Shown: piece by piece, positions 1-64,000 of the stretch
Numbering within the stretch: the first letter of the stretch is position 1
How the letters are laid out: the number at the start of each line of letters is the position of its first letter
Origin: Sphingobium sp. Cam5-1
Lineage (GTDB): Bacteria; Pseudomonadota; Alphaproteobacteria; Sphingomonadales; Sphingomonadaceae
DNA length: 64,000 nt
Direction of reading: 5' to 3'
NCBI RefSeq assembly: GCF_015693305.1
Contig: NZ_CP065139.1
Location: 861,501-925,500, forward strand
Notes under the pieces: generated by a model
What the model was told of the DNA's origin: nothing
What the model saw: only the letters and a program-made list of their open reading frames with translations
Databases searched by the model: none
Position numbers and translations under genes: made by a program

Positions 1-544
1 CATCGCCGAATATCGCCGCCGCTATCCCGCCGTCGAACTGGTGCTGGAAGAAGCAACCAGCGCCGAAATCGCGCGAAAGCTCGCCGCTGCCGAGCTGGAC
101 GTGGGCCTCGTCCGCCTGCCCTTGCTCCAGATCGCGGCCGTGGACACGCAGGTCATTGACCCCGACGAACTGCACGCGGCCTTGCCCGAAGGCAGCCCCT
201 TCGCCGACGCCGACAGCGTGGAACTGGGCGATCTGGCGCAGCAACCCTTCATCCTGCAAAGCCGCATCAGCGTCCTCCACTCGATCACGCTCACCGCCTG
301 CCAGAAGGCCGGTTTCATGCCCATCGTCGCCCAAGAAGCCGCGCAATTGAGCGCCGTCCTCGCCCTGGTCCGCTCCGGCCTCGGCGTCGCGCTCGTCCCC
401 TCCCGCGCCGCAGGCTCCGTGCCCCAGGGCGTCCGCCTCGTCCGCCTTGCAAGCCAGGTGCCCGTCCTCACCGGCGTAGCGCTCCCCCGTGACGCCAGCC
501 CACTAGCCAAAAACTTCGCCGCCATCGCGTCCAATAGCCAATAA
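1..544 (+). CDS. LysR-type transcriptional regulator, C-terminal part (5' truncated by window)
   Basis: Reading frame 2 is open from the window edge to the TAA at 542-544. The visible part is about 180 residues of a LysR effector-binding domain: it opens with the typical 'YRRRYPAVELVLEE' region, has the 'LDVGLVRLP' strand that LysR proteins use at the first subdomain, and ends with 'VRSGLGVALVPSRAAG'. The winged HTH lies upstream of the window. It is followed 88 bp later by the acyl-CoA dehydrogenase pair on the same strand, so it may control those genes, which is inference from position only. Confidence 0.85.
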   Translation, partial: IAEYRRRYPAVELVLEEATSAEIARKLAAAELDVGLVRLPLLQIAAVDTQVIDPDELHAALPEGSPFADADSVELGDLAQQPFILQSRISVLHSITLTACQKAGFMPIVAQEAAQLSAVLALVRSGLGVALVPSRAAGSVPQGVRLVRLASQVPVLTGVALPRDASPLAKNFAAIASNSQ

Positions 545-632
545 GTATCGAAATAGCCAAATTCGATATTGGACTATAAAGCCACAAAACGCGATCTATT
601 CGCTACTTCCTTAATGGTTTCACGAGGTCGGC

Positions 633-1787
633 TTGTTCGAAACACTCACCCTTTCCACCCTGCCGCCCGAGGATGAGGCAATCCGCCCCGCCCTCCGCGC
701 GCTCATTCAGGAAGCCATCGCCGAACTGCCGGTACACCGCCGCGCCCGATCCTGGCAGGGTTTCGACGCCGCCTTCAGCCGCAAACTGGGGCAGGCGGGT
801 TATCTCGGTCTCTCCCTCCCCAAGGAATATGGCGGCGTTGGCCGCGGCCCCTTCACCCGCTTCGTCGTGGTCGAGGAACTGCTTTCGGCAGGCGCCCCGG
901 TCGCCGGGCACTGGATCGCCGACCGCCAGAGCGGCCCACTGATCCTGCATTACGGCACCGAAGAACAGCGCCGCTTCTACCTCCCCCGCATCTCGAAGGG
1001 CGAAGCGCTTTTCTGCATCGGCATGAGCGAGCCGGGCTCCGGCTCCGACCTCGCCAGCGTGCGCAGCCGCGCCGAGCAGCAGGCAGACGGCGGCTGGCTG
1101 CTCAACGGCCAGAAGATCTGGACCACCAACGCGATGCACAGCGATTATATGATCGCTCTCGTCCGCACATCGGGCACCAGCGCCGATCGGCAGCAGGGGC
1201 TGTCCCAGCTGATCGTCGACCTGAAGGCGCCGGGCGTCAGCATCCGTCCGATCGTCGACCTCACCGGCGACGCGCATTTCGCCGAAGTCTTCTTCGAAGA
1301 CGTCCGCCTCGCGCCTGATGCCCTCATCGGTGCGGAAGGGCAGGGGTGGAAGCAGGTCACCGCCGAACTCGCCTTCGAACGCAGCGGGCCGGAACGCATC
1401 TATTCCTCCGTCGTGCTGATCGACGCCTGGGTTCGCCATCTGGAAGCGGTCGGACGGAAGGACAGCGCCACCCTGCGCCTCGTCGGGTCGCTGATGGCGC
1501 AGCAGGCGGTGCTGCGCGAAATGTCGCTCGCCGTGACCGCGCGTCTCGTCGCGGGTGAAAGCCCGGTGGTCGAAGCATCGCTGATGAAGGACCTCGGCAC
1601 CAGCTTCGAACAGGCTGTGCCGCAGCTGATCGGCGATGATCTGGCAGCCAATCCGGACGAGCCGGTCGATCCTGAACTCTACCGCACCTTGCTTTACGTC
1701 ACCCATATCGCGCCCAGTTTCTCGCTGCGCGGCGGCACGCGTGAAATCCTGCGCGGCATCATCGCCCGCGGCCTTGGCCTGCGCTGA
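633..1787 (+). CDS. acyl-CoA dehydrogenase, large (FAD-binding) subunit
   Basis: A 384-residue acyl-CoA dehydrogenase, which would introduce an alpha-beta double bond into an acyl-CoA. It shows the N-terminal helical domain ending in 'SLPKEYGGVGRGP' (61-73), the middle-domain signature 'GMSEPGSGSDLASV' (130-143), 'NGQKIWTTNA' (158-167) and a C-terminal 'RGGTREILRGIIARGL'. No in-frame ATG is nearby; TTG at 633 is preceded by GAGG at 624-627, so a TTG start is assumed. The next gene is a shorter homologue 13 bp downstream. Such large/small pairs form alpha2beta2 enzymes in actinobacterial steroid side-chain degradation (FadE/ChsE type), which is the model I favour. Confidence 0.9.
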   Translation: MFETLTLSTLPPEDEAIRPALRALIQEAIAELPVHRRARSWQGFDAAFSRKLGQAGYLGLSLPKEYGGVGRGPFTRFVVVEELLSAGAPVAGHWIADRQSGPLILHYGTEEQRRFYLPRISKGEALFCIGMSEPGSGSDLASVRSRAEQQADGGWLLNGQKIWTTNAMHSDYMIALVRTSGTSADRQQGLSQLIVDLKAPGVSIRPIVDLTGDAHFAEVFFEDVRLAPDALIGAEGQGWKQVTAELAFERSGPERIYSSVVLIDAWVRHLEAVGRKDSATLRLVGSLMAQQAVLREMSLAVTARLVAGESPVVEASLMKDLGTSFEQAVPQLIGDDLAANPDEPVDPELYRTLLYVTHIAPSFSLRGGTREILRGIIARGLGLR

Positions 1788-1800
1788 AGGGAGCCACTTC

Positions 1801-2724
1801 ATGGACATGTCCGAACTGATCGATCCCTTCGCTCGCCTGATCGAAGACGTCTGCACCCCCGCCGCGATCCGCGAGATCGAGCGGGGCGGCGGCAGCAGCG
1901 CGATGTGGAACGCCTTTGTCGAATCCGGCTTTCTCGACGCCCTCGTCGCCGAGGAGAAGGGTGGGGCAGGGCTCTCGCTGGAGGACGCCGCGCCGCTGAT
2001 CGCCTTGCTCGGCCGCCATGCCGTGCCTCTGCCGGTCGGCGATACGATGATTGCTCGCGCGCTTCTCGCCGCCGCTGGCGTTGAAGCGCCCGAAGGCCCG
2101 ATTGCCATCGCTACGGGCGCGGGCGCAGTGCCCTTCGCCGCAGTCGCCTCCCACATCCTGTCTGGCACCCCGGATGCGCCCGTGCTGACCCCCGCGAATG
2201 TCGAGGCTACCGGTGTTCCGCATGATGGCGATGCCTATGCGCGTGGTGTCAATGGCGCGGCGCTGCGTCCTATCGCGGCTGTGCTTCGGGCGCAGCTCAT
2301 CTCCGGCGCGGCTGGCCGGGTCATGGAAATGACCGTCGCCTACGCCAATGAACGCGTCCAGTTCGGCAAGCCCATCGGCAAGCAGCAGGCGGTGCAGCAG
2401 CAATTGTCCGTGCTGGCGGAACAGGCCGTAGCCGCCCGCATCGCCGCTGCCATCGGCGCACGCTCGGGCCTTCAGCCCAAGCTCACCGACGCGGCGATCG
2501 CCAAGCATGGCGCAAGCCTCGCCGCAGGCCAGGTCGCCGCGATCGCCCATGCCGTCCACGGCGCCATCGGCATCAGCGAGGAATATGACCTGCAATTGCT
2601 CACCCGCCGCCTGCATGGATGGCGGCTGGCCGATGGTTCGGAAAGCTATTGGGCCGGTGTTCTGGGTGAGTTGAGGCTGGCGGCCGCTGTATCGCCGACC
2701 GCTGATTTCATTCGGGGCGCCTGA
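1801..2724 (+). CDS. acyl-CoA dehydrogenase, small partner subunit
   Basis: A 307-residue acyl-CoA dehydrogenase homologue, well short of the usual 380-400. The C-terminal helical domain is recognisable ('YANERVQFGKPIGKQQAVQQ', about 182-201), but the middle beta-domain is reduced and the 'EPGSGSD' signature seen in the upstream gene is missing. This is the pattern of a non-catalytic partner in a heteromeric dehydrogenase. The ATG at 1801 follows AAGGGAG at 1787-1793. The open frame runs further upstream to 1636, but that part overlaps the preceding gene and is not needed. Confidence 0.87.
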   Translation: MDMSELIDPFARLIEDVCTPAAIREIERGGGSSAMWNAFVESGFLDALVAEEKGGAGLSLEDAAPLIALLGRHAVPLPVGDTMIARALLAAAGVEAPEGPIAIATGAGAVPFAAVASHILSGTPDAPVLTPANVEATGVPHDGDAYARGVNGAALRPIAAVLRAQLISGAAGRVMEMTVAYANERVQFGKPIGKQQAVQQQLSVLAEQAVAARIAAAIGARSGLQPKLTDAAIAKHGASLAAGQVAAIAHAVHGAIGISEEYDLQLLTRRLHGWRLADGSESYWAGVLGELRLAAAVSPTADFIRGA

Positions 2725-2855
2725 ACCCGCGCCTTTCGCTGGCGGCCGGACCTTTCCCCTACCGATCAGGAAGGGTAAGAGGCCGCCAACCCATGCGCCG
2801 CTGATCGTCAAGGGATGAGCTTTGCAGCGCACCCAAGAGCTGGAGAACCCTGCAC

Positions 2856-4292
2856 ATGACCAATTCGACGCCACGCCCCATCATCGACGGTCAGGAACGC
2901 AGCCAGGGTTCGCTCGGCACGATGAAGCTGGTCAATCCGGCTACCGAAGAACTGATCGCGACACTGCCGTCCTGTGGGGCGGAGGAAGCCGCTGAGGCCG
3001 CGCGGCTGTCGGTTGACGGTTTCGCGCAATGGTCCGCCATCTCGCCCTTCGAACGCAGCAAGGTCCTGCGCCGCGCCGCTGACCTGATGCGCGCCGAGGC
3101 CGACGAAGCCGCCGCCGAAATGACGCGCGAGGGCGGCAAGCCGCTGGCGCAGGCGCGGGGCGAATGGCTGGGGTCAGCGGACCTGCTCGACTGGTATGCG
3201 GAAGAAGGCCGCCGCGCTTATGGCCGTCTGATCCCCACGCGGGCGAGCGACATGCGCTGGGCGGTGCAGCGCCGCCCCGTTGGTCCCGTAGCTGCGTTCA
3301 CGCCGTGGAACTTCCCGGCCTGGACCGTCATGCAGAAGGTTGCACCAGCATTGGCGGCAGGTTGTTCGGTCGTGCTTAAATGCGCGGAAGAAACACCGAG
3401 CGCCGGGTGGCGCATTGGCCGGGCACTGCTGGCTGCTGGCCTGCCACCCCGCGCGATTAGCGTGATCTGGGGCGATCCGGCGGCAATTTCCGCCACCCTC
3501 TGCGCTGCGCCGGAAATTCACAAGGTGACGCTGACCGGATCGACCCGCGTCGGCCGCCTGCTCGCAAGCGCCGCCGGGCAGCACCTGAAGAAGGTGACGA
3601 TGGAGCTTGGCGGACATAATCCGGTGATCGTCGCGCGGGATGCCGACCTTGCCACGGTTGTTCCGCTCGCGACCGAATTCAAGTTTCGCAATGCGGGACA
3701 GGTATGCGTCTCGCCCACGCGCTTCCTGGTTGAAAAGCCGCTCTATGCCGATTTCGTCGCGGGTGTGGCTGAAGTGGCCAGCAAGCTGCGAGTCGGTGAC
3801 GGCATGGCTGCGGACACGCAGATGGGGCCGCTAACGACAGCGGGTCAGCTTTCCAAGATCGAGGCGCTGGCGGCTGACGCGGTGCAGCGCGGTGCTAAGA
3901 TCGAAACCGGCGGGTCCCGGATCGGCAATCGCGGCTATTTCTTCCAGCCGACCGTCCTGTCAGGCATGACGCCCGAAATGGACGCGATGAATGAGGAGCC
4001 GTTCGGTCCCCTCATGCTCGTGATGCCGGTCGATGACATCGACGCTGCGCTGACGGAGGCGAACCGCTTGCCCTATGGTCTCGCCTCTTATGCCTTCACC
4101 AACAGCATGAGCACCGAACGCAAGATTTCCGAAGGAATCTATGCGGGCATGTTGGGCATCAACCATTTCGCGATGGCGATGCCGGAAACGCCCTTTGGTG
4201 GCGTCGGCGACAGCGGCATGGGGTCCGAAGGCGGCAGCGAAGGCATGGAAGCCTATCTGCGGCCCTTCCTCATCTCCGCCAAAATCGGATGA
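2856..4292 (+). CDS. NAD(P)-dependent aldehyde dehydrogenase
   Basis: A 478-residue aldehyde dehydrogenase that oxidises an aldehyde to the acid. Key elements are 'FTPWNFPAW' (148-156) in the cofactor domain, the general base Glu250 in 'MELGGHNP', the nucleophile Cys284 in 'NAGQVCVSP', and the C-terminal 'NEEPFGPLMLV' strand. Length and motif order match the succinate-semialdehyde/benzaldehyde dehydrogenase branch; the substrate cannot be read from sequence. It sits 131 bp after the dehydrogenase pair on the same strand and is followed by a strong terminator at 4346-4382. Confidence 0.93.
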   Translation: MTNSTPRPIIDGQERSQGSLGTMKLVNPATEELIATLPSCGAEEAAEAARLSVDGFAQWSAISPFERSKVLRRAADLMRAEADEAAAEMTREGGKPLAQARGEWLGSADLLDWYAEEGRRAYGRLIPTRASDMRWAVQRRPVGPVAAFTPWNFPAWTVMQKVAPALAAGCSVVLKCAEETPSAGWRIGRALLAAGLPPRAISVIWGDPAAISATLCAAPEIHKVTLTGSTRVGRLLASAAGQHLKKVTMELGGHNPVIVARDADLATVVPLATEFKFRNAGQVCVSPTRFLVEKPLYADFVAGVAEVASKLRVGDGMAADTQMGPLTTAGQLSKIEALAADAVQRGAKIETGGSRIGNRGYFFQPTVLSGMTPEMDAMNEEPFGPLMLVMPVDDIDAALTEANRLPYGLASYAFTNSMSTERKISEGIYAGMLGINHFAMAMPETPFGGVGDSGMGSEGGSEGMEAYLRPFLISAKIG

Positions 4293-4345
4293 AATAGCCG
4301 TCATGCCCCGGCGTGAAGGGGCCGTCTAATGCTGATCGAATGATG

Positions 4346-4382
4346 CTGCCCCGTGCCTGTCAAAAAGGTGCGGGGCAGTTTT
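4346..4382 (+). terminator. Rho-independent terminator after the aldehyde dehydrogenase
   Basis: CTGCCCCG at 4346-4353 pairs with CGGGGCAG at 4371-4378. The stem continues inward with five more pairs, two of them G-T, to a 7-nt loop, and TTTT follows. It ends the 633-4292 transcription unit and separates it from the alcohol dehydrogenase operon. Confidence 0.85.
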
Positions 4383-4422
4383 CGTTCGCCCGGCATTCGG
4401 CCGCCGTCAGCCGCTTCTCTTC

Positions 4423-4453
4423 TTGACTCGGAAACTGATTGGTTTACCAGTTT
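4423..4453 (+). promoter_or_regulatory. candidate -35 box and TetR-type operator upstream of the alcohol dehydrogenase operon
   Basis: AAACTG at 4432-4437 and CAGTTT at 4448-4453 form an inverted repeat with a 10-bp spacer that contains GGTTTACC. A TTGACT hexamer at 4423-4428 lies just before it. The operon starts at 4483 and its last gene is a TetR regulator, so autoregulation through this site is plausible. No clear -10 hexamer was found. Confidence 0.45.
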
Positions 4454-4482
4454 TGCCGAGCAAAAAGTGAGGAGAGGACGTC

Positions 4483-5562
4483 ATGAGCGATTCCCAAGGC
4501 GCGGGCGCGAATCCGGATCAACAAAATTCCGCAACCATGCCGCTGGCGCGCGTTCATGGCGTTGGCGACATGCGCGTTGATCAGGTCGCGATGCCGGTCG
4601 TCGGTCCCCATGATGTGCTGGTGCGCATCGGCGCCACGGGCGTGTGTGGCAGCGACATCGGTTATGTTGCCGCAGGCGGCCTGGGCGGCGGCGCGCCGCT
4701 CGCTGAACCCCTGCCGATCGGCCATGAATTTGCAGGCATCGTGGAAAAGGTGGGGTCGCAGGTCCACGGCATTCAGCCGGGCCAGCGCTGTGCCGTCAAT
4801 CCCGATGCGGGCCTTATCGGTGGGGGCGGGCCGACGGGCGCCTTCGCTTCGTTCATCCTTGTGCCCGATGCGCGCGCCGGATCTGACATCTGCCCCATCC
4901 CCGACAGCCTCCCGCTTGAAAAGGCCGCGCTGGCCGAGCCCCTGTCTGTGGGCCTGCATGGCGTGAATATCGGCCGGGTACAGCCGGGCGACAAGGTGGT
5001 GATCCTCGGCGCGGGTCCCATTGGCCTGTGCACGATCATCTGCCTTCGCCATCGTGGCGTGGAGGACATATTGATCGCCGACTTGTCCGACGCGCGGCTC
5101 GAACGCGCGCGCCAGCTTGGCGCTGCCGTCACCGTCAATCCATCGCGCGAACCGTTGGTCGAGGCGATCGGGAAAGCGCACGGAACCGGTGAGAGGTTCG
5201 GCATGCCCTTTGTCGGGAGTGACGTCATCATCGACGCGGCGGGTGCGCAGCCGCCACTGGCTGAGTTGCTCGACGTCGCCAAATTCCGCGCGCGGATCGT
5301 GATCGTCGCGCTCCATAAGAAGCCGATGCCGGTCAATCTGTGGAAGATGATGGCCAATGAGTTCAGCATTTCCGGGTCGATCGCAACCGACCGCGAGGAT
5401 GAGTTCAACGAATGCCTCCAGATGCTGGCGAGCGGCGAGATCAATGTCGATCCGCTGATCAGCCATCGTATCGCGTTCGACAAATTGGATGAGGCCTTCC
5501 GCATTGCTGCGGATACCGAAGCGTCGGCCAAGGTCATCGTCACTTTCCCCCAGACTGCGTGA
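4483..5562 (+). CDS. zinc-type medium-chain alcohol/polyol dehydrogenase
   Basis: A 359-residue MDR-family dehydrogenase. Catalytic-zinc ligands are visible: Cys55 ('GVCGSD'), His81-Glu82 ('IGHEFAG') and Glu152 in 'AEPLSVGLHG', followed by the Rossmann motif 'GAGPIG' (176-181). The lobe that usually carries four structural-zinc cysteines is replaced by a glycine-rich stretch without cysteines (108-120). The Glu152 context resembles sorbitol/threonine dehydrogenases. GAGGAGAGG precedes the ATG. It is the first gene of an operon with a sulfotransferase and a TetR regulator. Confidence 0.9.
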   Translation: MSDSQGAGANPDQQNSATMPLARVHGVGDMRVDQVAMPVVGPHDVLVRIGATGVCGSDIGYVAAGGLGGGAPLAEPLPIGHEFAGIVEKVGSQVHGIQPGQRCAVNPDAGLIGGGGPTGAFASFILVPDARAGSDICPIPDSLPLEKAALAEPLSVGLHGVNIGRVQPGDKVVILGAGPIGLCTIICLRHRGVEDILIADLSDARLERARQLGAAVTVNPSREPLVEAIGKAHGTGERFGMPFVGSDVIIDAAGAQPPLAELLDVAKFRARIVIVALHKKPMPVNLWKMMANEFSISGSIATDREDEFNECLQMLASGEINVDPLISHRIAFDKLDEAFRIAADTEASAKVIVTFPQTA

Positions 5563-5593
5563 AGCTGGCTCCAGCCGCGCCAAAGGATCAACA

Positions 5594-6865
5594 ATGAGCG
5601 AAACCATGCAGCCCGAGCCGCAGGAAATTCATATCGACGACATGGCGGACCCGATCGTCACGCCGATGATCGCCGCAGCCCGTCAGGGACCCGCCGACCG
5701 GCCTGACCGCATGACGGTGGACGATGTTCTGGCCCAGGCCATCGCCAATTCCGGCGGCCTTGATGATTTTGGTGAGGATCAGAGCTTTCGCGAGCGCATG
5801 GCGGTGACGCTTCAGGCGTGGGATGAGGATGAAGGCCTGACCCGTGGCGGCCGCATCACCCTGCTCGACCATCTGGTGCGCGTGATGGTGAACCGCCTGC
5901 GGATCGAGGATATCGTCAAACGGCATCCGGAAATCCTCGACATCCAGATCGATCGTCCGCTGTTCATCGCGGGGCTGCCGCGTTCGGGGACGACGCATCT
6001 CGTGAACTGGCTCGCGCGGGATGAGCGTCTGCGATCCCTGACGCTGTGGGAAGCCGAGGAGCCTGTCCAGGTGCGCGAACTTGCGCCGGGCGAAGTTGAC
6101 CCGCGCATAACCCGCAGTGCCGAACTATGGAGCGCGTTCGAAGCGATGCTGCCCCACATGGCGGCGATGCATGGTATGGATGCCGCATCGATCCATGAGG
6201 ATAATGAGCTGCTCTATATGGATCTCAACTGTTACAGCTGGGAGTTCCAGTCCCGCATTCCGCGCTGGATCGACCATTATTTCGCCCATGACCGGACCCC
6301 CAGCTATGCCTATGAAAAGAAGGTGTTGCAGGTGCTCACCTGGCACCGGGGGCCTAATCGTTGGCTGCTGAAATCACCGCAGCACATGGAAAATCTGGCC
6401 GCGATCAAGGCTGTTTTCCCCGACGCCACGATGGTCATCACGCATCGCGATCCCATCGCTGTTCTGCGGTCGCTGACTACCATGCTTGGCTATAGCGACC
6501 GTATCCGCCGCGATCCGGTCGATCCTCCTGCGCTTGCTCGCCTCTGGCTGGACCGGATCGAGCGGCTGCTGCGCGCCTGTGTCGATCAGCGGGACGCATG
6601 GGGGCCGGAACAGTCGATCGACCTGCTGTTCCACGAATATATGGCCGATCAGGAACGGGTGATGCGCGAAGTTTACGCGCTGGCGGGACTGGAATTGACC
6701 CCAGAGGTCGAAAATCAGCTGCTTGGCTATCTCAACGAAAATCCGCGGAACAAGCATGGCAAGGTGATCTACGACCTCGAAGGGGTGTTTGGCCTGAACG
6801 AAGCCGCCGCGCGGGAACGCTTCGCCTTTTACTATGACCGATTTCCAGTGCGGCATGAGGCCTGA
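5594..6865 (+). CDS. sulfotransferase family protein
   Basis: A 423-residue PAPS-dependent sulfotransferase-family protein (Sulfotransfer_3 type). The 5'-phosphosulfate loop is 'LFIAGLPRSGTTHL' (123-136) and the 3'-phosphate-binding strand is seen as 'THRDPIAVLRSL'. About 120 residues precede the P-loop, as in many bacterial members. ATG at 5594 has AAAGGA at 5582-5587; the frame is open further upstream but overlaps the alcohol dehydrogenase. Whether it sulfates a hydroxylated substrate or has lost activity cannot be decided. Its stop overlaps the next start (TGATG). Confidence 0.85.
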   Translation: MSETMQPEPQEIHIDDMADPIVTPMIAAARQGPADRPDRMTVDDVLAQAIANSGGLDDFGEDQSFRERMAVTLQAWDEDEGLTRGGRITLLDHLVRVMVNRLRIEDIVKRHPEILDIQIDRPLFIAGLPRSGTTHLVNWLARDERLRSLTLWEAEEPVQVRELAPGEVDPRITRSAELWSAFEAMLPHMAAMHGMDAASIHEDNELLYMDLNCYSWEFQSRIPRWIDHYFAHDRTPSYAYEKKVLQVLTWHRGPNRWLLKSPQHMENLAAIKAVFPDATMVITHRDPIAVLRSLTTMLGYSDRIRRDPVDPPALARLWLDRIERLLRACVDQRDAWGPEQSIDLLFHEYMADQERVMREVYALAGLELTPEVENQLLGYLNENPRNKHGKVIYDLEGVFGLNEAAARERFAFYYDRFPVRHEA

Positions 6866-7524
6866 TGGGAACGTCGCCAACCGCATCTGCTGAAGGGAAA
6901 TCAGTGCCTGTCCCGGCGCGGATAGGCCGGGCAGACCAGACGCTCGCGAAGAAGCGCCGCCTGCTCCAGATCGCGCGTGAGGAGTTCATCCGCCAAGGCT
7001 ATCGGGCGGTCACGATGGATGCGATCGCACAGGCGGCAGGCGTGTCCAAGCGCTCCCTCTACCTTTGGCATGAAGACAAGGCGGCCCTTTTCCGGGCCTG
7101 CCTTGCCGCCGGGGTAGAGCGTTTCCCGCTGCCGCAATTTAGCGATCCTGCCGAGCCGGAAGCTGATCTACGCGCCTTTGGTGTCGCGCTGCTGATGGAA
7201 TTCACCAGGCCATCAACCATCGGCATGGCGCGATTGTTGTTGCGGGAAGCACATGAGTTCACCGAATTTGGTCCGATGATCCGGCAGAGTCAGGACGATT
7301 TTCTTATCTTGCCCTTGGCCAACCATCTTGAGCGCGCGGGGGTTGCAAACGGTAACAAAATAGCAGCGGCGAAATTGCTGCTCGGCATGTTCCTTATACC
7401 GGTTCACAATTATCTGCTGATCGATGCCGCGCTCCCGGATGAAAGGGAATGCGAGGGTCATGTGAGCATGGTCGTCCGCACCTTTCTTCAAGGGTGCAGG
7501 GGGAAGGAAGACGGCGCCGCTTGA
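6865..7524 (+). CDS. TetR/AcrR family transcriptional regulator
   Basis: A 219-residue TetR regulator. The N-terminal HTH reads 'LLQIAREEFIRQGYRAVTMD', then 'AIAQAAGVSKRSLYLWHEDKAALF' (roughly residues 31-74), which is the classical TetR pattern. The C-terminal ligand domain is divergent. ATG at 6865 overlaps the stop of the sulfotransferase, so the regulator is translated from the same operon and probably represses it. It could also act on the adjacent monooxygenase promoter, where a separate palindrome sits. Confidence 0.92.
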   Translation: MGTSPTASAEGKSVPVPARIGRADQTLAKKRRLLQIAREEFIRQGYRAVTMDAIAQAAGVSKRSLYLWHEDKAALFRACLAAGVERFPLPQFSDPAEPEADLRAFGVALLMEFTRPSTIGMARLLLREAHEFTEFGPMIRQSQDDFLILPLANHLERAGVANGNKIAAAKLLLGMFLIPVHNYLLIDAALPDERECEGHVSMVVRTFLQGCRGKEDGAA

Positions 7525-7568
7525 CTAAATAAGCAGCTCCGATTATCCACAAGTGAGCGTTTACTCAC
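7521..7568 (+). promoter_or_regulatory. candidate promoter with palindromic operator for the Baeyer-Villiger monooxygenase
   Basis: TTGACT (7521-7526) is followed after 17 bp by TATCCA (7544-7549), a plausible -35/-10 pair that overlaps the end of the TetR gene. GTGAG (7553-7557) and CTCAC (7564-7568) form an inverted repeat with a 6-bp spacer at the predicted transcription start, 28 bp before the preferred ATG. This is a classic repressor position, and the neighbouring TetR protein is the natural candidate. Confidence 0.5.
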
Positions 7569-7596
7569 AATGATGAGTCGGAGAGGATTGCGGACG

Positions 7597-9540
7597 ATGG
7601 CTGAGCATGCTGATGGCGCGGTGATGGCACGGGACTGGCACGATCGCAGCCTGCCGATGGCCGATAGCGAAGAATTGCGTAACGCGCTGGAGGAAGCGAA
7701 CATCCAGACGCTGCTGATGGTCTATGTGCATCTGACCCATGACTCGGCGATGCTGGACATCTTCGCCAACTATATCAAACCGCCTTTCTCCGTTCCCAAC
7801 ACGGAAATTCCCGACGAATATAGCCAGGAACTGCGTACCAAGCTGCTCCACGTGCTGACGACCCCCGGCGCCGCGCGCGAGGATGATCCGTCCGACGCGC
7901 TGATGAAGCGGATGATGAGCGTCGGCGTGGGCGAGGAAGTGGCTGACGAATTCCTGCCGCTGCTGTTCGACCAGATCGGTTTCAAATTGCCCAAGCCGCG
8001 CAAGGAAATCGAAGGCCGTGTCGCACCGCAGCCGGACTTCAAGGTGCTGGTCATCGGCGCCGGCATGACCGGCCTTGCCGCCTCGCTGAAACTGGAAGAA
8101 GCGGGTTACGAGCATATCGTGATCGAAAAGAATCCCGAAGTCGGCGGCACCTGGTACGAAAACCGCTATCCCGGCGTGGGCGTGGATACGCCCAGCCACT
8201 TCTATTCCTATTCCTTCGAAATCACGCCGGAATGGTCGCATTACCATCCCAAGGGCGTGGATATGCAGAAATATCTGCTGCACGTAGCCGACAAGTACGA
8301 CCTGCGCCGCAACATCCGCTTCAATACCGAAGTCGTCGCCTTGCGCTATGACGATGCAGAGGCGGTGTGGAACGTCACGGTGCGCGGCAAGGATGGCACG
8401 GAAGAAGTCATCCGTGCCAATGCCGTCATCAACGCCCATGGTCCGGTGAACCGCTGGAAGTGGCCCGACATTCCCGGCCGCGAGGAATTTCAGGGCAAGA
8501 TGATGCACACCGCGACCTGGGACCCGTCCGTCCGGATCGAGGGCAAACGCGTCGGCATCATCGGCACTGGCGCCAGCGCCGCGCAGTTGATCGGCGCGAT
8601 CGCGGATCAGGTCAGCGATCTCACCGTCTTCATGCGCACGCGCTACTGGTCGATCTACAATCCCGAGATCAATCATGAGGTGTCGCCGGGCATGAAGTTC
8701 GCCCTGCGCTACATTCCGCATTTCCGCGAATGGTTCCGCTTTCGCGTCTACTGGTTCGCGGCGGACGGCCTCTACGCCAATGTCGTGAAGGACCCCGAAT
8801 GGCCGGTCGATAGCCCGTCCGTCTCGGCGGCTAATGAAGGCGCGCGGCAGTGGGCGCTCGCCCATCTGGAAGCGAAGTTCCACGACCGTCCCGACCTCAA
8901 GGAAAAGCTGACGCCGGACTTCCCGATCTTTTCCAAGCGTATCATCCTGGACGCGGGCTGGTTCGACGCGCTCAAGCAGCCCAATGTCACGCTGGAAGAT
9001 GGCGGCATCGAATGCTTCACGCCCAAGGGCATCCGCACCAAGGACGGCAAGGAGTATGAGTTCGACATCATCGTCTGCGCCACTGGCTTCGACGTCGCCA
9101 ATATGATGGGCAAGCTGGAAATCCATGGCAAGGGCGGCCGATCGCTGCGCGACGAATGGGGTAACGACGACCCGCGTTCCTATCTGGGCGTGACCGTGCC
9201 GGGCTATCCCAACTATTTCATGACGGTTGGTCCCAACAGCGCGCCCAACCATGCGGCGGGCCAGAACCTGATCTCGGAAGCGCAGGTCAACTACATCATC
9301 GAATGCCTGGACTGGATCAACGAAAGCGGCGCTCGTGCAGTCGAACCTACGCAGCAGGCGTTTGAACAGTGGAACCGGGAGGTCGAGGAACAGATGAAGA
9401 ATATGATCTGGACCCACCCGCGGGCGAACAGCTACTATAACAACTCGACAGGCCGAGTATTCCTGTCATGGCCGTGGCGACTGGTGGACCTTTGGAACCA
9501 GACCCGTGGTCCCGCCAAGGAGAATTTCGAACTGCACTGA
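7597..9540 (+). CDS. Baeyer-Villiger-type flavin monooxygenase with N-terminal extension (HAPMO-like)
   Basis: A 647-residue class B flavoprotein monooxygenase, expected to turn a ketone into an ester or lactone with FAD, NADPH and O2. From the chosen start: FAD Rossmann 'VIGAGMTGLAAS' (152-163), BVMO fingerprint FxGxxxHxxxW as 'FQGKMMHTATW' (298-308), and NADP Rossmann 'IIGTGASAAQ' (321-330). About 145 residues precede the FAD domain, as in 4-hydroxyacetophenone monooxygenase. I chose ATG 7597 because GGAGAGGA (7580-7587) lies 9 bp upstream; ATG 7570 has no ribosome site and abuts the palindrome. A strong terminator follows. Confidence 0.9.
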   Translation: MAEHADGAVMARDWHDRSLPMADSEELRNALEEANIQTLLMVYVHLTHDSAMLDIFANYIKPPFSVPNTEIPDEYSQELRTKLLHVLTTPGAAREDDPSDALMKRMMSVGVGEEVADEFLPLLFDQIGFKLPKPRKEIEGRVAPQPDFKVLVIGAGMTGLAASLKLEEAGYEHIVIEKNPEVGGTWYENRYPGVGVDTPSHFYSYSFEITPEWSHYHPKGVDMQKYLLHVADKYDLRRNIRFNTEVVALRYDDAEAVWNVTVRGKDGTEEVIRANAVINAHGPVNRWKWPDIPGREEFQGKMMHTATWDPSVRIEGKRVGIIGTGASAAQLIGAIADQVSDLTVFMRTRYWSIYNPEINHEVSPGMKFALRYIPHFREWFRFRVYWFAADGLYANVVKDPEWPVDSPSVSAANEGARQWALAHLEAKFHDRPDLKEKLTPDFPIFSKRIILDAGWFDALKQPNVTLEDGGIECFTPKGIRTKDGKEYEFDIIVCATGFDVANMMGKLEIHGKGGRSLRDEWGNDDPRSYLGVTVPGYPNYFMTVGPNSAPNHAAGQNLISEAQVNYIIECLDWINESGARAVEPTQQAFEQWNREVEEQMKNMIWTHPRANSYYNNSTGRVFLSWPWRLVDLWNQTRGPAKENFELH

Positions 9541-9564
9541 GCAGATCGAACGAAACGACATAGG

Positions 9565-9600
9565 ACAAGAGCCGGTCTGGAAGGACCGGCTCTTGTCGTT
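9565..9600. terminator. bidirectional hairpin terminator between convergent genes
   Basis: A 13-bp perfect stem (9565-9577 with 9584-9596) around a 6-nt loop is followed by a short T-rich tail. It lies between the monooxygenase on + and the SDR operon on -, so it probably serves both. Confidence 0.8.
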
Positions 9601-9620
9601 TCTACGCGTTTCTTATGGGA

Positions 9621-10373
9621 TCAGCCTGAAACGGTGTACCCGCCGTCAACAGCCAGGGTCTGACCCGTGATCCACGCCGCGCCGGGGCTCGACAGGAAAA
9701 GGATCGCGTTGGCGATATCTTCGGGCGCGCCCGGCCGACCCAGGGGCGTCCTTGCGAGCGTGGGCGCCATCCAGTCTTCCTGCGCGAAGGTTCCTTCGGT
9801 CATGCGGCTGCGCGTCAGCCCTGCGGCGACGGCGTTGACGCGGATCCCGCGCTCTCCCCATTTGACCGCGAGTGACCGGGTCAGGCCGAGCAGGCCGGTC
9901 TTGGCAGCGCCATAGCCCGGCACGATCGGAATGCCGAAATAGCTGCTCATCGACGCGATGCTGACGATGCTTGCGCCGCCTGCGATGCTGCTTTGTGCCA
10001 GCAGGTCCGCGCTCTGCCGCGCCATGCGGAAAGCGCCCACCAGCAGCATGTTGACGGCGCGCGCGAATATCTCGGGTTCATATTCGTCAAGGCCGAGGCT
10101 GGGCAGTGCCACTCCGGCATTGTTCACCAGAATGTCGAGCTTATCCAGGCTGGCCGCCACCGCGTCGATGCTTTGGCCGTCCTCAACATCCATCTGAAGA
10201 TAGCGGTAGCCTGACAGATCGCCGTCATAGTCGGCGGCACTGCCACGCGTGCCGGTGATCGTCACATTCGCCCCGGCTTCAAGATAGGCGGCGGCGGCGG
10301 CGGCACCAATGCCGCTGGTGCCGCCGGTGACGAGGACATGCGCCCCGGAAAAATCATAGGATGGGTTCGTCAT
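9621..10373 (-). CDS. SDR family oxidoreductase
   Basis: A 250-residue classical short-chain dehydrogenase. The cofactor motif is 'TGGTSGIG' (16-23), 'LVNNAG' is at 82-87, and the catalytic pair is Tyr154/Lys158 in 'PGYGAAKTG' with Ser near 143. The C-terminal 'ITGQTLAVDGGYTVSG' is standard. It is the last gene of a five-gene minus-strand operon; its start overlaps the stop of the Gfo/Idh gene by ATGA. The likely role is NAD(P)-dependent alcohol/ketone interconversion on the operon's substrate. Confidence 0.92.
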   Translation of the reverse strand: MTNPSYDFSGAHVLVTGGTSGIGAAAAAAYLEAGANVTITGTRGSAADYDGDLSGYRYLQMDVEDGQSIDAVAASLDKLDILVNNAGVALPSLGLDEYEPEIFARAVNMLLVGAFRMARQSADLLAQSSIAGGASIVSIASMSSYFGIPIVPGYGAAKTGLLGLTRSLAVKWGERGIRVNAVAAGLTRSRMTEGTFAQEDWMAPTLARTPLGRPGAPEDIANAILFLSSPGAAWITGQTLAVDGGYTVSG

Positions 10374-11497
10374 ACAGTCTCCACTTCAACCCAGCGGCCT
10401 TCCGCCGCCGAAAGGCGCGCGGCATCGAGCACGGCCTGTCCTACCGCCGCATCAAGAAAATCGCCCGCCGGATCAGGCAGGGGCGGCGCGCACCCTTCAA
10501 TTCTTGCCTTCAACTGGCGGAACAGCTTGGCATAAGGGGCGACATCAAAGCCCTGCGTGTGCCAGCGATCCATTTCCGTCTGGATCAGCTCCGCGACGGC
10601 AAAGGGTTCGGGCGCAGGATTGACCAGTTCGGCAGGCATCGGAACCTGTCGCGCCCCGTTCGCGTCCTTGATCCACACCTCTTCGGGATCGCCAAAGGCG
10701 CTGCCCGACTGAATCCAGGCCGCGCCCTTCGTCCCCGCCACCTTGGTCGCCATGACGAATGGGCCGGGGAAGTTCATCGCCGCCTCGATCACGCCCATGC
10801 ACCCGTTCGCGGTCCTGAACTGCACATTATAATAATCGTCGGATGTCATCGCGGGGCGAGTCGTGGTCAGCTTGCGCAATATCGCGTTGACCGCCACGAT
10901 TTCTCCCAAGGTCGAACGAACCTGATCGATCATGTGCGTGCCGAACGCGCCCAGGAAGCCGCCGCCTTGCGCCGCATCCGTCCACCAATCGGCCAGCGGT
11001 TCTTCCTCACCCGTGCCCGGCTGCTGGTAGATGCGGCTGAACATCAGCGGATCGCCGATAAGGCCGTCTTGCACCACCCGGCGCAGCAGCGCCTGCGCGC
11101 TATCGAACCGAAATTCCGCCCCCAGCGCATGGACGACGCCAGCCTTGTTCGCCGCGTCCAGCATCTCGCGCGCCTGCGCCAGATCGCGCGCAAAGGGCTT
11201 TTCGCACATCACGTTACGCCCGGCTGCAATCGCCTGCATGACGGGCGTGTAGTGTGCGTGCGGCGGCGTTGCGACCGTCACCAGCCGGATCGCCGGATCA
11301 TCGGCAAGCACCTGTTCCAGATTATCCGACGCCAGCGGGATGCCGATCGGCGCCGCACGCTCCGCCGTGCGTTCCCGGTTGCGCCCGACAATGGCACGAA
11401 CCTCGAAGCCCGCCTCCCGCAAAGCCCTGACATGCGTGAACAGGCCAAAGCCCGTGCCCACGACCACTGCGCCTATTGGCGTTTGCTCTTCACTCAT
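10370..11497 (-). CDS. Gfo/Idh/MocA family oxidoreductase
   Basis: A 375-residue dehydrogenase with an N-terminal Rossmann fold ('VVVGTGFGLFTHVRAL', 11-26), 'ATPPHAHY', and the family's cofactor/catalytic strand 'VMCEKPFARD'. A 'GGFLGAFGTHMIDQVR' segment corresponds to the D-x3-H active-site region. These enzymes oxidise a sugar, cyclitol or related ring hydroxyl with tightly bound NAD. It is translationally coupled on both sides (TAATG with the TIM-barrel gene, ATGA with the SDR). Pairing with a TIM-barrel isomerase/lyase recalls oxidation-elimination systems for glycosides. Confidence 0.92.
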   Translation of the reverse strand: MSEEQTPIGAVVVGTGFGLFTHVRALREAGFEVRAIVGRNRERTAERAAPIGIPLASDNLEQVLADDPAIRLVTVATPPHAHYTPVMQAIAAGRNVMCEKPFARDLAQAREMLDAANKAGVVHALGAEFRFDSAQALLRRVVQDGLIGDPLMFSRIYQQPGTGEEEPLADWWTDAAQGGGFLGAFGTHMIDQVRSTLGEIVAVNAILRKLTTTRPAMTSDDYYNVQFRTANGCMGVIEAAMNFPGPFVMATKVAGTKGAAWIQSGSAFGDPEEVWIKDANGARQVPMPAELVNPAPEPFAVAELIQTEMDRWHTQGFDVAPYAKLFRQLKARIEGCAPPLPDPAGDFLDAAVGQAVLDAARLSAAEGRWVEVETV

Positions 11498-12351
11498 TAC
11501 GTGTCTCTGGCCTTTCTGATGATGTCGCGGGCGGCTGGCGCCCAGGAAGCGATGGCTTCGGCCATGGGCAACGAGCTGGTCTCGGCCGAAAAAATCTCCA
11601 CCGATATGGGTGCCGTCGCCCCGATCCGATCGAGCGTGCGGATGAAACGAGTAAGGTCGAAGCTAGCCTGTCCCGGCACGAGGCGGGCGGTCATCGTCTC
11701 GTGCATCAGGTCGGATTGCGGCTCTGGGGGCGCGTCGTTTATCTGGATGGTGTGGATGCGCGCCCCCGGAATGCTCTCCAGCAAGTCGAAGTTCGCCCCG
11801 CTCCGGAAGAAATGCCAGCTGTCGAGCGTCAGGCCGCCGTTAGGCCTGCCCGCCGCCTGAACGATCGCCCAAGCACTCGCCAGGTCGGGAATGCCGCCAA
11901 AGGGCAGAAATTCGATATGCGCCTTCATGCCATGACGGGCGGCGAGGTCGCAGAGATGAGCAAAGGCTTCCGCAGCCTCATCAAGCGACGGAGTGACCCC
12001 CATCATCTCCACCGCCGTGACGGAAGGCGACCCGATGCGCGCGGCGGTTTCCACTACGCGCTCGGGCGTCAGCGAGCGGAGCAGGGCGGCCATGGGGGCA
12101 TCATCCCCGGCGCTGCGGTGGCCGGGTAACCAACAGGCCGTGCAATCCATCTCCATCACGGCCAGGCCATGATCCGCGATCCGCTTGCCGATGTCGGCGG
12201 CGCTCATCCCCGCCTCCTCCAGCGCCCAGATGTCGCCGGGCATCAGCGATATGGCGGAAAACCCGGCTGCCCGCGCGGGTGCCAGCCGTTCCAGCAGCGG
12301 AACATGGATGAAGGGCGGGGCAGAAAGGACAAGCATCGGGTCGTTCGTCAT
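11497..12351 (-). CDS. sugar phosphate isomerase/epimerase-like TIM-barrel protein
   Basis: A 284-residue AP-endonuclease-2/xylose-isomerase-like TIM barrel. Metal-site residues appear in the expected order: Glu in 'AHIEFLPFGG', the D-x2-H pair in 'LTLDSWHFFRSG', then 'IQINDAP' and Glu in 'ISVEIFS'. ATG at 12351 overlaps the stop of the VOC gene; the longer open frame upstream lies inside that gene. It is one of three TIM barrels of this family in the window (also 18756 and 38513), each next to dehydrogenases. The substrate is unknown. Confidence 0.88.
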   Translation of the reverse strand: MTNDPMLVLSAPPFIHVPLLERLAPARAAGFSAISLMPGDIWALEEAGMSAADIGKRIADHGLAVMEMDCTACWLPGHRSAGDDAPMAALLRSLTPERVVETAARIGSPSVTAVEMMGVTPSLDEAAEAFAHLCDLAARHGMKAHIEFLPFGGIPDLASAWAIVQAAGRPNGGLTLDSWHFFRSGANFDLLESIPGARIHTIQINDAPPEPQSDLMHETMTARLVPGQASFDLTRFIRTLDRIGATAPISVEIFSAETSSLPMAEAIASWAPAARDIIRKARDT

Positions 12352-12761
12352 GCGTCCTCCAGATGGAAGTTGAGTTCCAGGATGATCCCGTTCCGCTCTT
12401 CCACGAACAGTTGGCACAGGTTAGCGGGCGGATAATCCTTCCGCACGACGCCAAGACCGGCGGTTTCCAATCGTGACAGCATCGTGGGCAAATCGTCGCA
12501 TCCCAACGCAACATGATGCACAGCGCCGCTGCCCCGTGCAGGGGTGAAGGGAAACGCGTCGTCGCTGGGGTAGTGACCATCGACAGGGCCGATATGGATG
12601 ATCGGACGATCGCCGGGATCATATATCCAGCACCCCTTGTCGATGGACTCCGCCCCCGGCGCGACATCGGCGCGCAGGCCCAGCACGTCGCGGAAGAAGG
12701 CGGCGGTGCCAGGCACGTCGGCGGTCCGGATGTTCACATGGTCAAGCGTTCGTACAGTCAT
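12348..12761 (-). CDS. VOC (glyoxalase/bleomycin-resistance fold) protein
   Basis: A 137-residue single-domain VOC protein made of two beta-alpha-beta-beta-beta modules: 'LDHVNIRTADVPGTAAFFRDVLGL' at the start, and 'VHHVALGCDDLPTMLSRLETAGL' beginning the second half. The C-terminal 'GIILELNFHLEDA' supplies the usual metal-binding Glu. Such proteins isomerise, cleave or epimerise small metabolites. The start is 4 bp after the DUF1214 stop, and the stop overlaps the TIM-barrel gene, so it is firmly inside the operon. A second VOC gene beside the other DUF1214 gene (56015) makes a shared function plausible. Confidence 0.88.
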   Translation of the reverse strand: MTVRTLDHVNIRTADVPGTAAFFRDVLGLRADVAPGAESIDKGCWIYDPGDRPIIHIGPVDGHYPSDDAFPFTPARGSGAVHHVALGCDDLPTMLSRLETAGLGVVRKDYPPANLCQLFVEERNGIILELNFHLEDA

Positions 12762-12765
12762 GACA

Positions 12766-14031
12766 TCAGTCCGCGAACTGACCGGTCAGGATTGCCGCGC
12801 CGGGATCGAGTGCGGCCGTGCCCTCTGCCTCCAGGCGCGCAAGCGGCAAGCGCCACAGATTTACTTCCGCCGTGCTTTCGGTGCGCACCAGCCGAAGCCC
12901 CCAAATGCCCCGTTCATGCCCATAGCTATTCACCCAGTTGCCGCCCAGACCCGGGTCGCGCTCAGCAATGAAGATGCGGACCCGACCATCTGGCTCTGCA
13001 ACGAAACGGTAATTGTTGACCCATCCGTTGCCATCTTCGAACGTGTCGAGATTTTCCTGCCACATGTTGCAGATCTGGAAGTTCCAATATTCGCACTCTG
13101 GCGGCACGAATTCCAGCACCAGCGCCTCGTCCAGCCCCTTTTCCCAACCGCCGAAAGCTACATGGCGGTCGGGCACGCCACCGTTGGACAGATATTGCGC
13201 GCGGCTATAGTCCAGCCGGTTCAGCTTCGCCGCGAAATTGCCCTGCGTGCCGTTCCACCAGTTGCGCACCAGTTCCGCATAGCCAAGCACGCCCTGCGCC
13301 GCCCAGGCCAGATTGTTCGCCATCAACGCGGGCGTCACCGGTTCGGGCGCCGCGCCATCCATCCGCTCGATCCGCAGACCCGGAGCGATTTCCTTTTCCC
13401 GGTCGCTCCAGACGAGCCGGATGAGGATGCAGTTGGTATCGGGTTGCAGCTTCAGCCAGTTCTTGCCTTCGCCGGGATCATTTTGCGACATGATGATTTC
13501 GAACGTCCCGTCAGCTTCGATATGAAGCTGCTGACTGCCGAGGAAGCCGGTGGTTTTCAGGTTGGAAGGGTCGAACTGTTTCAATCCCTCTACGCCGAGC
13601 TGCGCCCAATCACGCGCGCCCAAATCGTCGGGCGCTGGGGCGGTCAATATGGCGAGGACGAAATAGGGTATGGTCCCTCGTGTGCCAATGATCCGGTAAT
13701 CGCGGGCTTCATCGAACTGGCACATCAGATGGTCCTGATCGACCGTCTGCACGTTGATCGACTGGCGCCACACCATGTCGCGCAGGCGCGGCCGGGTGGG
13801 TTCGGCATTTTCGATCAGCCGCTCAAAGCTCGACCGGGCGACCCGCGTCAGAAAACGATACCATTCTGCCCGGTCGAGATCGGACGGATCATCGCCGAAC
13901 CGGTCTATCATTTTACCGGCGACTTTCAGGACGTCGCAGAAATCTTCCCATGACTGGCCGGACAACAGCCGTTGCGCGGCCCGCGATTCAATCTCGCGCT
14001 TGTCCATCGATCCTTTCAAGGCGTCAGTCAT
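12766..14031 (-). CDS. DUF1214-domain protein
   Basis: A 421-residue protein of the DUF1214 family (often found with DUF1254). It shares with the paralogue at 56520 the segments 'RDYRIIGTRG', 'GTFEIIMSQ', 'EYWNFQICNMWQENLDT' and 'RDPGLGGNW'. ATG at 14031 has AAGGAGAGG 9-10 bp upstream; the open frame continues upstream but has no ribosome site. No signal peptide is visible. Function is not known. It is the first gene of the operon and diverges from the HxD...H protein across a 240-bp region with a strong palindrome. Confidence 0.82.
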   Translation of the reverse strand: MTDALKGSMDKREIESRAAQRLLSGQSWEDFCDVLKVAGKMIDRFGDDPSDLDRAEWYRFLTRVARSSFERLIENAEPTRPRLRDMVWRQSINVQTVDQDHLMCQFDEARDYRIIGTRGTIPYFVLAILTAPAPDDLGARDWAQLGVEGLKQFDPSNLKTTGFLGSQQLHIEADGTFEIIMSQNDPGEGKNWLKLQPDTNCILIRLVWSDREKEIAPGLRIERMDGAAPEPVTPALMANNLAWAAQGVLGYAELVRNWWNGTQGNFAAKLNRLDYSRAQYLSNGGVPDRHVAFGGWEKGLDEALVLEFVPPECEYWNFQICNMWQENLDTFEDGNGWVNNYRFVAEPDGRVRIFIAERDPGLGGNWVNSYGHERGIWGLRLVRTESTAEVNLWRLPLARLEAEGTAALDPGAAILTGQFAD

Positions 14032-14191
14032 CGCGCCGCATCCTCTCCTTATTGGATGGCGGAAGGTGCCATCATCCCCGTCGCGCGGCCAGCCAATCTT
14101 CTGTCGATCCCGTGCCATTATCCTTCCTGTGTGACGCAAAACATGCCCGCCGGGGCCAATGTACATTTCTGTGCCAACCAAGATTGACCAA

Positions 14192-14213
14192 AAAGTTATA
14201 ATACGATAACTTT
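14192..14213. promoter_or_regulatory. palindromic operator in the divergent 14032-14272 region
   Basis: AAAGTTAT (14192-14199) and ATAACTTT (14206-14213) are perfect inverted arms with a 6-bp spacer. A TTGACC hexamer lies at 14184-14189, and a TATAAT-like sequence is embedded in the palindrome (14197-14202). The site sits between two divergent genes and is AT-rich against a GC-rich background. The binding protein is unknown. Confidence 0.55.
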
Positions 14214-14272
14214 ACGGCGTTTAAAGGCGGATGGAATGATTCGTCCGGTGTTTGGAGAGGAGTTGCAAAATC

Positions 14273-15343
14273 ATGTTGAGCAATGAGCAGAAGCGGCGGT
14301 TGTCCGACATACTGCAACCTGTTTCGCCACCGCGCGAGCTGAACAATGTATATACCGAGGATCAGCGTCGGCGGCTGCTGGATGTCGTCCACAGCGGTGC
14401 CTGGAAGCTCATCATCGCGCAGCATTTTCCGACGCCGGAATCCTTGATCGCGACCTTCGCGGGCGGCTTTCCGGAAGGATTCGAACCGTCCCTGGACATG
14501 TTCCTGACGCCGACATTCCGTGGCTTCTATGCCAATTATTCGACATGCATGTATCCGGAGATTCAGGATACCTTCTATAATCCGACGTTCCTGGAATATG
14601 CCAAATCCTATTGGAACGCGGATTATGCCAAACCCCAGATGATGTTGTTCAACGTGAACGGCCCCTGCGGCAATACTGATCCGGGCCATCTGGATTCGCC
14701 CAGCTTCCGTGGCGTGCGTTTCGAAAACTCGCCCACCTGGCTATGTTCGATCATGGGCCGGTCGGGCCTGTTCCAGGACTATCTGATCAAAATGGCGCAG
14801 GTGATCACCTGGTTCAGCCATGATCCCAATAGCGGCTTCACCTATTGGCCCAAGGGTCCGCTGGAAAAGCCCGCGCGGTTGCAGCCGCCCGTCTATAACC
14901 GTGGCGTGGTTGTGCAGAACGAAATGCTCGTCCATCGCGGCGAAGCCAACGGCCCGATCGAGCGCCGCAAGCCGAAAGGCCTGGGCTTTGACTCCCTTTT
15001 CAGCGGCGAACCGGGCAACCCCGATGGCTGGCTGGTGAAGACGGGGGACGAAGTCATCGAGCGTTATCATACCGACGATCTGCGCTTCCTCGTCCACTGG
15101 TCGGCCGAAGTGTTCGAAGATTATGCCGAGCTTAAGAAGAACATGGATGGGTCGGATAACCTCAGCTATGATCAGGTGTTCGACACGCTGATCAAGGATG
15201 TCCGTTCGCGCGGTTTCCAGATTGAGACGCCGACCGATCCACTGAACGATCCGGTTTTCATCAAGGCGCTGAACGCCGCTTACGATTATGGTGGCCCGGC
15301 CGAATATCCGGCCGAAGCGCCGCGCGAGCTGGTCGCCGCCTGA
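14273..15343 (+). CDS. putative non-haem iron / 2-oxoglutarate-type oxygenase (HxD...H protein)
   Basis: A 356-residue protein I cannot assign by name. Three features suggest a double-stranded beta-helix iron oxygenase of the phytanoyl-CoA dioxygenase kind: His139-x-Asp141 in 'DPGHLDSPSF', a distal His221 in 'NEMLVHRGEANG', and Arg231 ten residues later where such enzymes bind 2-oxoglutarate. GAGAGGAG precedes ATG 14273; a TTG at 14252 is in frame but unlikely. No signal peptide or membrane segment is seen. It faces the DUF1214 operon across a shared promoter region and ends in a strong terminator. Confidence 0.55.
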   Translation: MLSNEQKRRLSDILQPVSPPRELNNVYTEDQRRRLLDVVHSGAWKLIIAQHFPTPESLIATFAGGFPEGFEPSLDMFLTPTFRGFYANYSTCMYPEIQDTFYNPTFLEYAKSYWNADYAKPQMMLFNVNGPCGNTDPGHLDSPSFRGVRFENSPTWLCSIMGRSGLFQDYLIKMAQVITWFSHDPNSGFTYWPKGPLEKPARLQPPVYNRGVVVQNEMLVHRGEANGPIERRKPKGLGFDSLFSGEPGNPDGWLVKTGDEVIERYHTDDLRFLVHWSAEVFEDYAELKKNMDGSDNLSYDQVFDTLIKDVRSRGFQIETPTDPLNDPVFIKALNAAYDYGGPAEYPAEAPRELVAA

Positions 15344-15370
15344 GCGCAAGCGGACAGCAGGAGTAGGAAT

Positions 15371-15401
15371 AAGGGGCGTCCCGTCAGGGCGCCCCTTTCT
15401 T
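15371..15401. terminator. Rho-independent terminator
   Basis: AAGGGGCG (15371-15378) pairs with CGCCCCTT (15390-15397); a CCC/GGG inner stem closes a 4-nt loop, and TCTTC follows. It lies between the convergent HxD...H gene and the KSI homologue. Confidence 0.8.
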
Positions 15402-15413
15402 CATGGCCACCGT

Positions 15414-15824
15414 TCAGGGGGCTGGTTCCAGGTCCTCCGGACCCCAATAGGCCTTCAGGCTGGAGATCTTTCCCTCTCCATCGAACGTGCAGACATCCAG
15501 CGACCTGATGAGCAGGCGCGGGCCTTCCGGGGGCTGAAACGTCACATCGAACACGAGCGCCGCCGCATTGGCATGCGATCCCCGGATGGGTGCGACCGGC
15601 CGGATGTGTGTGTCAAACGCGATCGTGTCGCTGAACCATGCACGGATTTCCTCGCCAGTCTTGGGGGGAGAACCAACCGGGTCCTCGATCACTGCATTGG
15701 ACGCGAACAGCGCCAGAACGCCGTCCCGATCGCCCGCGTTGATGCGATCCACATATGCCTGAAGCGCGGCCCGCATGTGCGCCTGGTCAGGTTCCGGCAC
15801 GTCGGGTGGAGAGGGTTCGGACAT
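15414..15824 (-). CDS. ketosteroid-isomerase-like NTF2/SnoaL protein
   Basis: A 136-residue NTF2-fold protein close to bacterial delta-5-3-ketosteroid isomerase. 'AYVDRINAGDRDGVLALFASN' followed by 'EDPVGSPPKTG' matches the KSI N-terminal half. Candidate catalytic residues are Tyr24, Asp48 and Asp110; the Tyr-Asp spacing of 24 equals that of the Comamonas enzyme (Tyr14/Asp38), and Asp48-Asp110 is one residue longer than Asp38-Asp99. It ends 'LKAYWGPEDLEPAP', like the second homologue at 63437. Expected reaction: migration of a C5-C6 double bond into conjugation with a 3-ketone. It diverges from the KshA-like gene. Confidence 0.82.
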   Translation of the reverse strand: MSEPSPPDVPEPDQAHMRAALQAYVDRINAGDRDGVLALFASNAVIEDPVGSPPKTGEEIRAWFSDTIAFDTHIRPVAPIRGSHANAAALVFDVTFQPPEGPRLLIRSLDVCTFDGEGKISSLKAYWGPEDLEPAP

Positions 15825-15942
15825 ATCCTGTCTACCTCGTTATCCATAGAGCTATAGCGGCCATTAATAGCGCATTTAACATATCAACTTGCCTTTATGA
15901 TGATGTTTTGCGTAGAAAGCGGAAGATTTCAAAAAGGCTATA

Positions 15943-15976
15943 GGCGAGGCTGTGACTCGCCCCATTAGCTGCTAAT
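15943..15976. promoter_or_regulatory. paired inverted repeats in the KSI / Rieske divergent region
   Basis: GGCGAG (15943-15948) and CTCGCC (15956-15961) flank 7 bp. Directly after comes ATTAGC-T-GCTAAT (15964-15976), a perfect 13-bp palindrome, 28 bp before the Rieske ATG at 16005. The surrounding 15825-16004 is AT-rich. A regulator site for the Rieske operon is likely; no clear -35/-10 pair could be fixed. Confidence 0.45.
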
Positions 15977-16004
15977 TTGCCATGGGCAGTGAGAGGATCA
16001 AGAA

Positions 16005-17084
16005 ATGGCGACATCGTCGGACTATCGTCTGGGAGACTTCACCTTCCCTCGTGGCTGGTTCATGGTGGGCGAGAGCGCCGAGGCGACGAACGTGCCCAAG
16101 GCGATGCGCTATCTGGGCCAGGACATGGTGATGTACCGTGGCGAGAGCGGCAAGGTCTATGTGACCGAAGCCTATTGCCCGCACATGGGCGCGCATCTGG
16201 CGAAGAACACGACGAGCTACATCGTGCGCGATGGCGAGCAGGTGCAGGGCGAGTCGATCCGCTGCCCCTTCCATGGCTGGCAATATGGCCCCGACGGCCA
16301 GTGCAAGAACATCCCCTATTCCGACTTCGTGCCCAAGGCGGCGAAGCTAAAGACCTTCCCGGCGATGGAACGGGCGGGCACGATCTGGATCTGGCATGAT
16401 CCCGAAGGGCTGGAGCCCAATTTCGACCTGCCCGATTTCGGCGGCCATTATGACGCGCCGGGCTGGGTCAATTGGAAGATCGACTATATGGGCGATCTTG
16501 ATATCCACCCGATCGAGGTGGTCGACAACATGGCCGACTTTGGCCACTTCATCCCGATCCATGGCGCGAAGGACTTCGTCTACTTCGCCAATGAGTTCAA
16601 GGATCACATCGTCCACCAATATTATGCCGCCGGGCACCGCACGCTGACGCTCAATCCCGAAGACGTGCTGACGCTCGACACCTGGTACACCGGTCCCTCG
16701 ATCCTCCAGTCGGAGATGGCGGGGACGTTCGACAGCTTCATCATGATCACCCACACCCCGATCGAGGATGGCAAGATCCGCGTCTGGCATGGCCTGATGG
16801 TGCAGGTGAATGATGGCACCGCGCCGGTGACGGACGAGCTGCGCGCCGCAGCGCTGGAATATCAGGAAGGCAGCCGCCTCGCCTTCGCCCAGGATGTCGA
16901 GATCTGGCAGAACAAGCGGGCCTGCCTCAACCCGCTCGTCATCCCCAATGACGGCCCCTATGGCAAGGTGCGCAGCTGGTACAAGCAGTTCTACAACCCC
17001 CGCGACAAGACGCCCGACATGCACAAGCGCACCAACGGCCTGCATGTCACGCTCGACAAGCGTAGTTCCACGCAGGCGGCCTGA
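16005..17084 (+). CDS. Rieske non-haem iron oxygenase, KshA-like (3-ketosteroid 9-alpha-hydroxylase oxygenase type)
   Basis: A 359-residue terminal oxygenase. The [2Fe-2S] ligands are Cys58/His60 ('CPHMGAHL') and Cys87/His90 ('CPFHGWQYG'). The mononuclear iron site is 'DNMADFGHFIPIHG', with Asn175, Asp178, His181 and His186, and Asp297 in 'QDVEIWQNK' as the third ligand. The C-terminal 'QDVEIWQNK...NPLV...SWYKQFY' matches the KshA family closely, which supports a steroid ring hydroxylase. No reductase gene is nearby, so electrons must come from elsewhere. ATG follows GAGAGGATCAAGAA. It is the first gene of a Rieske-SDR-SDR-TIM operon. Confidence 0.85.
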   Translation: MATSSDYRLGDFTFPRGWFMVGESAEATNVPKAMRYLGQDMVMYRGESGKVYVTEAYCPHMGAHLAKNTTSYIVRDGEQVQGESIRCPFHGWQYGPDGQCKNIPYSDFVPKAAKLKTFPAMERAGTIWIWHDPEGLEPNFDLPDFGGHYDAPGWVNWKIDYMGDLDIHPIEVVDNMADFGHFIPIHGAKDFVYFANEFKDHIVHQYYAAGHRTLTLNPEDVLTLDTWYTGPSILQSEMAGTFDSFIMITHTPIEDGKIRVWHGLMVQVNDGTAPVTDELRAAALEYQEGSRLAFAQDVEIWQNKRACLNPLVIPNDGPYGKVRSWYKQFYNPRDKTPDMHKRTNGLHVTLDKRSSTQAA

Positions 17085-17097
17085 AGGAGAAAATAAA

Positions 17098-17961
17098 ATG
17101 GAGAGAAGTGAACGTCCGGTCGCAATCGTAACGGGCGCCAGCCGGGGCGCGGGTCGCGGCATTGCCGTCGCGCTGGGAGAGAAGGGCTATCGCGTCTATG
17201 TGACCGGCCGCTCGATACGCGAAGGCGACGCGGAACTACCCGGCACTATAGGCGCCACGGCAGCGCAAGTGGACGCAGCCGGTGGCGAGGGCCGCGCGGT
17301 GCAGGTCGATCATGCCGATGACAGCGCCATCGCCGCGCTGTTTGATCGCGTGCGCGACGAAAGCGGTCGCCTCGACATTCTGGTCAATAATGTAGCTGCG
17401 TTAAATGACGACCTGGTCAAGCCCGGCCCCTTCTGGGAAAAGTCCACCGGCCTCGCTGACATATTGAATGTCGGCTTGCGCTCCCACTATCTGGCGAGCT
17501 GGCACGCCGCCCGCATGATGGTTCCGGCGGGCGATGGTCTGATCGCCTTCACCTCCTCCTTCGGGTCGGTCTGCTACATGCACGGCGCGGCTTATGGCGC
17601 GCAAAAGGCGGGCGTGGACAAGTTCGCCGCCGACATGGGTGTCGATTTCCGGGGCACGGGGGTCGCGGCCATATCGCTGTGGATGGGACCCCTGCTGACG
17701 GAACGCAGCACCCGAACGCTGTCGGAACATCCCGAACAATATGAAAAGTTCATGGTCGACGCGGAAACGCCGGAATTCAACGGGCGCGTGATCGCCGCCA
17801 TCCATGATGATCCTAAGCGTGACGAGTTGAACGGCCAGACGCTGATCACGGCTGAAATCGCCCAGCGTTACGGCATAACCGAAGCGGGCGGTCGCACGCC
17901 GCCCTCCTACCGCGCGATGTTGGGAGATCCGCGCATCCCTCATCCCGCCATCGTGGCATGA
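17098..17961 (+). CDS. SDR family oxidoreductase (DHRS1-like)
   Basis: A 287-residue SDR with 'VTGASRGAGRGIAVAL' at the N terminus, 'LDILVNNVAA', a serine in 'FTSSFGS', and Tyr/Lys in 'AAYGAQKAG'. The C-terminal half is longer than in classical SDRs and lacks the usual 'VDGG' ending, resembling the DHRS1 subgroup. ATG 17098 follows AAGGAG by 7 bp, 13 bp after the Rieske stop. Its stop overlaps an ATG at 17958, but the next gene probably starts at 17973. A role in oxidising or reducing the Rieske product is inferred from position. Confidence 0.88.
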   Translation: MERSERPVAIVTGASRGAGRGIAVALGEKGYRVYVTGRSIREGDAELPGTIGATAAQVDAAGGEGRAVQVDHADDSAIAALFDRVRDESGRLDILVNNVAALNDDLVKPGPFWEKSTGLADILNVGLRSHYLASWHAARMMVPAGDGLIAFTSSFGSVCYMHGAAYGAQKAGVDKFAADMGVDFRGTGVAAISLWMGPLLTERSTRTLSEHPEQYEKFMVDAETPEFNGRVIAAIHDDPKRDELNGQTLITAEIAQRYGITEAGGRTPPSYRAMLGDPRIPHPAIVA

Positions 17962-17972
17962 AGGAGCAGGCC

Positions 17973-18725
17973 ATGGACTTTGGACGCCGATTTGCAGGCA
18001 AGTCGATCATCGTCACTGGCGCGGCGTCCGGCATCGGACGCGCGACCGCGATCCGCCTTGCCGCAGAGGGCGGTCGGGTGCTGGCGGTCGATTTGGATGA
18101 GCGGGGGCTGGAAACGCTGCGGCAGGATCAGCCCGGAATTGCCATTCGCGCGGGGTCAGTGGCTGACGAACCGACCGCCCGCTCGATCGTGGCGCAATGG
18201 GTGGAAGAGGTCGGGCAACTCGACGTCCTCGTCAACATGGCGGGCATCATCCGGTCGAGCCACGCGGCAACGACCGATTACGAAGCCTTCATGTCCCTCA
18301 TCGCGGTCAATATGGGCAGCACCTTCCTGATGTGCCGCGAAGCCTTGCCGCATCTGGAAAAGGTGAAGGGCAACATCGTCAACGCCGCGTCCACCTCCAG
18401 CCATTTCGGCCATCCCTTCCTCACCGGCTATGCCGCCAGCAAAGGCGCCGTTGCCGCCTACACCCAGAGCCTCGCCTGGGAATATGTGAAGCGCGGCGTG
18501 CGGGTGAATGCGGTTGCACCGGGCGGCATTGAAACGCCGCTCGCCAACAGTGTCCAAACCGGCATGGTGGAAGGCGCCGATTGGGAGTTGTATAATCACC
18601 TGGGTCCGATCAACGGATTTGCGACACCCGACAAGATTGCGGGCGTAATCGCCATGCTGGCGAGTGAGGATGGAGGGCACATGAATGGCACAGTCGTGCG
18701 CGTTGACGGTGGCGTTCACGCCTGA
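17973..18725 (+). CDS. SDR family oxidoreductase
   Basis: A 250-residue classical SDR: 'VTGAASGIGRATAIRL' for cofactor binding, 'LDVLVNMAGI' (NMAG instead of NNAG), Tyr/Lys in 'TGYAASKGAV', and 'MNGTVVRVDGG' at the end. I place the start at ATG 17973 because AAGGAG (17961-17966) is spaced 6 bp from it; the earlier in-frame ATG at 17958 overlaps the preceding stop and lacks a site. It is the third gene of the Rieske operon, and the substrate is presumably a steroid hydroxyl or a breakdown product. Confidence 0.9.
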   Translation: MDFGRRFAGKSIIVTGAASGIGRATAIRLAAEGGRVLAVDLDERGLETLRQDQPGIAIRAGSVADEPTARSIVAQWVEEVGQLDVLVNMAGIIRSSHAATTDYEAFMSLIAVNMGSTFLMCREALPHLEKVKGNIVNAASTSSHFGHPFLTGYAASKGAVAAYTQSLAWEYVKRGVRVNAVAPGGIETPLANSVQTGMVEGADWELYNHLGPINGFATPDKIAGVIAMLASEDGGHMNGTVVRVDGGVHA

Positions 18726-18755
18726 GGTATCAGGCGCGGCAGGGGGCTGGCTCTC

Positions 18756-19553
18756 ATGACGCTTCCTGAAAATGGCCTTTGCCTGGACCATCTTTCGCTG
18801 GTGAACCTCGACGCCCTGACAGTGATCGAGGCGGCCGCCAGCGCAGGCTTCACCGCCGTCAGCCTGTTCGTCACGCCGATCCCGATCAGCCCGACGCCTG
18901 ACCTCATTCTGGACAAGAGCGCACGCAAGGCGGTGATTTCCGCATTGCGCGACACCGGCCTTCGAGCAGGCGTCATCGAACCTTTCATGCTGGATGCCGA
19001 GCCCGATTGGGATTTGCTCGAACGCAGCGCCGAACTGACGGCGGAACTGGGCGGCACAGTCAATATATTGGGCCTCGACCCGGATCATGCACGGCTGCGG
19101 GAATCGCTGGCGCGCATGGTGGAGATTTGCCAGCGGGCGGGTGCTCCCGCCATCATCGAACCCTATCCGCTATCCTCAATCCGGTCGCCTTCACAGGCGC
19201 TTGAGATCGCCCATTCCCTGGGCGCGGAGGTGGGCCTTTGCATCGACACGCTCCACGTCATCCGCAGCGGCGGAAGCTGGGACGATGTGGCCTGCCTGCC
19301 GCCTGAGCGTATCCGCCATGTCCAGCTGAACGATGGTCCGCTTGAGGCGCCTCATGACCGGGTCAATGAAGCCGTGTTCGACCGCCTGCTGCCCGGTGAA
19401 GGTGAATTCGGTCTCGCAGCTTTGCTTCCGCTGCTCCCGGCCCATGCGACTATCGCCGTGGAGGCGCCATCGCGTGCCTCTGCAAAGGGAGAACCACATG
19501 AGCGCGCGGCTCGGCTGATGCAGGCAATGACGGCCCTGTACGCACGCGGCTAG
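18756..19553 (+). CDS. sugar phosphate isomerase/epimerase-like TIM-barrel protein
   Basis: A 265-residue xylose-isomerase-like TIM barrel. Ligand positions follow the family order: Glu in 'AIIEPYPLSS', Asp and His in 'CIDTLHVIRSGGSW', 'VQLNDGP', and Glu in 'IAVEAPSRAS'. It lies 30 bp after the SDR and is the last gene of the Rieske operon. It resembles the TIM barrels at 11497 and 38513 in architecture but is clearly a different copy. Isomerase, epimerase, dehydratase or lyase activity are all possible. Confidence 0.85.
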   Translation: MTLPENGLCLDHLSLVNLDALTVIEAAASAGFTAVSLFVTPIPISPTPDLILDKSARKAVISALRDTGLRAGVIEPFMLDAEPDWDLLERSAELTAELGGTVNILGLDPDHARLRESLARMVEICQRAGAPAIIEPYPLSSIRSPSQALEIAHSLGAEVGLCIDTLHVIRSGGSWDDVACLPPERIRHVQLNDGPLEAPHDRVNEAVFDRLLPGEGEFGLAALLPLLPAHATIAVEAPSRASAKGEPHERAARLMQAMTALYARG

Positions 19554-19584
19554 AGCGTCATCCTATATCAACACTACCCTCACC

Positions 19585-19676
19585 CCGTTCGGGCTGAGCT
19601 TGTCGAAGCCCTTCTTTTTTAGAAGGAAAGCCGTTGGCTTCGCCGACCTTCGGCTCGACAGGCTCAGGGCGAACGG
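19585..19676. repeat. REP-like palindromic repeat, family A, copy 1
   Basis: The left arm opens CCGTTCGGGCTGAGC and the right arm ends GGCTCAGGGCGAACGG, with GTCGAAGCCCTT within. The same arms recur at 41831-41924 and 55889-55993. It lies between convergent genes and can fold as a terminator-like hairpin. Confidence 0.8.
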
Positions 19677-19760
19677 AGGTGGGGATCGGCATAAAAGACA
19701 CGGCGCTTGAGGGTTAGCGCAGAGCCAGGCGGAGCATTTCGCCCCGCCTGCACCGTTACT

Positions 19761-20903
19761 TCATTCCGCAGCCAGCGTCGCCTGCTCACGGAAATAGGGG
19801 ATCACCTTCTCGCCGATATTGCGGATGGTCTCCATGATCACTTCATGCGGGATGCCGCCCATCTGGAACATGAACAGGATTTCGTCGGCGCCCGCATCCT
19901 GCAAACGCTTGACTTGCCGGATACAGTCTTCAGGCGTGCCATAGGCGTCCTCGACCACCTCGAAGCTTTCGGTGTGGTGGCCACCGATGGTGATCTTCTC
20001 TTCCGACAGCCAGGCCACCGTTTCTTCCTTGTGGCGCTGAAGCGCGGCAAGGCTTTCGCTGGCGTCCAGGTCCTCCACATCGGGAGCGGGACCGCCCGAA
20101 TACCAGTGCCCCAGCGATTCCACAAAGAAGCGCTGCCCGCGCAGGCCGATGCGGCGTGCCTTCTCCCGATCTTCCAGAACCACGGCGGGGCAAAGCGCCG
20201 CGAGATGTTCGGTCGGACGATAGCCAACCTGATCCTCGGCCTTCCGGTTCTTGAAAGCCTCACGATAAATGGCGTTCTTCTGCGCAATGTCGCTCGGTCC
20301 GGCAAAGCCGAGGACCAGTGCGCCGATGCCGCGCGATCCGGCGGTGGTCAGCGTGTCGGCGCGGGTGCAGGCCATGTAGATCGGCGGATGCGGGTCCTGC
20401 ATCGGGCTGGGATGGATCGGACGGAACGGGATTTTCACGAACTCGCCATCATGTTCGATCTCGCCATGCTTCAGGATCTTGGGGATCAGATACATGCTTT
20501 CGTCGATCATCGGCGGCAGGTCTTGCAGGTTATAGCCGAAGGTGCCCGCTTCCTGCTGCGTCCCGCCCTTGCCCATGCCGAAATGGACACGGCCATTCGA
20601 CAAGATGTCCAGCGTGGCGATGCGCTCGGCGACCTTCACCGGATGGTTCATCGCGGGCGGCAGGCAGACGACGCCATGGCCGATGCCGATGCGCGACGTG
20701 CGCCCGGCGAGGTAGGCGAGGAAAGTTTCCGGTGCGGACATATGCGCATATTGGGTCAGCGCGGTATGTTCGACGGCCCAGATCGTGTCGAAGCCCATTT
20801 CCTCGGCATGGATGGCTTGCTCGATAATGTCGCGGAACACCTGCTGTTCGTTCTGGCGCGACGTGTCCGCCATCTGCGCTTCGTAAATGATCGAGAATTT
20901 CAT
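19761..20903 (-). CDS. LLM-class flavin-dependent oxidoreductase (luciferase-like)
   Basis: A 380-residue bacterial-luciferase-fold protein that uses reduced flavin (FMN or F420 type). Typical strands are 'FDTIWAVEHTAL', 'IGHGVVCLPPAMNHPVKVAERIATLDILSNGRVHFGMGKG', and 'PIYMACTRADTLTTAGSRGIG', with a C-terminal 'QVKRLQDAGADEILFMFQMGG'. Two adjacent ATGs exist; I take 20903, 6 bp after GGAG. The frame is also open three codons upstream at a GTG. It is downstream of the LuxR gene (-) and may oxidise or reduce the imported substrate. A partner flavin reductase is not seen nearby. Confidence 0.87.
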   Translation of the reverse strand: MKFSIIYEAQMADTSRQNEQQVFRDIIEQAIHAEEMGFDTIWAVEHTALTQYAHMSAPETFLAYLAGRTSRIGIGHGVVCLPPAMNHPVKVAERIATLDILSNGRVHFGMGKGGTQQEAGTFGYNLQDLPPMIDESMYLIPKILKHGEIEHDGEFVKIPFRPIHPSPMQDPHPPIYMACTRADTLTTAGSRGIGALVLGFAGPSDIAQKNAIYREAFKNRKAEDQVGYRPTEHLAALCPAVVLEDREKARRIGLRGQRFFVESLGHWYSGGPAPDVEDLDASESLAALQRHKEETVAWLSEEKITIGGHHTESFEVVEDAYGTPEDCIRQVKRLQDAGADEILFMFQMGGIPHEVIMETIRNIGEKVIPYFREQATLAAE

Positions 20904-20977
20904 CATCTTCTCCACAAAACTTTCTTTCGTGGAGACAGGCTATGCCGAGTGCCGTGCCGCATCATCATCCAAATGGA

Positions 20978-22054
20978 TCAGATTTCAGACTCGCTGCCGA
21001 TGGAACGCAGCAGCGTGATCAGCTCGACCTGCCGATGCGTGTTGGTCTTGGCAAATATCGCGCGCAGATGGGATCGCGTCGTGTTGTAGGCGATGCCCAA
21101 AGCGTCGGCGGCGTCCGCCAGCGTGGCTCCGTGGGCGAGGTGGAGAGCGAGTCCGGCTTCCGCCCGCGTGAGGTGAAAGCGCTCGCGCAAAAGTTCTTCC
21201 GATGGACCGGCGGGACGGCTGGGGTCCGCGATGAACAGGGCGATCCAGGCCCCGTCGCCATAGGCGGAGGAAGGGATGGCCCGCGCCCGCGCATGCAACG
21301 GCTGCCCGACGGCAGAGGCGATCTCGAACAGGATTTCCTCGCCCAGTGGCGGCGGGGAGGAAAGGATGCGGTTGATCGTGGCAGTGCTGGAACCCGTCCT
21401 TGGCTCAAGCTTGCCGTGCTGCTCAGCAATGACGCTGCCTTCTTCCAGCATATACGTGGCGAGCGTGTTGCGGCGCAGAATGCGGCCTTCCCGATCAAGG
21501 ATCAGGGTCGCCACCGCCAGACCCGCCATGGCACTGCTGAACAGCTGGCTTTCCGCCTGCGTGCTCGTGAGCCGCGCGTGAAGGTCGAGCGCGATGCGCA
21601 GGTGCGGGATCAGCCGTTCGAGCAATTCCCTTTCGGCATCACCAAATTGCGGCTGGCCTTCGTCCCGTGTCAGGCGCAGCCGGACGGCGATATCAGGCAG
21701 ACGATGCAGGTCTACGCCCAGAATTTCGCTGCTGCGCGCCACGTCCAGCCAATCGCGGAAGCGCGCCGGGACATGGTGCACGAAATCACGAAAGGAAACG
21801 ACTTGCCCTTCCGGCAGGCCGACGAAGGGATCGGCCTGCGAGATGCGCTGATATTCCTGCGTGCGTTCCGGGTCCGCGCCCGGCGTGACATGGGCATCGA
21901 TCCCGGCACTCCCCCGCCCGATCAGCAGCGTGGCGAAGGCCGTCTTGGTGATCGCCGCCAAGGCTCGCAGAAAATCCTCCCACGGCGGTGATCGCGTCAG
22001 CCCGCCGTAAAGCGTCTGCAACAGGTCGGCAAAGGCGGTATCGTCGCTCATCAT
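20978..22054 (-). CDS. LuxR-type HTH transcriptional regulator
   Basis: A 358-residue regulator. The C terminus carries the LuxR HTH: 'FHLTRAEAGLALHLAHGATLADAADALGIAYNTTRSHLRAIFAKTN' (about 297-342). The N-terminal 280 residues form a GAF/PAS-like sensor ('LILDREGRILRRNTLATYML'). No autoinducer-domain or receiver motif is evident. It lies between the LLM oxidoreductase and the TonB receptor, all on -, which suggests it controls uptake and first oxidation of the same compound. Confidence 0.88.
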   Translation of the reverse strand: MMSDDTAFADLLQTLYGGLTRSPPWEDFLRALAAITKTAFATLLIGRGSAGIDAHVTPGADPERTQEYQRISQADPFVGLPEGQVVSFRDFVHHVPARFRDWLDVARSSEILGVDLHRLPDIAVRLRLTRDEGQPQFGDAERELLERLIPHLRIALDLHARLTSTQAESQLFSSAMAGLAVATLILDREGRILRRNTLATYMLEEGSVIAEQHGKLEPRTGSSTATINRILSSPPPLGEEILFEIASAVGQPLHARARAIPSSAYGDGAWIALFIADPSRPAGPSEELLRERFHLTRAEAGLALHLAHGATLADAADALGIAYNTTRSHLRAIFAKTNTHRQVELITLLRSIGSESEI

Positions 22055-22110
22055 TCAGATCCCCGCCTCCAGCCTCGACGATGGCAGTCACCGTCGAGGC
22101 CGTATCCGGT

Positions 22111-24372
22111 TCAGCGTCGCAGGGCCAGCGTCACGCTGTAGCGGCGGGGCGGCGAATAATAGGCCTCCGTAAAGCCGAAGCTGGTCGATGCATCATAGCC
22201 CGCCGTGATGATACGGCGATCGGTGATGTTATCGACGCCCACGCGCACCGACAGGCCGCTGTCCGCAAAGCGCAGTTCGGCGCTGGCGTTGAGGATCGCA
22301 TGATCGGGCTGGCGCAGCAGCGGCGTGTTTTCCGCATCGACAAAGACCTGGCTCTTATAGGCTGCGTCCAGCCGCAGCACGCCTTCGACATTGTCGCTGA
22401 GCGGCGCTTGATAGACCGCGCTGGCATTGGCGGTGATATCGGGCGCCTGCTTCAGCTTGCGGTTGCTGACGTCGGTCGGCACGTTGTTGATGATCGAAAC
22501 ATATTCCAGATATTTGGCATCCAGCAAGCCGAGCGCGCCGGTGACGGTAAAGCGCGGCGACACCTTGAACGCGCCCTCAACTTCGATGCCCTGAATGCGG
22601 GACCGGCCTGCGTTTTCGTTACGGACGACGATCAGGCCGGTGGGACTGAGGGTGGATACCAATATCTGCTGGTCGCGATATTCGTTGCGGAACACGGCAA
22701 GGTTGATGGTGGCGATGCGGCCAAAACCCGCCTTCACCCCTGCTTCGTAGGAAGTCAGATGTTCCGGATCATAGGAACCGATTTCCTCAAGCGACGTAGG
22801 CCGCCCGTTGAACCCGCCGGACCGGAAGCCGCGCGAGTAGGAGGCGTAGGCCATCAGGTTCGGCCGGAACTTGTAGGAAAGCGAGGCACGGGGCGTAAAG
22901 GCATCCCAGCTCTTTTCCAGCGTATAGCTGGGCGTCCCCGCCAGCAGCGGCTCGCCCGAATAGATGCGGATCGCCGACTGGGAAAACTTCTTCTTCTCCC
23001 AGGTATAACGCGCACCCAGTTCCAGCGAGAGGCCGTCGGTCAGCTCATAATTGCCGTTCGCGAACAGCGCGAGATTGTCGGTGCGCTGGCGGTTGCGGAA
23101 ATCGATGTTGAAATCGAGCGAGGATGCAGGGATGGAGAAGTTCGGCGCGATCGGGAACGGATCAAGCCCTGCCGCCACCAGCGCGTCAAACAACCCATCC
23201 GCCACGATCAGCCGCGTATTGTCGCGCGTCTTTTCACGGTAGGCGAATGCGCCCAGCAACAATGTGCCGCGCCCGCCCAGATCGAGCGACAGCTGCAATT
23301 CCTGACTGATCTGCCGCGCCCGCTCGTCATGAATGTCGCCCGCATAATTGACCGCCGACGACGCGTCGCCGTCCCGACCGAACAGCGCATCAACATAGCG
23401 ATAGGCGGTGATCGACTTCAACGTCGCCCCGCCCAGATCCTTTGTCAGGGTCAGCGATGCATTCACCGCGTCGGTCTGATCCTTGTTCAACTCGGGATTG
23501 CTGTCGGTACGGTCGATGTCGCCCGGCACGGTGCAGCAGGGCGCGATGAAGGTCGATTGCAGGATGGAGAAGAAGGTCGGCGTGAAGGCGATCATGCTAT
23601 GCGGCGCGCTGTGCTGGCGCCGGTGCAGTCCATCGACCTGCAACACCGCGTCCAGCCCTTCGCCATCATAATGCAGCGCCAGCTTCCCCGCGACGACATT
23701 GCGGTTGCCCAGATTGTCGCCGGAGGGGATTTTCTGCCACCCCTCGCCAAATTCGCCCAGCGCCGCGACGCCCAGTGACCAGCTGTCCGACAGCGGCGTT
23801 TCGGCATAGACGCGCCCGCGCACCGTGTTGAACGACCCATATCGCAGGTCGGCTTCGATCTTCCGCTCGCCTTGCGGCACCGCCGACACGATGTTGATCG
23901 CGCCGCCGACCGTATTCTTGCCGAACAGCGTGCCCTGTGGCCCGCGCAGCACTTCGATGCGGTCGATGCCCAGCAACTCGGTCGTCGCGCCAAATGTGCG
24001 GGCGACATAGACGCCATCAATATAGACGCCGACCGCCGGATCGGACGTGATGATGAAGTCATTTTCGCCGACGCCCCGAATAAAGGGCGCGATGCCACCG
24101 CTATTGCCGCCCTGGCCCGGCGTGAACTGGATATTGGGCGCGATCTGGCTGATCTGCGTCACATTGTCGAGGCCGCGGCTGTCGAGAGCCGAAGCATCTA
24201 CCGCGCTCACCGCGATCGGCACATCCTGCAACCGTTCTTCGCGGCGGCGGGCCGTTACGACGATGTCACTGTCGCTGGCGGCGTCTGCTCCCGCCGCTGC
24301 CGTTTGCGACAGCGCGGCCCCCGGTGCGGCCAGAGCGATCAGCGATACGATCGGATATAGCGTCTTGCGCAT
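22111..24372 (-). CDS. TonB-dependent outer-membrane receptor
   Basis: A 753-residue receptor. A signal peptide ends near 'APGAALSQTAAAGADA', then the TonB-box/plug start 'DIVVTARRREERLQDVPIAV'. The plug carries 'IRGVGENDF', 'VGVYIDGVYVAR' and 'IEVLRGPQGTLFGKNTVGGAINI', and the barrel ends with the aromatic 'YYSPPRRYSVTLALRR'. This subtype is abundant in sphingomonads and takes up hydrophobic or aromatic substrates. Its ATG follows GGGGAGGA. It lies downstream of the BaiE-like gene, separated by an inverted repeat at 24408-24431. Confidence 0.93.
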   Translation of the reverse strand: MRKTLYPIVSLIALAAPGAALSQTAAAGADAASDSDIVVTARRREERLQDVPIAVSAVDASALDSRGLDNVTQISQIAPNIQFTPGQGGNSGGIAPFIRGVGENDFIITSDPAVGVYIDGVYVARTFGATTELLGIDRIEVLRGPQGTLFGKNTVGGAINIVSAVPQGERKIEADLRYGSFNTVRGRVYAETPLSDSWSLGVAALGEFGEGWQKIPSGDNLGNRNVVAGKLALHYDGEGLDAVLQVDGLHRRQHSAPHSMIAFTPTFFSILQSTFIAPCCTVPGDIDRTDSNPELNKDQTDAVNASLTLTKDLGGATLKSITAYRYVDALFGRDGDASSAVNYAGDIHDERARQISQELQLSLDLGGRGTLLLGAFAYREKTRDNTRLIVADGLFDALVAAGLDPFPIAPNFSIPASSLDFNIDFRNRQRTDNLALFANGNYELTDGLSLELGARYTWEKKKFSQSAIRIYSGEPLLAGTPSYTLEKSWDAFTPRASLSYKFRPNLMAYASYSRGFRSGGFNGRPTSLEEIGSYDPEHLTSYEAGVKAGFGRIATINLAVFRNEYRDQQILVSTLSPTGLIVVRNENAGRSRIQGIEVEGAFKVSPRFTVTGALGLLDAKYLEYVSIINNVPTDVSNRKLKQAPDITANASAVYQAPLSDNVEGVLRLDAAYKSQVFVDAENTPLLRQPDHAILNASAELRFADSGLSVRVGVDNITDRRIITAGYDASTSFGFTEAYYSPPRRYSVTLALRR

Positions 24373-24407
24373 GCTTTCCTCCCCAAAAAAAGCGTAATTT
24401 TGTTATT

Positions 24408-24431
24408 GCGGGCGACTATAACGCCGCCCGC
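24408..24431 (-). promoter_or_regulatory. inverted repeat upstream of the TonB receptor
   Basis: GCGGGCG (24408-24414) and CGCCCGC (24425-24431) flank 10 bp, 36 bp before the receptor ATG, within the 123-bp gap behind the BaiE-like gene. In the direction of transcription the hairpin is followed by an AT-rich stretch, so it may be an attenuator/terminator or an operator. Confidence 0.4.
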
Positions 24432-24495
24432 CTTATTCTTCAGCAACCCGCCGCAAAAATGGCGCAGCTGTTGCGTTCGTGCATCATCCGTCGGC

Positions 24496-25029
24496 TCAGG
24501 CCGCTTCCCACTCAATCAAATGGCTGATGTCGCTGCGCTGTTCGGGCTTGCGGCCAGCGGTGGCGAGGTGGTGCGAGGTGATCTGCGCGTCGGCGGCCAG
24601 CGGACGGATCATTTCGAACACGCGGTCATATTCGGTGCGCGCGATCTTCCACACGCCATCTTCACGCCGGTAGACGTCGCGGTAAATGGCGCTGCCGATG
24701 GTGTGGCTGCCCCGTTCCACATCGATGAAGATATCCTCCAGATACCACAGCCCCTCGGCGTCATTTTCGCCGGTCAGAGTGATTTCGGGCATGTGGCCGT
24801 GATGCATGGCGACCGCGCCGGAATGGAAGCTGTTCGCAAGGAACTCCAGCATATTGTCACGGCCAGCCAGCCGGACGCGATAGGTGCCGCCACGATAATC
24901 AACGGTCAGGTCTTCCGTGAACAGGGCGCCGAGCAGCGTCAGATCGGCCGTGTCGATTCCCCGGAAATAGCGATGCTTGAGCATCCGGATATCTTCCAGA
25001 TCGCTCAGCTGCTGCACGGTATAAGCCAT
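24496..25029 (-). CDS. BaiE-like NTF2/SnoaL protein, candidate steroid/bile-acid dehydratase
   Basis: A 177-residue NTF2-fold protein. Alignment by eye to bile-acid 7-alpha-dehydratase BaiE finds all four active-site residues: Tyr21 and Asp26 in 'LKHRYFRGID', His76 in 'AMHHGHMPEITL', and Asp99 in 'GLWYLEDIFI' (BaiE Tyr30, Asp35, His83, Asp106). The His-Asp spacing is identical (23). It would eliminate a ring hydroxyl as water. ATG 25029 follows GGAGAGG; a TTG one codon upstream is less likely. It is transcribed toward the TonB receptor. Confidence 0.8.
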   Translation of the reverse strand: MAYTVQQLSDLEDIRMLKHRYFRGIDTADLTLLGALFTEDLTVDYRGGTYRVRLAGRDNMLEFLANSFHSGAVAMHHGHMPEITLTGENDAEGLWYLEDIFIDVERGSHTIGSAIYRDVYRREDGVWKIARTEYDRVFEMIRPLAADAQITSHHLATAGRKPEQRSDISHLIEWEAA

Positions 25030-25206
25030 CAAACCTCTCCATATGTGACGCGATATGCGATTATTATGCGTCCCCTATACCTGATCTGCGTAACAATCTG
25101 CAATGACCACTGCATTATGTCTGGCGAAGGATGGCGCAGATTGAGTATGGGGCCTATCCATGCGATGCGCCCGCTGCGCATTTCTCGAAACTGAAAGGAT
25201 AGGGCC

Positions 25207-25980
25207 GTGGGCGAAACGGGAGTTGGCAAGTTTGCGATCGTCACAGGCGGCACGCGCGGCATAGGCGCGGCGATCGTCCGGCGTTTGCTGGCGGAGGGCT
25301 ATGCGGTGGCGACCTGCGGGCGCACTGCTCCGGATGAACCGATCGGGGCCGAAGGAAAGACGGCGGAATTTGCATCCTGCGACATTCGCGATCCTGCGGC
25401 GGTGTCGGACTGGATTGCCCAGCTTGTCGCGCGCCATGGCCGCATCGACCTGGTCGTCAACAATGCAGGCGGATCGCCGCAGGCCGACGCCGCGACGGCC
25501 AGCCCGCGCTTTTCCGAACGCATCCTGCAACTCAATCTGCTCGCGCCGCTGCATGTCGCGCAGGCCGCCTATCCGCATCTGAAAGCGGTGGGCGGATCGA
25601 TCGTCAACATCGCCAGCGTATCAGGCGCGCGGCCCTCGCCCGACACGGCGATCTATGGCGCGGCAAAGGCGGGCCTGCTCAGCCTGACCACCAGCCTGGC
25701 GCAGGAATGGGGGCCGGAGGTGCGGGTCAACGCCATCATTGTCGGCCTGATCGAGACCGAGACGGCAGAAATGACCTATGGCACGCAGGCGGCGCAGGAT
25801 CGGATCGCGTCTTCGATTCCGCTGAAGCGCATGGGCCGGGGCAGCGACATCGCCGAAGCGGTGGTGTTCCTGGGTTCGCCAGCCGCCGCCTATGTCAGCG
25901 GCGCGCGCCTTGAAGTGCATGGCGGTGGCGAACGGCCGCTGTTCCTGGAAATCGTCAAGGAAGAGGCCGCGAAGGCCTGA
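25207..25980 (+). CDS. SDR family oxidoreductase
   Basis: A 257-residue classical SDR: 'VTGGTRGIGAAIVRRL' (13-28), 'IDLVVNNAGGSP', a Ser in 'ASVSGARP', Tyr/Lys in 'AIYGAAKAGLL', and 'VSGARLEVHGGGE' in place of the usual VDGG. The start is GTG at 25207, preceded by AAAGGATAGGG; no ATG fits. It diverges from the BaiE-like gene across 177 bp. A bidirectional hairpin separates it from the convergent SDR. Confidence 0.88.
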   Translation: MGETGVGKFAIVTGGTRGIGAAIVRRLLAEGYAVATCGRTAPDEPIGAEGKTAEFASCDIRDPAAVSDWIAQLVARHGRIDLVVNNAGGSPQADAATASPRFSERILQLNLLAPLHVAQAAYPHLKAVGGSIVNIASVSGARPSPDTAIYGAAKAGLLSLTTSLAQEWGPEVRVNAIIVGLIETETAEMTYGTQAAQDRIASSIPLKRMGRGSDIAEAVVFLGSPAAAYVSGARLEVHGGGERPLFLEIVKEEAAKA

Positions 25981-25988
25981 TAAAGAAG

Positions 25989-26020
25989 GGCCGGGCGAGC
26001 CTGAACCCGCCCGGCCTTTG
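25989..26020. terminator. bidirectional hairpin terminator
   Basis: GGCCGGGCG (25989-25997) pairs with CGCCCGGCC (26008-26016), with AA/TTT extensions on both sides. It sits between convergent SDR genes. Confidence 0.8.
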
Positions 26021-26022
26021 CT

Positions 26023-26883
26023 TCAGATACCCAGCAGCGCGCGCTGCTGCTCGCCCAGTTCCGGATTGCTCTGGTTCTGGAAGAAGGCAATGCGGCCAGC
26101 GACCGCCTGCTCGGTCATTTCCGGCTGGCTCGAAATCCAGAATTTGCGCGCGGCAAGGCCCTCTACAAAGACGCGGCAGCCTTCGTCCAGGTCCATGCCG
26201 TAATTGGCCATCATATGGGCCATCGTCGCACGGTGCCCCGCAGCGCTCTCCGGCTCGCCAACGCCTGCATCGGCGTCAAAGATGCTGGTCTTCAGCATGC
26301 CCGGAATGATCGAGCAGACGTTGATCGGCGCCTTTGCGACCTGCATTTCCAGATAGAGGCATTCGCTGAACGACTGGATGGCGTGCTTGCTCATGATATA
26401 GGCGGTCTGCGTCGGCATCTGGCCGAACGAGCCGATGGAGGCGAGGTTCGCGATCCACGCTTCCTGACCCACGCGCAGCATGTGCGGCACGAAGGCGCGG
26501 ACGCCATGCACGACGCCATGGATGTTGACGTTCAGCGTCGTTTCCCAGCGCGCCGTGGGAATTTCCCAAACATTGCCGATCGTCTCGATGCCCGCATTGT
26601 TGATCAGCAGGCGAACCGCGCCATGCCGGTCGAACACATCCTGCGCCAGCGCATCGAGCGCTTCGGGCTTTGACACATCCAGCTGGATCGCTTCCGCCTT
26701 GCCGCCAGCCGCGATGATCTCAGCGGCAACCTTGTCGGCGCGGCCCTTGTCGATGTCGGTGACGATGACAGTCATGCCGATCTGGCCGCAGCGGCGGGCA
26801 AAGCCCATGCCGATGCCAGCGCCCGCGCCGGTAATGACGGCGACACCGCCCGAAAAGACCTTTTCTTCTTCAGTCATGCTCAT
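26023..26883 (-). CDS. SDR family oxidoreductase
   Basis: A 286-residue SDR: 'VITGAGAGIGMGFARR' (15-30), 'LLINNAGIETIGN', Tyr/Lys in 'QTAYIMSKHAIQSF', and a C-terminal extension of about 40 residues beyond the catalytic core ('LAARKFWISSQPEMTEQAVAG'). GGAG lies 5 bp before ATG 26883. It is the last of four consecutive minus-strand genes (GMC oxidoreductase, SDR, SDR, SDR) with small gaps, probably one operon that oxidises hydroxyl groups of a shared substrate. Confidence 0.9.
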   Translation of the reverse strand: MSMTEEEKVFSGGVAVITGAGAGIGMGFARRCGQIGMTVIVTDIDKGRADKVAAEIIAAGGKAEAIQLDVSKPEALDALAQDVFDRHGAVRLLINNAGIETIGNVWEIPTARWETTLNVNIHGVVHGVRAFVPHMLRVGQEAWIANLASIGSFGQMPTQTAYIMSKHAIQSFSECLYLEMQVAKAPINVCSIIPGMLKTSIFDADAGVGEPESAAGHRATMAHMMANYGMDLDEGCRVFVEGLAARKFWISSQPEMTEQAVAGRIAFFQNQSNPELGEQQRALLGI

Positions 26884-26907
26884 GCTTCTCCAAAAATTGT
26901 GTCGCGA

Positions 26908-27702
26908 TCAGATCGAACTTATCGATGCGGGCGCAGCGGGCAGATAATGATGATAGTAACCAGCCGCCCAGCCGCCATCGACCGCCAATTCAGCGCCGCA
27001 GATATAGCTTGCCTCGTCGGAACACAGGAACAGGCTGGCGGCGGCGATCTCCTCAGGCTCGCCGATCCGCTGCAACGGCACGCGCTCATAGCCGTAATTC
27101 TTGGCATCGCCTTCCAGCGCCTGCGGATTGCCCATCATCGTGTTGACGCCGCCCGGATGCACCGAATTCACGCGCACGCCCTGATGGCCAAATTCCAGCG
27201 CCGCGCTCTTGGTGAAGCCGCGCACCGCCCATTTGGAACTGCTGTAGAGCGAAACCGAATTGACGCCGCGAAGGCCGTCCACCGACGATATGTTGACGAT
27301 GGACCCGCGCTTGGCCGCACACATCTTCGCGCCGACATGCTTCAGCCCCAGCATCGTGCCCTTGACGTTGATGCCCAGAACGCGGTCAATGTCCGCGACG
27401 CTAAGCTCGGTGATCGGGCCGAAAGCCACGACCGCCGCATTGTTGACCAGCGCATCGATCCGGCCATGGCGGGCGATGACCGCATCGACCAGCGCGGTCC
27501 AGCTGGCTTCGTCCGACACGTCCAGACGTTGGAACATCGCCGCATCGCCAATATCGGCGGCCAATGCCTGGCCTTCGGCTTCCAGCACGTCGGCGATGAC
27601 CACCTTCGCGCCCTCGCGCGCGAACAGGCGGATCGTCGCTTCGCCCATGCCACGCGCGCCGCCGGTGACGATGGCGACCTTGTCTTGCAACCTGCCAGTC
27701 AT
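26908..27702 (-). CDS. SDR family oxidoreductase (hydroxysteroid-dehydrogenase-like)
   Basis: A 264-residue classical SDR: 'VTGGARGMGEATIRLF' (12-27), 'IDALVNNAAVV' (NNAA variant), Ser in 'NISSVDGLRG', Tyr/Lys in 'SLYSSSKWAVRGF', and 'ICGAELAVDGGWAAGYYHHYLPA' at the end. The overall pattern resembles the 3-alpha/20-beta-hydroxysteroid dehydrogenase group, but that subgroup is very broad and does not prove a steroid substrate. It lies 24 bp from the next SDR gene in the same operon. Confidence 0.9.
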   Translation of the reverse strand: MTGRLQDKVAIVTGGARGMGEATIRLFAREGAKVVIADVLEAEGQALAADIGDAAMFQRLDVSDEASWTALVDAVIARHGRIDALVNNAAVVAFGPITELSVADIDRVLGINVKGTMLGLKHVGAKMCAAKRGSIVNISSVDGLRGVNSVSLYSSSKWAVRGFTKSAALEFGHQGVRVNSVHPGGVNTMMGNPQALEGDAKNYGYERVPLQRIGEPEEIAAASLFLCSDEASYICGAELAVDGGWAAGYYHHYLPAAPASISSI

Positions 27703-27730
27703 GATTCCTGCTCTTCCTTGCTGATCAAAC

Positions 27731-28675
27731 TTACTGAATAAAGGCCTTGAACGCGGCCCAGGGCACGTCCGAGGTGTAGAGGGCGGCTTCGTCCATCGAC
27801 CCAGCCGGAATATGGAAACCGCTCGTGTCCATCACTGTATCGAATTGTGCAAGCGCCGTTTCGGGGGTCCAGTCCTTGTCGGTCGCGCGATAGCCGCGCG
27901 TGACGCCCGCGAACACCCGTGTATAGCCGCCCCCGCCAGCGGTGAACATCTCGCCATTGCATGGTGCGCTGTCATGGGCCAGCATCGCCACGACCGGCGC
28001 AACCGCGCGCGCGGGGAAGTCTCGCTCCATCAGGCCGTGAATTTCCGGTCCCATCAGCTGCGTCATGCGGCTGCCCGCGATCGGCATGATGGCATTGATC
28101 TTGACGTCCTTGCCCTGCGCCTGCGTTGCAGAGGCCAATGCGCGCGTCATCGCCCAGACAGCTCCCTTGGCGGCGGGATAGGGCACCGCGCTGCCCATGC
28201 CGAACCATGACCCGGACGAGATATTGACGATCCGCCCGAAGTTGCGTCCCAGCATGCCGTCCCATACCGCGCGGCACAGGTAAAAGGTGCCGCTGGCCGA
28301 AACAGCCATGTCCTTGTCCCACTGCTCATCGGTCACCGTCGACAATGTCCCCGACGCACTGACGATGCCCGCATTGTTGACCAATATGTCGACGCGGCCC
28401 CATCGCGTCAGCGCGTCCTGCACGATTGCCTCCGCGCCAGCCGATGTCGCCACGCTGTCGCCATTGGCCTCTGCAATGCCGCCAGCATCGCGGATCTCGC
28501 GGGCAGCGGCTTCGGCATAGCCCTCATCCTTGCCCTCGCCCTGAAAATTGCCGCCAAGGTCGTTGACCAGCACCTTGGCCCCGCGCGCGGCGAGCAGGGC
28601 GGCATAGGCCTTGCCCAATCCGCCGCCCGCACCCGTAACGATCGCTACCTTATCGTCGAAACGCAGCTCAGACAT
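27731..28675 (-). CDS. SDR family protein similar to the dehydrogenase domain of multifunctional enzyme 2 (17-beta-HSD4)
   Basis: A 314-residue SDR. The N terminus 'VAIVTGAGGGLGKAYA' and 'GAKVLVNDLGGNFQGEGK' is the signature of the MFE-2/HSD17B4 dehydrogenase domain, which oxidises 3-hydroxyacyl-CoA esters. 'VDILVNNAGI' and Tyr/Lys in 'VPYPAAKGAVW' complete the active site. The family's hydratase and SCP2 domains are absent. It sits between the GMC oxidoreductase and two other SDRs. A role in side-chain beta-oxidation is plausible. Confidence 0.88.
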   Translation of the reverse strand: MSELRFDDKVAIVTGAGGGLGKAYAALLAARGAKVLVNDLGGNFQGEGKDEGYAEAAAREIRDAGGIAEANGDSVATSAGAEAIVQDALTRWGRVDILVNNAGIVSASGTLSTVTDEQWDKDMAVSASGTFYLCRAVWDGMLGRNFGRIVNISSGSWFGMGSAVPYPAAKGAVWAMTRALASATQAQGKDVKINAIMPIAGSRMTQLMGPEIHGLMERDFPARAVAPVVAMLAHDSAPCNGEMFTAGGGGYTRVFAGVTRGYRATDKDWTPETALAQFDTVMDTSGFHIPAGSMDEAALYTSDVPWAAFKAFIQ

Positions 28676-28709
28676 CGGCCTCTCCTCTATCTTCCCGATC
28701 GCAAGGGCG

Positions 28710-30302
28710 TCAGGCGTTCAGAATCATGTCGGCAGCCTTTTCGGCCACCATCATGGTCGGGACATTGGTGTTGCCGCCGGGCACGCGGGGCATGACGGAC
28801 GCATCGACGACGCGCAGACCGGCAATGCCGCGCACCCGCAGCTGCGGATCGACCACCGCCATCGGATCATGCCCCATGCGGCAGGTGCCCACGGCATGAA
28901 TGTCGGAAATGGCGGTCTCGCGCAGATAGGCGTCCAGTTCATCATCCGACTGGATGCTTGCGCCGGGCGCCAGCTCCTCGCCCCGGAAGGGATCGAAGGG
29001 CGCCTGCGCGAAAATGTTGCGCACCGCGCGGATGGCGGCGCGGCCCATCGCCATGTCCTTGGGCGTCGAAAGGATGTTGGGATCGATCGCCAGCGGCGCG
29101 GACGCATCCGATCCCGTCAGCTTTATCTCGCCCACGCTTTCCGGGTTCAGCAGGTCGATATGTGCGAAATAGCCATGATCCATGATCAGCTTGCGCCCCA
29201 TCGCTTCGTAAAGGGCCATCGCGAAATGCACCTTCACGTCGGGATATTCCGCGCCCGGCATGGTCTTCAGATACGCGCCAATCTCCGCCGGAGGACTGGC
29301 CAGCGGCCCCTTGCGGAACAGCAGGAAGTTCGCGACCGCCTTCGCCGCGACCAGCGGGTGGAAGACGTTGAAGAGCGACACCGGCTGCGTGCAATATTGC
29401 TTCACGCTGACCGCGACATGATCCCGGTAATTCTGACCGACGCCGGGCAAGTGATGCACCACCGGCGCGCCAACCTGACGCAGATGCTCCGCGTCACCAA
29501 TGCCGGACAGCATCAATATCCAGGGCGAATGGATGGCGCCCGCCGACAGGATGACCTCGCGCGTCGCGTTCGCCTGTTCAAGCTGTCCCGCGCGCCGCCA
29601 GCTGACGCCGGTCGCACGCCCGTCCTCCATGATCACGCGCTCCACATTAGCGCCGGTGATGACACGCAAATTCGGCCGTTTGAGCGCAGGCGTCAGATAA
29701 GCGCGCGCCGCGCTCCATCGCCGCCCGGCTGACGCGGTGACATCGGCGGGCACCACGCCCTCGCGCTGCGATCCGCTGGGGTCGTCATTATAGGGCACGC
29801 CCGCCGCGATCGATGCATCGCGGAACGCTTTGGCCAGTGGATTGTGGATGCCCGGCCGAGAGACCAGCACCGGCCCGCCCCGGCCATGATAGCCTTCCTC
29901 GCCGCCGGGCTGGAAATCCTCCAGCTTCTTGAAATAGGGGAGCACATCGTCATAGCTCCACCCTTCGTTCCCCAACTGCCGCCAGCCGTCATAGTCCGCC
30001 GCCGCGCCCCGGTCATAGACCATGCCGTTGATGGAGGAGGACCCGCCCAGCACCTTGCCGCGCGGCGTGTACATCTGCCTTCCGCCCGCATTGGCCTGCG
30101 GCACGCTGACATGCATCCACTGGAACATGCCGCGATACATGATCGGCAGCAGCCCGCCCGGCGCATGGATGAAGACGCTGTTATCCTTGCCGCCCGCTTC
30201 CAGCAGCAGCACGCGATTGCGTGGATTTTCCGACAGGCGCCCGGCCAGCGCGCATCCCGCCGATCCGCCGCCCGCGATGATGAAGTCGTAACTATCGGCC
30301 AT
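28710..30302 (-). CDS. GMC-family FAD oxidoreductase (choline dehydrogenase-like)
   Basis: A 530-residue GMC oxidoreductase that oxidises an alcohol with FAD. N-terminal 'FIIAGGGSAGCALAGRL' binds ADP; 'GGKVLGGSSSINGMVYDRG' style signatures follow near residue 80. The C-terminal active site reads 'HAVGTCRMG' and later 'PGGNTNVPTMMVAEKAADMI', giving the His/Asn pair. No signal peptide is seen. It is the first gene of the minus-strand SDR operon and diverges from the SRPBCC gene across 291 bp (30303-30593) in which I see no clear regulatory element. Confidence 0.93.
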   Translation of the reverse strand: MADSYDFIIAGGGSAGCALAGRLSENPRNRVLLLEAGGKDNSVFIHAPGGLLPIMYRGMFQWMHVSVPQANAGGRQMYTPRGKVLGGSSSINGMVYDRGAAADYDGWRQLGNEGWSYDDVLPYFKKLEDFQPGGEEGYHGRGGPVLVSRPGIHNPLAKAFRDASIAAGVPYNDDPSGSQREGVVPADVTASAGRRWSAARAYLTPALKRPNLRVITGANVERVIMEDGRATGVSWRRAGQLEQANATREVILSAGAIHSPWILMLSGIGDAEHLRQVGAPVVHHLPGVGQNYRDHVAVSVKQYCTQPVSLFNVFHPLVAAKAVANFLLFRKGPLASPPAEIGAYLKTMPGAEYPDVKVHFAMALYEAMGRKLIMDHGYFAHIDLLNPESVGEIKLTGSDASAPLAIDPNILSTPKDMAMGRAAIRAVRNIFAQAPFDPFRGEELAPGASIQSDDELDAYLRETAISDIHAVGTCRMGHDPMAVVDPQLRVRGIAGLRVVDASVMPRVPGGNTNVPTMMVAEKAADMILNA

Positions 30303-30593
30303 GATCTCTCCCGCGCGTCATGCTGACGTCTGTCGTGCTGTGCGATGTCGGCGCCGCAGAGACTCGGCCGAATATGCCGGTGCAAGCGGGGTTGCCGATG
30401 ATGTCTTGCGTGCTGAATTGGTCAATATGATACGCAGGTCAAGCCGGATTTACCCTGTCCGCTACCATTGACCGGCGGACATCGCCTGTTATTGTCTACG
30501 CAAACAAACGCGCCATTCAGCGGAATCTGCGGCATTCGCGTCGCCCAAATGCCGTGCCACGCTTGCCGGTTTGCACATATCAAGGAGAAGAGG

Positions 30594-31112
30594 ATGTCCA
30601 CCGAAACCCTGACCGCTGATCGCTTCGATCCCTTCAAAGTCTATGATCCCGAGACGCTGGTCGCGTCCGACCCCATCGAAATCGACGCGCCCGCGATGGT
30701 CGTGTGGAAGATACTGACCGACATGCCGCGTTATGGCGAATGGAATCCCTTCTGCGTCTGGGCGGAATCCACGCTGGAGATGGGCGCGCCCGTCTATATG
30801 CGGCTGGTCAATTACGCCAATCCCGGTTCGCTCGCGCCCAATTGCGAATATGTCTGCGCGTTCGAACCGGGCCGCCTCTTGTCCTGGGAACTGAAGGATA
30901 GTGAAGCTTGGCCCTATCCCGCCCGCCGCGACCAGATCATCGAGGAACTTGGGGCCGAAAAGTGCCGCTATCAGTCGACCGACGCCTTCACCGGCCCGAA
31001 CGGCATCCATGTCATGCGCTTTTGCGGCCCATGGGTGACGCGCGCCTTCAACGACTCGGCCAAGGCTCTGAAGGCACGCGCCGAAGCGATGCACCGCGGC
31101 GAAATAAGCTGA
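30594..31112 (+). CDS. SRPBCC (START/polyketide-cyclase fold) domain protein
   Basis: A 172-residue protein with the SRPBCC pattern 'IEIDAPAMVVWKILTDMPRYGEWNPF' and a C-terminal helix 'NDSAKALKARAEAMH'. The fold binds hydrophobic ligands and includes cyclases, ring hydrolases and transfer proteins. AAGGAG (30582-30587) fixes ATG 30594, although the frame is open from 30468. It lies 16 bp before the LysR gene and may bind the inducer or substrate, which is inference. Confidence 0.82.
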   Translation: MSTETLTADRFDPFKVYDPETLVASDPIEIDAPAMVVWKILTDMPRYGEWNPFCVWAESTLEMGAPVYMRLVNYANPGSLAPNCEYVCAFEPGRLLSWELKDSEAWPYPARRDQIIEELGAEKCRYQSTDAFTGPNGIHVMRFCGPWVTRAFNDSAKALKARAEAMHRGEIS

Positions 31113-31128
31113 TCGCCGCTGCCAAGGG

Positions 31129-32034
31129 GTGAGGATAACTTTACGCCAGATCGCGGTATTCGAAGCCGTCGCCCGCACCGGCAGCGTGGCGGGCGCGGCT
31201 GACGAAATCGGCCTCAGCCCCTCGGCGGCGAGCATGTCGCTCAAGGACCTCGAAACCCATCTGGGCGTCCAGCTGTTCGCCCGCTCCGGCCGCCGCATGA
31301 TGCTGACCGACCGGGGCCGGCCGATGCTGGAAATGGCGCGCGGCATATTGGTGCAGGTCGCGGACCTTGAATCCCTCTCCCTGCCCGAAGAAGTGCGCGG
31401 ACGGTTGCGCATCGGCGCGGCGGTGCCCGTGGGCGATTATGTGCTGCCCGGCCTTTGCGCCGCCTTCATGCGCCTGCATCCCGGCGTTCGGGTGGAGATG
31501 CGCATCATGCCGTCCCATGAGGTAATGGAGGGCGTGCGCAACATGGCGCTGGACGTCGGCTTCGTCGGCGCGCCGGTCAATTCGAGCTATCTGGAGGCCG
31601 AACCCTGGCTGCGCGACCGGCTGGTCGTGTGCGCCGCCCCGGACCATCCCCTCGCTGGCCTTCCCACGGTGCCGCTGGCCGAATTGACGGACGAGCCTTG
31701 GGCGCTGGAAAAGACCCTGTCGAGCGAACGCATCTCCTTCACCGTCGAAACGCTCAAATCCATGAACTCGCTCAACATCGTATTCGAAGGCGAGAGCGTC
31801 GAAGCGATCAAGCGCATCGTCCGCGACGGCGCTGTGCTTGCCTGCCTGTCCAGCCTGACCGTGGCCGATGAGTTGGCGCGCGGCGACCTCGTCGAACTGG
31901 CCGTGCCGGAACTCGACTTCACCCGCATCGTCAGCTTGGTAAGCCGCCGCGACACCCAGCAGCCCCAGGCTTGCCGCGCCTTCCACCAATTCGCCCGCCA
32001 GTGGGGCGAACAATCGGGCCAATCAGGAAAATAG
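31129..32034 (+). CDS. LysR-type transcriptional regulator
   Basis: A 301-residue LysR protein with winged HTH 'LRQIAVFEAVARTGSVAGAADEIGLSPSAASMSLKDLETHLGVQLFAR' (5-52) and a periplasmic-binding-like effector domain ('RLRIGAAVPVGDYVLPGLCAAF'). The start is GTG 31129, just after AAGGGG; no ATG is available before the HTH. It lies directly upstream of the 32159-39340 operon, and a T-N11-A palindrome at 32053-32069 fits as its binding site. Confidence 0.9.
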   Translation: MRITLRQIAVFEAVARTGSVAGAADEIGLSPSAASMSLKDLETHLGVQLFARSGRRMMLTDRGRPMLEMARGILVQVADLESLSLPEEVRGRLRIGAAVPVGDYVLPGLCAAFMRLHPGVRVEMRIMPSHEVMEGVRNMALDVGFVGAPVNSSYLEAEPWLRDRLVVCAAPDHPLAGLPTVPLAELTDEPWALEKTLSSERISFTVETLKSMNSLNIVFEGESVEAIKRIVRDGAVLACLSSLTVADELARGDLVELAVPELDFTRIVSLVSRRDTQQPQACRAFHQFARQWGEQSGQSGK

Positions 32035-32052
32035 CGCCTCCGATCAATCATC

Positions 32053-32069
32053 CATCAGTTTTTCTGATG
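32053..32069 (+). promoter_or_regulatory. LysR-type binding box candidate (T-N11-A palindrome)
   Basis: CATCAG-TTTTT-CTGATG is a perfect 6/5/6 inverted repeat, with T and A spaced by 11 bp, in the 124-bp gap between the LysR gene and the operon start at 32159. It could alternatively end the LysR transcript, but the T-run is in the loop rather than after the stem. Confidence 0.5.
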
Positions 32070-32158
32070 TCATGCGTCGGAATTACGAAATGGTAGCATC
32101 GCCTCCAAAGGCCTAATCAGGTGGGACACGCCCAGTAGGTGTGTTCAAGGAGAGTGTT

Positions 32159-33145
32159 GTGAAAGCCATGATCTGCACCGCATTCGCGCCAGTCGAAGAG
32201 TTGCAACATGGCGATTTCCCCGCGCCACAAGCAGGGCCGGGGGAAGTGGTGATCGACGTCGCAGCCGCCGGGGTAAATTATCCCGACGTGCTGATCGTGC
32301 AGGGCAAATATCAGACAAAGCCACCCCTGCCGTTCGTCCCCGGTAGTGAAGCAGCGGGGCGCATCGCCGCCGTTGGGCCTGACGTTACAGGCTTCACCGC
32401 CGGGGACCGCGTCATCGCCTTCACCGGCAGCGGAGCCTTCGCCGAGCAGGTGCGCGTCCCCGCGACGCAAGTCTGGCCGGTGCCCGACGGCGTCGATCTG
32501 GAAGTCGCGGCGGGCATCTCCATCACCTATGGCACATCCTATCATGCGCTAAAGGACCGCGCACAACTCAAGCCCGGCGAAACGCTGCTGGTACTCGGCG
32601 CGGGCGGAGGCGTCGGCCTGACCGCCGTGGAACTGGGCAAGCATATGGGAGCGCGCGTCATCGCCGCCGCCTCCAGCGCGGAAAAGCTCGCGCTCGCCAA
32701 TGCGCAGGGCGCGGACGAGCTGATCGACTATGCGCAGGAGGATCTGCGCGAACGCCTCAAGCAGCTGACGGACGGAAAGGGCGTCGATGTCGTCTATGAC
32801 CCGGTCGGCGGCCCCATGAATCTGACCGCCGTCAAAAGCCTCGCCTGGGGCGGCCGCCTGCTGATCATCGGTTTTGCCGGTGGCGAAATCCCCTCCATCC
32901 CCGCCAATCTGCTGCTCTTGAAAAGCGCGTCGGCCGTTGGCGTCCTCTGGGGCAACAGCGTCCGCGCCGATCCGGTCGCGCAGGGCGCGAACATGCGCCA
33001 GCTGCTCGCCTGGCTGGCGGACGGCTCACTGAAGCCCGTCATCGACACGCGCTTCGCCCTGCCCGACGCAGTGGCCGCGCTCCAGCATCTCGAAAAACGC
33101 AAGGTGAAGGGCAAGGTGCTCCTGACCCTCCAGCCCGCATCCTGA
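32159..33145 (+). CDS. NADPH:quinone oxidoreductase-like MDR protein
   Basis: A 328-residue zinc-free medium-chain reductase of the quinone-oxidoreductase/enoyl reductase group. It has 'GVNYPDVLIVQGKYQ' and 'FVPGSEAAGRI' in the catalytic domain, and the NADPH motif 'LVLGAGGGVGLTAVELGK'. There are no zinc-ligand cysteines. The start GTG 32159 has AAGGAGAG (32147-32154) at good spacing; an upstream GTG (32141) precedes that site. As first gene of a beta-oxidation-like operon it could reduce an enoyl-CoA or enone. Confidence 0.9.
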   Translation: MKAMICTAFAPVEELQHGDFPAPQAGPGEVVIDVAAAGVNYPDVLIVQGKYQTKPPLPFVPGSEAAGRIAAVGPDVTGFTAGDRVIAFTGSGAFAEQVRVPATQVWPVPDGVDLEVAAGISITYGTSYHALKDRAQLKPGETLLVLGAGGGVGLTAVELGKHMGARVIAAASSAEKLALANAQGADELIDYAQEDLRERLKQLTDGKGVDVVYDPVGGPMNLTAVKSLAWGGRLLIIGFAGGEIPSIPANLLLLKSASAVGVLWGNSVRADPVAQGANMRQLLAWLADGSLKPVIDTRFALPDAVAALQHLEKRKVKGKVLLTLQPAS

Positions 33146-33159
33146 ACAGGAAATCCCTC

Positions 33160-35244
33160 ATGTCGCAAACAGTCAGCTTCCACACCCACGGCGCGATCGC
33201 CGAAGCGGTGATCGACAATCCCCCGGTCAACGCGACCTCCGCCAGCGTGCGGCAGGGCCTGGCCGAAGCGCTCCGCCAGTTGGAGTCCGATCCCGCCCTC
33301 CAGGCGCTCGTCATCCGTTGCGAAGGCAAGACCTTCATCGCAGGCGCGGACATCAAGGAATTCGGCAAGCCCATGGCCGATCCGGGCCTGGCGCTGGTCA
33401 TGGAAATGATGGACCATTCGACCAAGCCGATCATCGCCGCCGTCCATGGCACAGTGCTGGGCGGCGGTCTCGAAGTCGCGCTCGCCTGCCACTATCGCAT
33501 CGCCGCACCGGGCACGAAATTCGGCTTTCCCGAAGTGAAGCTCGGCCTGATGCCCGGCGGCGGTGGCACGCAGCGCACGCCGCGCCTCGCTGGCCTCGCC
33601 ACCGCGATCAAGCTGGTGACCGAAGGCAACCAGATCAGCACGGATGACGCGCTGAAGTCCAACCTCATCGATGCCGTCGCATCTGGCGGCGACCTCGCAG
33701 CCGAAGCCCGCAGCTTCGCGGAAAAGCTGGTGGCGGAAGGGAAGGGCGCGCGCAGCTCTTCCACGCTCCCCATGCCAGCCGATGATCCGGCCCTGTTCGA
33801 AGAAGCCCGCAAGACCGTCGCCAAAAAGATGCGCGGCCAAACCGCACCCCTGCGCGCGCTCGAAGCCATGCGCCTAGGCTATGAACTGCCCTTCGACGAA
33901 GCCGTTCGCCAGGAACTCGCCATCTTCCGCGAATGCATGAACGGGTCGCAGTCAAAGGCGCTGCGCCACCTCTTCGCCGCCGAACGCGAAGTCGCCCGCA
34001 TCCCCGGCCTCGCGCCCGACACGCTGACCCGCAACATCGAGCGGGTAGGCGTCATCGGCCTCGGCGTCATGGGACGCGGCATCGTCATGGCGGTCGTCAG
34101 CGTCGGCATTCCCGTCATCGCCGTCGGCCTCGACCAACCGAACATCGACGCCGCGATGAGGGCGATCACCAAAATGTGGTCCTCCTCCGTCGCCAAGGGG
34201 AGCATGTCCCAAGAGACGATGGACAAGCGCCTCGCGCTCATCACCACCAGTGCCGATCCCCGCGACCTTTCACCGACGCAGCTGGTGATCGAGGCGGTGA
34301 CCGAGGATCTGGAAACCAAGAAGGCCGTCTTCGCGAAATTGGGCGACGTCACGCCCGCCGGAACCATCCTCGCCTCCAACACCAGCTTCCTCAATATCGA
34401 CACGCTGGCGGAAGCATCGGGGCGGCCCGAAGATGTGTGCGGCATGCACTTCTTCAACCCCGCCAATGTCATGCGCCTGCTGGAAAATGTCCGCGCCGCA
34501 AAGACGGACCCCGAAGTCGTCGCGACGATCATGGCGCTGGGCAAGCGCATCGGCAAATTGCCCGTCCTGTCGGGCGTATGCGACGGTTTCATCGTCAACC
34601 GCATGCTATCCAAGCGCTCCCGCGAGGGCTTCTTCCTTGTCGAGGAGGGCGCAAAGCCCGCCGCCATCGACAAGGTGCTTTTGTCCTATGGCTTCCCCAT
34701 GGGGCCGTTCGCGCTGGGCGATCTCGCCGGGCTGGACGTTCAGGCCGCCGCCCGCAAGGCCCGCGCCGCCACCGCGACGGAGCGCGAATTGCGCGCCGAC
34801 TTCCCCGAACAGATGGTCGCCGCCGGACGCCTCGGGCAAAAGACCGGCTCCGGCTGGTACAGCTATGACGAAAACCGCAAGGCCAGCGCCAACCCGCTGA
34901 CCGACGAAATGATCGCAGCCCATGCGAAGCGCCACGGCCTCAAGCTGCGAGAGGTCGGCGAGGATGAAATCCGCGATCGCCTGCTCTACGCAATGGTCAA
35001 TGAAGGCGCGAAGCTGCTGAGCGAAGGCATCGTGCCGCGCCCGCATGAAATCGACGTCGCGCTGGTGAACGGCCTGGGCTGGCCCAGCTACACCGGCGGC
35101 CCCATGCATTGGGCCGACCAGATCGGCCTCGACAAGCTGCTCGCCACCATCGAGCAATTCCGCGCCGAACAGGGCGACGCCTATTGGACCCCCGCGCCGC
35201 TGCTCGTCCAATATGCGCGCGAGGGCAGGGGCTTTTACGCATGA
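33160..35244 (+). CDS. bifunctional enoyl-CoA hydratase / 3-hydroxyacyl-CoA dehydrogenase
   Basis: A 694-residue trifunctional-alpha type enzyme. The crotonase domain shows '[14 protein letters not shown]' (56-69), '[15 protein letters not shown]' with Glu105, and '[17 protein letters not shown]' with Glu125. The dehydrogenase half starts near residue 295 with '[17 protein letters not shown]', then '[17 protein letters not shown]' with the catalytic His. It hydrates an enoyl-CoA and oxidises the product to 3-ketoacyl-CoA. Its stop overlaps the next start (ATGA), so the operon is translationally coupled. Confidence 0.93.
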
Positions 35245-36443
35245 GCTACGATCCCAACACAAAGACTGCCGACCTGCTCGCCCGCCTGCGCGCCTTCATG
35301 GACGCGCACATCTATCCCAATGAGAAAGCCTATTATGAGGAGGTCGCGACTGGCGACCGCTGGGCGCACGTCACCCTGATCGACAGGCTCAAGCCGCTGG
35401 CGAAGGAAGCAGGCCTCTGGAACCTGTTCCTCCCCGAAAGCACCCATGGCGCTGGCCTGACGAACCTCGAATATGCCCCACTCTGCGAGGAAATGGGCCG
35501 CGTCCACTGGTGCCCCGCCGTGTTCAACTGCGCCGCGCCCGACACCGGCAATATGGAAACGCTCGAACGCTTCGGCACGGAAGAGCATAAGGAACGCTGG
35601 CTGAAACCCATGCTGGCGGGCGAGATGCGCTCCGCCTTTGCCATGACGGAGCCGCAGGTCGCTTCGTCGGACGCGACCAACATTGAAAGCTCGATCGTCC
35701 GCGACGGCGATGATTATGTCATCAACGGCCGCAAATGGTGGATTTCGGGCATGGGGGAAGCGGACTGCGCGCTCATGATCTTCATGGGCAAGACAGACCC
35801 CACAGCACCCAAGCACAAGCAGCAGTCGATGATCCTCGTGCCCCGCGACACGCCCGGCATCACCGTGCTGCGCCCGATGACCGTCCTCGGCTATGACGAT
35901 GCGCCGCACGGCCACATGGAAATCCTCTTCGAGAACGTCCGTGTGCCCGCTTCCAACATGCTGCTCGGCGAAGGACGCGGCTTCGAGATCGCGCAGGCCC
36001 GCCTTGGCCCCGGCCGCATCCATCATTGCATGCGCATGATCGGCATGGCCGAACGCGCGCTCGAAGCCATGTGCCGCCGCGTGAAGAGCCGCGTCGCCTT
36101 CGGCAAGCCGCTTGCCGAGCAGGGCGTCATCATCGAACGCATCGCCAACAGCCGCATCATGATCGATCAGGCGCGGCTCCTGACCCTCCACGCCGCACAT
36201 CGCATGGACACGGTGGGTAACAAAGTGGCGAAGGCGGACATCGCGATGATCAAGGTCGCCGCGCCCAACATGGCCTGCCAGGTCATCGACTGGGCGATGC
36301 AGGCGCACGGCGCGGCAGGCATCAGCCAGGATTTCTTCCTCGCCAGCTACTACGCCCACGCCCGCAAGATCCGCTTCGCCGATGGCCCGGACGAGGTGCA
36401 CCGCCACCAGCTGGGCCGCCTCGAACTCGCCAAATATGACTGA
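35241..36443 (+). CDS. acyl-CoA dehydrogenase, ACAD10/11-like (LvaC-like)
   Basis: A 400-residue acyl-CoA dehydrogenase of the ACAD10/11 branch: '[20 protein letters not shown]' (about 132-151), '[20 protein letters not shown]' and '[21 protein letters not shown]'. ATG 35241 overlaps the preceding stop. It is followed, with an 8-bp overlap, by an APH-type kinase. In human ACAD10/11 and in the Pseudomonas levulinate pathway (LvaA/LvaC), such a pair phosphorylates a 4-hydroxyacyl-CoA and removes the phosphate, letting it enter beta-oxidation. The same logic is proposed here. Confidence 0.9.
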
Positions 36444-37479
36444 CGTCCGCACGCTCGACACCAGCCGCCTTGGCCCATGGCTCCGCGCCCATGTGCCGGG
36501 CGCGGACGGCGAGATCGGTGCCGAGAAATTCGCAGGCGGCCAGTCCAATCCCACCTATCTCCTGTCGGTGGATGGCCAGGCCCGCTTCGTCCTGCGCCGC
36601 AAGCCCGACGGCGTCCTTCTCCCCTCGGCCCATGCCATAGAGCGCGAATATCGCGTCACCGATGCGCTGAAGGACAGCGCCGTCCCCGTCGCCCGCCCGC
36701 TCGCCCTGTGCGAGGACGCCAGCATAGTCGGCACGCCCTTCTTCCTCATGGACTATGCGCAAGGCCGCAACTTCTGGGACGCCCGCCTGCCGGACCTCAC
36801 CCCCGCAGACCGCGCCGCCATCTATGACGAGATGAACCGCGTCCTCGCCGCCCTCCACGCCATCGACCCGGCGCAGGTCGGCCTCGCCGACTATGGCAAG
36901 CCCGGCAATTATTTCGCCCGCCAGATCGCCCGCTGGACCAAACAATATCGCGCCACGCAAACGCAGCAGCTCGACGCGATGGAGCAGCTGATCGACTGGC
37001 TCCCCGCCAACGATCCCGGCCTCGAAGCCAGCCGCATCGTCCACGGCGACTATCGCAACGACAATATGATCTTCGCCGCTGACGAGCCGCGCATCATCGC
37101 CGTCCTAGACTGGGAACTCTCAACCCTCGGCCACCCCCTCGCCGACCTTGCCCAGCATCTGATGGCGTGGCGCGTCCCAAAGGAAGGCTATCGCGGCCTG
37201 TCGGACGCAGACCTCCCCGCACTCGGCATCCCCTCCGAAACCGACTATCTCCAACGCTACGCAGAGCGCAGCGGCGCGGGTCCGATCGACCCCGCCCATT
37301 GGCGCTACGCCCTCGCCTTCGCCATGTTCCGCAACGCCGCCATCCGCCAGGGCGTCTATCACCGCGCGATCAGCGGCAATGCCTCAAGCGAAGCCGCCGC
37401 CATCCACGGCGCCCGTGCCGGAGAAATAGCGGGCCTCGCATGGCGCATCGCCCGCGGGGAAGAGGATGCCCATCTATGA
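36436..37479 (+). CDS. APH-family kinase, candidate hydroxyacyl-CoA kinase (LvaA/ACAD10-like)
   Basis: A 347-residue aminoglycoside-phosphotransferase-fold protein. The catalytic loop is '[12 protein letters not shown]', with Asp205 and Asn210, and the metal-binding Asp225 is in '[18 protein letters not shown]'. An N-terminal '[10 protein letters not shown]' takes the place of the nucleotide loop. The ATG overlaps the ACAD gene by 8 bp and the stop overlaps the next gene by ATGA. This close pairing argues against antibiotic resistance and for phosphorylation of a hydroxyacyl-CoA. Confidence 0.85.
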
Positions 37480-38516
37480 TAGAAAAACGGATCGACGTAG
37501 GCGGCTACCACCTCCGCGCGGTGGAACGGGGGGACGGGCCTCTCGTCTTCATGATCCACGGCTTCCCCGGCCTCGCCTGGTCATGGCGGCACCAGATGGA
37601 ACCACTCGCGCAAGGAGGCTTTCGCGCCGTCGCCATCGACAGCCTCGGCTATGGCGGCAGCGACCGGCCCACCGATCCCGCCGCCTACACCGCCGACCGC
37701 ATGCAGGCCTATCTGCTCGCCCTGCTCGACCATTATGAAGCGGACAAGGCCGTGATCGTCGGCCAGGATTTCGGCGCACAATATGCCTGGAACCTCGCCG
37801 TCCGCGCGCCCGAACGCGTGGCGGGCCTCATCGCCACCATCCCATACGATTATGACATGGCAGGACGCGCCATGCTCGGCAGCGCCCCGCGCCTCCCAGC
37901 GGACGCCCCAGCCAAGCCAGAAGCCTCTTCTCCCGATCGCCTCCCCAGCGAACGCTTCGCCGCCATGGCCGCCGAGCATTTCGTCCACTTCCACTATTTC
38001 ATGGAAGCAGGCCCCGCCGAGCGCGAACTCGCCAACCGAGCACCGGAATTCCTCGCCCGCCTCTTCTACGCCCTCTCATCCAAGGGCGATCTCTGGAGCT
38101 GGAAAACGGTCTCCTCCGTCGGCAGCGGCTATCTAGACGTCCTGCCGCCAGCACCACCACTCCCCTGGCCCTGGCTCTCCCAGACAGAGTTCGACCGCTT
38201 CGTCAGCGAATATGTCGCCGCCGACCCGATGCTCCGCTTCATCGGCGGCCTCAACAGCTACCGCACCGCCGACGCAAACTGGCGCATCGGCGAGAAATGG
38301 GCAGACCATGATGTCGAAACGCCCACCCTGTTCCTCTATGGCGAAAAAGACCCGTCCTTCGGTTTCTTCACCGATTGGGAAGCGCGGATGCGCCAACGCG
38401 TCCCCGGCCTGCGCGACATCCTCGCGGTCCCGGAAGCAGGCCATTTCGTGCAGCAGGAACAGCCCGCCGCCTTCAACAAGGCCCTTCTGGACTTCGCCCG
38501 CTCGGTGACGCAATGA
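37476..38516 (+). CDS. alpha/beta hydrolase with Asp nucleophile (epoxide hydrolase-like)
   Basis: A 346-residue alpha/beta hydrolase. The oxyanion segment is 'HGFPG' (28-32) and the nucleophile elbow is 'VGQDFGAQYAW' with Asp98. Aspartate here is the mark of epoxide hydrolases and dehalogenases rather than esterases. The acid is probably Asp in 'YGEKDPSFGF', and the base is His in 'PEAGHFVQQEQP'. ATG 37476 overlaps the kinase stop; the frame is open from 37167 but only inside the kinase gene. It may open an epoxide made by an oxygenase in the region. Confidence 0.87.
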   Translation: MIEKRIDVGGYHLRAVERGDGPLVFMIHGFPGLAWSWRHQMEPLAQGGFRAVAIDSLGYGGSDRPTDPAAYTADRMQAYLLALLDHYEADKAVIVGQDFGAQYAWNLAVRAPERVAGLIATIPYDYDMAGRAMLGSAPRLPADAPAKPEASSPDRLPSERFAAMAAEHFVHFHYFMEAGPAERELANRAPEFLARLFYALSSKGDLWSWKTVSSVGSGYLDVLPPAPPLPWPWLSQTEFDRFVSEYVAADPMLRFIGGLNSYRTADANWRIGEKWADHDVETPTLFLYGEKDPSFGFFTDWEARMRQRVPGLRDILAVPEAGHFVQQEQPAAFNKALLDFARSVTQ

Positions 38517-39340
38517 CGGTGCGTCGCCCCATAGCAGGCCATCTCGGCCTAAGCTCGCCCGACCGGCCGATGCTGGCGCACCTCGCCCGCTCCGTGAGCC
38601 CACTGGATCAGATCGACGCACTCGCCGACCATGGCTTTAGCGGCGTGCAAGACCTGTTCATGATGCTGCGGCCGGAGGCTGAGCAAGTCGCGATAGCCGG
38701 CCGGATGGCGAGCCGCGGCCTTATCCTGTCCAGCTTCAGCGACCTCAAATATTGGAACCAGCCGGTTTGGAGCGCCGAAGATGAAACAGGCCTCGACCAT
38801 CTGCGCAGCAGCGTAGAGCTGAGCATCGAAATCGCCACCCGCTTCAACGGCGGCAGCGTCGTCTGCGTGGCGGGCCTCGACAACCAACGCCCCCGCAAGG
38901 CGCAAATCGATGCGATGACGGAAAATCTGAAGCGCCATGCCGAACAAGCCGCGCGCAGCGGATTGACGCTGCTCGTCGAACCCATCGCGCCCAGCCGCAT
39001 CCCCGGCCTCCTGCTCGACCAGCTGGAGGACGCGACGGAGATGGTCCGCGCCGTCGCCATGCCCTCGGTCCGCCTGCTGTTCGACACCGGCCATGTCGCG
39101 ATGATGGGTCATGACGTGCCCTCATCCTTCGCCTCCTGCGCGAAGGAAACCGGCCTTATCCAGTTCGCCGACATCCCCGATCGCGTCGATCCGGGTCTTG
39201 GCGAACTGGATTGGCCCGCGATCCTTCAAGCAATAGGCGGCTATGATGGCATGATCGAACTTGAGTTCGAACCGGTCGACCCGACCGCGACCAGCGAAAC
39301 GCAGATGCTCGACCGCCTGAAAGCACTCAGCATCCTCTGA
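38513..39340 (+). CDS. sugar phosphate isomerase/epimerase-like TIM-barrel protein
   Basis: A 275-residue xylose-isomerase-like TIM barrel with ligand segments 'TLLVEPIAPS', 'RLLFDTGHVAMMGHD', 'IQFADIPDRVDPG' and 'MIELEFEP'. The 'FADIPDR' and 'DPGLGELDW' context is close to hydroxypyruvate-isomerase-like proteins. ATG 38513 overlaps the stop of the hydrolase. It is the last gene of the 32159-39340 operon; 108 bp with a short palindrome separate it from the ferredoxin gene. Confidence 0.87.
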   Translation: MTVRRPIAGHLGLSSPDRPMLAHLARSVSPLDQIDALADHGFSGVQDLFMMLRPEAEQVAIAGRMASRGLILSSFSDLKYWNQPVWSAEDETGLDHLRSSVELSIEIATRFNGGSVVCVAGLDNQRPRKAQIDAMTENLKRHAEQAARSGLTLLVEPIAPSRIPGLLLDQLEDATEMVRAVAMPSVRLLFDTGHVAMMGHDVPSSFASCAKETGLIQFADIPDRVDPGLGELDWPAILQAIGGYDGMIELEFEPVDPTATSETQMLDRLKALSIL

Positions 39341-39400
39341 CAGCAAATCCCAATGTCCTAATCTGCTCCTTGTGACTTATCCTGCTCCTAGTCCTTGATC

Positions 39401-39411
39401 ACCAATTTGGT
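39401..39411 (+). promoter_or_regulatory. short palindrome upstream of the ferredoxin-P450 pair
   Basis: ACCAA-T-TTGGT is a perfect 5/1/5 palindrome, 38 bp before the ferredoxin ATG, in an AT-richer gap. It could be an operator, but with only 11 bp the evidence is weak. Confidence 0.3.
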
Positions 39412-39448
39412 AAAAAGGCGGCAACGAAGATCAGGAGAGTCTGGCTCG

Positions 39449-39655
39449 ATGAGAGTGGTTGCCAATCTTGCCCAATGTCAGGGGCACGCCCGATGCGAAG
39501 ACCTGTGCCCGGAGGTGTTTTCGACTGACGCCGTCGAAGGCAAAGTCGTCATAGAACAGCCCGAATTTCCCCCGGAGCTTGAGGAAAAAGTCAGGCTAGC
39601 CGTGCGCAATTGCCCCGAAGGTGCACTTCGCATCACAAAGGGGACAGCGGCATGA
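39449..39655 (+). CDS. [3Fe-4S]-type ferredoxin for cytochrome P450
   Basis: A 68-residue ferredoxin. Cysteines at 10, 16 and 55 ('CQGHARCEDLCPEVF' and 'NCPEGAL') match single-cluster [3Fe-4S] ferredoxins that serve P450s; His13 takes the place of a fourth ligand, and an extra Cys20 is present. ATG 39449 follows CAGGAGAG; the frame is open upstream to 39395 without a site. Its stop overlaps the P450 start (ATGA), which strongly implies it is the redox partner. No ferredoxin reductase lies in the window. Confidence 0.9.
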   Translation: MRVVANLAQCQGHARCEDLCPEVFSTDAVEGKVVIEQPEFPPELEEKVRLAVRNCPEGALRITKGTAA

Positions 39656-40869
39656 ACGTCACCTATTTCCCCGCCGCGCCAACCCATGTCCCTGAAGACC
39701 TGATCCGCGATTTCGACTTTTTCGACATGCCTGCCGACGTGTCCGATCCGGTGCAGATCTGGCACGGCCTTATCCAAAAAGGTGCGCCGCCCATCTTCTA
39801 CACGCCGCGCAATGGCGGCCACTGGGTGTTCCTGCGTTACGCCGACATCGCCGAAGCCTATCGCAATCACGAGATTTTCTCGACGCACAAGGCGCAGATT
39901 CCCCCGCTGGAACCCTATCCGGTTCTTCAGCCCAACGGCGTCGATCCGCCACAGCATGATGTGTTCCGCAAATTGCTGGCCCCCATGTTCACGCCGCTAG
40001 CCGTCCGCCGGATGACGGATGGCCTGCAAAGCCGCGCCGAACGGCTCATCTCGGGTTTCGCCGCGCAGGGCGGGTGCGATTTCGTCAAGGATTACGCCGC
40101 CAAATTCCCGACCGGCACCTTCCTTGAACTGTTCGGCCTGCCGGAAGAGCGCCTGCCGGAATTCCTGCGCATCTCCGACACCTTCTTCCGCAGTACCGAC
40201 CCGGACATTCGCGCCGCGAACCTGCTCGAAATCTATGACGTGCTGGAAGAACTGTTCCGCGAGAAAGAGCGCAATCCCGGCAACGACATAGCCTCCACCG
40301 TGGTGCAATCGCGGGACGCGGACGGCAATCCCTTCCCTTGGACCGACATCATCAACTGCGGTTTCCTGCTCTTCGTCGCGGGGCTCGACACGGTCACCAA
40401 CACCATGACCTATGTCTGGCGCTATCTCGCGACATCACCGGACGCCCGGCAGAAGTTTCGCGACAGGCTGGACGATCCGTCCGCCTTCCTCCTCGCGATC
40501 GAGGAACTGATGCGGATCAACGCGGTCTCCAACATCTACCGCCGCATCACCCATGATTGCGAGTTCAAGGGCGTGCAGTTCCGCCGCAACGACCGCGTCG
40601 TCCTGCCCAACACGGTGGCCAATCGCGACCCGAGAATGTTCAACGACCCGCAGACAATCGATCTTGATCGCAAGGTCAATAACCATGTCACCTTCGGCCT
40701 CGGACCGCATCGCTGCATCGGATCGCACCTCGCCAAGCGGGAGATCATGATCTCGCTACAGGAATGGCTGCGGCAAATTCCCGATTTCGAACTGGACCCC
40801 AATCAGGACGCGGGGTCCGTCTTCGGCGGCCCGGTCATGGGCTTCACCTCGCTCAAACTGCGCTGGTGA
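39652..40869 (+). CDS. cytochrome P450 monooxygenase
   Basis: A 405-residue soluble P450. The haem loop is 'FGLGPHRCIGSH' with Cys355, the I-helix oxygen-binding segment is 'FVAGLDTVTNTM', and the K-helix E-x-x-R is in 'IEELMRI'. No membrane anchor is present. It is translationally coupled to the ferredoxin. The family includes steroid and terpene hydroxylases (CYP125/CYP108-like sizes), but the substrate cannot be assigned from sequence. A 10-bp hairpin follows. Confidence 0.94.
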   Translation: MNVTYFPAAPTHVPEDLIRDFDFFDMPADVSDPVQIWHGLIQKGAPPIFYTPRNGGHWVFLRYADIAEAYRNHEIFSTHKAQIPPLEPYPVLQPNGVDPPQHDVFRKLLAPMFTPLAVRRMTDGLQSRAERLISGFAAQGGCDFVKDYAAKFPTGTFLELFGLPEERLPEFLRISDTFFRSTDPDIRAANLLEIYDVLEELFREKERNPGNDIASTVVQSRDADGNPFPWTDIINCGFLLFVAGLDTVTNTMTYVWRYLATSPDARQKFRDRLDDPSAFLLAIEELMRINAVSNIYRRITHDCEFKGVQFRRNDRVVLPNTVANRDPRMFNDPQTIDLDRKVNNHVTFGLGPHRCIGSHLAKREIMISLQEWLRQIPDFELDPNQDAGSVFGGPVMGFTSLKLRW

Positions 40870-40873
40870 GGAA

Positions 40874-40908
40874 GGGCGCGGAGGGCTTCGCACAAGCTCT
40901 CCGCGCCC
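40874..40908. terminator. hairpin terminator between convergent genes
   Basis: GGGCGCGGAG (40874-40883) pairs perfectly with CTCCGCGCCC (40899-40908). It separates the P450 (+) from the AraC regulator (-). There is no long T-run, so strength is uncertain. Confidence 0.65.
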
Positions 40909-40909
40909 C

Positions 40910-41767
40910 TCACTCCGTCAAAGCCGCCGACCGCTGCCGATATTCGCGCGGCGACAATCCCGTCGCCCGCCGAAAAGCGCGTGCGAAGCTGTTGCCATGG
41001 GAAAAACCGGCCTGCGCGGCGACCTGCTTCATCGGCACATCGCCTCGCGCCAACAGCAGCTTGGACTGCTCGATGCGATAGGTTTCGATATAATCGGAAA
41101 TGGTCTTGCCCGTCAGCGCCAGGAACTGGCGGTGCAGGTGCCGGGTGCTGATCCCACACAGGGCGGCAAGCTCAGCCACGCCGGGCATGGGCGCACCCGC
41201 CTCTATCCGCTCCCGGATGCGGCGGAACTGCCATGGGGCAAGGCGGCTCGCCGTGGCTGCACCCTCCGCCTGATGGAACACCCGCCCCAACTCAACTCGC
41301 ACCAGCTGGAAAAACGCCTCCATCGCCTCGGCTGATCGATCCAGCGGATTGATCAACTCCCGATGCGCCAGCCGCATCACGCTGCGCAGCGCGTCGTTGC
41401 GGATATTCAGCAGCCCTTGCAAAAATGGCAGCGAAGGCTCACCCGCTCCGATGATCGCCGCGCCATGCGGCTCATCGAAAACGCACCGGATCACGCGGAT
41501 CTGCCTGCCTTCCGACCGCCCACCGATCGCGATGCCCGGATGACGGACAAACAGCGCCCCCATGAAGCAGCGCCGGTCGGGGTCGATGTCCGGGAAATAG
41601 GCCGATGCATCCGCCGCCATCGGGGGCAGCGACATTTCCAGCATCAACTGCTGCTCGGTTCGTTCGAAACTTACGATATCGGGCCAATGCCATTCCACCA
41701 GCTCGAACCGCCCGCCCGACACTGGGCAGGATTCGATGACCGTGGCGGTGAAGTCGATCTCGCTCAT
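40910..41767 (-). CDS. AraC-family transcriptional regulator
   Basis: A 285-residue AraC/XylS regulator. The C-terminal double HTH reads 'PGVAELAALCGISTRHLHRQFLALTGKTISDYIETYRIEQSKLLLARGDVPMKQVAAQAGFSHG' in outline (about 195-258), ending 'RRATGLSPREYRQR'. The N-terminal 180 residues are an uncharacterised sensor domain. It converges on the ferredoxin-P450 pair and may control it; a second AraC gene lies 174 bp upstream on the same strand, separated by a REP element. Confidence 0.9.
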   Translation of the reverse strand: MSEIDFTATVIESCPVSGGRFELVEWHWPDIVSFERTEQQLMLEMSLPPMAADASAYFPDIDPDRRCFMGALFVRHPGIAIGGRSEGRQIRVIRCVFDEPHGAAIIGAGEPSLPFLQGLLNIRNDALRSVMRLAHRELINPLDRSAEAMEAFFQLVRVELGRVFHQAEGAATASRLAPWQFRRIRERIEAGAPMPGVAELAALCGISTRHLHRQFLALTGKTISDYIETYRIEQSKLLLARGDVPMKQVAAQAGFSHGNSFARAFRRATGLSPREYRQRSAALTE

Positions 41768-41830
41768 TGATCTTGGTCCTCGGGATTTCTCCTCCCCGTT
41801 TTGATCCGTCGTTTCAAGACCACTTCTCCT

Positions 41831-41924
41831 CCGTTCGCCCTGAGCTTGTCGAAGGGCTCTCCTTCTTCATAGGCTTCACGTCAGAGGGGAAGTGAAGGGC
41901 TTCGACTAGCTCAGCCCAAACGGG
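41831..41924. repeat. REP-like palindromic repeat, family A, copy 2
   Basis: Arms CCGTTCGCCCTGAGCTTGTC and a matching GACTAGCTCAGCCCAAACGGG enclose a central stretch with GAAGGGCT/AAGGGCTTC. Same family as 19585-19676 and 55889-55993. It fills most of the gap between the two AraC genes. Confidence 0.78.
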
Positions 41925-41941
41925 GGTAGGGTATCTTACCC

Positions 41942-42811
41942 CTACCGCATCAACGCCCGCCAAGCCCCAGGCGGCCGCCCCGTCTCCCGCCGGAACGCAG
42001 CGCAAAAAGACGGCGCCCCCGCATAGCCCAACGCCCGCGCAACCTCCTCAATCGATCCCTTATCCTCGGTCAGCATCGCCTTCGCCCGATCGATCCGCCG
42101 CCGCCGGATCGCCGCGCCCGGACTGATGCCTGTCGTCTGGTGAAAGCAGCGGATGAAATGATCCCGGCTGATCCCACACCGCTCCGCCATCGCATCGATC
42201 GACGGGGCAGGGCCGGGCGCATCAACCATCGCCAGTGCCACCCGCAGCGCCCGCGCGGATAGCCCGCCCCGCCGTCGCCCCGCGCGCTCCGTCGCCTGCG
42301 CAAGGAACCGCCGGAGATCGAGCAGGATCAGCGACACCAGCGCCTCCCCAATATCCGCACTGTCCTCGCCGGGATGTTCGACCTCCGCCGCCAGCCGCAG
42401 CATCGCCTCCTCAATCGGCGGCGCATGCATGTCAAAACAGGCGCTCAGCGTCGCATCGTCAAAACCGATCCCCGCCAGCGCTGGCGCGATCCGTCTATCC
42501 TCAAAGCGAATGCGGATCGTATCGAACGCGCCCTTCGCGACATGAAATTCCATCGGCACGCCAGCCGGACGCAGCGCCAGCGCCCCCATGCGCGCGAAAG
42601 GACGGCGCGGATCACCCGCCTTCCGCCCCTCCGACCCGGTTAGCAGCCGCGACAGGCCCAGCATCAAAACCGACTGCGGCTCGACCATCTGCACCGTCTC
42701 TTCCCGGACTTCCGGAAAAGCGCATATTTCAACAACCGCCCCATCGACCGCCAGCGATCCGCGCACAAGATCGGCGTTCTGCCGCGCCAGCCGGATCGAA
42801 ATGGCATCCAT
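41942..42811 (-). CDS. AraC-family transcriptional regulator
   Basis: A 289-residue AraC regulator. The C terminus has 'SIDAMAERCGISRDHFIRCFHQTTGISPGAAIRRRRIDRAKAML' and 'IEEVARALGYAGAPSFCAAFRRETGRPPGAWR', the two HTH units. ATG 42811 is used; an in-frame GTG two codons upstream has no better ribosome site. It diverges from the acyl-CoA mutase operon across about 125 bp, so it is the best candidate for control of that operon. Confidence 0.9.
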   Translation of the reverse strand: MDAISIRLARQNADLVRGSLAVDGAVVEICAFPEVREETVQMVEPQSVLMLGLSRLLTGSEGRKAGDPRRPFARMGALALRPAGVPMEFHVAKGAFDTIRIRFEDRRIAPALAGIGFDDATLSACFDMHAPPIEEAMLRLAAEVEHPGEDSADIGEALVSLILLDLRRFLAQATERAGRRRGGLSARALRVALAMVDAPGPAPSIDAMAERCGISRDHFIRCFHQTTGISPGAAIRRRRIDRAKAMLTEDKGSIEEVARALGYAGAPSFCAAFRRETGRPPGAWRALMR

Positions 42812-42936
42812 CACCACCAGTTATCACAAAGCGTGAGAAATTACGAGATAATGCGACAATCATGTGGCATTCTCCCAACGCTCCTTGAGCCTGCTCTCCC
42901 GCACCGGATAGCAATAAAGCCAAGGAGAGTGCCGCC

Positions 42937-44658
42937 ATGAATCGCCCGACCGGACCCATCGTCCCCGCCACCAACGCAATCGCGCAGGAAGAAGCCCGCT
43001 GGCAGCAGGAAACGCGCGGCCCCGCCATCGAAGGGCGACCGGAACGGCGCGACCCCTTCGTCACCCAGGCGCTCAAATGGCCGATCAAGCCGCTCTACAC
43101 GCCCGCCGATCTCGATGCCGTGGGCTTCGACTATAGCGCCGACCTCGGCTTCCCCGGCGAATATCCCTACACCCGCTCGACCCGCCCCAACGGCCACCGC
43201 TCGGACTTTTGGACGATGACCCAGGTCACCGGCTTCGGCAAAGGCGAGGATTGGGCCAAGCGCGCCCGCTACATGCTGGATCAGGGTCTCTCCGGCCTCA
43301 TCCTCGAATATGACCTCGCCACCACCAACGGCTATGACAGCGACGATCCGGTCGTGGAGGGCGAAGTCGGCCGCGCTGGCATGGCGCTCGACAGCCTCGA
43401 AGACCTCGAAAAAGCGTTCGACCTCCCCTTCGACAAGCTCAAATATCTGATGAGCGTCTGCAACGCGCCGCAGCCAGTGAACCTCGCCATGATCATCGCC
43501 GCCCTCGAAAAGAAAGGCGTCGATCCCAAGGACTTCGTGCTGCACATCGTCAACGGCATCCTGATCGAATATACCTGCGTCGGCCGCTACATATACCCGC
43601 CTGAACATGGATTGCGCATCGCCACCGACTGCATAGACCATATCATCCGCAACCACCCCAATTGGGCGCCGATCTCGATCATCTCCGCCCAGCTCCAGCC
43701 CGCCAAGGCGAACCCGGTGCAGGAAATCGCCTATTCGCTCGCCATCGCCTGCGCCCATATCGACGCGGTGCTGGAGCGCGGGCTCGATATCGACACGGTC
43801 GCGCCCTACATCAATCACTTCGTCGTCAATGTGGACATGGATTTCTTCGAAGGCGTCTGCAAGCTGCGCGCCTTCCGCAAATGCTGGGCGCGGTTGATGA
43901 AGGAGCGTTACGGCGCGTCAAAGCCCGAAGCGCTAAAAATCCGCATGATGACCTCGCCCACCACCATCGCGCTGACGCTCCAGCAGCCGCTCAACAATAT
44001 CGCCCGGCTCGGCATCATGGCGACAGCCTGCGCGCTGGGCGGGGCAGGGGAGGCGATGACCACGCCGCTTTATGACGAGGCCCACGCCCTGCCTGCCGAA
44101 AACGCCATCCGCGTTGGCGCCGCGATCCAGCATATCGTCGCCTACGAAACCGGCGTTGCGGAGACGATCGACCCCCTCGCAGGCTCCTACTATGTCGAGA
44201 CCCTCACCAAGCAGATGGAGGATGCCGCCTTCGCCGAAATGGACAAGATCTTCGCCATGGGCGGGGCGCTCAAAGCCATCGAGACCGGCTATATCCAGCG
44301 CGCGCTCGGCCGCGAACAATATGAGCGCAACAAGGACGTAGAGGAAGGCCGCCGCAAATGGGTCGGCGTCAACCACCTCACCCGCGAAGACGAAGAACGC
44401 GAAATCGAAATCTTCCGCCTCGACGACGCGATGGAGGAAGAGCAAATCCGCAAGGTCCGCGACCTGCGCGCCCGCCGAGACCAGCCCGCCGTCGATGCAG
44501 CGCTGGAGAAGGTGCGCGAAGCCGCCCGCACCGGCGCGAACATGGTCCCGCCCTGCCTCGAAGCGGTAAAGCTCTACGCCACGCATGGCGAAATCTGCAA
44601 CGCGATGCGCGACGTCTTCGGCGTCCACAGCGCCGACAGCCAGCTCATGGGGATTTAG
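42937..44658 (+). CDS. divergent B12-dependent acyl-CoA mutase, large subunit
   Basis: A 573-residue TIM-barrel subunit of the methylmalonyl-CoA mutase family ('LATTNGYDSDDPVVEGEVGRAG', 128-148 in outline; 'RYIYPP', 217-222; 'YETGVAETIDPLAGSYYVE'). The C-terminal cobalamin domain is a separate gene, as in isobutyryl- and 2-hydroxyisobutyryl-CoA mutases. By eye, three defining positions differ: MCM Tyr89 aligns with His87, carboxylate-binding Arg207 with Val215, and His244 of 'GYH' with Gln252 ('SAQ'). It is therefore unlikely to use methylmalonyl-CoA, and the substrate is unknown. CAAGGAGAG precedes ATG 42937. Confidence 0.88.
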   Translation: MNRPTGPIVPATNAIAQEEARWQQETRGPAIEGRPERRDPFVTQALKWPIKPLYTPADLDAVGFDYSADLGFPGEYPYTRSTRPNGHRSDFWTMTQVTGFGKGEDWAKRARYMLDQGLSGLILEYDLATTNGYDSDDPVVEGEVGRAGMALDSLEDLEKAFDLPFDKLKYLMSVCNAPQPVNLAMIIAALEKKGVDPKDFVLHIVNGILIEYTCVGRYIYPPEHGLRIATDCIDHIIRNHPNWAPISIISAQLQPAKANPVQEIAYSLAIACAHIDAVLERGLDIDTVAPYINHFVVNVDMDFFEGVCKLRAFRKCWARLMKERYGASKPEALKIRMMTSPTTIALTLQQPLNNIARLGIMATACALGGAGEAMTTPLYDEAHALPAENAIRVGAAIQHIVAYETGVAETIDPLAGSYYVETLTKQMEDAAFAEMDKIFAMGGALKAIETGYIQRALGREQYERNKDVEEGRRKWVGVNHLTREDEEREIEIFRLDDAMEEEQIRKVRDLRARRDQPAVDAALEKVREAARTGANMVPPCLEAVKLYATHGEICNAMRDVFGVHSADSQLMGI

Positions 44659-44659
44659 C

Positions 44660-45085
44660 ATGACCACATTCAAACGCCCCTTGCGCGTCCTGCTCGCAAA
44701 ACTCGGCATGGACACCCACACGGTCGGCGTCACCGTCATCGGCCACGCCCTGCGCGAAGCGGGGATGGAGGTCATCTTCACTGGCCTCAAGCAGACCCCC
44801 GAAATGGTTTGCGCCGCCGCCGTGCAGGAGGATGTGGACGTCGTCGGCATCTCCACCCTATCCGCCGGTCACACCCGCAGCCTGCCCAAGCTCGCTCGCC
44901 TGCTCCGTGAAGCAGGTGCGGGCGACAAGCTGCTCGTCGCGGGCGGCGTCATCCCCGAAGAGGACAAGCCGATCCTTGAGGAAGCAGGCGTCGATCGCAT
45001 CTTCACCATGGGTTCTGACACGCGCGACATCGTCGCCTATCTCGAAAGCTGGTGGGCAGCGCGGCTGGCGGAGGACGCCGCCTGA
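44660..45085 (+). CDS. cobalamin-binding small subunit of the acyl-CoA mutase
   Basis: A 141-residue B12-binding domain. The D-x-H-x-x-G motif is 'MDTHTVG' with Asp18, His20 (lower axial cobalt ligand) and Gly23. 'VDVVGISTLSAGHTRSLPKL' supplies the S-x-L region, and 'LLVAGGVIPEED' supplies the G-G. The start is 1 bp after the stop of the large subunit, and the stop overlaps the MeaB start (TGATG). It matches the HcmB/IcmB arrangement. Confidence 0.94.
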   Translation: MTTFKRPLRVLLAKLGMDTHTVGVTVIGHALREAGMEVIFTGLKQTPEMVCAAAVQEDVDVVGISTLSAGHTRSLPKLARLLREAGAGDKLLVAGGVIPEEDKPILEEAGVDRIFTMGSDTRDIVAYLESWWAARLAEDAA

Positions 45086-46047
45086 TGATGCGAAACCCGG
45101 CGGAGGTTGCCGACCGCCTCCTTGCCGGAGACGTGGCGGCAGGCGCGCGCGCGATCCGCTGGCTGGACGACCGCGACCCGCGCGGCGCGCAGGTGCTTGG
45201 CCTCATCTACCCGCACACCGGCCGCGCCCAGCTGGTCGGCGTCACCGGCCCGCCCGGCGCAGGCAAATCCACCCTCACCGACACGCTCGTCACGCAATGG
45301 CGCAAGCGGGACCAGCGCGTCGCCGTCATCGCCGTCGATCCATCCAGCCCCTTCACCGGAGGCGCCATCCTCGGCGACCGCGTCCGCATGAGCCGCCACG
45401 CGCTCGACCCCGGCGTCTTCATCCGTTCGCTCGGCACGCGGGGCCACGCGGGCGGGCTGTCCCGCTCCACCCATGACGCCTGCCTCGTCTTCGACGCGAT
45501 GGGCTATGACATCATCCTCATCGAAACCGTCGGCGTCGGGCAGGACGAAATCGATGTCGTGAACCTCGCCCACACCACCGTCATCGTCGCGGTGCCCGGC
45601 CTTGGCGATGAAATTCAGGCGGTGAAGGCGGGCCTCATGGAGGCAGGCGACATCTTCGTCGTGAACAAGGCCGACCGCGACGGCTATGACGCCACCCATC
45701 GCCAGATGGAACTGATGCTCCACCTGCGCGCCCAAACCGTCATGGACCAGCGCTGGGACGTGCCCCTCCTACGCGCTGTCGCGGCAAAGGGGGAGGGCGC
45801 GGACGCCATCGTCGACGCCATCGCCGCCCATCGCGCCTTCCTGCAAGAACAAGGGGACTTCATCAGCCGCAGCCGCCTGCGCGCGCGGGAACAGCTCTTC
45901 TCGCTAGTCCGCGACGCCCTCGCATCCCGCGCAATGACCCTGTGCGGCGACGCCATCCTCGATCAGGTAGAGATGCGGCAGCTTGATCCCTACGCCGCCG
46001 CAGAACAAATTGTCGCAGTCCTTCCCGACAAGAGTGCCCCCGCATGA
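45085..46047 (+). CDS. meaB: MeaB/ArgK-type G-protein chaperone of the acyl-CoA mutase
   Basis: A 320-residue P-loop GTPase of the MeaB family, which protects and loads adenosylcobalamin in acyl-CoA mutases. 'LVGVTGPPGAGKSTLTD' is the Walker A, 'IAVDPSSPFTGGAILGDRVRM' is the family signature, 'IETVGVGQDEIDV' contains the Walker B/switch, and 'VVNKADRDG' is the NKxD motif. An ATG also occurs one codon later. Position directly after the cobalamin subunit indicates it serves this mutase. Confidence 0.95.
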   Translation: MMRNPAEVADRLLAGDVAAGARAIRWLDDRDPRGAQVLGLIYPHTGRAQLVGVTGPPGAGKSTLTDTLVTQWRKRDQRVAVIAVDPSSPFTGGAILGDRVRMSRHALDPGVFIRSLGTRGHAGGLSRSTHDACLVFDAMGYDIILIETVGVGQDEIDVVNLAHTTVIVAVPGLGDEIQAVKAGLMEAGDIFVVNKADRDGYDATHRQMELMLHLRAQTVMDQRWDVPLLRAVAAKGEGADAIVDAIAAHRAFLQEQGDFISRSRLRAREQLFSLVRDALASRAMTLCGDAILDQVEMRQLDPYAAAEQIVAVLPDKSAPA

Positions 46048-46661
46048 CCAAGTCCATCTGCGCTCTGGCCCACAAGCCGGGCACCACTCGCGAAGATTTC
46101 CAGCATTATTATGAAGAAAATCACGCTCCGATGGCGATCAGTCATTTCCCCTTCTCTGCTTATGCTCGCAATCACCTCACCGGGGCGCAGCTATTCCGCT
46201 GGGACACGATCAGCGAATTCTGGGCCGATGACATAGAGGCAGCGGCGGCACTCATGGCCGGACCAGTGGGAAAGATCATGGCCGCTGACGAGGAACGCTT
46301 CATGAACCGGCCTCTCATCGCCTCCGCCGGAGTGGAGGAAGTCATCCTTTCCCCTGGAAACCCCGCCGGAAGCGACGGCCGCCGAACAGCCTTGCTCGTT
46401 CAGCATGCCGCCGAAGGCGTCGATCTGCGCTCAGCGGTGATGGCGTGGGCGAAGGGATTCGCTAAGGACATGCCCGGCGTCTCGATCGACTTTACGACCA
46501 ACTGGACCGCCCAAGCCTTTCCAGCAAAGGCCGTCCTGTGGCTGCCGGGATGGCAAGCCCAGGCCGCCATTCCGTACGGTCTTTCCACTCAAGCGCTGTT
46601 GATCCGCCATGTCACAACTCCGCCTTCGCAGTTGCTGGGCGCCCATTCCGCCTCTCGTTAG
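46044..46661 (+). CDS. EthD-like dimeric alpha/beta-barrel protein
   Basis: A 205-residue protein. The N-terminal half has an EthD/ferredoxin-like pattern, 'KPGTTREDFQHYYEENHAPMA', usual in proteins that accompany P450 or ether-degrading systems. The C-terminal half looks like a weaker second copy of the fold. The ATG overlaps the MeaB stop (ATGA), so it belongs to the mutase operon. The function of EthD proteins is unresolved. A tandem-domain reading is tentative. Confidence 0.7.
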   Translation: MTKSICALAHKPGTTREDFQHYYEENHAPMAISHFPFSAYARNHLTGAQLFRWDTISEFWADDIEAAAALMAGPVGKIMAADEERFMNRPLIASAGVEEVILSPGNPAGSDGRRTALLVQHAAEGVDLRSAVMAWAKGFAKDMPGVSIDFTTNWTAQAFPAKAVLWLPGWQAQAAIPYGLSTQALLIRHVTTPPSQLLGAHSASR

Positions 46662-46779
46662 CGCTGAAATTGCCGGAGTGCAAATGTGCAACAGCGTAGA
46701 GATAAACATCAGATGTTACGCAGATTGGCACGATCATCCTTGATGTAAGCGATAATTGCGACTAACGGAGCTGCATCGG

Positions 46780-46795
46780 ACATGTTTATCCATGT
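46780..46795 (+). promoter_or_regulatory. palindrome upstream of the second TonB receptor
   Basis: ACATG-TTTATC-CATGT, flanked by CG on both sides, lies 97 bp before ATG 46892 in the 230-bp gap 46662-46891. It is a candidate operator. Nothing else in the gap stood out. Confidence 0.35.
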
Positions 46796-46891
46796 TCGGG
46801 GTCAACAGGCGCTTTTTCCCGTGTGGCGCGTGCAGATAACGATAAACAGCCGGGACTGTTGACCAAGAGCAGCATGTGTTTGGGAGGATGT

Positions 46892-49273
46892 ATGAAATCC
46901 ATATTGCTTGCGGGCGTTACCGCAATTTTGGTGCCTTTCTCGGTTTCGGCGAACGCTCAGGAACAAAGCGCCGTTCAGGAACCATCGGCCACTCTCGGTG
47001 ATATCGTCGTGACTGCGCGCCGCTCTGCGGAAACGCTGCAGGACGTGCCTGTCGCCGTTACCGCGCTCAGCGGTGACTTCATCGAACGGCAGAACATCTC
47101 TGATCCGACCGACGTGCCGAACTTCGCGCCGAACATCACGATCGAACAGCAGCCGTCCAGCCTTTCGGCCGCGACCATCTACATTCGCGGCATCGGCAAC
47201 AACGAACCTTCGGCCGTTTCCGAACAGGGCGTGGGCGTCTATCTCGACGGCGTCTACCTCGCCCGTGCGGCCGGTGCCGTGTTCGACCTTATCGATCTGG
47301 AACGGATCGAAGTGCTGCGCGGTCCTCAGGGCACGCTGTTCGGCCGCAACACCATCGGCGGCGCGCTCCAGCTGATCACGAAAAAGCCCGCCAACGACAT
47401 GCATGTCACCGCGAAGGCGGGCTACGGCCGCTTCAACGAATGGTATGCCCGCGCGCGGCTCGATACCGGCTATATTCTGGGCGACGTGCTCAAGGCGTCG
47501 ATCGCCTATCAGCATCGTGAGGGCGACGGCTATGTGAACAATACGCTCACCCCGGCCTCGCAGGACCCCGGTTCGCTCAATGCGGACTCGGTCGCGATCG
47601 GTTTGCAGGCGGATCTGGGCGATCTGACGGTCAATTACAGCTTCGATTATGACAATCGTAAGGGCACGCCTGCCTTCTTCCAGATCGTCGCTGCCACCCC
47701 GCTGGCGCAGGACTATTATTCGCAGTCGCCCAGTTTCGGCGGCGCGCCTTTCCTCGTCAGCCCGGATCGTCAGGGCACCGTTCAGCAGGCGGGCTTCACC
47801 GACCGCAACGGCAATTTCCGCTATGGCAGCAAGACCCGCGTTCAGGGTCATGGCCTGACGCTCAGCTATGAAGCAATTCCCGAGCTGACGCTCAAGTCGA
47901 TCACCGGCTACCGGAAGTTCTTCCAGGACACGATCCTGAACCTGTCGGGTAACGGCGTGCTGCGTGGTCAAGTCGTAGACTTCGACTCACCCACTCTGGT
48001 CTCTGTGCAGGATGTTGTTCCCTACACCGGCAACAATGCGCCGCAGAAGCAGTGGCAGTTCAGCCAAGAATTCCAGGCTCTCGGCAAGGTCGGTGACCTC
48101 AGCTACCTGCTCGGCATGTATTATTTCTACGAAAAATCGTCGGAATATAACCAGCAGGCATTGACGATTCTGGCGCCGGTAGCTGCGCTTGATTTCTATG
48201 GCTTCCCCGCCGGAACTGCGGCAGCCGTAGCGGCAGCCAACCCGGGCCTGGCCACCGTTGGCATCAACGCCACGCCGGTTCAGGCATTCGGCGGCACGTC
48301 ACAGTCGATGGCCCTGTTCGGCCAGGTCAGTTGGAAGCCGTCCTCGCTCGACGATAAGCTGGAAGTCACGCTGGGTGGCCGCCATACCGCCGACGACAAG
48401 ACCATCTATCTGGCCGGTGACGTCTTCCCCGTGCAGCGTGGCCGCCGCAGCTTCGACAACTTCTCCTGGCTGGCATCGGTCAGCTATGAGGTGATGGACG
48501 ATGTCATGGTCTATGGCCGCGTATCGACCGGCTATCGCTCGGGCGGCATCAACCCGCGCGGCGGCAGCATCAACGGCTTCGATCCCGAAAAGGCGACCTC
48601 TTATGAGGCGGGCTTCAAGTCGCAATGGTTCGACAATCGCCTGCGCCTGAACGTCGCTGGCTACATCACCGACTATGACGACCTTCAGGTGCAGCAGTTC
48701 GCCGCAGGCAGCGGCGGCGCCACCTCGCTGATCGTCAATGCGGGCAAGGTGCGCCTGTCGGGCTTCGAAGCGGAACTGACGGCAGCCCCCTTCCGTGGCT
48801 TCCAGATCGACGGTTCGGTCGGTTATGTGAAACATGACTATAAGACCTTCCTCTTCCGCGATCCGGGCACCAACACGGTGGTCGATGTCGCTGACGAAGC
48901 ACGGCCGCTCTACACGCCAAAGTGGAACGTCCATGTCGGCGCTGAATATTCGCATCCCATCGGCGGCGGCGACACGCTCGTCCGTCTGCGTGGCGACTAT
49001 TCCTATCGCACGAAGATCTACTTCAACGCGCTCGACAACACCGCGCCGTTCAACGAACAGATCGTTTCGCCCAGCCAGACCAACGTAAAGGCGCGTCTGT
49101 CGGTCGAAGGCTTCGATCTCGGCGGTGGCAAGCTCGACGTGGGTATCTGGGGCGACAATCTGCTGAACCAGAAGCGGCTGGTTTACGGCATCGACTTCGG
49201 CGCGCTGGGCTTCGCAGGGGCGACGTTCAACAAGCCGACCTCCTACGGCGTGGATGCCAAGATCGCCTTCTGA
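46892..49273 (+). CDS. TonB-dependent outer-membrane receptor
   Basis: A 793-residue receptor. The signal peptide 'MKSILLAGVTAILVPFSVSANA' precedes the TonB-box region 'LGDIVVTARRSAETLQDVPV'. The plug shows 'IYIRGIGNNEPSAVSEQGVG', 'VYLDGVYLARAAG' and 'IEVLRGPQGTLFGRNTIGGAL'. The barrel ends 'TSYGVDAKIAF' with the C-terminal Phe needed for assembly. ATG 46892 follows GGGAGG; the open frame upstream to 46823 would spoil the signal peptide. It may import the compound handled by the neighbouring P450 and mutase genes. Confidence 0.93.
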   Translation: MKSILLAGVTAILVPFSVSANAQEQSAVQEPSATLGDIVVTARRSAETLQDVPVAVTALSGDFIERQNISDPTDVPNFAPNITIEQQPSSLSAATIYIRGIGNNEPSAVSEQGVGVYLDGVYLARAAGAVFDLIDLERIEVLRGPQGTLFGRNTIGGALQLITKKPANDMHVTAKAGYGRFNEWYARARLDTGYILGDVLKASIAYQHREGDGYVNNTLTPASQDPGSLNADSVAIGLQADLGDLTVNYSFDYDNRKGTPAFFQIVAATPLAQDYYSQSPSFGGAPFLVSPDRQGTVQQAGFTDRNGNFRYGSKTRVQGHGLTLSYEAIPELTLKSITGYRKFFQDTILNLSGNGVLRGQVVDFDSPTLVSVQDVVPYTGNNAPQKQWQFSQEFQALGKVGDLSYLLGMYYFYEKSSEYNQQALTILAPVAALDFYGFPAGTAAAVAAANPGLATVGINATPVQAFGGTSQSMALFGQVSWKPSSLDDKLEVTLGGRHTADDKTIYLAGDVFPVQRGRRSFDNFSWLASVSYEVMDDVMVYGRVSTGYRSGGINPRGGSINGFDPEKATSYEAGFKSQWFDNRLRLNVAGYITDYDDLQVQQFAAGSGGATSLIVNAGKVRLSGFEAELTAAPFRGFQIDGSVGYVKHDYKTFLFRDPGTNTVVDVADEARPLYTPKWNVHVGAEYSHPIGGGDTLVRLRGDYSYRTKIYFNALDNTAPFNEQIVSPSQTNVKARLSVEGFDLGGGKLDVGIWGDNLLNQKRLVYGIDFGALGFAGATFNKPTSYGVDAKIAF

Positions 49274-49287
49274 TCAGACCTAAAAAT

Positions 49288-49594
49288 CCTCCCCGCGCGA
49301 AGCGTGGGGAGGGGGGAGGGGAAAATGGCACAACCTGTGAAATTTCCCCTCCACCATTCGCTTCGCGAACGGTCCCCCTCCCCATCTCACGATAGGGAGG
49401 ATCAATGTGCGCACTTCCACCCTTTAACGAAGAACTGCCTTGCACTGCTTAGCCCGAACCGGGTCAAGCGAACAACGAAAAGACGCCTCTAGAGCGCGCT
49501 GCGTTAAATCGGACGCAAGACGCGCGCTCTAGTTATTTGTTGCCGCATCGTTTGTTGCGCAAAACCGGTTCCCACTTTTGCGCACGATGCTCTA
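49288..49594. repeat. gene-free 49274-49601 with three palindromic repeat units
   Basis: Unit one is CCTCCCC...GGGGAGG (49288-49312), terminator-like after the TonB gene. Unit two is CTAGAGCGCG...CGCGCTCTAG (49489-49532). Unit three pairs GCATCGT (49545-49551) and GCGCAAAA (49557-49564) with TTTTGCGC and ACGATGC (49576-49590); similar sequences are widespread between alphaproteobacterial genes. No gene is seen here. Confidence 0.7.
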
Positions 49595-49601
49595 AATGAC
49601 C

Positions 49602-51011
49602 TCAGCGGCTACTCATCCCCTGCCACCCAAGTCCCAGAGCTTTCTGAACATTGATAAAACTCACGGTCAGTCCTGCCGCCGCCTGCATCCTCGCCTGCGA
49701 AGCCGCCAAGACCAGCCGCCTTTGCTTCAAATAGTCTATTCCTGAAATCGTCCCCGCCTGACTCCGCTGCCGCGCAAGCTCCGCTCCGATCTTCGCCTGC
49801 CGTTCGGCCCGCGCCAGATCGGCCAGGCTTTCGCGCTGCCGCTGAAACCGCGCCAGTGAACCCTCGGCATCCTGCAACGCATTCAGCACCGCCGCGCGGT
49901 AATCCGCCGCCGCCTCATCCCGCTGCGCCTCCGCCGCATCGATCCGTGCGCGGGCTTTCCCGAAATCCAGGAAAGACCAACTGATCCGCGGCACTGCCGC
50001 GACCGTGAACTTGTCCAGATCGACCAGATCCTCCGGCGACGATCCGCCCAGCCCGATAAGCCCCAGGAAGCTGATATGCGGAAAGCGCGCCGCATCCGCC
50101 ACGCCGATCCGTGCGGTCTGGGCGGCCAGCTTGCGTTCCGCCGCGCGTATATCGGGGCGGCGCTGCAACAGGGCGGCCGGATCACTCACCGCGACCTCGG
50201 CAGGGGGCAGCGGCAGAGCAGCCGACGGGTCGAGCAAGCCGTCCAGCGTCCCCGGCACCGCGCCGGTCAGCACCGCCAGCTTGTCCTTCAACGCGTCAAT
50301 CTCGGCCCGCATCGGCGCCAACTGCGCGCGCGCGCGATCTCTGTCGGACTCCTGTTGCAGCAGTTCGCCTCGTGCAATCGTCCCCCGTTCAAAACGCTGC
50401 CGAGTTAGGGCAACCTCCTCATCCTGCAACGCCAACGCCTCGACAACCATAGCCAGGCGCTGCTGCCGATCGCGCAGCTCGACATAGCTTTGCGCAACCT
50501 CTGCCGACAGGCTGACGCGGGCGTCATCCAGCCCCGCCTCGCTCGCCGCGACATCGGCGCGCGTCGCCTCGATAGCCCGGCGGCCGCCGCCGAAAAGATC
50601 CAGTTCCCAACTCGCATCGAAACCGACATTGTACAGGTCGAGCGTGCTGGCGCTCCCATCCTCCGACTGTCCGGGCAAGCGCGCCTTGGCATAGATGACC
50701 GAGCCGTTGATTGTCGGCAGCTCTTCCGCCCTTTTCTGGCGGAGAGCCGCGCGCGCCTGCCGAATGCGCGCGGCTGCGGCGTCCAGGCGGGGGTTCCCGG
50801 CCAGCGCCCGGTCCATCAACTGGTTCAGCACCGGATCGCCAAGGCTCGTCCACCATGGCGCGGCCGCTTCCACTGGCCCGGCCCCGGCGTCCCCCCGGAC
50901 GAAATGCGGCGGTGGGGCAGGGGCCACGTCCGCAGGGCCGCGATAGTCGGGGCCAGCGGTGCAAGCCGTGGTCAGGATCAAGGCAAAGGCAAAGGCTGAT
51001 CGGTTACGCAT
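49602..51011 (-). CDS. outer-membrane efflux lipoprotein (OprM/NodT family)
   Basis: A 469-residue outer-membrane factor. The lipobox 'ILTTACTAGPDY' near residue 17 gives lipid attachment and fixes the start at ATG 51011. Two repeats of the OEP fold follow; 'VEAAAPWWTSLGDPVLNQLMDRALAGNPRLDAAAARIRQARA' in outline is the first, and 'RRPDIRAAERKLAAQTARIGVADAARFP' opens the second. It is the third gene of a tripartite pump with the MFS and HlyD genes, 8 bp after the MFS stop. Confidence 0.92.
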   Translation of the reverse strand: MRNRSAFAFALILTTACTAGPDYRGPADVAPAPPPHFVRGDAGAGPVEAAAPWWTSLGDPVLNQLMDRALAGNPRLDAAAARIRQARAALRQKRAEELPTINGSVIYAKARLPGQSEDGSASTLDLYNVGFDASWELDLFGGGRRAIEATRADVAASEAGLDDARVSLSAEVAQSYVELRDRQQRLAMVVEALALQDEEVALTRQRFERGTIARGELLQQESDRDRARAQLAPMRAEIDALKDKLAVLTGAVPGTLDGLLDPSAALPLPPAEVAVSDPAALLQRRPDIRAAERKLAAQTARIGVADAARFPHISFLGLIGLGGSSPEDLVDLDKFTVAAVPRISWSFLDFGKARARIDAAEAQRDEAAADYRAAVLNALQDAEGSLARFQRQRESLADLARAERQAKIGAELARQRSQAGTISGIDYLKQRRLVLAASQARMQAAAGLTVSFINVQKALGLGWQGMSSR

Positions 51012-51019
51012 CGACAATC

Positions 51020-52567
51020 TCAATGAGCGGCCACAGGCGCGGCATGCTGTGGCAGCGGGCGGAGGAAGAAGACGAGCGGCGCGGTACACAGGATGGCGAT
51101 GATCAGCATCCAGAACAGGTCGATAAAGGTCATGGTGAGCGCCTGCGTCTGAATGCCCTGTTCGATCACGCGGAACGCCGCGTCGCGCCCACCCAGCGCG
51201 AGTGCCTGCGCGTCGACATAATGTTGAAGATCAAGGCCATTGGCCGCGAGATTCTCCTCCATCCTGCGCGCATGCAGCCACAGCCGCTGGTCCTGCACCA
51301 CCGCGATGCCCGCCAGCGCAAAGGAACCGCCCAGATTGCGCGCGGCGTTGTAGAGGCCCGACGCATCGGCCGCCAAGGACATCGGCACGGAACGGATTGC
51401 CGCCTGGTTCAGGAACATCATGACGCAAATGGTGCCGACGCCTCGCATCAATTGGGAATCGACGAAATCGGCGCCTGTGGACACCGACGTCAGTGATGTT
51501 TCCAAATAGGTGCTGAGGATCAGCAGGACCAATCCGATCAAGACGGAAAGATGGATCGGTATAGTGCGGATTGCCCATGGCATGAACGGCATCATGAGCA
51601 CCATCGGCACGCCCGACAGCAGCACGATCTGCCCCGACTGAAGCGCATTATAGCCTGCGATCAGCGTCAGGAACTGGGGGATCACATAGGATGTGCCGTA
51701 GATCACCATGCCGATCATCATGGCCATGATGAACACCGCGCCAAACTGCCGGTCCAACAGCAGGCGCAGCCGGATCACGGGCCGCTTGGCCAGCAACTGC
51801 CCGGCCAGCAGCATGGCGAACCCGGCCACAGCCGTGATGGTCAGCCATATGATCGTCGATGACTCGAACCATTGTTCCCGCTCGCCCTCCTCCAGCACGA
51901 CGGTAAGCCCGCCCAGCCCCAGGATAAGGCCGAACACGCCCAGCCAATCCGCCTCGCCGATCAGGTCAAGGCGCGGCCGCTCATGGGGAAGCGCGACCAG
52001 CAGCAGAAGAAGGAGGGCAAGCCCGACCGGCAGGTTGAGGAAAAAGGCATAGTGCCAACTGATATTCTCGGTCAGCCATCCCCCCAGCACCGGCCCCATG
52101 ATAGGTCCCAGGATCGCGGTCGCCCCAAACAGGGAATTACCCACAGCTTGCTGATGGCGCGGCAATCGCGTCGCGATGATGGTCATCGCCGTGGGGATCA
52201 GCGCCCCGCCGGTAATACCCTGACCGATCCGCCCCGCGATCATGACCGGCAATGTCTGCGCCATGCCGCAGATCATCGAAAATCCCACGAAACCCACGGT
52301 GGCGATCAGCAGGAAATTGCGCAGCCCCAGCAGCCGCTGCAACCAGCCCGCCAAGGGAATGATGATGATTTCCGCGACGATGAACGACGTCGCGATCCAG
52401 GTTCCTTCCGTCCCGCTCGCGCCGATTTCGCCCTGGATGATCGGCAGGGCGGAGTTGACGATGGAAATGTCGAGCATCGCCATCATTGCGCCCAGCGTGC
52501 CAGCCGCCACCGCGAGCCAGTCCGCGACGCTTGCGCGCTCGGCTGTCTCAGGCAGTCTTGCGTTCAC
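51020..52567 (-). CDS. emrB: DHA2-family MFS drug transporter (EmrB-like)
   Basis: A 515-residue, 14-helix major facilitator of the EmrB/QacA type. The helix-1 motif 'MLDISIVNSALPIIQGEIGAS' contains the D1 signature, and helix 5 carries 'LGPIMGPVLGGWLTENISWHYAFFLNLPVG' (motif C plus loop). It exports hydrophobic compounds together with the HlyD adaptor, whose stop overlaps its start, and the outer-membrane factor downstream. The ligand is unknown; toxic substrates or intermediates of the catabolic genes are plausible. Confidence 0.94.
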   Translation of the reverse strand: MNARLPETAERASVADWLAVAAGTLGAMMAMLDISIVNSALPIIQGEIGASGTEGTWIATSFIVAEIIIIPLAGWLQRLLGLRNFLLIATVGFVGFSMICGMAQTLPVMIAGRIGQGITGGALIPTAMTIIATRLPRHQQAVGNSLFGATAILGPIMGPVLGGWLTENISWHYAFFLNLPVGLALLLLLLVALPHERPRLDLIGEADWLGVFGLILGLGGLTVVLEEGEREQWFESSTIIWLTITAVAGFAMLLAGQLLAKRPVIRLRLLLDRQFGAVFIMAMMIGMVIYGTSYVIPQFLTLIAGYNALQSGQIVLLSGVPMVLMMPFMPWAIRTIPIHLSVLIGLVLLILSTYLETSLTSVSTGADFVDSQLMRGVGTICVMMFLNQAAIRSVPMSLAADASGLYNAARNLGGSFALAGIAVVQDQRLWLHARRMEENLAANGLDLQHYVDAQALALGGRDAAFRVIEQGIQTQALTMTFIDLFWMLIIAILCTAPLVFFLRPLPQHAAPVAAH

Positions 52568-53742
52568 TTATGTGCGTCCCGCCGGACCTGCTTGCTATTC
52601 TTCAGCCGTTCCAGCTCCTCGCGGGCCGATCGGGTATCCACCGAAACCTCCACCGACATGCCGGGCAGCAGCAGCTTCTTGATCGACGGGTCCGCATCTA
52701 TCGCGATACGCACGGGCACGCGCTGCACGATCTTGGTGAAGTTGCCGGTCGCATTTTGCGGAGGCAGCAGCGAAAATTGCGCTCCAGTACCGGGCGCAAG
52801 GCTGGCGACATGGCCATGCAGAGTCACCCCCGGCAGAGCGTCCACATCGATCTCCGCCGGTTGCCCCTGTCGCATCAGGCCCAGCTGCGTCTCCTTGAAA
52901 TTCGCTTCCAGATAAAGCTGCTCCACCGGCACGACCGACATCAGGCGCAGGCCGGGCTGCACGAACTGGCCGATGCGCGCCGAAAGATCACCCACTCGTC
53001 CCGCAATGCTGGCGCGTATCACCATGTCCCGGACGTTGCGCTGCGCCGCGTCCAGCTGGGCACGGGCGCTCTGGCCTTGCGCTTTCGCCTGCGCGATCTG
53101 GGCGCGCAGGCTGGCGATCCGTCGCTCCGCGCCCTGCGTCGATGCTTTCTGCGCCGCCACATCCTGCGCCGCCTGCGCCGCCTGGGTGCGAAGCGTCGCC
53201 AGCTTTTCGGCCGGTTCCGCGCCACTCGCCGCCAGCGGGGCGTATCGCGCGACTTCGGACGCTGCGTACCGCGCCTTCGTCTGCGCCGCCGCCAGCATCG
53301 CCCGCGCCTGCTCGATCGCCGCTTCCTGTTCCCCGATCATCGCTTCTGCATTGGCGGCGTTCGCCTGCGCCAGGTTGATCTGCGCCTGCCCCTGCGCCGC
53401 CTGCGCCGGATAATCGGGCGCCTCGATCCGCAACAATGGCTGGCCGGGCTTCACATCCTGATTTTCATGGACCAGCACTTCACTGATGTAGCCGGACACC
53501 CGCGCCGAAACGGTGACGCTGTCGGCCTGCAAATAGGCGTCCTGCGTGCTTTGCTGATATTTGCCGTACAGCTGATAGCGGGCAAACCAGAACGCACCGG
53601 CTATAAGAACAACCACGGCCGCAATGCCCAGAACCAGGCCCAGCCTCCGCCGCTTCGGGCGGCCTGCCCCTTCGTCAATCGCATCGTCGGGTAGGGGCTC
53701 TGCATCGACCGCATCGGCCAACGACCCCTTTGGCTCACTCAT
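52564..53742 (-). CDS. emrA: HlyD-family membrane-fusion protein (EmrA-like)
   Basis: A 392-residue periplasmic adaptor. After about 30 polar residues comes a single membrane helix 'LGLVLGIAAVVVLIAGAFWF'. A lipoyl half-motif 'VSARVSGYISEVLVHENQDV' follows, then a long Ala/Gln-rich coiled-coil hairpin (about 110-225), and the beta-barrel with 'NATGNFTKIVQRVPVRI', typical of EmrA. It is the first gene of the pump operon. The 394 bp upstream (53743-54136) contain no gene and no strong palindrome that I could find. Confidence 0.93.
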   Translation of the reverse strand: MSEPKGSLADAVDAEPLPDDAIDEGAGRPKRRRLGLVLGIAAVVVLIAGAFWFARYQLYGKYQQSTQDAYLQADSVTVSARVSGYISEVLVHENQDVKPGQPLLRIEAPDYPAQAAQGQAQINLAQANAANAEAMIGEQEAAIEQARAMLAAAQTKARYAASEVARYAPLAASGAEPAEKLATLRTQAAQAAQDVAAQKASTQGAERRIASLRAQIAQAKAQGQSARAQLDAAQRNVRDMVIRASIAGRVGDLSARIGQFVQPGLRLMSVVPVEQLYLEANFKETQLGLMRQGQPAEIDVDALPGVTLHGHVASLAPGTGAQFSLLPPQNATGNFTKIVQRVPVRIAIDADPSIKKLLLPGMSVEVSVDTRSAREELERLKNSKQVRRDAHK

Positions 53743-54136
53743 AGAAATCCTACCGTCTGGGCTTCGAAGCGATGACTTAGAGTTTGCCGCAGGCGGAAGG
53801 CAAGTTTTTTCCGACGCGGAATCGGAAATGACTTATGTCAGCAGAAGGATGACGCTGAATCCTACTAGCGCGGACAGGCCGCTGGCCAGGCACAGCAATC
53901 GAAATGGACAGAGCAGAAATACCGAGCTGTCAGGTTCCATCCTCATCCCCATTTTTCTGGCGGGGTTGTATGGATAATAGGCGATTTACGCCCCATCGCC
54001 AAATGATTTGGACGGCCAGCAGTCGCCCTGTCGAGAAAACGGCAGACAGGTTCTTTTGCGCCTTCCTTACCGGCGGGATGGGGGCTATCCCGCATAGCGA
54101 TAATATGCGCGTAACCGCCCGCTAATGGAGAGATAG

Positions 54137-54652
54137 ATGTCGCAGCCATTGCTTGACCGGATCGCACTACATGATCTGGTCATGCGCTACTGCCGTGGAT
54201 GTGATCGCCGCGACTTCGCCTTGGTGCGAACGCTGTATCATGATGACGCGATCGACGATCATGGGGCAATGTTTCAGGGAGGTCCCGACGACTTCGTTGC
54301 CTGGCTGCCCGAAATCACCGCGCATTGGGACCTGACGCGCCACAATATTACGAACAGCCTGTTCGTGATCGATGGCGACCATGCCGAGGGTGAACATTAT
54401 GTGGAGGCATGGCACCGGACCCACGGGCCGGGCGCAAAGCTGTTCATCGCCCTTGGCCGCTATCTCGATCGATATGAACGGCGCGATGGCGAATGGAAAT
54501 TCACATATCGCAGCCTGGTGTTCGATCATGGATCGATCGTGCCTGTTGATGAAGAGGCTTTTGAACGCATGAGCAAGGACGCACCCAATGGCCGCACGGA
54601 TCGGGATGATCCGTCCTTCCGTTATCCCCTGCTGGCGGGGTTGAGCGCATGA
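54137..54652 (+). CDS. NTF2/SnoaL-like protein
   Basis: A 171-residue NTF2-fold protein. 'IALHDLVMRYCRGCDRRDFALVRTLYHDDAIDDHG' is the usual N-terminal helix pair, with Tyr18 and Asp23 in the places of BaiE Tyr30/Asp35, and His69 ('TRHNITNS') in the place of His83. The BaiE Asp106 position looks like Ala ('EHYVEAWH'), so the dehydratase set is incomplete. Function is open: dehydratase, isomerase or binding protein. Its stop overlaps the alcohol dehydrogenase start (ATGA). Confidence 0.82.
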   Translation: MSQPLLDRIALHDLVMRYCRGCDRRDFALVRTLYHDDAIDDHGAMFQGGPDDFVAWLPEITAHWDLTRHNITNSLFVIDGDHAEGEHYVEAWHRTHGPGAKLFIALGRYLDRYERRDGEWKFTYRSLVFDHGSIVPVDEEAFERMSKDAPNGRTDRDDPSFRYPLLAGLSA

Positions 54653-55722
54653 GGGCCGCGATCTGGGATGGACAGTCGCTCTTCGTTAGCGACCGATTGA
54701 CGCTTCGCCCTGTCGGCCCCGGCGAGGTGCGCGTCCGCGTACTGCGGTCGGGCATCTGTCATAGCGACATCGCGATGTTGACGCCGCATTTGCCCAATCT
54801 ACCTGTCGTCCTGGGTCATGAAGCGGCTGGCGAGATTGCGGAATTGGGTCCGGGCGTCGAAGGCTGGGCCATAGGCGACCATGTCTGCGTGGGCACGCAA
54901 ACGCCTTGCGGAAAGTGCCGTGAGTGCCAGCGTGGCGAACCGCATAATTGCGACATCAATTGGGGCTTTGCGCCGGGCTTCCCCTTCACGCTGGATGGAA
55001 AGCCCGTGGCGTCCTTTGCCAACGTCTCCTCCTTCGCCAGCGAAATCGTGGTGAAGGCGTCGCAGCTCTTCGCCATCGATGATCTTCCGTTGGACCAGGG
55101 CGCGCTGATCGGGTGCGCGGTCTCGACGGGTGTCTGCGCCGCCCGCGTTCTGGGCCGCGTGCGCGCCGGGGACACCGTGGCCGTTTTTGGTGTCGGCGGC
55201 ATCGGCGTCAACGCGATCCAGGGCGCCGCCCGGAACGGCGCCCATGTAATCGCTGTCGACGCCAATCCCGCCAAGGAAGCGACGGCGCGGCAATTTGGCG
55301 CGACCGACTTTGTACTGGTGGACCCCACACAGGACAGCGAAACGGCCGCCGCCGCTTTGGCTGGCAAATACGGCCCTATCGATGTGGTGGTGGAATGCAG
55401 CGGCGCGGTCGGCGCCATCAACACCGCCTTGCGCTGCACGAAGCGCGGCGGCCGGGTGGTGCTGATCGGCATGTCGCGCCCCGGCGCAGAAGCGGCGCTC
55501 CCGCTTGGCAGCTTCGTCATGGGCGGTGAGGTGATCGCAACGATGAACGGCGGCGCGCTGCCTGATCGGGATTATCCCGAACTCATCGCGCAGGCGCGCG
55601 ACGGCCGGTTGAACATCGCCGACCAGATCAGCGGCATCTGGCCGCTCGATCAGATCAACGATGCCATCGCCGCGCTGAAGGCAGGGGAAGTAACCCGCGC
55701 CGTCATCGACCACGAAATGTGA
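54649..55722 (+). CDS. zinc-dependent alcohol dehydrogenase (class III-like MDR)
   Basis: A 357-residue medium-chain dehydrogenase. Catalytic zinc: 'GICHSDIAM' (Cys and adjacent His) and 'LGHEAAGEI'. Structural zinc: four cysteines in 'TPCGKCRECQRGEPHNC' with the standard spacing. NAD motif: 'VFGVGGIGVNAIQGAA'. Unlike the enzyme at 4483 it keeps both zinc sites. It is translationally coupled to the NTF2 gene and followed by two REP elements. Confidence 0.93.
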   Translation: MRAAIWDGQSLFVSDRLTLRPVGPGEVRVRVLRSGICHSDIAMLTPHLPNLPVVLGHEAAGEIAELGPGVEGWAIGDHVCVGTQTPCGKCRECQRGEPHNCDINWGFAPGFPFTLDGKPVASFANVSSFASEIVVKASQLFAIDDLPLDQGALIGCAVSTGVCAARVLGRVRAGDTVAVFGVGGIGVNAIQGAARNGAHVIAVDANPAKEATARQFGATDFVLVDPTQDSETAAAALAGKYGPIDVVVECSGAVGAINTALRCTKRGGRVVLIGMSRPGAEAALPLGSFVMGGEVIATMNGGALPDRDYPELIAQARDGRLNIADQISGIWPLDQINDAIAALKAGEVTRAVIDHEM

Positions 55723-55745
55723 TTGAGGGGCAATCTACTCCCTTC

Positions 55746-55827
55746 GTCACCCCGGGCTCGACCCGGGGTCCCGCTTCTTTTCCGACGCTGCCGAGGTAGC
55801 CGGACCCCGGATCAAGTCCGGGGTGAC
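55746..55827. repeat. REP-like palindromic repeat, family B, copy 1
   Basis: The left arm GTCACCCCGGGCTCGACCC is matched by the right arm GGATCAAGTCCGGGGTGAC, with GGGTCCCGC/CCGGACCCC inner pairing. A second copy at 58139 is split by the IS element. It lies just after the alcohol dehydrogenase. Confidence 0.82.
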
Positions 55828-55888
55828 GATCATTCAAACCCCACGCATCCTAAAGCTTCGTGCTTTATTTCGGCACCACCTCATAACC

Positions 55889-55993
55889 CCGTTCGGGCTG
55901 AGCCTGTCGAAGCCCTTCCCTTTTCTAAATAGAAGTAGAGCCCTTCGACATTCTAACGAGGCAAGTGACTCGTTAGGGCAGCCCGAACGGGTT
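55889..55993. repeat. REP-like palindromic repeat, family A, copy 3
   Basis: CCGTTCGGGCTGAGCCTGTC at the left and GGCAGCCCGAACGGG at the right, with GAAGCCCTT/AGCCCTTCGAC inside. Third copy of the family seen at 19585 and 41831. Confidence 0.78.
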
Positions 55994-56014
55994 GAGTGAT
56001 GCAGATTAAAGGCG

Positions 56015-56416
56015 CTACGCGTTCAGCATTTGTAGCAACTCGACCCTGTGGCATTGAGGGTCGAGGATATAGGCAGCGCGCAAACCATGTTCGGGTACGT
56101 CGGTCGCACCGAGTTCGATCGTCGCACCGGCGGCGGTCGCAACCGCCAGGGTCGCGTCAAGATCATCCACCACGAACCCCGTTGTCGCCTCTCCGGTGGC
56201 GGGGCAATTCCGGTTGGGATAGCTGACCAGAATGAAGTTGGGGGCGGGGGGCTGAGCGCCCGCAGTCTTCAGGATCACCTCGTTCATCAACGCCTCGCCT
56301 TCGCCAAGATTGATATACCCCACCACCTCAAGCCCGAACAGCTGGGTGTAGAAATGTTCGGCCGCTGCAAGGTCCTTGACGATGATCTTGGTGAAACTGA
56401 AGGCTAACGCGGTCAT
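56015..56416 (-). CDS. VOC (glyoxalase-fold) protein
   Basis: A 133-residue VOC protein: 'FTKIIVKDLAAAEHFYTQLFGLEVVGYI' starts the first module, and 'TGFVVDDLDATLAVATAAGATI' the second. 'LDPQCHRVELLQ' carries a metal-binding His/Glu. It is transcribed away from the DUF1214 gene at 56520 with 103 bp between starts. The pairing of VOC with DUF1214 repeats the arrangement at 12348-14031, though there the two are in one operon. Confidence 0.85.
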   Translation of the reverse strand: MTALAFSFTKIIVKDLAAAEHFYTQLFGLEVVGYINLGEGEALMNEVILKTAGAQPPAPNFILVSYPNRNCPATGEATTGFVVDDLDATLAVATAAGATIELGATDVPEHGLRAAYILDPQCHRVELLQMLNA

Positions 56417-56519
56417 TCCTCAACCCCTTTCATGTTACGCATTTATGTGAGACAATCTCCATATCAGCGCCTGAAAATGGCGTAAACCATTCCATCTAAT
56501 ACGCATATAGGAGAGTAGG

Positions 56520-57608
56520 GTGACCGGACAGCAAGGTGGAGAATTGCGGTTATCGGCCGTCTGGCGGAATTTCTGCGACCAGCTGGCGCAGGCGGGCGAC
56601 GTTCTGGACCGCCCCAGCGCGCCCGGCACTGCGATCGATCAGGCAGAGGGATTGCGTTATCTTTCCCGGCTGACGCGTACGGCGCTCAACATGCTGGTCG
56701 ATTCCAGCGATCCGGATTTTCCGCGCATTTTCCTGCTGACCGATGACGCGATCAAGATCGGGGCCGATAATCCCGACAATCTCTATCAGCAAATCGTCGT
56801 CCGGGGGGATCGCGACTATCGCATCACCGGCAAGCGGAACAGCGTGCCCTATTTTTCCATCGGGTCGAAGGCAAACCGTTATGCCATCGACGGCACCATG
56901 GCCTCCACGGGCGAGATCGAACTGGCCGACATGCAGTTCGGGCCGGATGGCAGCTTCGAGATCATCGTCAGCAAGACGCAAAAGCCCGGCAATTGGCTGC
57001 CGATGGCGGATGACACGACCTTGCTGATCATCCGTCAGACCTTCAATGACAAGCGCGCCGAAGTCGCGGCGGACGTGCATATCGAACGGATCAGTGACGG
57101 CCCGGCCGTGCCAGTCATACTGGCGCCGGAAACGATCGAGGCGCAGTTGAACGGCGCTGCTGCGTGGGTGCGCGGAACCGCGAATACTTTCGCGGACTGG
57201 TCGCAATGGTTCATGGAACAGCCCAACCGCATCTATGAAGGCAAGGAACAGTCGGTTTACCAGCGCGCCGGGGGCGATCCGAAAATCTGGTATGGTCACA
57301 TCTATTACGACCTCGCTCCCGACGAAGCGCTCGTCATCACTGCGAAACCACCGCAATGTCGCTTCTGGAACTTCCAGATCGACAATTGGTGGATGGAATC
57401 CATGGACCATGTGAACCGCAAGGTGTGGGTCAATGGCGCACAGGCCAAATATGAGGAGGACGGCAGCGTCATCCTGGTCTGCGCCGACAAGGACCCCGGC
57501 TACGGCAATTGGATCGACCTGTCGGGCCATCGCCAGGGAACGGGCCTCTGGCGCTGGATAGAGGCTGATGAGCATCCCGTGCCGCAATGCAAGGTCGTAA
57601 AGCTCTGA
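56520..57608 (+). CDS. DUF1214-domain protein, paralogue of 12766-14031
   Basis: A 362-residue protein. Segments 'RDYRITGKRNSVPYFS', 'GSFEIIVSKTQKPGNW', 'CRFWNFQIDNWWMESMD' and 'KDPGYGNWID' align with the copy at 12766. It is about 60 residues shorter. The start is GTG 56520 with AGGAGAG at 56509-56515. No signal peptide is seen. Its last 22 bases overlap the next NTF2 gene, indicating co-translation. Function unknown; aromatic-rich motifs hint at a hydrophobic ligand. Confidence 0.82.
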   Translation: MTGQQGGELRLSAVWRNFCDQLAQAGDVLDRPSAPGTAIDQAEGLRYLSRLTRTALNMLVDSSDPDFPRIFLLTDDAIKIGADNPDNLYQQIVVRGDRDYRITGKRNSVPYFSIGSKANRYAIDGTMASTGEIELADMQFGPDGSFEIIVSKTQKPGNWLPMADDTTLLIIRQTFNDKRAEVAADVHIERISDGPAVPVILAPETIEAQLNGAAAWVRGTANTFADWSQWFMEQPNRIYEGKEQSVYQRAGGDPKIWYGHIYYDLAPDEALVITAKPPQCRFWNFQIDNWWMESMDHVNRKVWVNGAQAKYEEDGSVILVCADKDPGYGNWIDLSGHRQGTGLWRWIEADEHPVPQCKVVKL

Positions 57609-58069
57609 CCGCCTCGGCTGACTTCCCCGCGCGTATCGCCATATTGGAAGACCGGGAGGCGATACGCGACCTCATCGCGCGCTATGGCCCTTTGGTGGAC
57701 GCGGGCAATTGCGCCGGGGCCGCCGCTCTGTGGGCCGAGGATGGCGTCTATGAAGTCGGCGGGTTCGGCAGCTACACGGGCCGTGCCGCGATCCAGGCTT
57801 TGTTGGAAGGGGAAAGCCACCAGAGCTTGATCCATGGCGGCGCCGCCCATGTCCTCAGCCCGCCGGTCATCGATCTGGACGGCGACAGCGCAACCGCCCG
57901 AACCTATTCCGTCGTCTTCCGCAAGACGGGCGATAGTTGGGAAGCCCACCGCGCCTCCGCCAATAGCTGGCACCTCGTGCGGGTCGGCACGGAATGGAAG
58001 GTGGCCCGCCGCATCAACCGTTTGCTTGACGGATCACCCGATGCCCGCGCGCTGATTGGTGGACGATAG
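57587..58069 (+). CDS. NTF2/SnoaL-like protein
   Basis: A 160-residue NTF2-fold protein: 'LEDREAIRDLIARYGPLVDAGNCAGAAALWAEDGVYEVGG' is the standard start (Tyr33, Asp38). 'IHGGAAHVLSPPVIDLDGDSATARTYSVVF' supplies the first strands with His88, and 'EWKVARRINRLLDG' closes the sheet. It overlaps the DUF1214 gene by 22 bp. The family covers dehydratases, isomerases and ring-hydroxylating small subunits, and no specific reaction can be assigned. Confidence 0.83.
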   Translation: MQGRKALTASADFPARIAILEDREAIRDLIARYGPLVDAGNCAGAAALWAEDGVYEVGGFGSYTGRAAIQALLEGESHQSLIHGGAAHVLSPPVIDLDGDSATARTYSVVFRKTGDSWEAHRASANSWHLVRVGTEWKVARRINRLLDGSPDARALIGGR

Positions 58070-58138
58070 CGGCGGGTAAAGGCGCGCCGTGGGTGCGACC
58101 GTCTTACCCGGAAGTATCCACACCAAAGCTCTTTTTCC

Positions 58139-58211
58139 ATCACCCCGGGCTTGACCCAGAGTCCCGCTGCCTTGGCAACGTCAGAGAAGAAACGGGACGC
58201 CGGATCAAGTC
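58139..58211. repeat. REP-like repeat, family B, copy 2, left part (interrupted by IS)
   Basis: CATCACCCCGGGCTTGACCC at the left continues to CCGGATCAAGTC at 58211, where the IS begins. The missing right end, ATCAAGTCCGGGGTGAC, is found at 59919-59935. Joining the two restores the sequence of copy 1. Confidence 0.8.
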
Positions 58212-58237
58212 GGGAATGATATATGTGACAAAGCAAG
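58212..58237 (+). repeat. left terminal inverted repeat of the IS
   Basis: It begins GGGAATGATATATG and ends GACAAAGCAAG. It differs from the reverse complement of 59892-59917 at three positions. Confidence 0.82.
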
Positions 58238-58259
58238 CCGCATTCTGCATGGCATGTGC

Positions 58260-58740
58260 ATGGACATCACCGCACCCCGCTTCACCGATGAAAACGCCGC
58301 CCGCGAGCATCATGAGCTTGCGTTGGCCGGATGGCCGGTATTGCCCGCGCTGTGGTTCGTTCAACTCCAAGCGCCTTCCTGCGCAGCGTGGCCGTAAGAC
58401 GAAGGCTCACCCCGAAGGTGTGCTTCGTCATGGCGTGACCCAGTGCAATGATTGCCGTGAACAATACACTGTTACGGTCGGCACTGTGTTTGAGAGCAGC
58501 AAGATCGGCCTTCACAAGTGGGTGCTCGCAACCTTCCTTCTTTGCTCATCCAAGCGCGGCATGTCGGGCCACCAACTTGCCCGTATGCTTGGCGTGACGC
58601 AAAAAACGGCGTGGTTCATGTCGCACCGCATTCGTGAGTCCATGCGCCCTGTTGATGGCGTGCCTCCGCTTGGTGGCGAAGGCAAGACCGTTTAGGCCGA
58701 CGAAACCTTCATCGGCGGCAAGGAAAAGAAGTATCCAGAT
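58260..58740 (+). pseudogene. IS1595/ISXO2-type transposase remnant
   Basis: ATG 58260 opens 'MDITAPRFTDENAAREHHE', the normal transposase N terminus. The frame then shifts by one base near 58310, and the protein continues as 'LRWPDGRYCPRCGS' and the zinc ribbon ('YCPRCGS...TQCNDC', four Cys), then the HTH 'MSGHQLARMLGVTQKTAWFMSHRIR'. A TAG at 58693-58695 interrupts it just before 'ADETFIGGKEKK', the start of the catalytic DDE domain. All remaining catalytic sequence is missing. One frameshift, one nonsense codon and a large 3' deletion make it non-functional. Confidence 0.85.
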
Positions 58741-58750
58741 ACCTGTGATA

Positions 58751-59071
58751 TCATCCTAAGAAGGTAGAGATGATAGAAACGGCAATCGCAATAACCGCAG
58801 CAACGAGCGCCAGCGTTGCAATTGTGTTGGCGTTCTTTGCCTCCCGAGCAGCGTATCGCGCCGCCTCGGCGGCAGCCCATCCCGCGTCTTTGGTTGACCT
58901 CGCGATTTCTAGACTTTCGGCTTTAGAGGCTGCTTCACGTTCTTGATCTTTTCGTGCCAACCAAGCGGTGGCGGCGATGTCCCTACCTCTGCCGCGCCCA
59001 TAGCGGCCTAGCGCGAGATTTTGCCGAACGGCATCTTCTCCGGCTTCCTCTAGTTCGTCTTCAAATCTCAC
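58751..59071 (-). CDS. small hypothetical protein with C-terminal membrane helix
   Basis: A 106-residue protein of unknown function. The first half is charged and helical ('FEDELEEAGEDAVRQNLALGRYGRGRGRD'). The middle is Ala/Glu-rich and may form a coiled coil. The last 22 residues ('IATLALVAAVIAIAVSIIS' plus TFLG) form one membrane helix, so it may be tail-anchored. It is a passenger inside the IS1595-type element, on the strand opposite the transposase remnant. Confidence 0.6.
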   Translation of the reverse strand: MRFEDELEEAGEDAVRQNLALGRYGRGRGRDIAATAWLARKDQEREAASKAESLEIARSTKDAGWAAAEAARYAAREAKNANTIATLALVAAVIAIAVSIISTFLG

Positions 59072-59116
59072 TTTGACCGTCCCCCCGACTCATCCGAGCG
59101 AGGAACATATCACTGA

Positions 59117-59233
59117 CTAATCTTTTGGCTTCTCTTTCGGACTCGACTTTTTCAGCGGTTTATGCGGCTTAGGTGGCGTGTTGAGCATCCGGCGCAGCAC
59201 ATCATCCTCTTGTTTTTGTTCGGTGCTCGACAT
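59117..59233 (-). CDS. very small hypothetical protein
   Basis: A 38-residue basic, proline/lysine-rich peptide ('VLRRMLNTPPKPHKPLKKSS' near its middle). Its ATG (59233-59231) shares a CATG with the start of the opposite-strand gene at 59232. It is upstream of 58751-59071 on the same strand and might be co-transcribed with it. The short length makes this uncertain. Confidence 0.4.
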   Translation of the reverse strand: MSSTEQKQEDDVLRRMLNTPPKPHKPLKKSSPKEKPKD

Positions 59234-59741
59234 GGCTAATTCTCCTGACATTGCCGCCCTTATACCGGCTGAAGCCCTCCAAGAGATAGGACGTCTAATC
59301 ATCAACTGGTCCCAGGTTGAAAGTGTGTTCGACCTAATTTTCCTGAGGATTGTTGTGATGGAAGGCAAGGAATCCATGACAATGGATGACCCAAAATTCA
59401 AAGAAATGGCCCACGGCATAAAAAGGCGGTGCAAAAGATTAAGGCTTCACTTTAAAACGTCCAAGCTATCTGACGAAGAAAAGTTACCTTGGATAAAGGC
59501 ACTTGATACACTATCGTCTCTAAATCGGTGGAGAGACCTATTGGCGCATGGAGTTATAAACCCTCTTAAAGACGGAGACTCTGCTGCTGCTGTTCATATT
59601 TATTTTAAAAGTTGGAACTCACCCACGAAACATGATTTCGGGCCGGTAAAGATTTCCGCCATTAAGCAAAATCGCGAAAAAATTGCTCTGCTTTGGCATG
59701 AACTAATCCGTCTGTCACTTGAGGGACAGACAGGTGTTTGA
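59232..59741 (+). CDS. hypothetical protein (IS passenger)
   Basis: A 169-residue protein I do not recognise. It is mainly helical with a regular heptad-like N-terminal part ('AEALQEIGRLIINWSQVESVFDLIFL'), and it has 'LNRWRDLLAHGVINPL', a segment found in several uncharacterised four-helix proteins. Base composition and codon use (many AAA, TTA, ATA) are unlike the catabolic genes, indicating recent transfer. ATG 59232 follows a weak site; the frame is open to 59178 but would overlap the small minus gene. Confidence 0.6.
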   Translation: MANSPDIAALIPAEALQEIGRLIINWSQVESVFDLIFLRIVVMEGKESMTMDDPKFKEMAHGIKRRCKRLRLHFKTSKLSDEEKLPWIKALDTLSSLNRWRDLLAHGVINPLKDGDSAAAVHIYFKSWNSPTKHDFGPVKISAIKQNREKIALLWHELIRLSLEGQTGV

Positions 59742-59891
59742 TGCGGACTGCCTCGATAATGCCATAGATGCTACGCGCCATTAACGCATTGTCATATTCA
59801 TCAGAGTGGGCGCACCAGTGAAGGAACGCCCATCCTCCGCCTCTGCCGTTTCCACTGTAATCTCATTACCCACCGGCCTGTCACGCAGGCT
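59742..59891. other. short gene-free right end of the IS
   Basis: No convincing gene is seen. On the minus strand a codon-like stretch around 59850-59745 reads 'GWAFLHWCAHSDEYDNALMA' and continues into the preceding gene, but it has no start codon and may be a decayed ORF. Confidence 0.3.
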
Positions 59892-59917
59892 CTTGCTTTG
59901 TCATGTATATCACTCCC
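59892..59917 (-). repeat. right terminal inverted repeat of the IS
   Basis: CTTGCTTTGTCATG...CACTCCC, the inverse of 58212-58237 at 23 of 26 positions. Confidence 0.82.
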
Positions 59918-60010
59918 AATCAAGTCCGGGGTGACCATCACTCAAACATGGTCATGCTCCAGCGAGGGACGGCTCCAGCTTTTCTAGGGCCGCCCTTCCG
60001 CTTATGCGGT

Positions 60011-60958
60011 TCAGGCGGTCTGACGAGCGACCGCAAACTGCTTTTTCGCAAAGGCGCAGGCATCCGCCATCGCCTCCTGCGCGCCCGGCAGAAAACCGAT
60101 CCATGACACGAACCCATGGACCATGCCGGGATAGCGCTTCACTTCCACTTCCACCCCGGCCTTTTCCAGCACCGGGGCATAGGCTTCCACTGCGTCGCGG
60201 ATGGGGTCGCATTCGGCGCTGGCGATAAAGGCGGGCGCCAGGCCCTGATGGCTCGTCGCCTTCATCGGACTGGCGCGGAAATCGTCGTAATCGCTCTCGT
60301 CCTTGATGTGCAATTCCCAGAAATAATGCGCATCTTCCAGGCGCAGCACAGGGCCGTTGGCGAACTCGATCGCGGACCCTTCTTCGGGGATCGGATGGAT
60401 GCCGGGGCCATACCAGTTGATCTGCGCCGCGATACGGGGCGCGCCCGCGTCTCTTGCGAGAAGGGCGCAGGCGCTCGCCAGCACGCCGCCCGCGCTATCG
60501 CCCGCCACCGCGATCAGGGCGGGATCGCCCCCCAGTTCGGCCGCATGCGCCGCCGCCCACTGCGTCGCGGCCCAGCAATCCTCGAAGGCCGCCGGGAATT
60601 TATGCTCGGGCGCCAGGCGATAGTCGACGGACACCACGATGGTCTCCGCACCCGCCGCCAGCCCGCGCGCGATCATATCCTGCGTGTCCAGATCGCCGAC
60701 AACGAATCCGCCGCCATGGAAATAGGCAGTGACTGGGAAAGGTCCCGCGCCCTCGGGCGTATAGATGCGCACCGGTATCTCACCGTTCGGTCCCGGAATG
60801 GTCCGATCGACGATCGAGGCAAGGGATACAGCAGGGGGCGGAAGCTGGATCGAACTCGACCGCACCGCCTCCCGCAACGCAGGAACCGGAGCAGTCCGGA
60901 TCGGCGGCCATTCCGGTTGATTGGCGAACATGGCCTCAAGCTGCGGGTCTAGCGGCAT
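60011..60958 (-). CDS. alpha/beta hydrolase, hormone-sensitive-lipase-family esterase
   Basis: A 315-residue carboxylesterase. The HSL oxyanion motif is 'FHGGGFVVGD' and the nucleophile elbow is 'AGDSAGGVL'. The acid is Asp in 'ASAECDPIRD' and the base His in 'GMVHGFVSW'. It hydrolyses short-chain esters or lactones. It is transcribed after the acyl-CoA dehydrogenase (82 bp gap) and may share its operon. It could open an ester produced by a Baeyer-Villiger step, though the two genes are far apart. Confidence 0.92.
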   Translation of the reverse strand: MPLDPQLEAMFANQPEWPPIRTAPVPALREAVRSSSIQLPPPAVSLASIVDRTIPGPNGEIPVRIYTPEGAGPFPVTAYFHGGGFVVGDLDTQDMIARGLAAGAETIVVSVDYRLAPEHKFPAAFEDCWAATQWAAAHAAELGGDPALIAVAGDSAGGVLASACALLARDAGAPRIAAQINWYGPGIHPIPEEGSAIEFANGPVLRLEDAHYFWELHIKDESDYDDFRASPMKATSHQGLAPAFIASAECDPIRDAVEAYAPVLEKAGVEVEVKRYPGMVHGFVSWIGFLPGAQEAMADACAFAKKQFAVARQTA

Positions 60959-61040
60959 CTCGATTCTCCTCGTTTCGTTTCAATTGTGCATCTTCTTCTT
61001 TAATTCGCGAGCGCCACCGGAGCGACGCACTGAATATTCC

Positions 61041-62213
61041 TCATCCTCTAGGTTCTCTTGGCATAGCTAATCCGCGTTCGGCGATGATGTTGCGCTGGAT
61101 CTGGTCGGTTCCGGCGTAGATGGTATCGGATCGAGACATGAGGTGCATGGTTGTGAGGGCGCCCATGCGTTCGTCGTTGATGCCTATTTCGCCCTCTTGT
61201 CCCATTACCGCCATGGCGAGGTCGCCAAGCGCGACATGCCAGCGGGACCAGTAGAGTTTGTAGGTGTATGCGGCGCCGGTGAGTTCGGGGTTGGCTTCGC
61301 CGCCTGAGAGCATGCGCAGGGCGTTGTAGCGCATGATCTTGAGCCCGGCATGGGCGGTGGCGATCTTCTGGCGGGTGAGCGGGTCTTGTGCCTTGCCGTT
61401 GGCCTTGGCGATGGCGATGATGTCGTCCAGTTCGTTCCTGAACTGCATCTGCTGGGCGAGGGTGGAGACGCCGCGTTCAAAGCCAAGGAGGGCCATGGCA
61501 ACCTTCCAGCCTTCGCCTTCTTCGCCGATGCGGTCCATGGCGAGGGCTTGCGCTCCATCGAAGAACACCTCGGCAAATTCGGCCTCGCCGGTCATCTGGC
61601 GGATGGGGCGGGGGGTGACCCCGGGCTGGTCCATGGGGACCATGAGGAAGGAGAGGCCCTTGTTGCCGACGCTGCCGGGCTCTGTGCGGGCAACGACGAA
61701 GCACCAGTCGGCGATCGTGCCCATCGAGGTCCAGATCTTCTGCCCGTCGATGATGTACGTATCGCCTTCCAGGCGTGCCTTGGTCTTCACATTGGCCAGG
61801 TCCGATCCTGCGCCGGGTTCAGAATAGCCCTGGCACCAGATCGCCTTGCCGGTGGCGATGTCGGGGAGGAACCGGGCCTTTTGCTCCTCGGTGCCCATGG
61901 CGATCAGCGTCGGCCCGAGCAGTTCGACCCCCAGATGCCCCGCGCGCGGCGGACCCTTGGCTCTGGCATATTCCTCGGCGAAGATGATCTGCTGCGCGAT
62001 CGAGGCGCCGCGCCCGCCCCATTGCTCAGGCCAGCCAATGACGCTCCAGCGCGCCTCACCCAGGGCTGCTTCCCAGGCGCGGCGCTCCTCGACATTGTCG
62101 ACCTGGTTGGTCTGGCCGCGAATGGCCTTGAACGGACCGCTAAGCTGTTCGTTGAGCCAGCTCGCGGCCTCTTGCCGAAAGGCTTTCAATTCAGGGGCGA
62201 AGGCGAGTTGCAT
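61041..62213 (-). CDS. acyl-CoA dehydrogenase
   Basis: A 390-residue full-length acyl-CoA dehydrogenase: 'WPEQWGGRGASIAQQIIFAEEYARAKGP' in the N-terminal domain, 'CQGYSEPGAGSDLANVKTKA' in the middle domain, 'IDGQKIWTSMGTIADWCF', and 'YAGTDQIQRNIIAERGLAMP' at the end. It resembles FadE-type enzymes that act on bulky CoA esters. It starts 3 bp after the thiolase stop, in a minus-strand beta-oxidation operon. Confidence 0.93.
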   Translation of the reverse strand: MQLAFAPELKAFRQEAASWLNEQLSGPFKAIRGQTNQVDNVEERRAWEAALGEARWSVIGWPEQWGGRGASIAQQIIFAEEYARAKGPPRAGHLGVELLGPTLIAMGTEEQKARFLPDIATGKAIWCQGYSEPGAGSDLANVKTKARLEGDTYIIDGQKIWTSMGTIADWCFVVARTEPGSVGNKGLSFLMVPMDQPGVTPRPIRQMTGEAEFAEVFFDGAQALAMDRIGEEGEGWKVAMALLGFERGVSTLAQQMQFRNELDDIIAIAKANGKAQDPLTRQKIATAHAGLKIMRYNALRMLSGGEANPELTGAAYTYKLYWSRWHVALGDLAMAVMGQEGEIGINDERMGALTTMHLMSRSDTIYAGTDQIQRNIIAERGLAMPREPRG

Positions 62214-62216
62214 GGA

Positions 62217-63419
62217 TCAGGCGACCTCGAACAGACCGGCAGCACCCATGCCGCCCGCGACGCACATGGAGACGACCACATATTTGACGCCGCGGCGCTT
62301 GCCTTCGATGAGGGCATGGCCAACCAGGCGCGATCCGGTCATGGCGAAGGGATGGCCAATGGCGATGCCGCCGCCATTGACGTTCAATTTCTCAGGATCG
62401 ATGCCGAGCGTGCGCTGGCAATAGATCGCCTGGTTGGCAAAGGCTTCGTTGATTTCCCACAGGCCGATGTCGTCCATCTTGACCCCGGTGCGTTCCAAGA
62501 GCTTGGGGATGGCGAACACCGGGCCGATGCCCATTTCGTCAGCGCCGCAGCCTGCAACCTGAAAACCCCGATAGATGCCCAGGATAGGGAGCCCTTCCTT
62601 TTGCGCGGTGGCAAGGTCCATGACGACCTGGGCAGACGCGCCGTCGGAGAGCTGGCTGGCGTTACCCGCCGTCACATGCTTGCCTTCCTTGATGACGGTG
62701 CCGTTTTTGAACACGGGCTTCAATTCAGAAAGCTTCTCGTAAGTGGTGCCCGCGCGGATGCCCTCGTCCTTGGTCAGGGTCAGCTCTTCCTTGCCGGTCT
62801 CATTGCCTTCCTTGTCGAACAGGGCTTTCGTGACCGTGATCGGCACGATTTCATCGTCGAACTTGCCCGCTGCCTGGGCGGCGGCGGCGCGCTGCTGCGA
62901 CTGGGCGGCAAAGCGGTCCTGGTCCTCGCGGCTGATGCCATAGCGTTCAGCGACGATCTCGGCGGTCTCGATCATCACCATGTACGCGTTGGGATCGCGC
63001 GCCTTGATGAACTCGGAGCGGTTGCGGAAGGCGGGATAATGTTTGTCGATGGTGAGCGAGACATTCTCCACGCCACCCGAGACGGCGCAGTCGATCTCGT
63101 TGGCGATGATGCCGCGCGCCGCGAACGCCAGCGCGTTCAAGCCCGACGAGCATTTGCGGTCCATCGAAAAGCCGCTGGTGGTGTCGGGGAGGACCGATCC
63201 GTGGACGGTGAGGCGCCCGACATTGTAGCTTTGCGTGTTCCACTGGTTGGCAACGCCCAGATAGACGTCGTCGACGCGGGCGGGATCGATCCCGGCGCGG
63301 GCGATGGCGGCATCGACCACATGGGAGGACATGAACGGCGCTTCGGTGTCGTTGAACGCGCCGCGATAGGCTTTGCCAACGCCAGTGCGGGCGGTGGAGA
63401 TGATGGCTGCTTCACGCAT
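62217..63419 (-). CDS. acetyl-CoA C-acyltransferase (thiolase)
   Basis: A 400-residue thiolase that cleaves 3-ketoacyl-CoA. The nucleophile Cys90 is in '[13 protein letters not shown]', the catalytic His is in '[17 protein letters not shown]', and the second Cys is in '[14 protein letters not shown]'. The ATG at 63419 gives the standard '[17 protein letters not shown]' N terminus; the longer open frame to 63467 is not needed. It lies between the KSI homologue and an acyl-CoA dehydrogenase. Confidence 0.95.
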
Positions 63420-63436
63420 TGAACAATATCCTTGGA

Positions 63437-63877
63437 TTAAAAGCCGTGCATGTTGGTGGGGCCCCAATAGGCGCGCATTTCGACGACCTCATTGGCTTCG
63501 TTGAAGCGGAAGGTGTCGATGACGTCGATGCGCTTGGCCCCGCCATCGAAGTTCAGGTTCACCGAGAAGGGAAAGACGGCATAGTCGCCCGCGACCCGGA
63601 CCGGGCCTTCGAGCTTGAGCTTCGCGCCGGTCTTCATGGACTGTGCGTAGAAGGCGCGGATTGCTTCGCGGCCCTTGTGGATGGGGGAGCCGATCGGGTC
63701 TTCGACGGTTGCATCAGCGGCATAGAGGGCGGCGACCTGGTCGGCGCTGCCTGCTTCGAACGCTGCGACATAGGCGTTGACGGCGGCTTCCATTTTTACA
63801 GGATCGGGCATGGGTCTTGCTCCAGCAGGGGTGGCGAGGAGAGCCAGGACGCAGGCGATGACGGTGCCCCGGCTCAT
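63437..63877 (-). CDS. ketosteroid-isomerase homologue, possibly exported
   Basis: A 146-residue NTF2-fold protein. Tyr36 ('[10 protein letters not shown]'), Asp60 ('TVEDPIGSP') and Asp121 ('VIDTFRFNE') reproduce the Comamonas ketosteroid isomerase triad with identical spacing (24 and 61). The first 22 residues ('[15 protein letters not shown]' core) look like a signal peptide. An ATG at 63811 has a better-placed GGAG and would give a cytoplasmic 124-residue form of family length. The operon also holds a probable MaoC-type protein, a thiolase and an acyl-CoA dehydrogenase. Confidence 0.85.
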
Positions 63878-63883
63878 AGTCCT

Positions 63884-64000
63884 TCAGCTTTCGGGAAAAT
63901 AGCGGTTGATGGTTTCGACCACGCAGGCGGGCTTGTCTTTTCCTTCGATCTCGACGGTGACGCGGATCACCGCCTGGATGGCGCCGCCCTTTACTTCCTC
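63884..64000 (-). CDS. C-terminal end of a probable MaoC-type (hot-dog) protein, truncated by window
   Basis: Only 38 residues are visible, ending 'VEIEGKDKPACVVETINRYF' plus three more before TGA. The 'GKDKPACVVE' ending is common at the C terminus of MaoC-like enoyl-CoA hydratases. That would fit the operon, whose next genes are a KSI homologue, thiolase and acyl-CoA dehydrogenase. The gap to the KSI start is 6 bp. The assignment is tentative. Confidence 0.55.
   Translation of the reverse strand, partial: EEVKGGAIQAVIRVTVEIEGKDKPACVVETINRYFPES

Follow-up and report, generated by a model that had tools for sequence, protein, structure and literature searches.

The window, a stretch of 64,000 nucleotides of the Sphingobium sp. 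Cam5-1 genome, contains the following operon and divergent regulator gene:

41942..42817, minus strand: AraC-family regulator, divergent from the operon (AraC-type NCBIfam matches, all under the curated cut-offs)
42937..44658, plus strand: mutase large (substrate-barrel) subunit, 573 aa (TIGR00641, 480 bits, cut-off 304)
44660..45085, plus strand: cobalamin-binding small subunit (TIGR00640; motifs AKLGMDTHTVG and GGVIP)
45085..46047, plus strand: MeaB-type G-protein chaperone (TIGR00750, 343 bits; Walker motif GPPGAGKST; coordinates match the TomTYG64 annotation)
46044..46661, plus strand: EthD-domain (dimeric alpha/beta barrel) protein (PF07110; overlaps the end of meaB)

The first-pass annotation had described a complete mutase operon, and indeed the large subunit, the split cobalamin subunit and MeaB all match their family profiles and lie in one operon, which runs on past MeaB into the EthD-domain gene. 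A profile search with PF01642 gave 512 bits for the large subunit, and its best solved relative was the large subunit of 2-hydroxyisobutyryl-CoA mutase (HCM; 4r3u, E = 2e-113). TomTYG64 has an identical stretch, in which the large-subunit gene is annotated as methylmalonyl-CoA mutase (MCM). Across 21 loci of the family, AraC homologs adjoin the operon in 12 and EthD homologs lie 3' of it in 12.

We aligned 23 family rows with a comparator set of 40 mutases, including two HCM rows, one HCM-like protein, Xaut_5043 as pivalyl-CoA mutase (PCM) and three MCMs, with no isobutyryl-CoA mutase (ICM) or ethylmalonyl-CoA mutase (ECM) included by name; the 4r3u HCM has a near-identical row from Methylibium PM1. 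The alignment places the pocket residues as follows:

43225..43227, plus strand: codon of Val97 (MCM Tyr89, HCM Ile90; by alignment)
43306..43308, plus strand: codon of Glu124 (HCM Asp117; Ala in MCM), Glu in 23/23 family rows
43549..43551, plus strand: codon of Val205 (MCM Gln197), Val in 23/23 family rows and Gln in 40/40 comparators
43579..43581, plus strand: codon of Val215 (MCM Arg207), Val in 23/23 family rows
43687..43692, plus strand: codons of Ala251-Gln252 (MCM Tyr243-His244), Ala-Gln in 23/23 family rows

All six residues (V97, E124, V205, V215, A251, Q252) are present in every one of the 23 family rows. In the 40 comparators, the Glu124 column holds Asp (11), Ala (28) or Leu (1) and the Val215 column Arg (28), Gln (11) or Asn (1), while His244 is kept in 40/40 and Tyr243 in 38/40. 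None of the 40 shares Val205 or Gln252 with the family; Val97 and Ala251 are not unique to the family, each being found in one comparator. More columns are fixed differently in the family when set against 39 comparators, for example those of MCM Ser164, Asp199, Lys202 and Arg283. V97, V215, A251 and Q252 were also found in 121/121 sequences (the query and 120 listed of 7,891 homologs, these being 80-98% identical to the query), so the pocket replacements are neither chance nor decay.

Two of the three replacements named by the first-pass annotation, Arg207 to Val215 and His244 to Gln252, were borne out, each in an ungapped and well-anchored part of the alignment. The third, Tyr89 to His87, was misplaced: Val97 occupies that position, anchored by WTIRQY in MCM, WTMRQI in HCM and WTMTQV in the query, and His87 falls in another column, which holds Tyr or Phe in 38/39 of the comparators with a letter there. 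Three replacements have to be added, namely Gln197 to Val205, Tyr243 to Ala251 and HCM Asp117 to Glu124. That known variants keep the histidine is true of every named reference in the comparator set (HCM, HCM-like, PCM and MCM).

We take MCM His244 and Gln197 to be the catalytic His and the Gln near the thioester carbonyl. The superfamily models do not require this Gln/His pair, though it is common to the members compared, and thus the assignment of the large subunit by homology to the superfamily of B12-dependent acyl-CoA mutases stands. Since no comparator has lost both carbonyl-binding residues, a normal rearrangement is not to be assumed. The loss of His244 and Gln197 from 23/23 family rows would also fit a catalytically dead relative retained for another role, but we do not favor this reading and regard it as very improbable: the cobalamin-binding motif AKLG[ML]DTHTVG is intact in the window and in all 19 of the 21 loci that have an adjacent small subunit, MeaB is present in 18/21 loci, and many invariant barrel residues are kept in the family. 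A structure prediction from the family alignment had a mean pLDDT of 62 and was left out of the analysis.

In our trees, the mutase family formed a single clade (100/100 support, stem length 2.39) outside the HCM and MCM branches, the separate clade that the first-pass annotation had left for a phylogeny to reveal. The family did not group with the sole PCM row, Xaut_5043, which has a branch of 3.1 and an unsure place. In the query, Val97/Val215/Gln252 stand for Tyr89/Arg207/His244 of MCM, and Val97/Glu124/Val215 for Ile90/Asp117/Gln208 of HCM. ICM has Phe/Gln at MCM positions 89/207; the query has Val/Val there and is not a fusion of the IcmF type (NF045497, 178 bits against 1500). Judged by this tree, in which ICM and ECM are not represented by name, the mutase of the operon belongs to a family that is new and deeply separate.

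MCM shares with the query the PF01642 barrel, the B12 domain and the MeaB partner, but Tyr89, Gln197, Arg207, Tyr243 and His244 are all replaced in the query, and its subunits are split. Xaut_5043/5044 of Xanthobacter autotrophicus Py2, which we assume to be a pivalyl-CoA mutase, also has split subunits and MeaB, a His in the query His87 column and a hydrophobic residue at MCM Tyr89; however, it has retained both the catalytic His and the Gln, and it is very remote. HCM (4r3u) has separate large (~570 aa) and small (~140 aa) subunits plus MeaB, an aliphatic residue at MCM Tyr89 and an acidic residue at Asp117 (query Glu124), whereas in the query its His is replaced by Gln, the equivalents of Gln197 and Gln208 by Val, and that of Tyr243 by Ala. 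At the HCM locus of Methylibium PM1, a CoA ligase and an adenosyltransferase adjoin, while the query operon has EthD and its relatives often an SDR. Neither a CoA ligase nor an adenosyltransferase is annotated beside the operon in S. herbicidovorans MH or TomTYG64, and an HCM-type pathway was therefore not favored.

The position of HCM as nearest solved relative and Glu124 at the place of its Asp117 could point to a small branched acyl-CoA (isobutyryl-, 2-hydroxyisobutyryl- or methylmalonyl-like) from steroid breakdown as the substrate. We consider this quite unlikely, as none of Arg207, Gln197 and Tyr243 is retained, the HCM-type proteins make up a clade apart in which the HCM rows have the Gln/His pair, and the same genome already encodes a normal MCM (719 aa frame).

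Around the operon, the window contains further genes with bearing on its context:

16005..17084, plus strand: KshA-like Rieske oxygenase (PF19298, 9e-60), probable ortholog of Chol11 Nov2c407 by synteny and spacing
24496..25032, minus strand: SnoaL/NTF2-like protein (PF13577), probable ortholog of Chol11 hsh2 by synteny
33160..35244, plus strand: FadJ-type enoyl-CoA hydratase / 3-hydroxyacyl-CoA dehydrogenase (PF02737, PF00725, PF00378)
35235..37479, plus strand: pair of acyl-CoA dehydrogenase (ACAD) and APH-type phosphotransferase (PF00441, PF01636)
39652..40869, plus strand: cytochrome P450 (PF00067); the small gene in front of it bears a ferredoxin annotation in S. herbicidovorans MH
46892..49273, plus strand: TonB-dependent receptor, downstream of the operon, with a homolog also 3' of the operon in loci L003 and L023
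61041..63467, minus strand: ACAD and thiolase, edge of the C/D-ring (HIP) cluster

The window is syntenic with the Chol11 region that contains hsh2 and three KshA homologs. PF13577 matches were located at G000:C2:886134-886514 and G385:C9:34670-35050, and Table 1 of PMC8399759 gives hsh2 (7alpha-hydroxysteroid dehydratase) of Chol11 as Nov2c400. The ACAD/thiolase pair recurs in S. herbicidovorans MH, where it opens a stretch with a CoA-transferase pair, VOC and aldolase genes, and the operon lies 14 kb from this cluster edge. A KshA-like homolog is found upstream of the mutase in 5/21 loci, and the ACAD and APH pair (27-28% identical) is also located 3' of the operon in two Haliea loci (L010, L011). 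The mutase is also present in two degraders of bile salts, Sphingobium sp. Chol11 (large-subunit gene near Nov2c381-383, by interpolation) and S. herbicidovorans MH (B6S01_RS16405). On gene content and synteny, the island in the window is a steroid-catabolism island. The fourth gene of the operon shares its EthD fold class with Hsh3, which is given as the EthD-type 7beta-hydroxysteroid dehydratase of Chol11 in PMC12175502. We rejected orthology: the match to the EthD protein of Chol11 nearest the expected place of Hsh3, itself a presumed assignment, spans only 99 aa at 30% identity (E = 0.04).

The distribution of the mutase was compared with that of an ipdA-like gene, the query for which is closest to PDB 6co6 (E = 6e-82), which we take to be IpdA. 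With this query taken from a mutase locus, and with carriers that are related and partly shared between the samples, the ipdA-like gene was present in 7/7 mutase carriers versus 41/298 genomes overall in a sample of the window's family (hypergeometric, 6e-7), in 4/4 carrier genera versus 23/96 when the same sample was counted by genus (0.003), and in 14/14 carrier genomes searched versus 8/398 in a phylum sample. The mutase family is thus strongly tied to steroid catabolism, and we infer a steroid role for the operon. As a caution, and no more than that, neither N. aromaticivorans F199 nor C. tardaugens, both published as bile-acid degraders with this pathway variant, appears as a carrier among the matches listed.

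The tie could alternatively reflect genomes rich in catabolic islands, with a non-steroid polycyclic compound as the actual substrate (the CoA ester of a terpenoid or triterpenoid that has a quaternary carbon or a gem-dimethyl group). Related isolates from tomato soil degrade plant saponins, according to PMC10653915, the operon travels as one block, and the gammaproteobacterial neighbors examined are mostly not steroid-type. Among selected neighbors under rough greedy gene calling, the gammaproteobacterial loci had few shared neighbors beyond AraC, SDR, MeaB, EthD, ACAD/APH, DUF1214 and sulfotransferase genes. Nevertheless, the contrast between all carriers searched and the phylum sample, together with the steroid-type neighbors in sphingomonads, makes this explanation rather improbable.

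Within steroid breakdown, the side chain and the nucleus are both candidate sources of the substrate. Orthologs of scd4AB, bsa and sclA are found in S. vermicomposti at a distance of 6 kb from the operon and share its strand; genomes G388 and G389 likewise have the marker amidohydrolase of the scd4AB/sclA cluster at most 40 kb from the operon, and a Nov2c229-type side-chain marker (label interpolated) was present in 7/7 sampled carriers. The Chol11 assembly has the side-chain cluster on another scaffold than the operon, and in Sphingobium sp. Cam5-1 the two are far apart on the same contig (114.9 kb versus 904 kb). The expectation that the mutase tracks the scd4AB/sclA cluster was not borne out, as the marker added no significant association given ipdA (P = 0.15). 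Of the 32 sampled genomes that have the marker as well as the ipdA-like gene, only 7 encode the mutase, and the marker is missing from 3/14 carriers, with only a weak partial match in a fourth (G396). Because of this nonsignificant test, the 25/32 double-positive genomes without the mutase and the carriers without the marker, we keep the side chain only as the leading hypothesis.

A CoA ester derived from the nucleus, processed during ring C/D or D-ring breakdown by a thioester shift resembling that of pivalyl-CoA mutase, is the strongest of the other readings, and we still regard it as unlikely. An acyl-CoA with a quaternary alpha carbon (C13 with methyl C18) would be an example of such a substrate. 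Both in the window and in S. herbicidovorans MH, the operon has the KshA/hsh2 block on one side and the C/D-ring cluster on the other, an ipdA-like gene is found ~7 kb downstream of the mutase in locus L016, and that gene is present in all 14 carriers, compared with 11, one of them weak, for the side-chain marker. On the other hand, 34/41 ipdA-positive genomes of the 298-genome sample are without the mutase, and the C/D-ring table for Chol11 has candidates for nearly all steps and no skeletal mutase (PMC8399759).

For the side chain, degradation by sphingomonads after Scd4AB is described as unknown in two reports (PMC8399759; PMC12175502), and a MaoC-type hydratase has been proposed as a candidate for the next step in C. 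tardaugens (PMC12882949). Shy1, Sal1, Sad and Sal2 of Pseudomonas, Comamonas and partly Rhodococcus, which Chol11 is listed as lacking (PMC8399759), would serve the same end as the mutase, shortening a branched steroid side chain, but they are aldolases, hydratases and one dehydrogenase and work without B12. In the literature that we found, there is no B12-dependent or carbon-skeleton mutase in steroid or bile-salt degradation, although a prior mention in proteome or side-chain work on Chol11 is possible.

The loss of the acid-binding Arg, of Tyr at MCM 89 and 243 and of the carbonyl-binding Gln and His, together with the gain of Glu124, leads us to expect a bulky, largely hydrophobic, non-dicarboxylic substrate. 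A new substrate, as suggested by the first-pass annotation, would be the natural reading of a multi-residue pocket change fixed in a deep clade, even though one of its three residue claims was wrong. Its further suggestion, that the substrate derives from the polycyclic compound degraded here, gains from the steroid-type island (KshA-like oxygenase, Hsh2 ortholog by synteny, C/D-ring edge) and from the ipdA association, and stays a suggestion with regard to the substrate itself.

The cobalamin subunit holds AdoCbl, which MeaB loads and repairs. With the reaction type presumed from the family to be that of an acyl-CoA mutase, homolysis of the Co-C bond would yield an adenosyl radical that abstracts a hydrogen from the group adjoining the thioester-bearing carbon; the CoA-thioester would then migrate to the neighboring carbon and the hydrogen would go back. 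We hypothesize that the substrate is the C22 steroid acyl-CoA with an alpha-methyl branch that the first round of side-chain beta-oxidation leaves behind, possibly hydroxylated at C20. A thioester shift from C20 to C21 would linearize the chain and let beta-oxidation continue. An SDR gene is found immediately upstream in 7/21 relatives. That the operon encodes a new-family AdoCbl acyl-CoA mutase serving steroid catabolism with this C22 substrate is our tentative proposal, which we put at slightly less than an even chance. The further idea that some sphingomonads and marine gammaproteobacteria linearize the alpha-methyl-branched C22 side chain by a radical 1,2-thioester shift, replacing the aldolase route and relying on a pocket with an exchanged His/Gln carbonyl pair, is possible but more doubtful.

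The conserved clade lacks the Gln/His thioester-binding pair that is invariant in the mutases compared, and it thereby bears on the control of radical rearrangements and is relevant to the engineering of acyl-CoA mutases. As part of a steroid island, the mutase is a concrete candidate for a part of steroid degradation by sphingomonads that the literature describes as unknown. If our proposal is true, it may carry out a new step in the breakdown of bile acids and related steroids.

The complete mutase operon proposed in the first-pass annotation was recovered in the window, with the large subunit, the cobalamin subunit and MeaB in a near-gapless row:

42937-44658, + strand: mutase large subunit, a 573-aa ORF
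44660-45085, + strand: cobalamin small subunit, near-gapless after the large subunit
45085-46047, + strand: MeaB, near-gapless after the small subunit
46044-46661, + strand: EthD-domain gene, overlapping the end of meaB

Over the 11,719 bases around the operon, the sequence matches the Sphingobium sp. TomTYG64 megaplasmid without a single difference; the contig NZ_CP065139.1 comprises 1,017,897 bases. Among the 21 family loci, the small subunit lies directly 3' of the large subunit in 19 and MeaB is found in 18. Loci L020 and L021 have neither gene adjacent, and inspection of locus L015 gave no MeaB match beside the mutase. An AraC regulator adjoins the operon in 12/21 loci, an EthD gene is located nearby in 12/21, and an SDR just upstream of the mutase in 7/21, in both alpha- and gammaproteobacteria. 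The motif AKLG[ML]DTHTVG is kept in all 19 small subunits and GGVIP in 18 of them. L020 (10001-11698), from a MAG titled Klebsiella pneumoniae, encodes a 73% identical mutase that adjoins a GDSL lipase gene; the MAG probably owes its species name to erroneous binning.

Pocket columns were assigned by phmmer alignment to 4r3u and MCM chains, by MAFFT with references and from printed alignment blocks, all of which agree; the columns are computed, and residue names and roles follow MCM and HCM. Of three replacements proposed initially, Arg207 to Val215 and His244 to Gln252 stood, while Tyr89 to His87 did not, as His87 occupies another column and MCM Tyr89 (HCM Ile90) corresponds to Val97. Further, HCM Asp117 is Glu124, MCM Gln197 is Val205 and MCM Tyr243-His244 is Ala251-Gln252. 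V97, V215, A251 and Q252 were present in 121/121 sequences (the query and 120 listed of 7,891 homologs), and V97, E124, V205, V215, A251 and Q252 were invariant in 23/23 family rows (query, S. herbicidovorans MH and 21 loci). Among 40 comparators (four PDB-derived references, L001, L025-L053 and six named or plasmid sequences), His244 and Gln197 are kept in all, including the pivalyl-CoA mutase Xaut_5043, Tyr243 in 38 and Tyr89 in 27, with one further row being an engineered Y89F chain. The earlier statement that known variants keep His244 holds for these rows, from which named ICM and ECM are absent. A fixed-difference scan of 21 family rows against 39 comparators (Xaut_5043, L015 and L022 excluded; thresholds 95% and 90%) yielded 15 columns fixed differently, 12 of them at MCM positions 164-283.

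In a 56-row tree (three truncated rows excluded), the family, represented by the query, 19 loci and three further homologs, formed a single clade (support 100/100), its stem measuring 2.39 changes per column. This clade is separate from those of HCM and MCM, in trees without named ICM or ECM rows. The clade persisted in a 60-row quick tree with Xaut_5043 and Methylibium PM1 among its rows (SH-aLRT 100), where its placement among the other branches had a support of 38 and treekit issued a long-branch warning. A new clade with fixed pocket changes is almost certain.

The cobalamin and chaperone parts are intact and the barrel is remodelled; we predict, with strong confidence, an active B12 mutase. 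B12-dependent acyl-CoA mutases in general act by AdoCbl homolysis, hydrogen abstraction, a 1,2-shift of the thioester and hydrogen return, and the same steps would apply here. Since Arg207 is lost, a dicarboxylic CoA ester is probably not the substrate, and the replacement of Tyr89, Tyr243 and Gln197 by Val, Ala and Val suggests a larger and greasier pocket. The carbonyl may be contacted in part by Gln252, and a hydroxyl by Glu124, which is positioned like HCM Asp117. A predicted structure of low confidence (mean pLDDT 62) played no part in these considerations.

In 298 genomes from the bacterial family of the window (probably Sphingomonadaceae, GTDB sense; E <= 1e-200 for the mutase, E <= 1e-80 for the IpdA-like protein), the mutase was detected in 7 (one partial match) and the IpdA-like protein in 41, which include all 7 carriers (hypergeometric 6e-7; 0.003 counted by genus). 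A carrier search covered 14 genomes (those of 13 of the 21 loci and the window's own, the other 8 lying outside) and found the IpdA-like protein in 14/14 (best E 5e-96 or better); the phylum sample had it in 8/398 genomes, window's genome counted. All these counts derive from a query taken from the mutase-carrying locus L016, from related carriers and from samples that each include the window's genome; judged by contig coordinates, G386 and G389 of the carrier search recur in the family sample as G526 and G479, so the two counts also overlap. The best PDB match of the query was 6co6/6co9 (E 6e-82), which carries the name probable CoA-transferase alpha subunit and is presumably IpdA; glutaconate CoA-transferase was a far weaker match (2e-28).

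The window also encodes a KshA-like Rieske oxygenase (PF19298), SDRs, SnoaL proteins, a GMC oxidoreductase, FadJ, ACAD, APH and P450. In Chol11, KshA matches at 42.6, 66.2 and 76.2 kb of contig C9 are spaced like Nov2c407, 430 and 440, and the SnoaL match found at 34.7 kb agrees with hsh2 (Nov2c400); by interpolation rather than annotation, the mutase (15.2-16.9 kb) would be about Nov2c382. The block is annotated throughout in S. herbicidovorans MH, with the mutase at 375.9 kb. The stretch from 392 to 414 kb then holds genes for acyl-CoA dehydrogenase and thiolase, together with a CoA-transferase pair and genes of the VOC, hydrolase, acetaldehyde dehydrogenase and aldolase types. Excerpts of PMC8399759 name Chol11, S. 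herbicidovorans MH, N. aromaticivorans F199 and C. tardaugens as degraders using the Delta4,6-variant. The latter two were not among the carriers in the matches listed, and S. herbicidovorans was likewise missing from the listed 21-locus matches.

Several other features of the region were observed. The SnoaL-type ORF at 24496-25032 (- strand) is by synteny an ortholog of Hsh2, the 7alpha-hydroxysteroid dehydratase of Chol11. An IpdA-like match and two SnoaL matches occur twice on contig C2 of the window's genome (464357-476788 and 925123-937556, the latter from about 63.6 kb at the window's end) in mirrored order; their scores are identical and their spacing nearly so, which suggests that part of the C/D-ring cluster was duplicated in inverted orientation. 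Several mutase loci also have sulfotransferase genes, upstream in L008, L009 and L014, where DUF1214 genes adjoin them, and nearby in L012 and L019; the window contains both types (5489-6865, 56520-57608). An ACAD gene is paired with an APH-type kinase gene in the vicinity of the mutase in both Sphingobium (window 35235-37479) and Haliea (L010 13182-15844; L011); animal ACAD/APH pairs (ACAD10/11) handle 4-hydroxyacyl-CoAs. An outer membrane efflux protein, an MDR-type MFS transporter and an HlyD-type gene (49602-53742, - strand; annotation from the syntenic S. herbicidovorans MH stretch) possibly export toxic steroid intermediates, and a flavin monooxygenase with FMO-like/Pyr_redox domains (7570-9540) is a possible Baeyer-Villiger enzyme of the steroid island.

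Among the literature matches listed, none concerned a skeletal mutase in the breakdown of steroids or bile acids; an earlier mention is possible. In excerpts, 'mutase' for C. tardaugens denotes a propionate-pathway enzyme (PMC6895838; PMC7793797), and the word was not found in excerpts of PMC12175502, PMC12882949, PMC8044976 and PMC10653915.

Excerpts of PMC8399759 assign scd4A/B, bsa and sclA of Chol11 to Nov2c221, 222, 227 and 230, and report counterparts of Shy1, Sal1, Sad, StdA2, Scd2AB, Shy2 and Sal2 as absent. We placed this side-chain cluster on Chol11 contig C6 (L105), where two ACADs, amidase, KshA_C match, amidohydrolase and AMP-ligase follow one another as expected. The S. vermicomposti cluster (L012/L106) resembles it (Scd4A 95%, Scd4B 79%, amidase 88%; ligase 87% to the copy in the window's genome) and stops 6.2 kb upstream of the mutase, which is encoded on the same strand; an AraC gene, an SDR and other ORFs intervene. 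The marker amidohydrolase is <40 kb from the mutase in G388 and G389. It occurs in 38/298 genomes, 32 of them ipdA-positive, and in 7/7 mutase carriers of that sample, no excess over the prediction from ipdA alone (0.15); it is missing in 3/14 carriers, and one more has a weak partial match. For the next side-chain step in C. tardaugens, the authors suggest a MaoC-like hydratase (PMC12882949, in excerpt). We consider a role of the family in steroid catabolism well supported and very likely, the side chain a plausible place for it, and a side-chain C22 ester a tentative hypothesis for the substrate. We conclude that this is a real, conserved and deeply separate B12 acyl-CoA mutase family linked to steroid catabolism.
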